Source: Bdellovibrionales bacterium | GTDB lineage: Bacteria > Bdellovibrionota > Bdellovibrionia > Bdellovibrionales > UBA1609 | Direction of reading: 5' to 3' | DNA: 33,922 nucleotides | Assembly (NCBI GenBank): GCA_022450595.1 | Contig: JAKUPT010000029.1 | Coordinates: forward strand, 1 to 33,922 | Shown: positions 1 to 33,922 of the stretch, piece by piece | Position numbering within the stretch: position 1 is the first letter of the stretch | Layout: each line of letters starts with the position of its first letter | Notes under the pieces: generated by a model | What the model was told of the DNA's origin: nothing | What the model saw: the letters and a program-made list of their open reading frames with translations, nothing else | Databases searched by the model: none | Made by a program: the position numbers and the translations under genes

Positions 1-54
1 CCGAACCTCATAAAAAAAGTAAGCCCATTGAACACACTAAAAGTTCTCAACAGC

Positions 55-405
55 TTAACTAACCAATTTTAGAATTTCATGTATAGACGTCGGCAGGGAA
101 ATTATAATTTGAACCCCAGCCTTTTCTATCACAGTTTTATCTGTTTCACTGATCACACTTGAAAACACAAACACTTTATGAGGCGAAGTTTTTCTTAAAA
201 AAGCGTCCAGCTCTGTATTCAAAGACTTTACATTTTTAGAAGGAACCCAAATAATTTTTAATTCTCCGTTGTTGTTGTGTTCAATGGCTTGCAACATCAC
301 TTCAATGCGCTCAAAACTCAAAAAAGAGAGTTTTGACTGTAAAAATAAATCTTCTAAAAAGGCTCTTATATCTGCATCTTCAGAAAGGATATAAATTTGT
401 GACAT
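55..405 (-). CDS. Degenerate response-regulator receiver-like protein
   Basis: This 116-residue protein has the outline of a single CheY-like receiver domain. The N-terminal acidic pair is present (E9, D10), a hydrophobic strand follows at about 49-55, a serine pair (S82, S83) sits where the conserved Thr/Ser is expected, and the C-terminal helix resembles the end of a receiver. Two key residues are missing. The phospho-acceptor Asp after strand 3 is replaced in the stretch WVPSKN, and the conserved Lys before Pro is Leu (L104-P105). It is therefore probably a pseudo-receiver that cannot be phosphorylated in the usual way. The start is supported by AGGAGG about 6 bases upstream. It lies downstream of the PAS histidine kinase on the same strand, behind a hairpin-forming leader. 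No output domain is seen. Fold assignment is moderate and function is unknown. Confidence 0.65.
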   Translation of the reverse strand: MSQIYILSEDADIRAFLEDLFLQSKLSFLSFERIEVMLQAIEHNNNGELKIIWVPSKNVKSLNTELDAFLRKTSPHKVFVFSSVISETDKTVIEKAGVQIIISLPTSIHEILKLVS

Positions 406-419
406 ACTGTCCTCCTAAC

Positions 420-477
420 AAAGCATGTCCCAATTTCCGAGGTGACTTGTCTCATACCTCTTGATTCAACATGCTTT
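420..477 (-). promoter_or_regulatory. Nested inverted repeat in the leader of the pseudo-receiver gene
   Basis: AAAGCATGT (420-428) pairs perfectly with ACATGCTTT (469-477). Inside it GAGGT (439-443) pairs with ACCTC (456-460). On the minus strand the two-tier stem ends just before the AGGAGG ribosome binding site of the 55-405 gene. There is no following T-run, so a simple terminator is unlikely. It could be a leader RNA structure or an operator. The palindrome is seen; its role is inferred. Confidence 0.45.
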
Positions 478-507
478 AGCCTTTAAAAAAGCAGGATATA
501 TGCCAAT

Positions 508-2016
508 TCAATCTTTTCTTTGCTTAGGCAGTTCAACAACAAACTTTGTGTTTTGAGAGGCTTCATCTAAAGTCAAATGCCCCTGGTGAGCGTCTAAAAT
601 GCTTTTTGTGATACTAAGACCAAGGCCTGTGCCTTGCCCCACCGGTTTTGTGGTAAAAAATGGCTTTAAGATCTTTTCTTTTAAGTCATCAGGAATCCCC
701 GGGCCACTGTCCGTGACTTGAATAAAAACTTTATTCGTATTTGAGCAAAGCTCCACCCTAACCCAACGATCGCTTTGATCTTTAACAGCATCACAGGCAT
801 TGTTAATAAGGTTCACAATCACTTGACCAACTTCAGCCTCTCGACACTCCACCAAATGCTCCTCATCAAGACCACTGACATGAACCTCTACTCCTAACTT
901 TCTAAACTTTTCCCATGAAAAGTCTAAGATATCTGAAACTAGAGAATTGATAGAAGTCTGAACAAAGGGATCTCCGGAGGCATCACGGGCATAAGACCTT
1001 AAACCCTTAATGATTTTGGACATACGATCTATAAGCCCAATGCTTCGGTTCATTAAGTCTTTAACTTTTTCAGGTTCAATATTGGATTTTTCGGCTTCAA
1101 ATAACAACATCTCCATCCGCCCACGCATGGCACCTAAGGGGTTGCCAAGTTCATGTGCAATGCCAGCGGTCAACTCTCCAAGACTGGCCATCTTTTCTGA
1201 ATACACAGCTGTAGCACGTTGCTTTTCTACCTCAATCTCTGTTTGTTTTTTGTCGGTGATGTCTTTTCTGATCGCAATATATTTTTCAGGCCGGCCACTT
1301 TCATTACAAAAAGGCACAATGGTTGTGTCTACCCAATAATAGCTAGAGTCTTTAGCTTTGTTTTTAATCTCGCCCTGCCAAACTTGTCCTGAAGATATGG
1401 TTTTCCACATGTCAGTGAAAAACTTATTTCCGTGAAAACCTGAGTTAATAATGCTGTGAGTTTTACCAATCAGCTCATCTTTTGAAAATTTTGAGATTTC
1501 ACAAAATTTTTCATTCACATATTCAATAACACCCTTAGAATCAGTAATAGCCACAATATTTGAAGCATCTAGGGCCATTTTTTGCTCGCTCAATTCATGA
1601 AGCGTGTTTTTTAACTGCATTTCTACGTTTTTTTGTTTAGTAATATCATGACGAATTGCCAAATAGGCCTTAATACCACCATCTTCTTCTTTTAAAGGCA
1701 CAATGGTCGAATCCACCCAGTAGAGGCTGCCATCTTTTGCACGATTGCAAATCTCCCCCTTCCACACTTGACCAGAGGCTATGGTGCCCCAGAGCTCTTT
1801 GAAAAAGCCCGGTGGATGGTGACCTGAATTAATCAGTTTATGAGTCTTGCCAATGAGTTCATCTTCTGAATACTGCGATAGATCACAAAACTTTGAGTTC
1901 ACAAAAGTGATAACCCCTTTTGTATCCGTCATAGCCAGTATGCTGGAGTGGTCTAAGCCCTCTAGCAAATCATTGAAATTTATGTTGGAATGTATTTTTT
2001 TTTCAGTATTTAACAT
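508..2016 (-). CDS. Sensor histidine kinase with two tandem PAS domains
   Basis: A 502-residue cytoplasmic two-component kinase with no membrane segments. PAS domains lie at about 23-128 and 150-255. They are strongly alike: both carry ELIGKTH, INSG, an LW/MW..TI..GQVW.GEI block and YWVD.TIVP, and each ends in a PAC-like R.DIT. This resembles redox or ligand-sensing PAS domains of the Aer/NifL type, although cofactor residues were not checked. The H-box is at about 284-295 with the phosphorylated His at 288 (IAHELGNPL). The ATPase domain has an N-box (NLINNACDA, 402-410), G1 (DSGPGIP, 436-442), an F-box and G2 (GQGTGLGLS). There is no receiver domain, so it needs a separate response regulator; the adjacent pseudo-receiver lacks the phosphorylation site. 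It is divergent from the Usp gene across 94 bases. No clear ribosome binding site was seen. Confidence 0.95.
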
Positions 2017-2110
2017 AGACTGGCATATAACATGCTATATTTTTAAAATGTAGGAATTTATAGTAGTATCGAGTTTATTTAACTCATCAATCTTTAAGCA
2101 AGGAGACGTT

Positions 2111-3001
2111 ATGTCACAAAAAATAGATCGCATTCTTTGGGCCGTGGATTTTTTATCAGAACAGCCTGAACTTGAAAAGCAGGCTTTAAAGTTCATCAAA
2201 GTCATTAATAAAAAATTAGAAGCCACCGTGCAGCCCGTGTTTGTGACCAACAATCACCCTATGCAAAACCAATATATGGATGAAATTTTAAAGCACATTG
2301 AAAAACGCTTTAAAAAATACAAAAGCATTCATCTCAATGCCCCAATTTCTATTGGACAAAATATAGGCGCCAATCCAGAGCTAAGAGAGCAAGTAGACGC
2401 CCTTCTTGCCTATGCTCAAATGGAGAATTTTGATCTTATCGTGACACAAACTCATGCAAGCTCCGGCATTAAAAAATGGCTGCTAGGAAGTTTTGCAGAA
2501 AGCCTAATTTTACGCTCTAAAATCCCTGTAATGAGCATCAACCCAAGCTCTGAAACCCCAACAAGTATCAAAAATATCCTATACCCCTTTGAAATGGGAG
2601 ATGTGGATCAACCAGAATTTGGCCAAGTCTTGAGATTAGCAGAACAACTGAAGTGCAAAGTCACTTTATACCATAGACTCCCTACTCCAAGTCATTACCT
2701 AGGCCCCTATGCTCACTTACTACAAGAAGAGTTTCGTCTTGATAAAAATGAAGCTGAAGAAACCGCTGAAGAGTACGAAAAAATGGCTAAAGCCCATGGC
2801 ATTAAAGCTGAAGTGGTGATTGAAACTAAGAAAGCACGTATTTCTGACGCTTTACTAAAAGCTGCAAAAAAATATGATGCTGGTATGATTGCCCTTGTTA
2901 GTAAAAAAGACACCACGGGCCGAATTTTACTGGGAAGCACCGGACTTGATGTGGTTCGAAAAAGTGAACTTCCTGTGTGGGTTGTACACGAAAACAGATA
3001 A
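2111..3001 (+). CDS. Tandem universal stress protein (UspA family)
   Basis: A 296-residue protein made of two Usp folds. The N-terminal half (about 5-145) ends in a GIKKWLLGS..ESLILRSKIPVM block. The C-terminal half (about 152-294) ends in GRILLGSTG..VVRKSELPVWVV, which fits the family's G-2X-G-9X-G(S/T) nucleotide-binding motif. Usp proteins are small cytoplasmic factors linked to stress survival, and those with this motif commonly bind ATP. The start is supported by AAGGAGA close upstream. Its stop codon lies one base from the stop codon of the convergent dihydrouridine synthase gene, leaving no room for an independent terminator. The specific stress role cannot be read from sequence. Confidence 0.92.
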   Translation: MSQKIDRILWAVDFLSEQPELEKQALKFIKVINKKLEATVQPVFVTNNHPMQNQYMDEILKHIEKRFKKYKSIHLNAPISIGQNIGANPELREQVDALLAYAQMENFDLIVTQTHASSGIKKWLLGSFAESLILRSKIPVMSINPSSETPTSIKNILYPFEMGDVDQPEFGQVLRLAEQLKCKVTLYHRLPTPSHYLGPYAHLLQEEFRLDKNEAEETAEEYEKMAKAHGIKAEVVIETKKARISDALLKAAKKYDAGMIALVSKKDTTGRILLGSTGLDVVRKSELPVWVVHENR

Positions 3002-3002
3002 A

Positions 3003-4052
3003 TTAGTATCTAAGCTCTGTGTATTTTTGCATGGGCTGAGGTTTTTCAAAAAATAACCTTAGCCCTAACTCAAGCTCATCGTAGGTTTTGGCCTTAGAGG
3101 TTATTGCAAATAACTGGTGTCCAAAGCTTAACCACGGATGGGCATTTTTAATATGAAACTTAAATCTTCTCACACCTAAGTTTTCATCAAAATAGTCTTT
3201 ATAAATCTCTAAAAGTCTCAACAATGACTTTCCAAGTAGTGCTCCCTGCTCCTCAGCTGATTTTGGCAATAGCTCTTGATTCACCTCAAAGCCTAAGTGG
3301 GCTGCAAACTCTGACACAATCCAAGGCTTTGCTGTTAACACTCTTCCTGCCATAACCATGTCACAATTTGTGGCCTCAAACATAGACAGTACATCTTCAA
3401 AGCTTTGTATGTCACCATTGCCTAACACGGGAATTTGCAGCTGATCACGCACCCAACGGATTTGTGACCAATCAGCCTTTCCTCTTCTTTTAGCCTCTGC
3501 CACTCGAGGATGAAGTGTCAGCCATGAAGCACCAGCCTGCTCTAAACCTTTCATAAAATTTATTAAATAGTCCTTATCATTTTGATGACCGGCGCGAAGT
3601 TTTACGGAGACAGGCACTTGAGAGTGTTTCACTGTGACCTCTACCACTTTTTTTGCATAATCAGAATCACCCATTAAGGCCACACCATAGTTATGCCTGA
3701 GAGCTTTTTTAACCGGACAGCCCATATTTATATCAATTCCAGCAACTCCCCACTCACAAAGCTTTTCCACAGTTTTTTGAATGGGGTCATCTTCATTTCC
3801 CAAAATTTGTGGAACTAAATCTACATCATTGACTGCTTTATAAGTTTCCGGGGTTTGACCTAAAACCTCATGAGGAATTTTTCTGGAGTTGAGCATTTCT
3901 GTAGGCCAAATTGTTTTTAAGCCTTCAGGTAAAAACTCTTTAAGCCATACACGCATAGCTACATGAGTTAAGCCCACCATAGGAGCTAAACACAATGGAA
4001 AGTTATAAGAATTGTCGATAACCTGACGCTTAAGGCCCAGTTTTGTTTGCAT
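3003..4052 (-). CDS. dus: tRNA-dihydrouridine synthase (Dus family)
   Basis: A 349-residue FMN-dependent enzyme that reduces uridine to dihydrouridine in tRNA D-loops. The TIM-barrel motifs are all present: the N-terminal APMVG flavin motif (24-28), the catalytic region IDINMGCPVKKA with the active-site Cys at 112, the phosphate and FMN contacts KLRAG (151-155), H181 and GNGD (211-214), and MAGR near 234-237. Length fits the family (about 310-350). The short C-terminal helical domain is closest in feel to DusC or related non-DusB types, but I cannot fix the paralogue, so the symbol is generic. It is divergent from purK with only 57 bases between, and convergent with the Usp gene. No strong ribosome binding site was seen. 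Confidence 0.93.
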   Translation of the reverse strand: MQTKLGLKRQVIDNSYNFPLCLAPMVGLTHVAMRVWLKEFLPEGLKTIWPTEMLNSRKIPHEVLGQTPETYKAVNDVDLVPQILGNEDDPIQKTVEKLCEWGVAGIDINMGCPVKKALRHNYGVALMGDSDYAKKVVEVTVKHSQVPVSVKLRAGHQNDKDYLINFMKGLEQAGASWLTLHPRVAEAKRRGKADWSQIRWVRDQLQIPVLGNGDIQSFEDVLSMFEATNCDMVMAGRVLTAKPWIVSEFAAHLGFEVNQELLPKSAEEQGALLGKSLLRLLEIYKDYFDENLGVRRFKFHIKNAHPWLSFGHQLFAITSKAKTYDELELGLRLFFEKPQPMQKYTELRY

Positions 4053-4109
4053 CAGCTCAAAATAAAAGGTTAACTAAAAACCAGCAACATAAAAAAAGAG
4101 ACTATTTTT

Positions 4110-5189
4110 ATGAAGATGAAAACCATTGGTATATTGGGCGGAGGACAACTGGCAAGAATGATGGCCTTAAAGGGGCATAACTTGGGATTAAATATTCACA
4201 TTTTAAGCCCAACCCCTAAGGATCCGGCCGCTCAAGTCACCTCACAATGGCATAAGGGAGAATTAAACTCTGTAAAAGATTTAAAATCATTGTATTACTT
4301 TGCAGACATCGTCACTTTTGAAAGTGAGTTTTTAGACCCTGTTATTTTAAAAAAATCCCAGCAAAAATTCAAAACAGAATTTAGTATCTCTCCTAGTGTT
4401 TTATCAAATTTACAAGACAGGCTCTCTCAGAAGTCACTGCTTGAAAAACATAAGCTTCCTACATCTGCCTTTTATCAAATAAAGTCTAAAGCCGACATTA
4501 AAGAATACCCTGTTGTTATCAAACAACGAAGGTTTGGTTATGACGGGTACGGCACTCTAATTTTAAAGACCAAGCCAAAGTCTTTAAAGTTAGACTCCCC
4601 CACTGGTTATATCGCTGAAAGCTTTGTGCCCTTTAAAAGAGAACTCGCTATAACAGCCGTTAGAAATAAAAAAAAACAAATACAGTTTTTTCCGCTGGTT
4701 GAGTCTTTTCAACAAGACTCTAAATGCTTATGGGTCAAAGGCCCGATCAAACATGCTAAAATCAATGCTTTAAAAACTAAGATTTCAAAATTTTTAGACA
4801 GTATACAATATATTGGCTGCATGGCCTTCGAGCTGTTTGAAACTCAACAAGGAGAGCTACTTATAAATGAGATTGCTCCCCGGGTACATAACTCAGCTCA
4901 CTATAGCCTGGAAGGCTGTAATTGGGATCAGTTCAGTATGCACTTATTGGCATGCCTCAATTGTGATCTGCCAGAGATTAAAGTGATTAGCCCTTTTGCT
5001 ATGTACAACCTTATTGGTTCAGGAACAAAGGCCCCTAAACTAAAAGTTGATGCGGATGGTTTTCTACACTGGTATGGAAAAGACAAAAACCGCAAAGGTC
5101 GTAAGATGGGACACATAAATTATTTGGACTCTTCGCCAGATAAGGCATTAAAACAATTAAGTAAAATTATTAAGGAGCACTCCGTATGA
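4110..5189 (+). CDS. purK: 5-(carboxyamino)imidazole ribonucleotide synthase PurK
   Basis: This ATP-grasp enzyme (359 residues; family about 355) converts AIR, ATP and bicarbonate to N5-CAIR in purine synthesis. It shows the N-terminal GILGGGQLARM motif (about 7-17), the ATP-grasp core (VVIKQRRFGYDGYGT, about 135-149), the AESFVPFKREL strand, and the metal and ATP site with ELFET and NEIAPRVHNSAHY. The next gene starts inside its stop codon (ATGA overlap), so purK-purE form an operon. An in-frame ATG lies two codons downstream (4116); the first ATG is kept because an AAAAGAG stretch precedes it. No riboswitch-like leader fits into the 57 bases upstream. Confidence 0.96.
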   Translation: MKMKTIGILGGGQLARMMALKGHNLGLNIHILSPTPKDPAAQVTSQWHKGELNSVKDLKSLYYFADIVTFESEFLDPVILKKSQQKFKTEFSISPSVLSNLQDRLSQKSLLEKHKLPTSAFYQIKSKADIKEYPVVIKQRRFGYDGYGTLILKTKPKSLKLDSPTGYIAESFVPFKRELAITAVRNKKKQIQFFPLVESFQQDSKCLWVKGPIKHAKINALKTKISKFLDSIQYIGCMAFELFETQQGELLINEIAPRVHNSAHYSLEGCNWDQFSMHLLACLNCDLPEIKVISPFAMYNLIGSGTKAPKLKVDADGFLHWYGKDKNRKGRKMGHINYLDSSPDKALKQLSKIIKEHSV

Positions 5190-5653
5190 AAGTAAACATC
5201 GTCATGGGAAGCAAATCTGATTTTAAAGTGATGAGCGAGGCCAAAGACGCTCTTGACCAATTTGGCATTGAATGTGACCTCAAAGTCATCTCAGCCCACA
5301 GAACGCCACAAAAAATGTTAGACTTTGCTAAAAACCAAGATGCTGATGTGATTATTGCTGGGGCTGGAGGAGCCGCTCACCTGCCTGGAATGATTGCCTC
5401 TCAAACAGTAACACCTGTTATTGGAGTGCCCATCAATGTGACCTCACTTAATGGTATGGACTCTCTTTTATCTATTGTACAAATGCCAAAAGGAGTACCC
5501 GTGGCAACAGTGGCCATTGATCAAGCTTTTAATGCCGGTTTGTTAGCCGTTCAAATATTAAGTGTTAAAGATAAAACACTTAAAGCAAAGTTAAGTGATT
5601 ATAAAATGGAATTGCAAAAGCTTGTGGAACAAATGAACGAATCAATAAAGTAA
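5186..5653 (+). CDS. purE: N5-CAIR mutase PurE, class I
   Basis: A 155-residue enzyme that moves the carboxyl group of N5-CAIR to give CAIR, directly after PurK. It contains the GSKSDF phosphate-binding motif (8-13), SAHRTP with the catalytic-site His (about H38), AGAGGAAHLPGM (58-69) and the SLLSIVQMP block. The presence of purK beside it supports class I. The start overlaps the purK stop by 4 bases and has AAGGAG upstream. Its 3' end overlaps the convergent DUF1343 gene by 12 bases. Confidence 0.97.
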   Translation: MKVNIVMGSKSDFKVMSEAKDALDQFGIECDLKVISAHRTPQKMLDFAKNQDADVIIAGAGGAAHLPGMIASQTVTPVIGVPINVTSLNGMDSLLSIVQMPKGVPVATVAIDQAFNAGLLAVQILSVKDKTLKAKLSDYKMELQKLVEQMNESIK

Positions 5654-6826
5654 GAACTCTTTTCTTTGATCAAGCCATTTTGCTTCATCGGCTTGAAGAA
5701 AGCTTTCCAAATCTTCAACCTCTGAGTCCTTGTCATCCACCCACTGGCGGTACTCAACTCCGCCAGCAATAAGGTCTATAGGAGTGCGATCTTTTTCATA
5801 CTCATAATGAAAGACATTCCAAAGCTCGTGGTTCCAATGTTTTTTTATGGCTTTATAAAAACCGGCCATCAACCTATACGACTTAAAAAGATTGGGGTCA
5901 TATTTTGGGGTATCAATATGAATTTGAACCCCCTCACAAAGTTGACCTTCAAACTTATTAAATGTGGGTTGGAAAAAACAAGGTCTTAAAAGGCACGCCT
6001 GTGTCCAAGCACTAAAATCCTCGTTCATGGTTTTTAAAATTTTATTTACAGGCAAACCCGGAGCTCCAAAGATCTCCAAAGGCACTGTTGTGCCACGCCC
6101 CTCTGACAGATGTGTGCCCTCAAGGGTTACAGAGCCCGCATAGGTGGGACAAGTCAGAGCCTCTGGAATATTAGGACTTGGGTTCACCCAAGGAATGTCC
6201 TTGGGCCATGGGGTCTTATCAATTGCATAGCCCTGCATTTTTACAATTTCTAAATCTAGATCTAAAGCTTTATAGGATTTGTACCACAGAGCAAACTCCC
6301 CCATGGTGAGGCCATGCCTTAACATAATAGGAGCTACCCCAACAAAACTTTCCCAGCCAGGTCGGAGTATAGAGCCTTCCACAGGGCGGCCCGCAGGATT
6401 CGGGCGGTCTAATATCAAAACTTTTTTATTATGCTCAGCACAGGCTTCAAGCATGTAAGCCACTGTTGTAATATAAGTAAATATCCTACAGCCCACATCT
6501 TGAAGATCTATTAAAATTGTATCAAAGCTCTCCATCATTTTAGCTGTGGGACGCCTTACATCTCCATATAGGCTAAAAACAGGAATATTATACTTAGGAT
6601 CTTTATAGTCAGGGCTTTCTTCCATATTGTATTGCTTTTCGCCCTTCATGCCGTGTTGCGGGCCAAAAGCTGAGGATAGTTTTAATCCTGAGTCAAAAAG
6701 TACATCTATGGAATGATTTAGGTTTTTATCTACAGAGGCCGGGTGAGCCAGTAAGCTCACCGCCTGATTTTGAAGTGATGATAATATTTTTTTGTCTTGT
6801 GCTAAAACTTCGATGCCTAATTTCAT
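5642..6826 (-). CDS. DUF1343 family exo-beta-N-acetylmuramidase-like protein (NamZ-like)
   Basis: This 394-residue protein matches the DUF1343/YbbC family, of which NamZ removes terminal MurNAc from peptidoglycan fragments. Visible family motifs are FGPQHG (54-59), DLQDVG..FTY, LDRPNPAG, PSPNIP and GTHLSEGRGTT followed by GAPGLP. Studied Bacillus NamZ is secreted. Here the protein begins directly with the enzyme domain and has no signal peptide, so it may act in the cytoplasm on imported muropeptides, or the exported form has been lost. No strong ribosome binding site precedes the ATG. It overlaps purE tail-to-tail. The small XRE regulator upstream on the same strand may be cotranscribed. The family assignment is firm; the exact reaction in this organism is inferred. 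Confidence 0.88.
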   Translation of the reverse strand: MKLGIEVLAQDKKILSSLQNQAVSLLAHPASVDKNLNHSIDVLFDSGLKLSSAFGPQHGMKGEKQYNMEESPDYKDPKYNIPVFSLYGDVRRPTAKMMESFDTILIDLQDVGCRIFTYITTVAYMLEACAEHNKKVLILDRPNPAGRPVEGSILRPGWESFVGVAPIMLRHGLTMGEFALWYKSYKALDLDLEIVKMQGYAIDKTPWPKDIPWVNPSPNIPEALTCPTYAGSVTLEGTHLSEGRGTTVPLEIFGAPGLPVNKILKTMNEDFSAWTQACLLRPCFFQPTFNKFEGQLCEGVQIHIDTPKYDPNLFKSYRLMAGFYKAIKKHWNHELWNVFHYEYEKDRTPIDLIAGGVEYRQWVDDKDSEVEDLESFLQADEAKWLDQRKEFLLY

Positions 6827-6867
6827 ATTTTAAGTCTAAAAATAAAATCTTAGGCTGTCTAGCTACT

Positions 6868-7137
6868 TTAAGACGATTTTCGCTTCTTGGATTGAGAAAG
6901 AACCTCTTTCCATTTTTTTTCACTGTCTTCCACTAGAACGCTTAACAACTCGTTCATAGGAATTCCGTACAATTTCATAATTTGTCGCCAAACCGGGGCT
7001 GGCGGTGAAGCCTTGTTGTTTTCCCAGTTACTGACAAACTGGCCATGGTATCCAAGCTCACGTCCAACTTCGTTTTGAGACAGGTCAGCCTCTAATCGCT
7101 TCTTCCTTAAGTAATCACCAAGTGTGTGCCTTCTCAT
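6868..7137 (-). CDS. XRE/Cro-type helix-turn-helix regulator
   Basis: An 89-residue protein that is almost entirely one lambda-repressor-like domain. The helix-turn-helix lies at about 18-45 (LSQNEVGRELGYHGQFVSNWENNKASPP), followed by a fifth helix and a basic tail (KKRKSS). I chose the ATG at 7137 because AAGGAT lies 7 bases upstream; an in-frame ATG at 7167 has a weaker site and adds ten residues with no domain match. Such small XRE proteins usually repress or activate a few nearby genes. It is divergent from the secreted phospholipase D-like gene, whose promoter region it could contact. Targets are unknown. Confidence 0.8.
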   Translation of the reverse strand: MRRHTLGDYLRKKRLEADLSQNEVGRELGYHGQFVSNWENNKASPPAPVWRQIMKLYGIPMNELLSVLVEDSEKKWKEVLSQSKKRKSS

Positions 7138-7288
7138 ATCTACATCCTTTTTTACAGCTTTATGCACCTAAATATAAGCAAGCTTTGATAAAAGTTCAAC
7201 GATTGAATGAAAATACTCTTTGACTGGACCACCTTTACTGCCTATTTTTTAGCCCAAATATCCCCTAGTGGGGGTTTTGGAGGGGGCT

Positions 7289-8590
7289 ATGAACTTTTTT
7301 TATTTGATTTTTTTATTAAACATTTATTCAACAAATGCCTTAGAGCATAAAATTTTATTCACAAACCCCCTGTGCAACACTCCAGACCGTGCCATTACAT
7401 ATTGCACAAAAAGTGATTACAACTATAACATAATTAAATCTGATGGTGTTTTTCAAACTTATGTTAAGAGTTTGTTTAGCGCCCCATACACTAAAGTGAT
7501 TGTAAGTTATCTTTCATTTTCTAATACTGAGCTGACGGAAGCTTATAAAAAATTAATACTCAAAAACAATCCAGATTTTACAATTATTTTGGATGACCCC
7601 TTTGAAGACGAACCCGATCAAGTTAGAAAACTACTCAGGCAACCACTTACTTACAAAAGCTTCCATGAAGAACCTACATCAGAATATCTGAGCTTTAAAA
7701 ATGGCTCCCCAATTAGGGCTCTTAGTGAGGCTTATGAGATACTTAAATTTGCACACGACAACAACACCAGCCCTTCTCCCAGACTCCTTTTACGAGGACA
7801 AACTGATGGCTCAGGCTATTCCCATATGAAAATGACTTACTTAGAAGCAGATAATGATAAGTCCTTAATATTAGGTAGCGCAAACCTAAGCCAAGGCTTG
7901 GCCCTTCATCATGAAAACTGGCATTTTTTTAAAGACACTCAAGATTCAAACTTTGTAGAGGTCCATAAATGCATACTAGATAACCTTATTGACGAGCCTC
8001 TATCTTACGACAAGAGCAAATATGCCAGACATACTACATCCTGCACCAACCAACAAAACGATGCTCAGTACAAAACCTATTTCACCCCAGGGCAAGGGCA
8101 AAAAGCCCTTGTAGATATTAAAAAAGGCTTTGAAGAAAGTGATGAGATCTGGATTGCAGCACACCGCTTTAGCAACACTCAAATTTTTACAGCCATCAAA
8201 AAAGCGCTGTCTGAAAACAAAACAGTGAGACTTCTTGTCGATGATGACCTTTACTGGGTGGAACATAAAAGGGGGCGTTATCTCAACAGTAAATACGAAG
8301 TGAAAAAAGTTAAACCTTTAATAAAGCTAGGCTTAAAAATTAAATACCTAAGCACTAATAATAAAGAGTTCTTATTACATCATAACAAATATATTATTTT
8401 TATGAAAAACCATAGGCCTTTTAAGGTGTTTACCGGAGCCGGAAACCTAACAATTTCTGCTTTTACACGAAATTTTGAAAATTACTTTATGACAAATAAA
8501 GCTGAAGTCAGTTCAATCTTTGCAAATCAATACAAAATTATGTGGAAGCTTGCGTTCGAGGCTAATGAATTAACCTCGATTTCAGAATAA
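7289..8590 (+). CDS. Secreted phospholipase D-like protein with atypical HKD motifs
   Basis: The protein has two phospholipase D half-sites. The first has HMKMTYLE followed by GSANLSQG. The second has HHNKYIIF followed by GAGNLTISA. In the PLD superfamily two HxK motifs and the G(S/A)xN segments make the active site. Here both His and Lys are kept, but the usual Asp is Glu in the first half and missing in the second. The ATG at 7289 is preferred to a GTG at 7268: it has GGAGG 5 bases upstream and gives a good signal peptide (MNFFYLIFLLNIYSTNA), so the 433-residue product should be exported. It may be a phospholipase, nuclease or inactive relative. CCCC-TAGT-GGGG lies just before the ribosome binding site. 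Its stop is one base from that of the convergent lipoprotein gene. Confidence 0.8.
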   Translation: MNFFYLIFLLNIYSTNALEHKILFTNPLCNTPDRAITYCTKSDYNYNIIKSDGVFQTYVKSLFSAPYTKVIVSYLSFSNTELTEAYKKLILKNNPDFTIILDDPFEDEPDQVRKLLRQPLTYKSFHEEPTSEYLSFKNGSPIRALSEAYEILKFAHDNNTSPSPRLLLRGQTDGSGYSHMKMTYLEADNDKSLILGSANLSQGLALHHENWHFFKDTQDSNFVEVHKCILDNLIDEPLSYDKSKYARHTTSCTNQQNDAQYKTYFTPGQGQKALVDIKKGFEESDEIWIAAHRFSNTQIFTAIKKALSENKTVRLLVDDDLYWVEHKRGRYLNSKYEVKKVKPLIKLGLKIKYLSTNNKEFLLHHNKYIIFMKNHRPFKVFTGAGNLTISAFTRNFENYFMTNKAEVSSIFANQYKIMWKLAFEANELTSISE

Positions 8591-8591
8591 T

Positions 8592-9176
8592 TTACTGCTC
8601 TTCAGCCTTCTTATTTTTTTGGCGAGCTTTGTATTTTGCATTCTTAAGATTGTTTTCGCAGATTTTGTTTTTTAACGTGTATTCTTGATGTCTTTTTTCA
8701 AGAATATCTTTGTATTTATTAAATCTATCGATTCTCTCAGTTAAAAACTCTTCGCTGACGGCAACCAACTCTCCACTTTCATCGGTTCCATACTTAAAAA
8801 ATGGCTCTTCTTTTATTACAGGAGCTGGCGGTTCAATGGGCTGCATTTTACCGTCACCATCATATTTTAAAGAGTTGAGCTCAGCCAAACAGTCACTGTA
8901 GGCTCCGTACAAACCAATGGTGCCATACTGACGATTTCCATAAACATCATACTCAAGGCCATAAGCCTCGTTTTCAATGCGCCTGAGTTCTTCTCCTAGA
9001 CGGACTTTTTTCTGAATGACCATTTTGTCATCTTTAACACCTACTTTTTCATCTCCAGAAATGTCTTGAGACTTTTCCATTTTGGTATCAAGCTCTTGAA
9101 CTTCACTTCTCTCTTCTGCTGTTTGAGCACAGCCAATAAAAAATAAGGCCATAAAAAGCAAAAAGTATTTAACCAT
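8592..9176 (-). CDS. Predicted lipoprotein, function unknown
   Basis: A 194-residue product starting at the ATG at 9176, chosen because it gives a classic lipoprotein signal: MVK, a hydrophobic run, then FFIGC with the lipidated Cys at 16. A run of five G lies just upstream as ribosome binding site. A further in-frame start at 9200 would add eight residues before the signal. The mature part is charged and helical, with a Pro-rich link (EPPAPV) in the middle and a strongly basic C-terminal end (KYKARQKNKKAEEQ). No known domain was recognised. It is likely anchored in the outer or inner membrane facing the periplasm. Confidence 0.75.
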   Translation of the reverse strand: MVKYFLLFMALFFIGCAQTAEERSEVQELDTKMEKSQDISGDEKVGVKDDKMVIQKKVRLGEELRRIENEAYGLEYDVYGNRQYGTIGLYGAYSDCLAELNSLKYDGDGKMQPIEPPAPVIKEEPFFKYGTDESGELVAVSEEFLTERIDRFNKYKDILEKRHQEYTLKNKICENNLKNAKYKARQKNKKAEEQ

Positions 9177-9317
9177 AAAACCCCCAAAAGTTAAGTCCAT
9201 ATAATAACTAGGAACTCAGGGAAACATTATAAAAAAATAACTACGACTCACAAAGTCATCAACCTCAACATATTTGATCCGTTGAATTTTAATGTTTTTT
9301 TCTCTATATTTCACATT

Positions 9318-9581
9318 ATGTACAACAAAAAAACTGAAAAATTTAAAGAACTTTTAGACCAAGAACACAACTTTCCCACACAGTACACTTTTAAGTTTAT
9401 TGTGCCACACACTCAACAAAAAGCCGTTGAAAGACTGTTTCCCAATGAAACAATTGATTTAAAAGCCTCAAGAAAAGGCAACTACATATCACTTAGTGTA
9501 ACGATGACCATAGAAAGCAGTGATTTAGTCATAGCTATTTATGAAAAGGCTTCAGAAATAAAAGGATTAATTTCTCTATAA
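9318..9581 (+). CDS. YbeD/DUF493 family protein
   Basis: A small (87-residue) ferredoxin-fold protein of the DUF493/YbeD family. The family pattern is visible: a short N-terminal helix (KEL), then FPTQYTFKFIV, and the C-terminal block SRKGNYISLSVTMTIESSD..IAIYEKASEIKGLI. The ATG at 9318 fits the family's usual short N-terminus; a TTG at 9282 would add twelve hydrophobic residues with no match. Function is poorly known. Its last codons overlap the end of the convergent hybrid kinase gene by 6 bases. Confidence 0.88.
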   Translation: MYNKKTEKFKELLDQEHNFPTQYTFKFIVPHTQQKAVERLFPNETIDLKASRKGNYISLSVTMTIESSDLVIAIYEKASEIKGLISL

Positions 9582-11990
9582 AGCAAATTCTTTAATCACC
9601 TCAAGCAATTCATCTTGCTGCAAGGGCTTTAAAAGAACACCATCAACTCCAGCTTTTAAAATTTTATGCTTATCTTCATCAAAAACATTAGCAGTCAGGG
9701 CATAAATTCTAACATTTGGATTTATCGCCTTAATTATTTTTGTAGCCTCTATACCATCCATTATAGGCATACTTATATCCATAAATATTAAGTCATATTG
9801 GTGTTTTTTATAAAGATCTACTGCTGTTTGACCATCTTGAGCCAAATCACAACTCGCATTAAACTTTTTTAAGTGTAAACTAATGACTTTCTGACTAATT
9901 TCATTATCCTCAGCCACTAGAACTTTAAAATCAGCAGGTAGTTTTATATCTCTACCCGGCTGAAAATCTTTTATTTTTTGCATATCTCCATTTGCATGCT
10001 TAAAAAATACATTAAACACAAACTCTGATCCAACATTTAACTTACTGAACACACTGATATCCCCACCCATTTCATGAATAAGACTTTTACTTATAGCAAG
10101 CCCTAAACCTGTCCCCTTATTTTCAGCGTCTAAGTTAAGTCGACTTTGAACAAAAGGCTCAAACAAAACATCAACTTCATCTTCAGGAATTCCAATCCCT
10201 GTATCCTGAACGACAAATTCAACCTGTACTCCCTCTGCATTAATGCTCTTAAGATTTAAATACAAATTGATTTGACCTTTTGGTGTGTATTTAAATGCGT
10301 TTCCAACAAGGTTATACAAAACTTGTTTTAAACGATGCTCATCCCCATGAACTTTTTCAGGAACACTGGAGTCTATGTTTACACTGGCCACAATTTTTTT
10401 ATTTCTATAAAAAACTTCTAGGGTTTCCATGGTTGTATTTACACACTTATGCAAATCAAAGTCTTTTGGTGCTAATTTAAACTGTTGAGACTTTAGTTTT
10501 GTAAAATCTAAAATATCATTAATTAAATAAAGTAGTCTTTCTCCAGACTCCTCAATGTGTTTTAAATTTTTTAAATAATCTTCATCTTTGGTGGTTTCAC
10601 TCAAATAGTTTGCAATACCAAGTATACCATTTAAAGGCGTTCTTAACTCATGGCTCATTTTAGCTAGAAAGTCAGACTTAACTTTATTTGCCTCTTCCGC
10701 AGCTTTTAACGCTTTATCAAGATCTTCTGTTCTTTTGGCAATAGTCTTTTCCTGATTTCTGGTTAGTTCCTGGTTTTTTGTCAATTCTGATTTATAGTTA
10801 TTGAAGTTTTCATTAATCAGAGCATAAAGTTCATTTAGTTTTTTTGATAAAATTTGAGTCTCTTTGAAGCCCATTTCAGGGTATACGGTCTGCAGGTTTT
10901 TCATCTCTTTAAGAATTTCCATATCTGACACAACCTGGTCTGTTAATTGAGAGATCGGTTGCACCACATTAGTTGCCACTTGCCTACTAAAGATAAAAAT
11001 AATCAAAAAAGAAAACACTAATAAAATAAAAGCCACCCATAAACTTCTGTACAAGTCACCATAAGCTTCTAGCTTTTCTTGAGTTACAATGATTGTCCAA
11101 TTAAGACTGGGAAGAGAATAAATTGAAACAACAAAGTCCTTATTGTTAACTGTATAATATTCAACTCCTCCTGACTCAGTTTTAAATATTTTTTTCAGCT
11201 CTTCTGTAGACAAAAGTTTAGACGCCCCTGATCTTTTAATGGGAATAGAAAGCAAGTTGTCTGAGTTAACATCAGAATATTTAGAAAGCACTTTACCCGA
11301 TTCACTATCAACTAACAGCACTCTTCCCGTATTGCCAAATGAGTACTCTTTGAGATTTCCAACAATATCATCAATGAGTAGATCAACGCCGACCATAGCT
11401 ACATGCTCATCTTCATCAAAGTAACCACTTACAGCAGAAACCATCCACTGCTTCATATATGTTTTATCATAATATATAGGGCTAAACTCTACATTAGAGC
11501 TTCTTTTAGAAGTGTGGTACCAGACCTCGGAAGGATCTGTTAAATACGCTGGGTCATACCAGCGCCTGGTTGTATAATCACTTTTGTCTCCATTTTTAGT
11601 AACAGTCATGACATAGGCATCTTGATCAAATATTCTTTGCGCATAATCTTTGCTTAGAGCGAAATAAATATTATATATATAATTATTGTTTTCTAAAATA
11701 GTTTTAAAAGAATTATTGATCCGTATAAGAGACTTTGAGTCTTTCCCGATCAAGAGATTTTCCAGATTTGCCTTGGCAAAATAAAGTGATTTTTTTGCGT
11801 CTTCTAAGCTGACATTTACTTCATCTACAACCTCATTTTTTATATCTAAAAATCGTTTCTCCACTTTTTCCGATTGATACTCATAATAAATAAAAAGAGT
11901 GATCGACATAAAAAATAAAAGAACCAAAAGATAAAGGGATTGGTTGATGAGGATGATATTTCGAATAGATATACTTTTTTTATTTTTCAT
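9576..11990 (-). CDS. Membrane hybrid histidine kinase with Cache sensor and receiver
   Basis: An 804-residue inner-membrane sensor. Membrane helix 1 lies at about 13-36 and helix 2 at about 317-335. They enclose a large periplasmic region (about 37-315) that looks like a double Cache domain, including a WYDPAYL segment and a second repeat ending in LNWTIIVTQE. A linker and coiled coil (about 340-435) follow, then a HisKA domain with the phosphorylated His at 447 (AKMSHELRTPLNG). The ATPase domain has N560/N564 in its N-box, G1 (DTGIGIP, 596-602) and G2 (KGTGLGLA). A C-terminal receiver has E694-D695, the phospho-acceptor D738 (FMDISMPIMDG) and K788. All catalytic residues appear intact. Cache domains bind small molecules such as amino acids or organic acids; the ligand here is unknown. 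No separate output gene is adjacent. Confidence 0.95.
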   Translation of the reverse strand: MKNKKSISIRNIILINQSLYLLVLLFFMSITLFIYYEYQSEKVEKRFLDIKNEVVDEVNVSLEDAKKSLYFAKANLENLLIGKDSKSLIRINNSFKTILENNNYIYNIYFALSKDYAQRIFDQDAYVMTVTKNGDKSDYTTRRWYDPAYLTDPSEVWYHTSKRSSNVEFSPIYYDKTYMKQWMVSAVSGYFDEDEHVAMVGVDLLIDDIVGNLKEYSFGNTGRVLLVDSESGKVLSKYSDVNSDNLLSIPIKRSGASKLLSTEELKKIFKTESGGVEYYTVNNKDFVVSIYSLPSLNWTIIVTQEKLEAYGDLYRSLWVAFILLVFSFLIIFIFSRQVATNVVQPISQLTDQVVSDMEILKEMKNLQTVYPEMGFKETQILSKKLNELYALINENFNNYKSELTKNQELTRNQEKTIAKRTEDLDKALKAAEEANKVKSDFLAKMSHELRTPLNGILGIANYLSETTKDEDYLKNLKHIEESGERLLYLINDILDFTKLKSQQFKLAPKDFDLHKCVNTTMETLEVFYRNKKIVASVNIDSSVPEKVHGDEHRLKQVLYNLVGNAFKYTPKGQINLYLNLKSINAEGVQVEFVVQDTGIGIPEDEVDVLFEPFVQSRLNLDAENKGTGLGLAISKSLIHEMGGDISVFSKLNVGSEFVFNVFFKHANGDMQKIKDFQPGRDIKLPADFKVLVAEDNEISQKVISLHLKKFNASCDLAQDGQTAVDLYKKHQYDLIFMDISMPIMDGIEATKIIKAINPNVRIYALTANVFDEDKHKILKAGVDGVLLKPLQQDELLEVIKEFAL

Positions 11991-12020
11991 ATCAATAGAT
12001 TAAGATTAGTTAACCAAGAG

Positions 12021-12692
12021 CTATAACACAATTATTTTATGCACAAATATCTTTTTAGGCTGAATAAATTGAAAATGAATATCAAAACCATCCATAAGCA
12101 TCTGATATATTTTGTTAAATTCAGGTTTTTTATAGTTTATAGGACGTGGATCAGCCTTTAAGGTGTTTAGAATTAATTTCATTTGCTCAGCACTCAATAA
12201 ATCATGGGCTTGTTCACTAAACTCCACTGAACAGTCTTCATATTTACCAACCCTCTCAAGCCAGCCCGACTGTGCCGATTCAACGGCATCATACTCTTTA
12301 ATGTATGGCTTAATATCATATACAGGAGTTGAGTCTACAAGGTCTACACCGGCTAAGTTAAGCTTTGGGTAATCAACGCTTTCTAGTTTCACACAACTAA
12401 GCCCTAGCGAGTTGAACCGATGAGGACTTCTACTGGCATAAACTCCTACTCTGCCACCTGCAAGCCTTGGAGGAGACACCTTTGCATTTAAAGACAAATT
12501 GTTGTTTAAATGAAAGCCAAAAATTAACCATATATGAGAAAATTCTTCTATGCCCTCCAAGGCCTGAGCAGTGACTATTTTACGATCTAAATGCAGAACA
12601 GCTTTGGCCTCATCAACTAACAAGCTTTGCCTCGGAACACCAAACTTTTGCTTATAAACGGACTCAACATATCCAATTGGCTTTAACTGCAT
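12021..12692 (-). CDS. trmO: tRNA (adenine37-N6)-methyltransferase TrmO
   Basis: A 223-residue member of the TsaA/YaeB/VirR family. TrmO methylates N6 of t6A37 in tRNA-Thr(GGU) using S-adenosylmethionine. Family motifs are clear: the N-terminal KPIGYVES, GIEEFSHIWLIFGFH (about 47-61), RVGVYASRSPHRFNSLGLSCVKL (about 81-103), and GVDLVDSTPVYDIKPYI. A DPRP motif and a C-terminal helical tail complete it. The start is supported by AAGGAGG 5 bases upstream. It is the last chromosomal protein gene before the tRNA-Pro gene and the element. It points away from both. Confidence 0.92.
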   Translation of the reverse strand: MQLKPIGYVESVYKQKFGVPRQSLLVDEAKAVLHLDRKIVTAQALEGIEEFSHIWLIFGFHLNNNLSLNAKVSPPRLAGGRVGVYASRSPHRFNSLGLSCVKLESVDYPKLNLAGVDLVDSTPVYDIKPYIKEYDAVESAQSGWLERVGKYEDCSVEFSEQAHDLLSAEQMKLILNTLKADPRPINYKKPEFNKIYQMLMDGFDIHFQFIQPKKIFVHKIIVL

Positions 12693-12789
12693 AGAGCCTC
12701 CTTAAATTTAAGATCTAATGGAGGTGATAATTTTTAGCAAGCTCTAAGCTTTCAAATCCGGACTTAACCATTGATTCTAGACAGTTATG

Positions 12790-12795
12790 TATGAT
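12790..12795 (+). promoter_or_regulatory. Possible -10 element for the tRNA-Pro gene
   Basis: TATGAT lies 25 bases before the mature tRNA 5' end, a plausible distance. No well-spaced -35 is seen (TTGATT is only 13 bases upstream), so this is tentative. Confidence 0.35.
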
Positions 12796-12820
12796 AAACA
12801 CTATCCACCATCAAATTCGT

Positions 12821-12897
12821 CGGACCGTGGCGCAGCCTGGTAGCGCGCCACCTTGGGGTGGTGGAGGTCGCTGGTTCAAATCCAGTCGGTCCGACCA
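12821..12897 (+). tRNA. tRNA-Pro (anticodon GGG)
   Basis: A full 77-nt cloverleaf. Acceptor arms CGGACCG and CGGTCCG pair fully, followed by discriminator A and an encoded CCA. The D-arm is GCGC/GCGC. The anticodon stem is CCACC/GGTGG with loop TTGGGGT, giving anticodon GGG. The T-arm has the TTCAAAT loop. It reads proline codons CCC and CCU. The gene is intact. Its 3' end is the border of the conjugative element: the minus-strand recombinase frame stops within its T-loop. Confidence 0.97.
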
Positions 12898-14705
12898 TTT
12901 ACGACAAAAGGCCACTTCGTGTCCTCCTCACCCCGAGCGGGAGAGGCCGAGACGAAGTGGCCTTTTTTTATGCCTAAATCTGAATTTGAAATTGAATTTT
13001 TATGGGATCGAAAGGGTAAAATTTTTGCGGATGCACCCCCATGACCCCTGTGATCAGGGGCTGGAGATGGCGATTGGAAAGGATCAAGGGAAATGACAAT
13101 CTCTAGGTCAACGCCTTGATCGGTGACATGGACTAAAATTTGCGGAAACACGGCCTGGAGCAAGGTCTTCTTTTCGATGTCATACATCTTGTCAAAATCC
13201 CTAAAAGCCGTTTTTAAAAATTTCTTCAGAGCTTGGCCCTGGCAGTTTTCTTTGTAGGACTTCTCCTTCAGCTCTATGTCGGCCAGCTCCGCATGTAACG
13301 TGCTCATTTCCTTTTTGGCTGTCTCTTTTTCCTCAACCAATAAGGATATGGCCGACTCTAGATTATCGGCACCTTTAAGGGCCAGCGCCCTGATTGACTC
13401 GCTAAAACGCTCCTCTATCTGGTTCAGCTCCTCAATTCTTCCTACAATTTGCAGCCTTTGCGCCGCAAAATCGCTGAGCCCTGTTTGCTTTTGGAGTCTG
13501 GCACCCCTCATAAGGTTTTCAAATTTTTTACTGTCTTTGATTAGGCTCTTGAGCTTCTGAATAACAAGATCGTGCAACTCTTTAGCAATGATTCGATGTC
13601 CAGCCTTGCGGTTGTAGTAGTAACAGTTACTCCCACTCTTGGCTGCCTCACCATAGTATCTTGATCCATCAGGAGCAAAAACGACTCCCGCGAGATAAAA
13701 CTCATTTTGCCTAGGCTTCCATTCAACAGTTTGAACCAACTCGTCAACTTGGGCCAAGAGTTTAGGGTCAATAATGTCTCCATGCTCTCGACGATGAAAA
13801 TACTCCCAACTCACAAAGCCATTTTTATCGCGCTTATCAGGAAATTGCCCGTAGTAGTCGTAAAACTGATTCACTCCACGGTATTTCGGGTTTTTCAAGA
13901 GCCTGATCAGGCTGTCCCATTTGAAATGGTCTCCTCCCATTTTTTTAGGAGGAAGTCTTCTGCCATCACTGCTCACCTTGGATTCAGTCAACCAAGCTTT
14001 AGTTTTATAGTTTTTTTCACGACAATACTTAAGGGTTCCCTTTCGAGAACCCTTAAGATCGACAAACTTCTTCATTATATCGACGACAACAGACAGTTCT
14101 TTCTCATTAACCTCATACATCCCAACCCAAACTTTGTGCTTATCTAGGCCCAGTGTTGGAATGGGAGTGGGGTCTTTGCCGTTGTTGACCATCGCTTCTC
14201 TTTGTTTGATTGATACTTTCTGCGATAGGTCTTCGCTGTATTCGCCAGCACGGATATTATCAATCTTAAACTTCCAGCGGTCTCCAGACTGTCTAAAATC
14301 AACCTTACCGCCATCAATCAAGAAAAGCTCAACACCAAACTGAACTAACTTTTCGGCCAAGATGAGATTGAAAATTTCATCTCTTGAAAGACGATCCAGC
14401 TTTTCAACCACAATAAAGTCAATCACTCCGGTCTCGATCTTTCGGGACAACTCCAAAAGTTCTAGACGGCGATGAGTGTTTTCTCTTTTTCCGCTGGTGT
14501 CCTCTTGGATGTGATGGACAACCTTATAAGTAAGTCCCGTTTCATCCGAAACGTTCTTTTCCCAACGAGAAATTCGGTTCCACTGTTGTTCTAGAGAGCC
14601 GTGTTGAGTTCGGGCCCTTTCAGATGTGGACACTCGTGTAATGGCATAACCTTCGCGCAAAGGCTTTGAAACTCTTTTTGAGTAAACATCAAGATTAAGC
14701 CGCAT
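12876..14705 (-). CDS. Large serine recombinase (integrase)
   Basis: This 609-residue protein should catalyse integration and excision. The resolvase domain (about 18-165) has ITRVST with catalytic Ser26 and Arg24, and EKLDRLSRD (about 101-109) with the conserved Asp-Arg and Ser-Arg pairs. A recombinase domain (about 180-310) follows, then a beta-rich segment (about 330-385) where other family members have a four-Cys zinc ribbon; here the CxxC pairs are missing. A coiled coil (about 395-490) follows. Residues from about 580 are encoded by the tRNA terminator and the last six by the tRNA itself, so the natural C-terminus may end elsewhere in the excised form. The start has GGGAG 6 bases upstream and overlaps the zinc-ribbon gene by 11 bases. 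Confidence 0.93.
   Translation of the reverse strand: MRLNLDVYSKRVSKPLREGYAITRVSTSERARTQHGSLEQQWNRISRWEKNVSDETGLTYKVVHHIQEDTSGKRENTHRRLELLELSRKIETGVIDFIVVEKLDRLSRDEIFNLILAEKLVQFGVELFLIDGGKVDFRQSGDRWKFKIDNIRAGEYSEDLSQKVSIKQREAMVNNGKDPTPIPTLGLDKHKVWVGMYEVNEKELSVVVDIMKKFVDLKGSRKGTLKYCREKNYKTKAWLTESKVSSDGRRLPPKKMGGDHFKWDSLIRLLKNPKYRGVNQFYDYYGQFPDKRDKNGFVSWEYFHRREHGDIIDPKLLAQVDELVQTVEWKPRQNEFYLAGVVFAPDGSRYYGEAAKSGSNCYYYNRKAGHRIIAKELHDLVIQKLKSLIKDSKKFENLMRGARLQKQTGLSDFAAQRLQIVGRIEELNQIEERFSESIRALALKGADNLESAISLLVEEKETAKKEMSTLHAELADIELKEKSYKENCQGQALKKFLKTAFRDFDKMYDIEKKTLLQAVFPQILVHVTDQGVDLEIVISLDPFQSPSPAPDHRGHGGASAKILPFRSHKNSISNSDLGIKKGHFVSASPARGEEDTKWPFVVNGRTDWI
12906..12969 (+). terminator. Hairpin terminator after tRNA-Pro
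   Basis: AAAAGGCCACTTCGT (12906-12920) pairs perfectly over 15 bases with ACGAAGTGGCCTTTT (12952-12966). The loop region has its own CCC/GGG pairing, and a T-run follows. This is a strong factor-independent terminator for the tRNA. Because the stem starts with A and ends in T it could also work for the minus-strand recombinase transcript. The recombinase frame crosses the whole hairpin. Confidence 0.88.
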
Positions 14706-15030
14706 TTTTAACTCCCGAGGAATACTGCCCCGTCACGACCATATATAAATGATCTTCCAAAATATTGTGAACCGTCTGGCAAAGAGCTTTACGCTTTTGT
14801 TCGCTTCGCTCAAATCGTTCAATAAAGTTCACATTATTTATTCTCATTAATCGTCCTTTATCAGTGCGCCGCTGTTCCTTTACTTTTTTTCTTTGGTAGC
14901 GTTGATTCCTTAGCTTTTTTGCGCACTCCTTACATTTAGAATCAACTCGGTCACCCTTGGAATAGAAAGCATCGACAGACTTTGTTCTTTTACATTTTGA
15001 ACATGTCTTCCCCAATAATGGAGAAGGCAT
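14695..15030 (-). CDS. Small zinc-ribbon protein next to the recombinase
   Basis: A 111-residue basic protein. A four-Cys zinc site is clear: C10-x2-C13 and C33-x2-C36, with the pattern CSKCKRTKSVDAFY between them. A helical, Arg/Lys-rich stretch follows (about 38-75), suggesting nucleic-acid binding. Similar zinc ribbons occur in phage and mobile-element proteins. It overlaps the recombinase start by 11 bases and begins three bases after the XRE gene ends, so the three are probably translated from one message. It could help the recombinase, for example as an excision factor, but this is only suggested by position. Confidence 0.72.
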   Translation of the reverse strand: MPSPLLGKTCSKCKRTKSVDAFYSKGDRVDSKCKECAKKLRNQRYQRKKVKEQRRTDKGRLMRINNVNFIERFERSEQKRKALCQTVHNILEDHLYMVVTGQYSSGVKNAA

Positions 15031-15033
15031 TTA

Positions 15034-15270
15034 TTATTTCCGCCCCTTCCTTTTAACAGTGACATCTATTTCCAGTCCTACAACATCGGCCATTTCAAAA
15101 ATTCGCTCAAAGCTAAGGGATAAATTACGTCCTCTCAGGTAAGCGTTGACGTGGTGCCTAGCGATATCAAGCTGTCGTCCTAGCTCACCTTGGCTAATCC
15201 CTTTAGCCTCCATCTCTTTTTCAATCTCTGCCAAAATTTTCTTTTTAATTTTCACCTCATAGCCACTCAA
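15034..15270 (-). CDS. XRE-type repressor of the integration module
   Basis: A 78-residue single-domain lambda-repressor-like protein. The helix-turn-helix is at about 24-52 (ISQGELGRQLDIARHHVNAYLRGRN). The start codon is TTG at 15270, supported by GGAGGT 6 bases upstream; the nearby ATG is out of frame. A perfect 9-bp palindrome (15287-15307) lies directly upstream, a good candidate for autoregulation. It precedes the zinc-ribbon and recombinase genes and may control excision. Confidence 0.82.
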   Translation of the reverse strand: MSGYEVKIKKKILAEIEKEMEAKGISQGELGRQLDIARHHVNAYLRGRNLSLSFERIFEMADVVGLEIDVTVKRKGRK

Positions 15271-15286
15271 CGAGATACCTCCAGAT

Positions 15287-15307
15287 TAGTACATTTTTAA
15301 TGTACTA
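15287..15307. promoter_or_regulatory. Palindromic operator candidate upstream of the XRE gene
   Basis: TAGTACATT-TTT-AATGTACTA is a perfect inverted repeat with 9-base arms and a 3-base centre. It lies between the XRE ribosome binding site and the upstream gene's end, the usual place for an autoregulatory operator. A matching half-site, TTAGTACA, is also seen near 16451, upstream of the lipoprotein gene, but could be chance. Confidence 0.6.
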
Positions 15308-15312
15308 TCAAG

Positions 15313-15645
15313 TCATTTGCTGCTTCTAATCCAAGAATAGGCCCTAACTGCCCCATAATAGAGACAGGCCAGCATTTTGCGCCCAAACCTTGAAAATTTC
15401 GATCCATTTTCAACCTGCGTCATCATATTATCAAGAAACACTCGGTCAGCATCCCGAAAGTCACTTTTTGATTCCGCTTTTATATACATGAAATCGTGAA
15501 TGTCACAGGATTCTGAAATATCCGCGCCCATCAGATGGTTTGGAATAAGAAGATTAAGCGGCCCGTCAGGGCCGCATTGATTCAACATCTTTTCCCGCTC
15601 TTTTTGAGTCAAAAGCCAGTACTTGTCAGGTGCTTTCAACTTCAT
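15313..15645 (-). CDS. Phospholipase A2-like small protein
   Basis: A 110-residue protein with the outline of a minimal phospholipase A2 fold. A Gly-rich loop, CGPDGP (24-29), resembles the calcium-binding loop. It is followed by SCDIHDFMY (46-54), matching the family's C-x2-HD-x2-Y catalytic helix (H50, D51, Y54). A second helix contains DFRDADRVFLDNM (62-74), which could supply the supporting Asp. The arrangement also recalls the compact PLA2 domain of parvovirus capsid proteins. There is no signal peptide. The start overlaps the previous gene by 20 bases, and no strong ribosome binding site is seen, so translation is probably coupled. Catalytic activity is inferred from motifs only. A role in membrane passage or in toxicity during transfer is speculative. 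Confidence 0.6.
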   Translation of the reverse strand: MKLKAPDKYWLLTQKEREKMLNQCGPDGPLNLLIPNHLMGADISESCDIHDFMYIKAESKSDFRDADRVFLDNMMTQVENGSKFSRFGRKMLACLYYGAVRAYSWIRSSK

Positions 15646-15988
15646 CAGGCTGCTGCGTCTTAGTCCTTCGAGGCTTTCGACCTCTCTTCCTACCTGATGT
15701 GCTTTGACTTAAATATTTTTGAATGGAGGAATCAAGCTCATCCTCAGAGGCATTGATGATAAGTTTTTTTAGATAGCTTTTCTTATCAAAAAAATTCCTC
15801 TGGATATTTTTAAACTCGGAATCCTCATATTTATCAAAAAAGACCTCCAATATAAAATTGACCAGTCTCGATGCATCTATCCTGCATGAATTTTCTCTTA
15901 ACTTGTCAATTAGGACGGCGGCTCTCTCAGCATTTTCATCAGTAAGTAAAATTCTTCTAGCGGCCCCTTTTGACTTAATCTCGCTCAT
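15626..15988 (-). CDS. Probable DNA-binding accessory protein with basic AT-hook-like tail
   Basis: A 120-residue protein. The N-terminal part (about 10-50) has a short strand-like start (RRILLTDENAERA) followed by two helices ending in ASRLVNFILEVFF, which fits a ribbon-helix-helix or similar small DNA-binding fold. The C-terminal end has GRKRGRKPRR (about 99-108), like an AT-hook, followed by a polar tail. Small proteins of this sort often sit at the transfer origin as relaxosome partners. It starts in the stop codon of the lipoprotein gene (TAATG) and lies next to the hairpin region at 16499-16581, which would fit such a role. No firm family was recognised. Confidence 0.55.
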   Translation of the reverse strand: MSEIKSKGAARRILLTDENAERAAVLIDKLRENSCRIDASRLVNFILEVFFDKYEDSEFKNIQRNFFDKKSYLKKLIINASEDELDSSIQKYLSQSTSGRKRGRKPRRTKTQQPDEVEST

Positions 15989-16413
15989 TACCTTGAGGGC
16001 ACCCAGAAAGAATTGCCTTTAATTGTCCATACACAGTGCTGTTGTACCAGCTTGTCGCCTTTAACCTCCCAATCAAAGCACTCTTTATCCACATTAGGAG
16101 TTGAGAGTTTGAAATCCTGAGCGCTTCCTGATCCCGCTGGAGTAGATACCGAATAACGGTCTAAATTTAACAACGTGTGCTTTCTTGTTTTTGCATCTCT
16201 TTTCTCAAGAGTGCCATGAATAAGATAGCTGCTAATCCCTCCAATAGCGGCTCCAACTAAAGCACCAGTTGCGGCTCCTTTGCTCTGATTATCTTTATTA
16301 GTCATGGAACCAGCAACAAGTCCTGTTGCAGCGCCAGCTCCAACACCAGTAACAAGAGACTCTTTCATTGTTGCACAGCCTGTCCCAAATATTACCGCAC
16401 ATAAGCTCACCAT
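15988..16413 (-). CDS. Glycine-zipper lipoprotein
   Basis: The product has a lipoprotein signal (VIFGTGC) followed by a glycine-zipper region (GVGAGAATGLVAGS ... GAATGALVGAAIGG) typical of 17-kDa-antigen-like outer-membrane proteins. A polar C-terminal domain contains two Cys. The conventional ATG is at 16413, giving 142 residues, but it has no positive charge before the hydrophobic core and its nearest AGGGAGG is 20 bases away. An in-frame ATT at 16428 sits 5 bases after that site and would add Lys and Arg, giving a textbook signal peptide. In this context it may be the VirB7-like or entry-exclusion lipoprotein of the transfer system; that is inference. Confidence 0.75.
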   Translation of the reverse strand: MVSLCAVIFGTGCATMKESLVTGVGAGAATGLVAGSMTNKDNQSKGAATGALVGAAIGGISSYLIHGTLEKRDAKTRKHTLLNLDRYSVSTPAGSGSAQDFKLSTPNVDKECFDWEVKGDKLVQQHCVWTIKGNSFWVPSR

Positions 16414-16498
16414 AAATACTCGTTTAATAAGTACCTCCCTTATAAAAATTGTTAGTACACAAAAAAATCCGACTGCCTCTTCAAATCGAGACATCAAA

Positions 16499-16581
16499 CC
16501 TAATCATTTCAGCTCGTTACGAAGAATTGCCTGCTTAGTTGCAAGCAGGCAGAAAGCACGATAGAAGCACCTGATATTAGG
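16499..16581. repeat. Nested inverted repeats, candidate transfer origin
   Basis: The 183-base gap between the replication-relaxation gene and the lipoprotein gene holds a perfect 9-bp hairpin, TGCCTGCTT (16528-16536) with AAGCAGGCA (16543-16551) and a 6-base loop. Outer arms CCTAATCA (16499-16506) and TGATATTAGG (16572-16581) pair imperfectly. Neither strand has a T-run after the stem, which argues against a terminator. Its place between DNA-processing genes makes it the best oriT candidate in the window, but no nick site is recognised. Confidence 0.4.
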
Positions 16582-16596
16582 CTCCCTAAGTGCAGT

Positions 16597-17331
16597 TTAG
16601 AGTTTAAAGATTCGTCCTGATAAATTTTCAAATGACATTTGATCAGACCCATCAAGGACATCAGACAATGTAGCATAGTAAAATTTAGGCTTCTTATCTT
16701 GTCCTTTTAGGACTTCGGTTTCTGCCTTCTTGAGAACCTTTCGAATGTGGTTACTTTTGCAGATGTAAAGCACTGCGGGAACACTGGAGTGCCGGTAGTA
16801 GCTTCCAATTTTCTCAACGTAGCGGTGATGGCTTTTCTCTGAAGCATCGTACTCTAGGGCTACATAAAAATGCTCATCATCCTTTTTAAGTTGAATTGCT
16901 CCATCGCTGTTCAAGTCCACAAATGGCTTCAACCCCTGACTCCCAGAAAATTCCTCACAACTTTGAAGTTCATTTTCAGACAAAACCTGAAGTGCCTTTT
17001 CGGCCTTATCAAGGACATATCGGATGTCATTTAAGGTCACATCATGTTCTGGAGAATCACTTTTTCTAGGGCGGCCTTTAACTTGATACTTTAGCTGGGA
17101 CTGAATCTCACTCAATCCTTTATCACTGACCTGATAGGCCAGCTTAGCTTTACAATCCATAACGAAAGGAGTTTTAACTATATACCCCTTTTCAGATAAG
17201 CGGTTTAGTCGTCGTCCAACTGTTTGAAGGCGAATACCACCAAAGATGTATCGATTGATCTGCTCTATGGTGGCGATTCGTCCTCGAAAAAGGAATTTAA
17301 ACAGTTGATAATCTCTCGAAGTCAAAACCAA
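16597..17331 (-). CDS. Replication-relaxation family protein with winged helix and nuclease-like core
   Basis: A 244-residue protein. The N-terminal part (about 1-80) is a winged helix (LTSRDYQLFKFLF ... RRLNRLSEKGYI). The C-terminal part has H96-D97 and N101-D102-R104, then D143-G144, E160-x-D162 and K174, resembling the Replic_Relax family and a PD-(D/E)xK-like nuclease fold. Proteins of this family are often encoded beside FtsK-like ATPases on conjugative plasmids and are suspected to take part in DNA processing. Here it follows the coupling ATPase by 28 bases. As no classical relaxase is present in the window, it is the best candidate for that task, but this is unproven. Confidence 0.68.
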   Translation of the reverse strand: MVLTSRDYQLFKFLFRGRIATIEQINRYIFGGIRLQTVGRRLNRLSEKGYIVKTPFVMDCKAKLAYQVSDKGLSEIQSQLKYQVKGRPRKSDSPEHDVTLNDIRYVLDKAEKALQVLSENELQSCEEFSGSQGLKPFVDLNSDGAIQLKKDDEHFYVALEYDASEKSHHRYVEKIGSYYRHSSVPAVLYICKSNHIRKVLKKAETEVLKGQDKKPKFYYATLSDVLDGSDQMSFENLSGRIFKL

Positions 17332-17359
17332 ACCTCTTTTTTGTGACTTTGCCAGAGAC

Positions 17360-18421
17360 TTACTCCGTCATCTCTTCAAAGTTCACTTCACTTTGAGTGT
17401 CGATCATTTTCTGAAAATTCTTTCTTTGACCACTTTCAAATTCCTCTTTTATGATATTCAGCTCAATATCCATCTCCTCATCGTCCAGATAGGGCGCTTG
17501 AATTTCTTGATGATCACTGCCATTAGTCCACATGGCCCGACCTTTAATGGCAGGTAACTTTTTAGCAAGGTTTCCACCCATGGCCACGTTAGAAGCGGCT
17601 GATGAAATCATTCTAAAGGTCATGCGCCCTGGAAGATTATCCAAGGTCTCTGTATCAATGGCATCTTTCACAGGCTTTTGAGTCGAAGGGACAAGGTGAA
17701 TACCCGCTGCGCGAGCAAGTCGAGCGAGTTCACCGATAAGCTTACGGGCCGATTCATTTGTCTTTCTGCCAAAAAGAGCTGCCGCCTCATCAATACCGAC
17801 AACAATCAAATCCAGCTTGTCCCTTTTAGGATCAATGGACTTCTGACCATTCTTTTCTAAAATGGTATAGCGTCGATTCATCTCATCCACCAAGGCTCCC
17901 AATATGTTAGTGGCCTCCTCTTCGTCTTTGGCCGTCTTAACATTTGGGAGTTCTGCAAACTCCTTAACCTCAACCCCTCGCTTCAAATCCAAAAGATAAA
18001 GTTGGATATGGGGAGAGCTTTTTAAAAGAGAAAGCATGGTTGAACGGAAGAAAACAGATTTACCGCCACCCGTTGCTCCAGAGATGAGAAGGTGAGGAAG
18101 AGAGCGAATGGACTGCACGAGAGGACCCTTAAGACTTTGACCAATGACAAAAGAATAGGGCTCCTTTATGTGAGAAAAAATCTCACCAAAGGCAACCAAA
18201 GCAGGAAGATCTCTCTCACAAAGATAGATTTCTACTTTTCCTTTATCCTGGGCTAACTTTATACTCTCAACAGTTTGCCGAAAGCCTGCTGTTAGACTGT
18301 CCCTTTGAGCTTCAAACTTTCCCAAGCCAACCCCAAAAGTTTCAACGATGACCTTGCAACGGTGAGCCCCCGTTGAAATAATAGATTTCACTTGGGGCTT
18401 CTCTCCTGTAGCTGTTTTCAA
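17360..18421 (-). CDS. FtsK/SpoIIIE-like coupling ATPase (soluble part)
   Basis: A 353-residue motor domain with Walker A GATGGGKS (115-122), LYLLDLKRGVE (about 141-151), Walker B LIVVGIDE (205-212) and ARAAGIHLVPSTQKP, all typical of FtsK/TcpA-type DNA pumps. Such proteins bring DNA to the conjugation channel. There are no membrane helices. The apparent start is TTG at 18421 with a poor ribosome binding site. It is in the same frame as the upstream two-helix protein, separated by that protein's TAA and four codons. The two together would form a normal membrane-anchored coupling protein of about 480 residues. The gene is either naturally split, read through, or newly broken. Confidence 0.87.
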   Translation of the reverse strand: MKTATGEKPQVKSIISTGAHRCKVIVETFGVGLGKFEAQRDSLTAGFRQTVESIKLAQDKGKVEIYLCERDLPALVAFGEIFSHIKEPYSFVIGQSLKGPLVQSIRSLPHLLISGATGGGKSVFFRSTMLSLLKSSPHIQLYLLDLKRGVEVKEFAELPNVKTAKDEEEATNILGALVDEMNRRYTILEKNGQKSIDPKRDKLDLIVVGIDEAAALFGRKTNESARKLIGELARLARAAGIHLVPSTQKPVKDAIDTETLDNLPGRMTFRMISSAASNVAMGGNLAKKLPAIKGRAMWTNGSDHQEIQAPYLDDEEMDIELNIIKEEFESGQRKNFQKMIDTQSEVNFEEMTE

Positions 18422-18433
18422 ACCCGTTCTGTC

Positions 18434-18796
18434 TTAGGCCTTCTGAAATAAGGAGTATCTCCTAAACTCTTTAAACCCTAGAATGGTAAATGAAGACAAA
18501 AGGACAAGACCAATGAATACAAGGCACTGGGTTCGAGGCGAAAGAGAAAAAAACACGCGAAAGTAAAACGGCATCCCTGATGGATAGATCATGCTCGCCG
18601 CTTTCTCAAAAACATTGACTGGGCCAAGAGAAAGGATAGCCAAAGACAGGGTCACGGTTAAAACACCAAACCACATATCTGCGCTTTTATAATTGATTCG
18701 TCTTAGGCCAAAGGAACATATTCTCATCAGTATCAGGCCTCCTTTAAAGAGGCCTGATACGATGTTTTCAATGCCACTTTCTTTTTTCTGTGCCAT
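18434..18796 (-). CDS. Two-helix inner-membrane protein, probable N-terminal part of the coupling protein
   Basis: A 120-residue protein with membrane helices at about 40-60 and 88-108, a basic N-terminus and a basic end (KEFRRYSLFQKA). The start ATG at 18796 overlaps the VirB10 stop (TGATG). FtsK- and TcpA-type coupling proteins usually have such a pair of helices before the motor domain. Here the stop TAA lies in the same frame as the ATPase, only 12 bases before its TTG start. No independent family was recognised. Confidence 0.75.
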   Translation of the reverse strand: MAQKKESGIENIVSGLFKGGLILMRICSFGLRRINYKSADMWFGVLTVTLSLAILSLGPVNVFEKAASMIYPSGMPFYFRVFFSLSPRTQCLVFIGLVLLSSFTILGFKEFRRYSLFQKA

Positions 18797-19755
18797 CAAT
18801 CGCCGTAATAGGTCGCAACAAGATTCACGATCAACTCTTGACCTGCGGGCACCGTCACAAACTCCTGTTGGTCAGAGAGGTCTTGCGCTCGTCTTTGAGC
18901 TTCCATTTCACTCACCCGAGAAACACCTTGTAAGAGAGCATTTTTGGCCGTTGCCTTGGGCGTCGTCTCCATTGCCATAAAGGCTCCATTACCAACGCCG
19001 CCACCAATAGCCTCTCTTTCCGTTAATGTGTCAGTCATTGCCGACACCATTGTAAGACCTAGAGTAGAAACGATCCGTTCAGTCGTTCGCCCGTGAAATT
19101 CGCCAACTAAACCAGGCGAATAGTCCTTTGAATTTAAGGCTTGAGCGTTGAGGCTTACCTCTCTACCATTTGGTAACAGGGCCTTAGAAAACTGAATAAA
19201 GACCTTTTTGCCTTTTCCTGGATAGTTCACCTTGCCAAAGAGAATAGTATTTTTAGGTATTTCTCCCCCATTTTTATCTCGGCCCCCATAGGGAAGTAAA
19301 ACCTTATAGAGTTGATTCGTTTCACGGGTATCAATGGAGGTCAAAAGCTTACCAACTAAATTTGTTCCCAAGGGGAGCCCGTGAGAAAGTCCCTCTTCTA
19401 CTTTTCTCTTGATGACCTGCGGGGCCCTATATTCAACTTGAGTTATAAGCCTAGGTTGCTCTCGGTGAGGAGCCGATCGAGCCAATTTCTCTTGCTCTTT
19501 CCATTGGGAAGAGTGCAGAAGCCCACTAATAGTGCCAGAAGCTTGAGGATGTTCTTTTTCCTCAACATTTACTTTAATGGGCTCAATGGTCTCGATGATA
19601 ACACTGGAGTCATTCTCCGAACCAAATACAAGAACAACCAAAACACCAAGACTGATTAAAAAAGCAACAAAGAGAAAGGTCCTTTTTCTATTAAGGACCT
19701 CTTTTTCATTCTCCTTTTTGATAAAAAAGGATCGAACCTGATTAAGGCCCTTCAT
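18796..19755 (-). CDS. virB10: VirB10/TraB/TrbI-like secretion channel protein
   Basis: A 319-residue inner-membrane protein spanning the envelope. The short cytoplasmic N-terminus is basic, a single helix lies at about 26-45, then a charged periplasmic linker (about 46-125). The C-terminal beta-barrel domain (about 128-319) has GLPLGTNLVGKLL, KNTILFGKV, LNAQALNSKDYSPGLVGE and the final EFVTVPAGQELIVNL, as expected for VirB10/TrbI. A Gly-rich loop at about 250-260 could be the antenna region. In type IV secretion this protein links the inner-membrane ATPases to the outer core. It overlaps the VirB9 gene by 4 bases. Confidence 0.87.
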   Translation of the reverse strand: MKGLNQVRSFFIKKENEKEVLNRKRTFLFVAFLISLGVLVVLVFGSENDSSVIIETIEPIKVNVEEKEHPQASGTISGLLHSSQWKEQEKLARSAPHREQPRLITQVEYRAPQVIKRKVEEGLSHGLPLGTNLVGKLLTSIDTRETNQLYKVLLPYGGRDKNGGEIPKNTILFGKVNYPGKGKKVFIQFSKALLPNGREVSLNAQALNSKDYSPGLVGEFHGRTTERIVSTLGLTMVSAMTDTLTEREAIGGGVGNGAFMAMETTPKATAKNALLQGVSRVSEMEAQRRAQDLSDQQEFVTVPAGQELIVNLVATYYGD

Positions 19756-20504
19756 TGCAAAAACTTCTGCCCAACGATGACCTTATTCTTTTTATCACCC
19801 AAGACTGCATTCAATGAAAATCCACGCTTCTCACTCAGGGGCAAGAAAAGCCTTGCCCTTGAAGATTTATCACCCTGAAGAGAGTCTTCTTCAATCACAT
19901 AACCTTGGCCACTCAACGGGATATTCCTACGAGTGGCGACCAATTTAAGAGATGAAATCTTGATCTTCTCAGACGTGGTGAGATTTTTAATGTTTATGTC
20001 TATAATTCGGAGCGAGCGCCCCTCATCAGCCATTGTTCTAACAACTTCAATCTGTAAATCCTCTTCCAGAAAAAATTTCAGGCCGATGGCCTTGAATCCA
20101 GGTATAGATGTTTTACCTGCGCTTTGCTCCTGTCTTGATCTAGCTGGTGGCTGAAACCTTGATTTCCATTTAACGTAGACAAGATCATCGTATCGACAGC
20201 CGTGGCAAACCTTCAAAAGAAATCCATAAGTTCGATGTGGAGTGTAGACAAACAGATTGGTTTCCACATCTCCAATAGGCTGAATGGTCAAGTCATTGTC
20301 GATGAATTCCACAGAGTAATAGTTCTGATTACCAATAACCACTTTCTTAGGTTTATCGGGAAAACGAAGAACTGTGGCCTTTCCCATCCTGAGTGAGATG
20401 GCCTGCATTTTTTCATCGTTGACATGCACTGTCCTGATACCACTGGCATGAGCACTAAAGCTCCATGCCAAAAGCAGCCATACCAAAATGGATTTTTCAA
20501 TCAC
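19752..20504 (-). CDS. virB9: VirB9/TraK-like outer core protein
   Basis: A 250-residue secreted protein starting at GTG, overlapping the VirB8-like stop by 4 bases. The signal peptide is clear (MIEKSILVWLLLAWSFSAHA, cut before SG). A VirB9/TraK-like N-terminal domain follows: KATVLRFPDKPKKVVIGN, then TIQPIGDVETNLFVYT. Two Cys (HGCRYDD and the preceding VCHG) may form a disulphide. The C-terminal half is beta-rich and does not show the usual VirB9 ending, so it is closer to TraK-type proteins. It should form the outer-membrane ring with VirB10. Confidence 0.78.
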   Translation of the reverse strand: MIEKSILVWLLLAWSFSAHASGIRTVHVNDEKMQAISLRMGKATVLRFPDKPKKVVIGNQNYYSVEFIDNDLTIQPIGDVETNLFVYTPHRTYGFLLKVCHGCRYDDLVYVKWKSRFQPPARSRQEQSAGKTSIPGFKAIGLKFFLEEDLQIEVVRTMADEGRSLRIIDINIKNLTTSEKIKISSLKLVATRRNIPLSGQGYVIEEDSLQGDKSSRARLFLPLSEKRGFSLNAVLGDKKNKVIVGQKFLQ

Positions 20505-21082
20505 TTCGTTTGATGCTCCTTAATACCATTGACATAAAGTCCAATGGGGTTCCATGTGTTCGGTTTCCCTTGAATAATATTAAGAGAAACTGTGGTTGGA
20601 ACTGGTATAGGAATTCCTTCTATCCTTAAGAGCTTATCAAAATGAGCAACAACTTGTTCTTCAGTCACTTGTACTTCTACATTGACAATGGATTGTGAGG
20701 TTTCTTTCCTTTGAAACTCCTTATCTCTCAGGTGAGTAAGAAGATTATGGAGTTTTTTATTCAACCCATCTGTTGCAATAGGAGCAAGGCTCTTACTCAT
20801 GGCTAAAGGGTCAAGACTCTTCCATTCATATCGAGCCTTAAGGAAACGCTCAACAAATTGTTCAACGGCCCCTTCTGAGATAGGCTGCCCAGCCCTTTTA
20901 CCCATGTGATACGTCTGTGTTTCATTTTCTTTAATGACAACGATCGGATCACCAAAGTACATGATACCGATAATAAGAACCTGAAAAACACAGACCAATA
21001 GAAGCCCTAAGTTAATCAACTTATGATTCCTCAATAGGGCGTTAATATCTGTCCAAGCATTAAGTGATTTGCTTTTTCTCAT
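20501..21082 (-). CDS. virB8: VirB8/TraE-like assembly protein
   Basis: A 193-residue bitopic protein. A basic cytoplasmic segment is followed by one membrane helix (about 24-43 from this start) and a periplasmic NTF2-like domain containing GAVEQFVERFLKARYEW and ending in WNPIGLYVNGI, as in TraE/VirB8 proteins. The ATG at 21082 is chosen because GGAGG lies 11 bases upstream, right at the end of VirB6; an in-frame ATG at 21139 lies deeper in VirB6. VirB8 is a scaffold between the inner-membrane complex and the outer core. Confidence 0.8.
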   Translation of the reverse strand: MRKSKSLNAWTDINALLRNHKLINLGLLLVCVFQVLIIGIMYFGDPIVVIKENETQTYHMGKRAGQPISEGAVEQFVERFLKARYEWKSLDPLAMSKSLAPIATDGLNKKLHNLLTHLRDKEFQRKETSQSIVNVEVQVTEEQVVAHFDKLLRIEGIPIPVPTTVSLNIIQGKPNTWNPIGLYVNGIKEHQTK

Positions 21083-21086
21083 AATT

Positions 21087-22022
21087 TCAATTTCCTCCTT
21101 TTTTTGTTTGTGCTCTGACTTGGGGACGTTTCTTCTCATTTTGTCCCTGCTGAGTTTTTTCTTTTAATCGAGACATACGTTCACTTATAGGGTTAGTGAT
21201 CGGCTTTGCAGCAAAACGCCCAGCAGACCATGCCTTCGTCGCCCCCTGCTTTACCGCTTTCGTTGCATAGAGCTTAGCTGTTGTAGCTGCCGCCATGGCC
21301 GGAACCGAAGCTAGGGCCGAAGCAGCGCTCTCCATTCCATCATTGATAAGTGATCTCGTAGCCACGGGAATAAAAAGCATACTCAATCCAATACAGAGGT
21401 TTAGAATGATCGACAGAAGATAATCCTCCATATTTCCAACCGTAGGATTCATGGCCATCTTCAATAGCAACACACCTAGGACGGTCCACAAAATCTTCCA
21501 AATCACAACTTTAATGAGTCCCTTGTATAAATTCGCAGTAACATTGGCCGTAGACTTAGGGATATAGGCCAAGATCATCAATGGCGAGATGGTAAATAGG
21601 ACGACCCAAACAAAATGAGTGAGTGCCTCTGCGACAAAAAATCCAAGGTAAGCAATGATGTAGGAAATTAAAGCAAAGACATAGAGTATATGCCCTCGCA
21701 AATTAAAGAGCCCACTTGATGACTCTTTGTAGTTTGGTCCTAGGTTTCTCAAGACCTCCCAAACATCCGTAATTTTATCAATCTTTTCAATGATCCCATC
21801 ACCAATCATGCCAATTACGTTAATGGTGTAATCGAAGGAAAAAAGCAGAAGTACAGAAATCACTGTACGTCGTAAGATCTCAAGGACATCTATAGACTCC
21901 TGCTTACCTTTAAAAAACTCAAAAACGATCAGGACAAGGATGAGAGGGATCAGAAGTATCCAATAGAGGTCAAGGACCTCTGATCGGATCTCCTTTGCAA
22001 CCACCGCGAGTTGATCAAACAC
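21087..22022 (-). CDS. virB6: VirB6/TrbL-like polytopic inner-membrane protein
   Basis: A 311-residue protein with about six membrane helices (for example about 18-36, 52-70, 112-135, 140-156, 168-190 and 205-225). A hydrophilic Ala-rich and then basic tail follows (about 230-311). This layout is that of VirB6/TrbL, which forms part of the inner-membrane channel. The start is GTG, two bases after the VirB5 stop. Sequence is poorly conserved in this family, so position within the operon supports the call. Confidence 0.82.
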   Translation of the reverse strand: MFDQLAVVAKEIRSEVLDLYWILLIPLILVLIVFEFFKGKQESIDVLEILRRTVISVLLLFSFDYTINVIGMIGDGIIEKIDKITDVWEVLRNLGPNYKESSSGLFNLRGHILYVFALISYIIAYLGFFVAEALTHFVWVVLFTISPLMILAYIPKSTANVTANLYKGLIKVVIWKILWTVLGVLLLKMAMNPTVGNMEDYLLSIILNLCIGLSMLFIPVATRSLINDGMESAASALASVPAMAAATTAKLYATKAVKQGATKAWSAGRFAAKPITNPISERMSRLKEKTQQGQNEKKRPQVRAQTKKGGN

Positions 22023-22024
22023 GC

Positions 22025-22720
22025 TTAAAACTTAAGAAAGCCTTTATTTCGTTGAAAATTCTTAAAGGCAGCCCCCAAGCTCTGGTCAACTTCCTGGTAA
22101 GACGACACCGACGTTTTGTCCTGTCGGTTTTGCATGGCTAGAGTTTCACTTTGAAGTTTCAAGCTTTGGCTTTGCAGCCTAATCAACTGATTGACACTTT
22201 TTAGAATAAGAGCGTTTGAGACAGCCGCCGAACGTGCTGCACCCTTAGGTGAAGCCACTTCGCTTTGAACTCTTAATGAGTCTGAGTTTCTTTCCTGGGA
22301 CACTGAGAAGTCCTTAAACGAGTTCACCATCTGGAGAGACTCGGCAACAGTTTTATCATGGAGCTGATGCAGGGCCTCTTCTGGCGACTTTGGAATTTGC
22401 CCATAGAGGTCTGCTACGGTTTTAAGGGAGCGGTTAAAATCCCGCAACTCTCTTAAGACTCCTTGATCTTGAACAGGCAAGCCTTCAAGTAGTCCTGTGA
22501 CATTGTCTAGCCCCTGATTAATCGTTCTGAAATAGTTATCAGAACGTCTCGCCTGATCCATCATATGTTTAAGCTGTTGATAACGCTTATAGTTCTCGGC
22601 GAGGATCTTTACCAGATATGGGATCTGTGCCCAACCTGCACCGCCATCCCCCCAAAAACTATGAACGGGTTGAGTAATCAAAAATAATGGCAAAACCATT
22701 GCGATGATTATTTTTCGCAA
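22025..22720 (-). CDS. virB5: VirB5/TrbJ-like secreted protein
   Basis: A 231-residue secreted protein, TTG start with AAGGAGG 5 bases upstream. The signal peptide is MRKIIIAMVLPLFLITQPVHS. Most of the mature protein is alpha-helical with coiled-coil character, including YKRYQQLKHMMDQARR and the C-terminal Gln-rich LIRLQSQSLKLQSETLAMQ stretch, as in TrbJ/VirB5 proteins. VirB5 is a minor pilus or tip component that helps contact recipient cells. It is placed between VirB4 and VirB6, as in many VirB operons. Confidence 0.8.
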   Translation of the reverse strand: MRKIIIAMVLPLFLITQPVHSFWGDGGAGWAQIPYLVKILAENYKRYQQLKHMMDQARRSDNYFRTINQGLDNVTGLLEGLPVQDQGVLRELRDFNRSLKTVADLYGQIPKSPEEALHQLHDKTVAESLQMVNSFKDFSVSQERNSDSLRVQSEVASPKGAARSAAVSNALILKSVNQLIRLQSQSLKLQSETLAMQNRQDKTSVSSYQEVDQSLGAAFKNFQRNKGFLKF

Positions 22721-22738
22721 TAGAACCTCCTTAGATAT

Positions 22739-25165
22739 TTATTGAAAGTCAAAGGCCAGTTTTTCAAGGACATCAAGCTTACTTAAATCAGGATTTTCAG
22801 CCTCCATGTTGGCAATCATCATTTTGTCGTTGGCATCTGAGGTGGAAAACCAGTGACTCAAAGGCTCGGGAACAAGTTGCAAAATGGTCTCGTTCTCGTC
22901 TTGAAGATAGTAAAACTCACTGAACTCGCCCTTTCTAATCCTCAAACTCTTGATTTGCTCCACTTGAGCGTCATCGAAGTCAAAAGTCTTTTTAAAGTCG
23001 TCCCAGTCAATCTTCCGCTGACGCAAGATGATCACGCTTGTCGTGTTTGTCATAAGAGCATCCCGCAGCGACTTGTCGGCCATAAAGTCCTTGTAGTTTT
23101 GGCTAAGACACCAAATACCACTCTTAAACTTCCTCCATGTCCGATAACAGGTAATCACAACCTGTCTAGCCAACTCAGATTGGAAAAGTCGCTCTGCCTC
23201 ATCAATGATGAGTAGGTACTCCCGCTCAATGTCTGAAGAAGCGACATCCTGGATATAGGAGGTGAGCAAAAGCAAAAGAACATCTTTAAGATCCGAATAA
23301 TTGCTTAAATTTTGAACCTCAATAGAAACAAGGTCTTTCGAGAGCTTTACATTTGTTTGGCCGTCTAGCATTTGCCCGTAGGCTGATGAACCCGTCCAAC
23401 TATAAAGAATCTCACCAAACTTTTTCATTTGGGAGTCTTCGTGACGATCCAATAATCGCTTCAAATCCGATAATGTCGGCATCTTCCCGTTGGCATCTTT
23501 GTAAACCCGATGAATCTGCTCTTCAAGAAGGGCCTTTTCACGTTTGCCCAAAGATTTTTTATCATCGTCTTTTAGAATCATCTCAAGAACGGCGAGAACT
23601 GTTCTGATCCTGTCTGGAGTTGGAGCTGTTTCGCCTTCTTTGAGGTCAAACATGTTCAAACAAAGGTTTGAATCTAAGTTGAGATCCAAAAACTCTCCAT
23701 CAAGAATTTCGATCAGCCTTTTAGAAGACGCTCCGTTATCAATCCATACAACCCTGGGTCTAACTAACTTTCCAGAATTATTCCGATGACTTTTCCCATA
23801 GAACATCGCCATAAGCTGCACGACTGTATAGCTTTTTCCACTACCTGATCCTCCAAAAACTATTCCGTTCCAAGCAGGTAGGTGTTCGGCATAAGGATCA
23901 AGTGAAAACAATCTACCGTCCCTTGTAGGAAGTAGACATACAGGCCTTTTGTTTCCGGCCCAACTGGCGAAGACCGGCATAAAATGGGCCGCATTGCTGG
24001 ACTTCATTTTTTTCTGTCTTATTCCTTCACCTCGTCCTGGCAGGGATTTTAAAAAGACTTCCTTGGAGGCCAACGTCTCCTGAAGTCCTTCCGCTTGATT
24101 AATTGATCGGAAGGTCTTTAGAACTTCATCAGTCTTGTCATCAATCTCGGTTTTATTTTTACCCCATATGATCACTGTAAAATCTGAAGAAACGAGTTTC
24201 TCAGAGCCTTCAAGAAGGTTTGCTAATAGACCTTCAATTTGGCCAAGACGATTTTCTGACTCCAAGTCACTGACATTCTGACTACCAGAAGCCATTGAGT
24301 GGGCCACTCGCCTCTTTAACTCCAGTGATGACTTTTCTTTAGCCTGATCGAGCAAGTGAATGGACTGACTGATCCAAAAGTGAAAAGGTATTGTTGAAAA
24401 GACATTGGCCATGGAGGCATAAGTTTGCCCTTCTGGAAGGGTCGATAAACTTATTGTCCTAAACTGGTACTCGCCAAGGTTTATTGCATCTTTATTCCAG
24501 AGAAAGTCTGTCAACGTAAGCTGTTCGCCAAGGGAGGGATCAAGGAAACTCCTTGGCTCCCTATAATCAGTTGGACCAATCCGCTCGACACGGCTTAAAT
24601 TCAAGTATTCAAACATTAATTGAAACCAATCACTTGATTCTAGGGCAACGGGGCCAAGCTTTGCTGAATCTAGAATCGACTCAACTTGCTTAACGGACCG
24701 AAGAAACTTTTCTTTACGCTCAAAGTATTCTTCTTGGGAGATTGTTTCAAATTGCTTGATAGGTGAAAATATCCCTTGCTTTGCCATTCTATAAGACCCA
24801 CTGCGGACAAAAAGATAAATGCTTGGGGTGAAGTACCTATGCTCTGACTGATTCTTCCTGTAGAATTTTAATCTAGCTTGGGCAATCCGTTGATAGGGCC
24901 CTTCCATTTCGCAAGATAAACTCTCATGAGCTTGAATAAGATCTTCCACAACAGGTGAGAGCTTATAGAATACCTGTAACTTTGTTCCTTCCTCTCCCGA
25001 GACCAATAAATTTTCGAGGCTACGGTTCAATTGATTAATTGCTGACTCATTGGCACAGGTCAGATCGAATCCTTCAAGCTTAAACCCTGCACCGAAGGAG
25101 CCGTCACAAAAGATCATCAGGTCATTATCAAAGTGCCATAGGCCTAGTTCTTCAGCGAAACTCAT
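22739..25165 (-). CDS. virB4: VirB4/TraC secretion ATPase
   Basis: An 808-residue ATPase that powers pilus assembly and transfer. The N-terminal part (about 1-400) is the CagE/TraC-like domain. The motor domain has Walker A GGSGSGKS (438-445), then RVVWIDNGASSKRL, and Walker B LLIIDEAERL (651-660), followed by TCYRTWRKFKSGIWCLSQ. Length is as expected (about 800-850). The start overlaps VirB3 by 14 bases and has GGAG upstream. It is the best-conserved protein of the transfer set and the best one for classifying the element. Confidence 0.94.
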   Translation of the reverse strand: MSFAEELGLWHFDNDLMIFCDGSFGAGFKLEGFDLTCANESAINQLNRSLENLLVSGEEGTKLQVFYKLSPVVEDLIQAHESLSCEMEGPYQRIAQARLKFYRKNQSEHRYFTPSIYLFVRSGSYRMAKQGIFSPIKQFETISQEEYFERKEKFLRSVKQVESILDSAKLGPVALESSDWFQLMFEYLNLSRVERIGPTDYREPRSFLDPSLGEQLTLTDFLWNKDAINLGEYQFRTISLSTLPEGQTYASMANVFSTIPFHFWISQSIHLLDQAKEKSSLELKRRVAHSMASGSQNVSDLESENRLGQIEGLLANLLEGSEKLVSSDFTVIIWGKNKTEIDDKTDEVLKTFRSINQAEGLQETLASKEVFLKSLPGRGEGIRQKKMKSSNAAHFMPVFASWAGNKRPVCLLPTRDGRLFSLDPYAEHLPAWNGIVFGGSGSGKSYTVVQLMAMFYGKSHRNNSGKLVRPRVVWIDNGASSKRLIEILDGEFLDLNLDSNLCLNMFDLKEGETAPTPDRIRTVLAVLEMILKDDDKKSLGKREKALLEEQIHRVYKDANGKMPTLSDLKRLLDRHEDSQMKKFGEILYSWTGSSAYGQMLDGQTNVKLSKDLVSIEVQNLSNYSDLKDVLLLLLTSYIQDVASSDIEREYLLIIDEAERLFQSELARQVVITCYRTWRKFKSGIWCLSQNYKDFMADKSLRDALMTNTTSVIILRQRKIDWDDFKKTFDFDDAQVEQIKSLRIRKGEFSEFYYLQDENETILQLVPEPLSHWFSTSDANDKMMIANMEAENPDLSKLDVLEKLAFDFQ

Positions 25166-25472
25166 AGATTTTACTCCTCATATTTGCTAATTTTCTTGGT
25201 TCTTCCCCGGAGGAAAAGAAGCCTGGCTCCAGGTAGAAGCGGATTAGGTGGGCCATAAAATTGTCAGGCTTTCCTTTTTTTCCGACGTAGAAGATTGCAA
25301 TGATGATAATTGGCCCACCAATGACGAGGGGTATTTCAAGAGCCGTTCCACCAAAGAAAAGGTTCATAACTGTGCCGAAAATGAGTGCGAGAAGAAGATC
25401 GAGGGCCTCAAGGCCCCCAATCTTAAACTTGGCATCTAGGTTTCGATGCACTTGCGAGGTGTGAAGCTCGAT
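25152..25472 (-). CDS. virB3: VirB3/TraL-like inner-membrane protein
   Basis: A small protein with two adjacent membrane helices (about 25-65) preceded by NLDAKFKIGGLEALD and followed by YLEPGFF, matching the VirB3/TraL layout. The start is not certain. The stop of the pilin gene (GGAGGGTAA) provides a ribosome binding site, and the codon correctly spaced from it is ATC at 25472, not a standard start. The first usual start after it is GTG at 25451, which lacks a site and shortens the protein to 100 residues. ATGs further upstream would force a long overlap with the pilin gene. VirB3 works with VirB4 at the inner membrane. Confidence 0.78.
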   Translation of the reverse strand: MELHTSQVHRNLDAKFKIGGLEALDLLLALIFGTVMNLFFGGTALEIPLVIGGPIIIIAIFYVGKKGKPDNFMAHLIRFYLEPGFFSSGEEPRKLANMRSKIYEFR

Positions 25473-25476
25473 AAGC

Positions 25477-25788
25477 TTACCCTCCGACGGCGGATTGAAA
25501 CCACCGAATGATGACAGGTGCAAGAAAGCCAATAACGCTGGCGATAACCACCAAGACCATACGCCTTTTGGCCCCCTCATCACCACTTGCTGCAAGCAGG
25601 GCCGCGTAGAGAAGGCCCAGGATAGCTACAGCAGGAAGGATGACGGAAATGATATTGTCAGTAAAACCCTTGATACGGCTTTCAAAACCACTTCCTCCAA
25701 AACCCTGGGCCAGTGCTGGGTCGGCAAATAGAAGCATCCCACCGACTAAGGCAACAAGACCCACAACCCAAATATTTTTTGAAATCAT
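25477..25788 (-). CDS. virB2: VirB2/TrbC-like pilin
   Basis: A 103-residue pilin precursor. A signal peptide (about 1-27, ending ADPALA before Q) is followed by a short loop and two membrane helices (about 44-66 and 75-93) with the usual small polar turn (GDEGAKRR) between. This is the classic VirB2/TrbC shape. The start ATG directly follows the stop of the upstream gene. It forms the conjugative pilus subunit. Confidence 0.92.
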   Translation of the reverse strand: MISKNIWVVGLVALVGGMLLFADPALAQGFGGSGFESRIKGFTDNIISVILPAVAILGLLYAALLAASGDEGAKRRMVLVVIASVIGFLAPVIIRWFQSAVGG

Positions 25789-26130
25789 TTAGTTATTTAG
25801 ATAGAGCACCAAGGTTTTAAACTTCGATCCGTAGTTGACAAAGATGTTTCCACTTGTACTTTCATCACTATAACCACGTCCAACAAGCTGACGCTTCAAA
25901 AATGTTCCATCTTTCTTTTTAACGACCAATTCCATTCTGAAATCAATTCGATCATTTTCACTGCCACACGGCTTTAAAAAATATTGCTTTTCACTTGGCT
26001 CCTCATCAATTTTGAGAATATATTCTCCATAGGTTGGGTTATAAAAGCTAACCCCAGCGTTATGGACGCTGTTGTCTCTTGGATCAAGCCAGCCCAATAG
26101 CAATGTTTCGATGTTTTGTTTATTTGTCAT
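25789..26130 (-). CDS. Unknown protein at the head of the secretion genes
   Basis: A 113-residue soluble protein, no signal or membrane segment. It looks beta-rich: GVSFYNPTYGEYILKIDEE, then FRMELVVKKKDGTFLKRQLV, GRGYSDE and NIFVNYGSKFKTLVLYL. Its stop touches the pilin start. It has AGGGGG as ribosome binding site. GRGYSDE and the ending NIFVNYGS are loosely echoed in the next protein upstream (GHGYYDE, NIYINLSS), so the two may be distant relatives. Function unknown. Confidence 0.7.
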   Translation of the reverse strand: MTNKQNIETLLLGWLDPRDNSVHNAGVSFYNPTYGEYILKIDEEPSEKQYFLKPCGSENDRIDFRMELVVKKKDGTFLKRQLVGRGYSDESTSGNIFVNYGSKFKTLVLYLNN

Positions 26131-26218
26131 TAAAGACCCCCTTAAAATTTGAACACAACACTTCCCACGTTGCTTCCCCGTAAAATCTTAGTAGTATTTA
26201 AAAGTTCTCCTTATTATT

Positions 26219-26578
26219 TTATGCAGCATCTTTAAATGCCTCATTAGCCTTGTAACTAGATAGGTTGATGTAAATGTTCGAGCTGTCGTAAAAATCCCAA
26301 ACAAGTCGAATGAGTCCGGCATTTTGACCATGCAGAAGATAGCCGACACCTACGGGCTCCAGGTTTTCGCTTTTCATCTCTTCATAATAAATGACGTAAT
26401 CATGAGCGGCGTTGATGTCAGTTTCAGGCTCAAGAGTGTAGCCGTCTTTTTCAAACCCATAAATTCGTAGTTCACAAAGATCCAGCTTCTCATCATAGTA
26501 GCCGTGGCCCACACTGCGAACTTTTAGAATCTGTCCTCTTTTACTTTTACGTCCCTTAAACATGTCAAATAACATCAT
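26219..26578 (-). CDS. Unknown protein, possible relative of the 25789 product
   Basis: A 119-residue soluble protein with a basic start (KGRKSKRGQ), then a beta-rich body including VGHGYYDEKLDLCELRIYGF, HDYVIYYEEM, GVGYLLHGQ and SSNIYINLSS. No known domain was recognised. The two adjacent ATGs follow a GGGGGG run. An 88-base spacer follows it before the next gene. It is probably a cytoplasmic accessory protein. Confidence 0.65.
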   Translation of the reverse strand: MMLFDMFKGRKSKRGQILKVRSVGHGYYDEKLDLCELRIYGFEKDGYTLEPETDINAAHDYVIYYEEMKSENLEPVGVGYLLHGQNAGLIRLVWDFYDSSNIYINLSSYKANEAFKDAA

Positions 26579-26593
26579 CTCGTTATCCCCCCT

Positions 26594-26839
26594 TTACGCT
26601 ACCAGTGATAATTTTTGAGATCGTGAAAATTGAGGCTGGCTCAGACAATCTTTTTTCATCTTAAGCAGTGCCGCTCGCAGTAGATTGTCGGCCTCTCCCC
26701 AGCTTATTCTTAAGGCCTTGGCAATTTCAAAAATTGAATAGTTGTGCCAGAACCTGAGAACCACAGCCTTCTTTTGTGCCGGTGGTAGCCGCTTTAAAAT
26801 TGATCTAGCAACGATCTGATCCGCTGTAGAAAACTCCAT
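26594..26839 (-). CDS. Sigma-70 region 4-like regulator
   Basis: An 81-residue protein made of one helix-turn-helix: LKRLPPAQKKAVVLRFWHNYSIFEIAKALRISWGEADNLLRAALLKMKKD. The LP..QK..V.LRF..N.S..EIA pattern is that of sigma region 4 in ECF-type factors. No region 2 is present, so it cannot act as a full sigma factor alone. The ATG at 26839 has GGAGG 4 bases upstream; the longer frame back to 26950 has no match. It lies directly after another region 4-like protein. Confidence 0.72.
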   Translation of the reverse strand: MEFSTADQIVARSILKRLPPAQKKAVVLRFWHNYSIFEIAKALRISWGEADNLLRAALLKMKKDCLSQPQFSRSQKLSLVA

Positions 26840-26942
26840 GAGACCTCCATTTTTTTGTGTTTTAGTTGATGCGCTTTTCTTGCCCCTCACCCATACGGAA
26901 AAAGTCAACCCAGCGGACAAAACGACAACCGATCGACAACCT

Positions 26943-27413
26943 CTACGCACTCAACACTTCTTTTAATGCCTCAACTTTCCTCTGAATGACTCCTCTTGTG
27001 AGACTGATCTTTAGCCGCTCATGAGCCGACTTCATTGTTTTTTGAATAGCCTGCTTGCTCACTCCACGGAGTCTGGCAATCTCCCCAATGGTTTTCCCTT
27101 CCCAATAGTATTGATGGATGACCTGACGTTGTTTTGTGGGTAGCTCACGGATGCAGGAGTTTAATGCAGCCTTAAGGAGTGGAAACTGTTCCTCACTCGC
27201 GAGAGAGAAGAGCAGACCTGCGCACTCCTGCGCTGAAAACTTATCTAAATTCGATGAGGAAACCAGAGTGTCTTCTTTCTGCGCGACCTCGATACTTGTG
27301 AGATACTCTTCCCAGACCGATGGCCCCCAATCCTTACAGATTTCTCTTAGCTCATGGTCGCTCTTTGCTGATCCATCTTCATTGAGCCATGGTTTTTGAT
27401 TTTCGTTATTCAT
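26943..27413 (-). CDS. Sigma-70 region 4-like regulator, first gene of the transfer operon
   Basis: A 156-residue protein. The C-terminal part contains IRELPTKQRQVIHQYYWEGKTIGEIARLRGVSKQAIQKTMKSAHERLK, a clear sigma region 4 helix-turn-helix. The N-terminal part (about 1-90) is acidic and helical without a region 2 signature. The ATG at 27413 is favoured over the adjacent ATG at 27416 because of better spacing to a GGGGG site. As the first gene after the predicted sigma-54 promoter (27480-27495), it is likely an early regulator of the transfer genes. Confidence 0.75.
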   Translation of the reverse strand: MNNENQKPWLNEDGSAKSDHELREICKDWGPSVWEEYLTSIEVAQKEDTLVSSSNLDKFSAQECAGLLFSLASEEQFPLLKAALNSCIRELPTKQRQVIHQYYWEGKTIGEIARLRGVSKQAIQKTMKSAHERLKISLTRGVIQRKVEALKEVLSA

Positions 27414-27479
27414 CATTACCCCCTTATTGTTTTTAGGTTTTAGAGCCACAAACTTATGGCCTCTTCAGGGGGAAGCTAT

Positions 27480-27495
27480 TACAAGGGATAAGCCA
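27480..27495 (-). promoter_or_regulatory. Predicted sigma-54 promoter of the transfer operon
   Basis: Minus strand reads TGGCTTATCCCTTGTA. The spacing of GG to GT (12 bases) matches the sigma-54 -24/-12 rule, with TTGT instead of TTGC. It agrees in 13 of 16 bases with the candidate before the activator gene. The start point would be near 27469, leaving a leader of about 56 bases before the first gene. Confidence 0.6.
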
Positions 27496-27569
27496 ATTAC
27501 GAGAATGCGCTAAAGCTTCGATTAATCTGGCATTTCAAAATTTGTCTCTATCTATTTAGAGTTGGCCAA

Positions 27570-27585
27570 CTACAAGATATTGAGA
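27570..27585. promoter_or_regulatory. Degenerate copy of the CTACAA-N4-TTGTAG palindrome
   Basis: CTACAAGATATTGAGA has a perfect left half and keeps TTG of the right half. It lies about 101-116 bases upstream of the predicted transfer operon start point, a normal place for an NtrC-type enhancer. Confidence 0.5.
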
Positions 27586-27625
27586 TGTCTTGGAAAAAGT
27601 AAGGTAAAAACAATAGGATGAGTAA

Positions 27626-27641
27626 CTTCAGAATGTTGTAG
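27626..27641. promoter_or_regulatory. Second degenerate copy of the palindrome upstream of the transfer operon
   Basis: CTTCAGAATGTTGTAG has a perfect right half, also followed by GAAG, close to the GAAA seen after two of the strong copies. The left half matches in 4 of 6 bases. Its centre lies 56 bases from the neighbouring copy and about 165 bases from the predicted start point. Confidence 0.5.
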
Positions 27642-27783
27642 AAGATAAGTGATCCTTTAAGTGCACGCCTATAGAAATTTGAAAAAGCAGACCTGTTACA
27701 TCATCAGTGATTCAAGTGTTTAGACATCATTTCCAAGGAATGCTATTCTTGCTCAACGATTGTTTTCCAATAGGAGCACCAAA

Positions 27784-28677
27784 TTGAATTATCTGGATAA
27801 ACTAAGGAAAGAATTAACTGATATTGAATCTCTGTTCTACGAACTTTTGGATACTGTAAAGATAGAGTATTGTGACCCCAATGACGATCCACACTCAGGG
27901 GTTGTGATTATCACGTTAACTTGTTATTTTTGGCGAGATGGTGAAAACCCTATCGATACGAGAGCAAAACAACGACTTGTAAAAGACCGATTCTCAGACT
28001 TAAAACGAAACATTTTATTTTTGTGTGACAACGACACTGAGAACATTCAAAAAGAATTGCAAGATGTCTTCAAAAGGCTTGAGTCATACATTGAGCAAAA
28101 GTCTAACCCTATGACACCTCAAAATATTGACGAAGCAAAGAAGAATGTTAGGAAGTGGTTACTAGAAGTCCACAACGCACTTAACCATATTCAAAAAGCC
28201 ACTAATGACAACACCGCTATATTGATTCCAGATACGAATGCATTGGTGATTTCTCCTGATCCCGCTTCTTATAAAGAGCTTCTTAACACCCCTTCATTTA
28301 TCTTTGTGATTACAACACCTGTGCTGAGAGAGCTTGACAACCAAAAAGATGATGGCCGAAAAGTGGAAACATATAGAGCCAAAGTTAGAAAAGCTATCAA
28401 AAGGATTAAAGGATTTAGAAACCAAGGTGATATTACTACTGGCATAATAGTAGACAGAACGATTACGGTTAAAATGGATTACAAAGAACCAGCCATGACT
28501 AAAGCAATTGATTGGCTAGATCCAAGTAATGTGGATGATCAAATTATTATAAGGGCCTTAGAACTACAAAAACAAAATCCATGCTCAAGTGTTACCGTCG
28601 TAACATCTGACATTAATTTGCAAAACAAAGCTCTCGGCGCGAAGTTAAATTTTCTGGAGCCGCCGGGTCAAGACTAG
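27784..28677 (+). CDS. PIN-domain ribonuclease-like protein
   Basis: A 297-residue cytoplasmic protein. The C-terminal PIN domain (about 143-295) shows the acidic residues of PIN nucleases: D150 in IPDTNALV, E183 in LRELD, D252 in DDQIIIRAL and D276 in VTSDINL. The last block is similar to PIN domains fused to PhoH. The N-terminal part (about 1-140) is helical and unknown. The start is TTG at 27784 with AGGAG 7 bases upstream; a TTG at 27760 is less well placed. Its direction is opposite to the transfer operon. No antitoxin-like partner gene is next to it, so a simple VapBC pair is unlikely. It could be a defence or maintenance gene. Confidence 0.82.
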   Translation: MNYLDKLRKELTDIESLFYELLDTVKIEYCDPNDDPHSGVVIITLTCYFWRDGENPIDTRAKQRLVKDRFSDLKRNILFLCDNDTENIQKELQDVFKRLESYIEQKSNPMTPQNIDEAKKNVRKWLLEVHNALNHIQKATNDNTAILIPDTNALVISPDPASYKELLNTPSFIFVITTPVLRELDNQKDDGRKVETYRAKVRKAIKRIKGFRNQGDITTGIIVDRTITVKMDYKEPAMTKAIDWLDPSNVDDQIIIRALELQKQNPCSSVTVVTSDINLQNKALGAKLNFLEPPGQD

Positions 28678-28685
28678 ACGGCTCT

Positions 28686-28705
28686 AAATTCAATAAGATG
28701 AATTT
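28686..28705. repeat. Inverted repeat between convergent genes
   Basis: AAATTCA (28686-28692) pairs with TGAATTT (28699-28705) around a 6-base loop, flanked by CTAG on both sides. It lies between the ends of the PIN gene and the repeat-protein gene. T-runs are short, so a two-way terminator is only possible. Confidence 0.35.
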
Positions 28706-28894
28706 CTAGTTGCAATACGTAGTATTGCCGTAAGTAGAGCATGATGTACCATCGCTCCCGTAGGTTGTATTACCATATGTAGAATAGCTTGTTCCATCAC
28801 TGCCATAGGTCGTATTTCCATATGTCGTATAACTTGACTGAGCAAAAGACTGTAAAGAAATTAGACACGTGGTCAAAAGTAATAATAACTTCAT
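28706..28894 (-). CDS. Small secreted tandem-repeat protein
   Basis: A 62-residue product with a signal peptide (MKLLLLLTTCLISLQSFA, cut before QS). The mature part is a 15-residue repeat, two full units of xTTYGNTTYGSDGTS type and a last partial unit ending in TYGNTTYCN. It is rich in Tyr, Thr, Gly, Ser and Asn. Two Cys lie only in the final unit. The ribosome binding site AGGGAGC is 8 bases upstream. The repeats are also visible in DNA as 45-base units. The composition suggests a surface or matrix peptide, adhesin fragment or signal. Function is unknown. Confidence 0.75.
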   Translation of the reverse strand: MKLLLLLTTCLISLQSFAQSSYTTYGNTTYGSDGTSYSTYGNTTYGSDGTSCSTYGNTTYCN

Positions 28895-28917
28895 AATAAT
28901 AAGCTCCCTAATAATGC

Positions 28918-28941
28918 GGCTTTAGCTGACTCCCTAAAGCC
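28918..28941. repeat. Perfect 8-bp inverted repeat upstream of the repeat-protein gene
   Basis: GGCTTTAG and CTAAAGCC are separated by 8 bases. It lies 24 bases upstream of the small secreted protein's start codon and beyond the end of the SnoaL-like gene on the same strand. No T-run follows on either strand. An operator or processing hairpin is possible. Confidence 0.45.
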
Positions 28942-29052
28942 ATAACAATATCTAAAGGTTGTTTAGTGGCCAGTAATTGAAATGTATGCAACTTGCGGTC
29001 CAAGGCAATCGGCAACCACACGAGAAAGAAAATAAGACCTCAGAAGGAAAAC

Positions 29053-29496
29053 TCACTCACTATAAACCCCACCCCACATTTTTCGGATGCGCCCATCATG
29101 CACATAATAGATGAAGCTGATTGTGGCCTTCTTTTTCCCATTGTCCTTCACTTCTGTGGTCATGACAAAGGGGCCGTTAGAGCGAATATCAACAAGAGTG
29201 GCGGGAAGAAATTGGCCGGATTCAATTTGGCCAAGAACATGCTGTCTGATCTCATCCTTTGAATTGGCAATTATTTTTTCATCAGGAAGAGCAACAACCT
29301 TCAAGTCATCAGAAAAATGCTGAAGGCATCCCTCTACGTCTTTATTGTTATAGGCTTCAAGCTGCGCCCTTACGATTCTCTCTTCATTAGTTTCTGCCAT
29401 ATCTCCCCCCATCAATCTCTCACAGGTATTTGCATAAATATTATAGCTGATCATTCCCATGCAAATAACCAGCACTGCCAGCAGTTTAAATTTCAT
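29053..29496 (-). CDS. Secreted NTF2/SnoaL-like protein
   Basis: A 147-residue exported protein. The signal peptide is MKFKLLAVLVICMGMISYNIYA. The mature part has the cone-shaped NTF2 fold pattern: EERIVRAQLEAYNNKDVEGCLQHFSDDLKVV, KDEIRQHVLGQI and a C-terminal sheet ending in YYVHDGRIRKMW. SnoaL-like proteins bind or convert small molecules; no catalytic residues could be assigned. AAGGGGGAT serves as ribosome binding site. A good sigma-54 -24/-12 element lies 41-55 bases upstream of the start codon, and palindromic enhancer sites lie further upstream, shared with the activator gene. Confidence 0.78.
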   Translation of the reverse strand: MKFKLLAVLVICMGMISYNIYANTCERLMGGDMAETNEERIVRAQLEAYNNKDVEGCLQHFSDDLKVVALPDEKIIANSKDEIRQHVLGQIESGQFLPATLVDIRSNGPFVMTTEVKDNGKKKATISFIYYVHDGRIRKMWGGVYSE

Positions 29497-29536
29497 CCTA
29501 TCCCCCTTGGCCTATTTGGTTTCGCTATTCACTTGA

Positions 29537-29551
29537 GCAAGCCTGGGGCCA
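29537..29551 (-). promoter_or_regulatory. Predicted sigma-54 promoter of the SnoaL-like gene
   Basis: Minus strand reads TGGCCCCAGGCTTGC. The GG and GC dinucleotides have the exact sigma-54 spacing, and TTGC is the consensus -12 element. The start point would be near 29525, about 29 bases before the ATG. The nearest palindrome (29640-29655) is about 115-130 bases upstream. Confidence 0.68.
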
Positions 29552-29639
29552 AGTTTTGGTGGAATCCGACTTCAAAATGACGGGGACAGCGGCCATTTTT
29601 ATATAAATTTTTCATATTTTTCTCGCCGCAACAGGCCCG

Positions 29640-29655
29640 CTACAAAAAATTGTAT
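29640..29655. promoter_or_regulatory. CTACAA-N4-TTGTAG palindrome, copy 1
   Basis: CTACAAAAAATTGTAT differs from the perfect palindrome by its last base. It is the copy closest to the minus-strand sigma-54 promoter. Its start is 92 bases from that of copy 2. Confidence 0.68.
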
Positions 29656-29731
29656 TAAACAAAGTTTGCTTAAAAACCTTTTATTTAACAAGTGGTTATA
29701 AGCATTTTAACTAAACCCATCATAGGAGGGA

Positions 29732-29747
29732 CTACAAAAAATTGTAG
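29732..29747. promoter_or_regulatory. CTACAA-N4-TTGTAG palindrome, copy 2
   Basis: CTACAAAAAATTGTAG is a perfect palindrome with 6-base arms (8 bases if the central A/T pairs are counted), followed by AAA. It lies exactly 100 bases from copy 3, close to whole helical turns. Confidence 0.72.
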
Positions 29748-29831
29748 AAATGGAGCGTCCCATCAAATATAAGGTAATTCCCAGTAGTTTCCGTAACTTG
29801 CTGGGATATGGGATTAAGATGAAATTTGGGG

Positions 29832-29847
29832 CTACAACATCTTGTAG
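29832..29847. promoter_or_regulatory. CTACAA-N4-TTGTAG palindrome, copy 3
   Basis: CTACAACATCTTGTAG has perfect 6-base arms with a different centre, so the arms rather than the centre are conserved. It is again followed by AAA and lies about 124-139 bases upstream of the predicted start point of the activator gene. Confidence 0.72.
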
Positions 29848-29944
29848 AAAACCGACCTCCCTTTTGCTGACCTTGAAACCGCTCTGCGTACCCCGAACCA
29901 AAAGACTTTAAGTAATTTTAGGCATTTGTCGCTCACTTCGATTT

Positions 29945-29960
29945 TGGCACATGCCTTGTA
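29945..29960 (+). promoter_or_regulatory. Predicted sigma-54 promoter of the activator operon
   Basis: TGGCACATGCCTTGTA has a perfect TGGCAC -24 element and TTGT at -12 with correct spacing (consensus TTGC). The start point would be near 29971, about 35 bases before the ATG. Together with the upstream palindromes it predicts that the activator drives its own gene. Confidence 0.68.
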
Positions 29961-30005
29961 CTAGGCCCATACGAGCCCACGACTCGGTGGAAAGTGAGGG
30001 GAAAT

Positions 30006-31409
30006 ATGAAAGCAAGAGTTATAGCCATTGATGATGATGAAATGTTTTTAACGGCGACCCGTTCGCTCTTTAACGACAAGCAAATTCCTTTGGCAACATT
30101 CACCAACTCTCAAAAGGCCTTGAGGGCCATAAGGGAGGCACGTGAACAGCATTCGCCATTTAGGATGGCCATTGTTGACTATGATATGCCGACTAAAGGC
30201 CATGAAGTCATTAGAAGCATCAAGCAGATTGATCCAAGCATTCATACCGTGGTTCTCTCAGCTCATCTATCGAGTGAAGAAGCCAAGCTTTGCACCCATG
30301 CTGGAGCCGATCACATTTATCTCAAGCAAAAAAGCAAAGAAGTGATTTTACTTATTGCTGAGGTAGCTTCACTCAAGGTCAAGCACGGCGAACTTAGCAA
30401 AGAGGAGAAAGAAGCCAATAATGATTGGATCAAAAAAATTCTTGGCCTTCGCGGCCACTCATCCGCACTTGCCCAAGTGGCCAATGAGGTTAGCAAATAT
30501 GCCTTAGCGGGAGAGAATGTTCTTATCACGGGACAGTCAGGGGTTGGAAAAGAACAGGTGGCCCGATCTCTTCATGATAATTCAAAACGCAGCGGAAACT
30601 TTATTGCCATTAACTGTGGAGCCATATCGAAAGACTTGGTTGAAAGTGAACTCTTTGGGCACACAAAAGGCGCTTTCTCAGGGGCAACGGCCAATAAAAC
30701 TGGAAAATTCGTTGCTGCGAACTTTGGAACCTTATTCCTTGATGAAATTGGAGAGATGCCTCTCGATTTACAAGTTAAATTGCTGAGAGTCCTTCAAGAA
30801 GGAGAAGTTGTTCCTGTGGGTAGCAACACGGTTACAAAAGTTGATGTGAGAATCGTTGCCGCAACCAATCGTGACCTTCTGGAAGAGGTTCGACGGGGGA
30901 ACTTTAGAGAGGACCTGTATTATCGCCTCAATATCCTCCCCATCCACATTCCACCTCTATCGGAAAGAAAAGAAGATATAGCACCCATTGCTAGATACAT
31001 CGTTGATCAGAAAAACAGAGAATCAAAGATTGATAAAACCATCACTGACGATGCGATAAAGATGCTCATGGGCCATGCATGGCCTGGAAACATTAGGGAG
31101 CTGGGTGCAAGAATCAGAAAGGCCTACACTCTAGCTGACCAGGTAATTGATCGCTCAGCCTTTACAGATTTAACTCCAGAAGATGATGTTGCAAATGCGC
31201 TCAATGAAATACAATGCCCTGAGGAATTCCCATCATATGAGGAATTCGTCGAAAAAATCAGGAACCACCTTGAGCGTATATACTTAGAAAAAGCAATGGT
31301 CTTAGCCAACGGCAAACGAGCTGATGCGGCCAAGCTCACAAAGCTTCCATACACAACCTATATCCATAAAAGAAAAAAACTCGGCTTAACTGCCGGACAT
31401 TCCATTTAA
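30006..31409 (+). CDS. NtrC-type sigma-54 activator with receiver domain
   Basis: A 467-residue response regulator in three parts. The receiver (about 1-120) has the acidic triad DDD near the N-terminus, phospho-acceptor D58 in IVDYDMP and K107. The AAA+ domain (about 145-375) has Walker A GQSGVGKE (176-183), the sigma-54 contact loop GAFSGA (222-227, Ser in place of the common Thr), Walker B TLFLDE and FREDLYYRLN. A Fis-type helix-turn-helix lies at about 420-462 (GKRADAAKLTKLPYTTYIHKRKK). It should open sigma-54 promoters after phosphorylation. The ATG at 30006 has GAGGGG upstream; an in-frame GTG at 29994 is less likely. No partner kinase gene is seen. Palindromes upstream of its own promoter and of the transfer operon are its likely binding sites. 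Confidence 0.95.
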   Translation: MKARVIAIDDDEMFLTATRSLFNDKQIPLATFTNSQKALRAIREAREQHSPFRMAIVDYDMPTKGHEVIRSIKQIDPSIHTVVLSAHLSSEEAKLCTHAGADHIYLKQKSKEVILLIAEVASLKVKHGELSKEEKEANNDWIKKILGLRGHSSALAQVANEVSKYALAGENVLITGQSGVGKEQVARSLHDNSKRSGNFIAINCGAISKDLVESELFGHTKGAFSGATANKTGKFVAANFGTLFLDEIGEMPLDLQVKLLRVLQEGEVVPVGSNTVTKVDVRIVAATNRDLLEEVRRGNFREDLYYRLNILPIHIPPLSERKEDIAPIARYIVDQKNRESKIDKTITDDAIKMLMGHAWPGNIRELGARIRKAYTLADQVIDRSAFTDLTPEDDVANALNEIQCPEEFPSYEEFVEKIRNHLERIYLEKAMVLANGKRADAAKLTKLPYTTYIHKRKKLGLTAGHSI

Positions 31410-31430
31410 TTTCAAAAGGAGGGAGTAAAA

Positions 31431-31919
31431 ATGAAGATGAATAAGAAAACTGTTATGATCTTGGCCGCACTTGGAGTTATTCATGCAAAAGAGGGATGGG
31501 CCCAAGATTATTTGGGAACAATAAATTCGGATGATGGCACACCAACCTTGAATGCAGAGAGCTTACAGATTCACCCTGAAACGCTTCGGGTTCTTAAAAT
31601 GTTTTCTGATCTTGGAGCACTTGGCTTTGATGAAGAAGAAGGAATTGTTTATGTCGACCCGTCAAAGCTTCCTGTTTTTGTCATCGCAGCTCTGGAACAT
31701 TCTAGTGAAGTTCTCTTCGATGAAGAACTAGGACTTTATATTTTGGACGACCACTTCGTCGAGGTCTTAGCAACCACTCATAGCTTTTCTCGGCTAGTGC
31801 GCCCCGATGCAGCAGTCATTAACGCTAAAATCCTTGAGCGACTAAAAAGAGATACGTCCCCAATATTAAGAGATGACCTAAAAGTCTATGCGAAGAGTAG
31901 TTTTTTGGCGGGTTTTTAA
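31431..31919 (+). CDS. Secreted protein of unknown function in the activator operon
   Basis: A 162-residue exported protein. The signal peptide (about 1-25) has the basic start MKMNKK and ends in GWAQ. The mature part is acidic and helical, with paired similar segments around GFDEEEGIVYVDPSKLP and LFDEELGLYILDDHF, perhaps an internal repeat. AGGAGGG is placed 7 bases upstream. It starts 21 bases after the activator and shares its stop with the next start (TAATG), so it is made together with the solute-binding protein, and may act with it in the periplasm. No family was recognised. Confidence 0.75.
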   Translation: MKMNKKTVMILAALGVIHAKEGWAQDYLGTINSDDGTPTLNAESLQIHPETLRVLKMFSDLGALGFDEEEGIVYVDPSKLPVFVIAALEHSSEVLFDEELGLYILDDHFVEVLATTHSFSRLVRPDAAVINAKILERLKRDTSPILRDDLKVYAKSSFLAGF

Positions 31920-33421
31920 TGAGGAAATCTCTTTGCCTAATATTGGGGGGAATTATGTTGAGTTTACTTGTACCAAAAAGTGAAGCCCAAGCCTCTTTAG
32001 GGTTAACAGACCTTAGAGTACAGCTTAAGCCAACAGATATTCCTCCGTTTGATAAGGGAGCATCCGTTGACTCGATGTACGCAACGATTGCTCCCATACT
32101 AGGACAGTTGGTCTATACGACTGACTCTTATGATTTGGTCCCTGGCCTTCTGGAGTCCCTTAACTTTGATTATAAAAGAGGAGCTTATATCCTAAGGCTG
32201 AGAGATGGGCTGGTCTTTCACAACGGCAGAAAGGTTACATCCAAAGACCTAGAGTTTTCGTTGCTACGGGGTTTCTACTCCAAGAAACCGTCATTTTTTA
32301 TTTCGTTTCTGAATAATATCGAAGGAATAGAGAGCATCAAAAATGATAAGACTTTTGTAAGTGGAAAAGTAAAAGGTCTTAAACTATTGGATGAAAGAAC
32401 TCTTGAGGTCAGGCTAATAAAACCGAACCCCTCATTTCTCCATTCGATAGCAAGACCTTACTTTTCACCAGTTCCTATAGAGGCCCTACAAGACGACTAT
32501 GAAACCTGGAAGACCTATCCCGTCGGAGCAGGCAGCTACATAGTGACTTCCTTTAATTCAGAGAAAAGGCTCTTAAAACTTAAATCCATCAAAAATGGCC
32601 GGACCATATCAATTCATTACGGGAATGCCCCTTTTATAAGCGATATTGAAGTGGCCACGCATACTGAGAACAAAGAAATTGCTGCCTCCAAGAGAGCTGC
32701 AAGCCTGACTTCAATTTATTTTAACTACAATAATGCGGTCGCGGCCTATTTACGTTTTAGGCAAGCAATTCATTTAGCAGTTGACCGCGATGACTTAAGC
32801 CTTGGCGTTGAAATTTATACTCCGGCTCACGAGTTTTTAGCCCAACACCTGCCAGGTCGAACAATGACCAGAGTTAATAGAAACCTTGATAAGGCCAAGG
32901 CTCTCTTAAAGAGCATTGATGGTCTCGACCTTTCGCAAACATATGAAATCCCAATCTTCAGTGGCCAGATTGAAGATGCCAAATATGGTGCCTATGCAAA
33001 GAAATTAGAAAGACAACTTTCCGATGTTGGTTTGAAGGTTCGGTTAGTCAATTCTACAGAGAAGCTCTTTGACAAGAGCAACAAAACTACTCTTTTTAGA
33101 CTTGCCTCTCTCGGGGCGGACGTAGCTGACCCCTTGGTTCTATTCGGATTATTAAGAGGCGATGATTCACCTCTGAATCCCCATTTCCCAAGAAAGGATA
33201 CTCAATTTGAGCAACTTTTGGATGAGGCCCAGCTAGCGGCCACATTTGATCAAAAGATTCTATCAGTTAAAGGACTCTCAGAGTATGTGCAGAAAAACGT
33301 GTGGATGGTCCCACTATTTGAGAAAAAGCTGATGATTTCCATTAACCCTAGCCGGGTACAAAATGTTGGACGGCAGGATGGTGGGCTCACCTTTTTTCTC
33401 GACAGAGTGACTCTTAAATAG
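31919..33421 (+). CDS. Family 5 extracellular solute-binding protein (peptide/oligopeptide type)
   Basis: A 500-residue periplasmic protein. The signal peptide ends at about 23 (SEA), without a lipobox Cys. The mature part follows SBP_bac_5/OppA: PGLLESLNFD, a strong RLRDGLVFHNGRKVTSKDLEFSL block (about 95-117), PVGAGSYIV, the RFRQAIHLAVDRDDL motif (about 285-300) and a C-terminal lobe. OppA-type proteins bind peptides, dipeptides or nickel for ABC import. No permease or ATPase follows in the visible part. Its presence directly behind a regulator on a conjugative element recalls pheromone-binding PrgZ/TraC of enterococcal plasmids, but the similarity is by role and family only. Confidence 0.87.
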   Translation: MRKSLCLILGGIMLSLLVPKSEAQASLGLTDLRVQLKPTDIPPFDKGASVDSMYATIAPILGQLVYTTDSYDLVPGLLESLNFDYKRGAYILRLRDGLVFHNGRKVTSKDLEFSLLRGFYSKKPSFFISFLNNIEGIESIKNDKTFVSGKVKGLKLLDERTLEVRLIKPNPSFLHSIARPYFSPVPIEALQDDYETWKTYPVGAGSYIVTSFNSEKRLLKLKSIKNGRTISIHYGNAPFISDIEVATHTENKEIAASKRAASLTSIYFNYNNAVAAYLRFRQAIHLAVDRDDLSLGVEIYTPAHEFLAQHLPGRTMTRVNRNLDKAKALLKSIDGLDLSQTYEIPIFSGQIEDAKYGAYAKKLERQLSDVGLKVRLVNSTEKLFDKSNKTTLFRLASLGADVADPLVLFGLLRGDDSPLNPHFPRKDTQFEQLLDEAQLAATFDQKILSVKGLSEYVQKNVWMVPLFEKKLMISINPSRVQNVGRQDGGLTFFLDRVTLK

Positions 33422-33430
33422 GTGTATGTG

Positions 33431-33922
33431 ATGGATAGTTGGTTTTTTGGCAAATCAGGATTTGAAAAGATAAAGGAGCTGAATGACTCCCTGAGGGGAA
33501 AGACTCTTGACTGTGTAAATGCCAAGCTAGAGGAAAATTTCGTCCATTATTCGCCTTGGATGAGCCATATTGACCAGACAGAAAAACTGGCTTCATTGTA
33601 TCCAAAGAAGAACCTGATTCTATCAGGTGGAAGTGATCTAAAACTTTTAGAAGAAGAGTATCTGCAAACAGACCTTGAAAAGAAACTGACATTTGGGGAT
33701 CTACCTGATGATGAAGATTTGCTACTCAGACTGGCAATTTCAGACCTTCAATTTGGGGGAACAGATTTAACTCCGCTTTTTAATGAAATTGTCTTTCATA
33801 TTGTGCCGATGAACACGGAGAACGGAGAATTTCAAAAGATTGGAAATGGCTTTAGCACCCACCTTGCCAGAGGCGCGATATTTATAAGTGTTCCCAAGCT
33901 TGGAGATAATAGCCTCTTGCAA
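33431..33922 (+). CDS. Partial open frame at the window edge, function unknown
   Basis: An open frame of 164 codons begins with ATG at 33431, ten bases after the solute-binding protein's stop, with TAGGTG upstream, and runs off the right edge without a stop. The visible part starts MDSWFFGKSGFEKIKEL and is acidic and helical, with LSGGSDLKLLEEEYL near the middle. The last part (NGFSTHLARGAIFISVP) loosely recalls the segment before the HExxH site in a family of HExxH-type peptide hydroxylase-like proteins, but the site itself would lie outside the window. It seems to be the fourth gene of the activator operon. Confidence 0.7.
   Translation, partial: MDSWFFGKSGFEKIKELNDSLRGKTLDCVNAKLEENFVHYSPWMSHIDQTEKLASLYPKKNLILSGGSDLKLLEEEYLQTDLEKKLTFGDLPDDEDLLLRLAISDLQFGGTDLTPLFNEIVFHIVPMNTENGEFQKIGNGFSTHLARGAIFISVPKLGDNSLLQ

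Follow-up and report, generated by a model that had tools for sequence, protein, structure and literature searches.

What turns on the transfer genes of the mobile element in this DNA? The window, by which we mean the whole stretch of 33,922 nt that was analysed, is one contig (C79) of the 156 that make up a genome of 3.06 Mb. The preliminary description had placed the type IV secretion operon of this element under an NtrC-type activator carried by the element itself. This proposal is backed by orthologous elements, by the spacing of the candidate sites and by co-variation over six binding specificities, and we estimate a probability of about 0.8 that the transfer operon is turned on by the host's sigma-54 polymerase through the element's own activator.

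The element starts at ∼12.8 kb and extends rightwards, and the end of the window at 33922 falls inside it. Domain searches detected Resolvase/Recombinase, VirB4/TraC, FtsK-type ATPase, TrbI, TrbC and Replic_Relax proteins; judged by this gene set, it is an integrative and conjugative element. A run of ∼20 genes on the minus strand leads from 27416 down to 12876, recombinase included, with gaps of no more than 99 nt between genes except at the VirB2 slot. Besides the genes in Table 1, this putative transfer operon codes for CagX/VirB9-like and TrbI/VirB10 proteins, an FtsK-type ATPase and a Replic_Relax protein. The start of its first gene was set at the ATG at 27416, according to the ribosome-binding site, and not at the GTG of the longest open reading frame. 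At the other end, a tRNA-Pro gene (12821–12897) overlaps the end of the serine recombinase reading frame.

Table 1. Genes, candidate promoters and candidate activator sites of the element in the window; mismatches are to CTACAAN4TTGTAG
Feature	Position	Strand	Sequence	Remarks
Serine recombinase	12876–14705	−		In putative transfer operon
VirB4/TraC	22739–25165	−		In putative transfer operon
VirB2	25477–25788	−		In putative transfer operon
Remainder of putative transfer operon	12876–26578	−		
Second transfer-operon gene	26594–26950	−		Sigma-70 region 4-type protein
First transfer-operon gene	26943–27416	−		Sigma-70 region 4 helix-turn-helix protein; ATG 27416
Sigma-54-like core of transfer operon	27480–27495	−	TGGCTTATCCCTTGTA	Predicted +1 at 27469
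Candidate proximal activator site	27570–27585		CTACAAGATATTGAGA	3 mismatches; 75–90 bp upstream of −24 element
Candidate middle activator site	27626–27641		CTTCAGAATGTTGTAG	2 mismatches; 56 bp from proximal site
Candidate distal, vestigial site	27669–27684		CTATAGAAATTTGAAA	4 mismatches; 43 bp beyond middle site
Divergent candidate sigma-54 promoter of SnoaL-like gene	29536–29551	−	TGGCCCCAGGCTTGCT	Faces the same three activator sites
Activator site	29640–29655		CTACAAAAAATTGTAT	1 mismatch
Activator site	29732–29747		CTACAAAAAATTGTAG	Perfect
Activator site	29832–29847		CTACAACATCTTGTAG	Perfect
Candidate sigma-54 promoter of activator	29945–29960	+	TGGCACATGCCTTGTA	
Activator	30006–31409	+		Receiver, sigma-54 AAA+, C-terminal Fis-type helix-turn-helix
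Small putatively exported protein	31431–31919	+		Activator operon
SBP_bac_5 solute-binding protein	31919–33421	+		Activator operon
Gene start cut by contig end	33422–33922	+		48% identical to a 279-aa HExxH-type protein of G121

The core assigned to the transfer operon has an intact GG at −24 and the right spacing, with GT instead of GC at −12, and it aligns with TAGGCACACCACTTGTA ahead of the corresponding gene of the element in G121. We confirmed the reported identity of 13 out of 16 bases between this core (27495–27480, minus strand) and the candidate in front of the activator (29945, plus strand). Taking the GG as −25/−24 gives a start point at 27469, so the degenerate palindromes at 27570 and 27626 lie 101–116 and 157–172 bp upstream, as had been described. 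Mismatches are counted over the 12 defined positions of CTACAAN4TTGTAG. In the region upstream of the transfer operon, the site at 27669 was the third-best match to the motif.

Cores were scored in bits with approximate weights, not those of a published matrix; on this scale the transfer core reached 9.2, and the number of sites expected by chance per window is 20 for scores over 8 bits and 8 for scores over 10. Its presence within 150 nt upstream of the gene start had a p of 0.02 against shuffled sequences, and of 256 other genes, 8% had a core at least as good in the same interval. The window contained 4 palindromes with exactly two mismatches (1.4 expected) and 18 with exactly three (16 expected). 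The core and both palindromes being near chance, the window sequence alone was rejected as sufficient evidence. Each part of the transfer promoter is unremarkable singly, and its significance comes instead from position, spacing and comparative tests.

The palindromes at the activator promoter are far beyond chance, with 0.07 sites of one mismatch or fewer expected per window. The array of three is flanked by strong sigma-54 cores, one for the activator (score 14.3, also with GT at −12) and one for a divergent gene whose SnoaL-like product (29053–29551) is possibly exported. This divergent promoter was also found in G121 and L106. G121, L106 and G007:C55 have retained the SnoaL-like gene at this place, and G045, L107 and L108 have a distant counterpart. 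Across the genome, CTACAAN4TTGTAG with at most one mismatch occurs at 20 places, where the only intergenic copies are the three at the activator promoter. In a check for further genomic targets, the other 17 sites all lay inside open reading frames, and a sigma-54-like core stood close to just one of them. The operator thus seems to be specific to the element.

Receiver, AAA+ and lid domains were identified in the activator by Pfam, and its C-terminal helix-turn-helix by alignment only. The loop that contacts sigma-54, canonically GAFTGA, reads GAFSGA in the window, GSFSGA in G121 and GSFTGA in G007:C55 and L106. RpoN is encoded in the genome (one Sigma54_DBD protein, E 8.5e-66). The activator modules of G121 and G007:C55 include a hybrid histidine kinase. 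No homologue of the G121 kinase was found in the window's genome, where the contig ends inside the gene preceding the expected place. Together with the HExxH-type protein and hybrid kinase of the relatives, the genes downstream of the activator (31431–33922) may form a signal-sensing module tied to conjugation.

Orthologues of the activator were present in three other elements, G121:C200 (81% identical), L106 (73%) and G007:C55 (71%). All three have a three-site array and a TGGCAC sigma-54 core (score 15.8) at the activator promoter, and, ahead of the transfer genes, CTACAA palindromes together with a sigma-54-like core. The transfer promoter of G007:C55 has three sites with one mismatch each and a core of 13.1; that of L106 has sites at 14299, 14341 and 14397 and a core of 14.2; that of G121 has sites with one and two mismatches and a core of 10.5. 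The element of G121 encodes the same secretion system as the window (VirB4 82% identical), and its site cluster and GGC-N8-TTGTAAT core are kept in a transfer region that has otherwise diverged. The secretion system of G007:C55 is very different, with a VirB4 only 22% identical, and recent shared descent of the operon is thus no explanation for the shared sites. The GT at −12 recurs in the transfer promoters of G121, G007:C55 and G007:C42, and GC is found in those of L106, G045, L107 and L108.

Matrices built from the activator promoters of the other elements were then applied to each transfer region in a leave-one-out fashion, and the p-value was 0.003 for the window and at the floor of 0.0002 for each of the other three. 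Across the 34 kb of the window, the site at 27626 ranked fourth, behind the three activator sites, making it the best site outside the activator promoter. The three best matches in the window's transfer region (27570, 27626 and 27669) are spaced by 56 and 43 bp, and the three sites at the transfer promoters of G007:C55 and L106 by 56 and 42 bp, an agreement reproduced by 0.02% of 5000 shuffles. From the proximal site to the core, start to start, the distance is 90 bp in the window as compared with ∼100 bp in G007:C55 and L106, i.e. one helical turn less. The layout in G121 is different, the two best sites at its transfer promoter being 24 bp apart.

If the activator controls transfer, operators at the two promoters should change together, and 13 elements were compared for this. 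In an earlier version of the matrix the motifs of G007:C42, G002 and G010 had been found from both promoters; the test was therefore redone blindly, with each motif chosen from the activator promoter only. In 10 of the 13 elements the motif matched the element's own transfer region (p < 0.01), covering six different palindromes, with p ∼0.008 for the window and the floor of 0.002 for the remaining nine. Among these palindromes were GTTACGAAN2TTCGTAAC (L107 and L108), GACACGAAN2TTCGTGTC (G045), TCAAGATCTTGA (G007:C42), TTGACCN8GGTCAA (G002) and GGGTAAN2TTACCC (G022). The three elements that fell short were G010 (p ∼0.05), G025 and a second element in the window's genome; a de novo motif search in the latter two gave nothing convincing. 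Motifs seldom matched across specificity classes, and most matches between elements lay inside one class. The exceptions were the G007:C42 motif on L106, the L108 motif on G045, where the operators are related, and the G010 motif on G002, where the DNA-binding domains are similar. Recognition helices and DNA-binding domains group as the operators do. Because some of the elements are related by lineage, these counts do not amount to a formal probability. A search of a viral collection matched only generic activators.

Sigma-54-like cores stand beside the transfer sites in 8 of 10 elements, with scores of 13–14 in five; no core of at least 9 was found upstream of the transfer genes of G002 and G010. 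Where both promoters have a core, the one for transfer was the weaker in all eight pairs (activator/transfer 14.3/9.2, 15.8/10.5, 15.8/13.1, 15.8/14.2, 18.1/14.2 three times, and 14.5/11.3). This suggests a threshold switch, and the pairs being related, the difference in strength is suggestive only.

The switch that we propose would work as follows. After a signal, the kinase of the activator's own module would phosphorylate the activator, which would bind the CTACAAN4TTGTAG palindromes and loop onto sigma-54 polymerase. The three strong sites (29640–29847) would serve the activator's own promoter and that of the divergent SnoaL-like gene, and the weaker array (27570, 27626 and 27669) the transfer promoter at 27495. 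Since its sites and core are stronger than those for transfer, autoactivation should come first: the activator would raise its own level, and transfer would be turned on only when the level of active activator is high. The recombinase would come on along with transfer, provided that the minus-strand genes are transcribed as a unit.

In a different account, the only targets of the activator are its own promoter and that of the divergent SnoaL-like gene, the transfer sites have decayed, and the operon is silent or read from an unseen sigma-70-type promoter. The window sites are indeed degenerate, the core is weak and both are near chance when taken alone, and the partner kinase was not found in the genome; with a core that lacks the C at −12 and scores 9.2, the window copy may well be weak or decaying. 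However, the three-site spacing has been preserved, G121 has retained its sites and core in a diverged region, and the transfer promoter is generally the weaker one throughout the group, not just in the window. In addition, no sigma-70-like site was found by simple consensus on the minus strand upstream of the operon, and the operon's reading frames are intact in the window. We therefore regard decay as distinctly unlikely. It is less probable still that the activator, bound ahead of the transfer operon, represses it or has an architectural function: such sites would in principle allow this or activation, and the poor −12 element of the window copy would fit, but the sites lie at ∼100–200 bp upstream of the start, where enhancers are typically found, and the cores beside them in most elements, five at 13–14, argue for activation.

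The proteins at the head of the operon offer another possibility, namely that sigma-70 region 4-type proteins and a sigma-70 promoter set the level of transfer, with sigma-54 only priming it. Genes of this type head the transfer operons of the window, G121, G007:C55, G007:C42, G025 and G026. Against this, the proteins are without sigma region 2 and so are not complete sigma factors, and a downstream sigma-70 promoter was not identified. This arrangement, which we consider unlikely, would be compatible with activation by the element's own NtrC-type protein.

That activator resembles the NtrC family in its receiver, AAA+ and Fis-type domains, in palindromes ∼90–300 bp upstream of a −24/−12 core, and in its apparent autoregulation; it differs in its predicted target, an operon for conjugation and recombination on a mobile element. 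Pheromone-inducible conjugation provides a likeness of another kind. On enterococcal pheromone plasmids, the gene for PrgZ, a solute-binding protein of family 5, lies next to that of a transfer regulator, and in the window, too, an element-borne solute-binding protein may stand beside such a regulator. The PrgZ/TraC systems, however, use an intracellular peptide receptor and not a kinase, an NtrC-type activator and sigma-54.

Sigma-54 control of conjugation by an enhancer-binding protein carried on the element had been said to seem unusual. This is fair, although a precedent exists in CTnDOT, whose element-borne two-component system RteA/RteB controls its own excision and transfer (PMC1976400). 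It is the closest parallel, in that the element carries its own two-component control of transfer. The CTnDOT system is tetracycline-responsive and acts through a further step, RteB activating rteC, which controls the excision and transfer genes. In the window the transfer promoter itself has the candidate sites, the activator is preceded by a candidate sigma-54 promoter and operators of its own, and the activator operon includes a solute-binding protein; no tetracycline-resistance gene was seen among the window proteins scanned for domains. For CTn214, which is related to CTnDOT, the domain set searched includes Response_reg, Sigma54_activat and HTH_8 (PMC10865816). The vocabulary of conjugation, type IV secretion and mobile elements is absent from a survey of sigma-54 control (PMC3162934). 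The open-licence literature searched contained no account of a transfer promoter with operators for a sigma-54 activator encoded on the element, an absence that is weak evidence.

The regulatory modules lie on contigs assigned to Bdellovibrionaceae, Bdellovibrio sp. and Oligoflexia, several of them belonging to the family of the window's genome, and G007 carries two elements with different operators. A tentative generalization, for which we would put the odds somewhat below even, is of a module in Bdellovibrionota that senses an outside signal (by a solute-binding protein, an HExxH-type protein and a hybrid kinase), passes it to an autoactivating sigma-54 activator and so controls one promoter for conjugation and recombinase. 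Such a module would be exchanged between very different secretion systems, with operator and activator diversifying together and co-resident elements free of cross-talk. A promoter of the sigma-54 kind gives no transcription until an energised activator acts on it, a property well suited to an element that has to be kept off in most cells. If the proposal is correct, conjugation would be controlled in a new way, by a conserved sigma-54 switch that belongs to the element and whose operators co-evolve with it. Such a switch would also give a handle on the movement of mobile elements in predatory bacteria and their relatives, and a ready family of activator–operator pairs for tests of specificity. 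With a solute-binding protein encoded in the activator operon, the question of which signal triggers transfer can be put to a direct test.

Several minor features were also recorded. A PIN-domain gene (27760–28677), divergent to the transfer operon, sits between it and the activator module, and no homologue was seen at the corresponding place in G121. A small open reading frame at 28706–28894, with no match in a Pfam search, codes for 62 aa in which a TYG/GSDGTS-like pattern is repeated; a sigma-54-like core (score 12.0) lies 108 bp upstream of it, at 29002 on the minus strand. The second such element of the window's genome (L048 and L046; G000:C123 and C86) likewise has an activator and a solute-binding protein upstream, appears to be divided between these two contigs within VirB4, and showed no clear shared operator. 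VirB4 is represented by two adjacent reading frames in G010:C97 (L045, 14284–16769) and G002:C13 (L047, 10802–13284), divided at the same place in both, at about residue 458–466 of the window VirB4.
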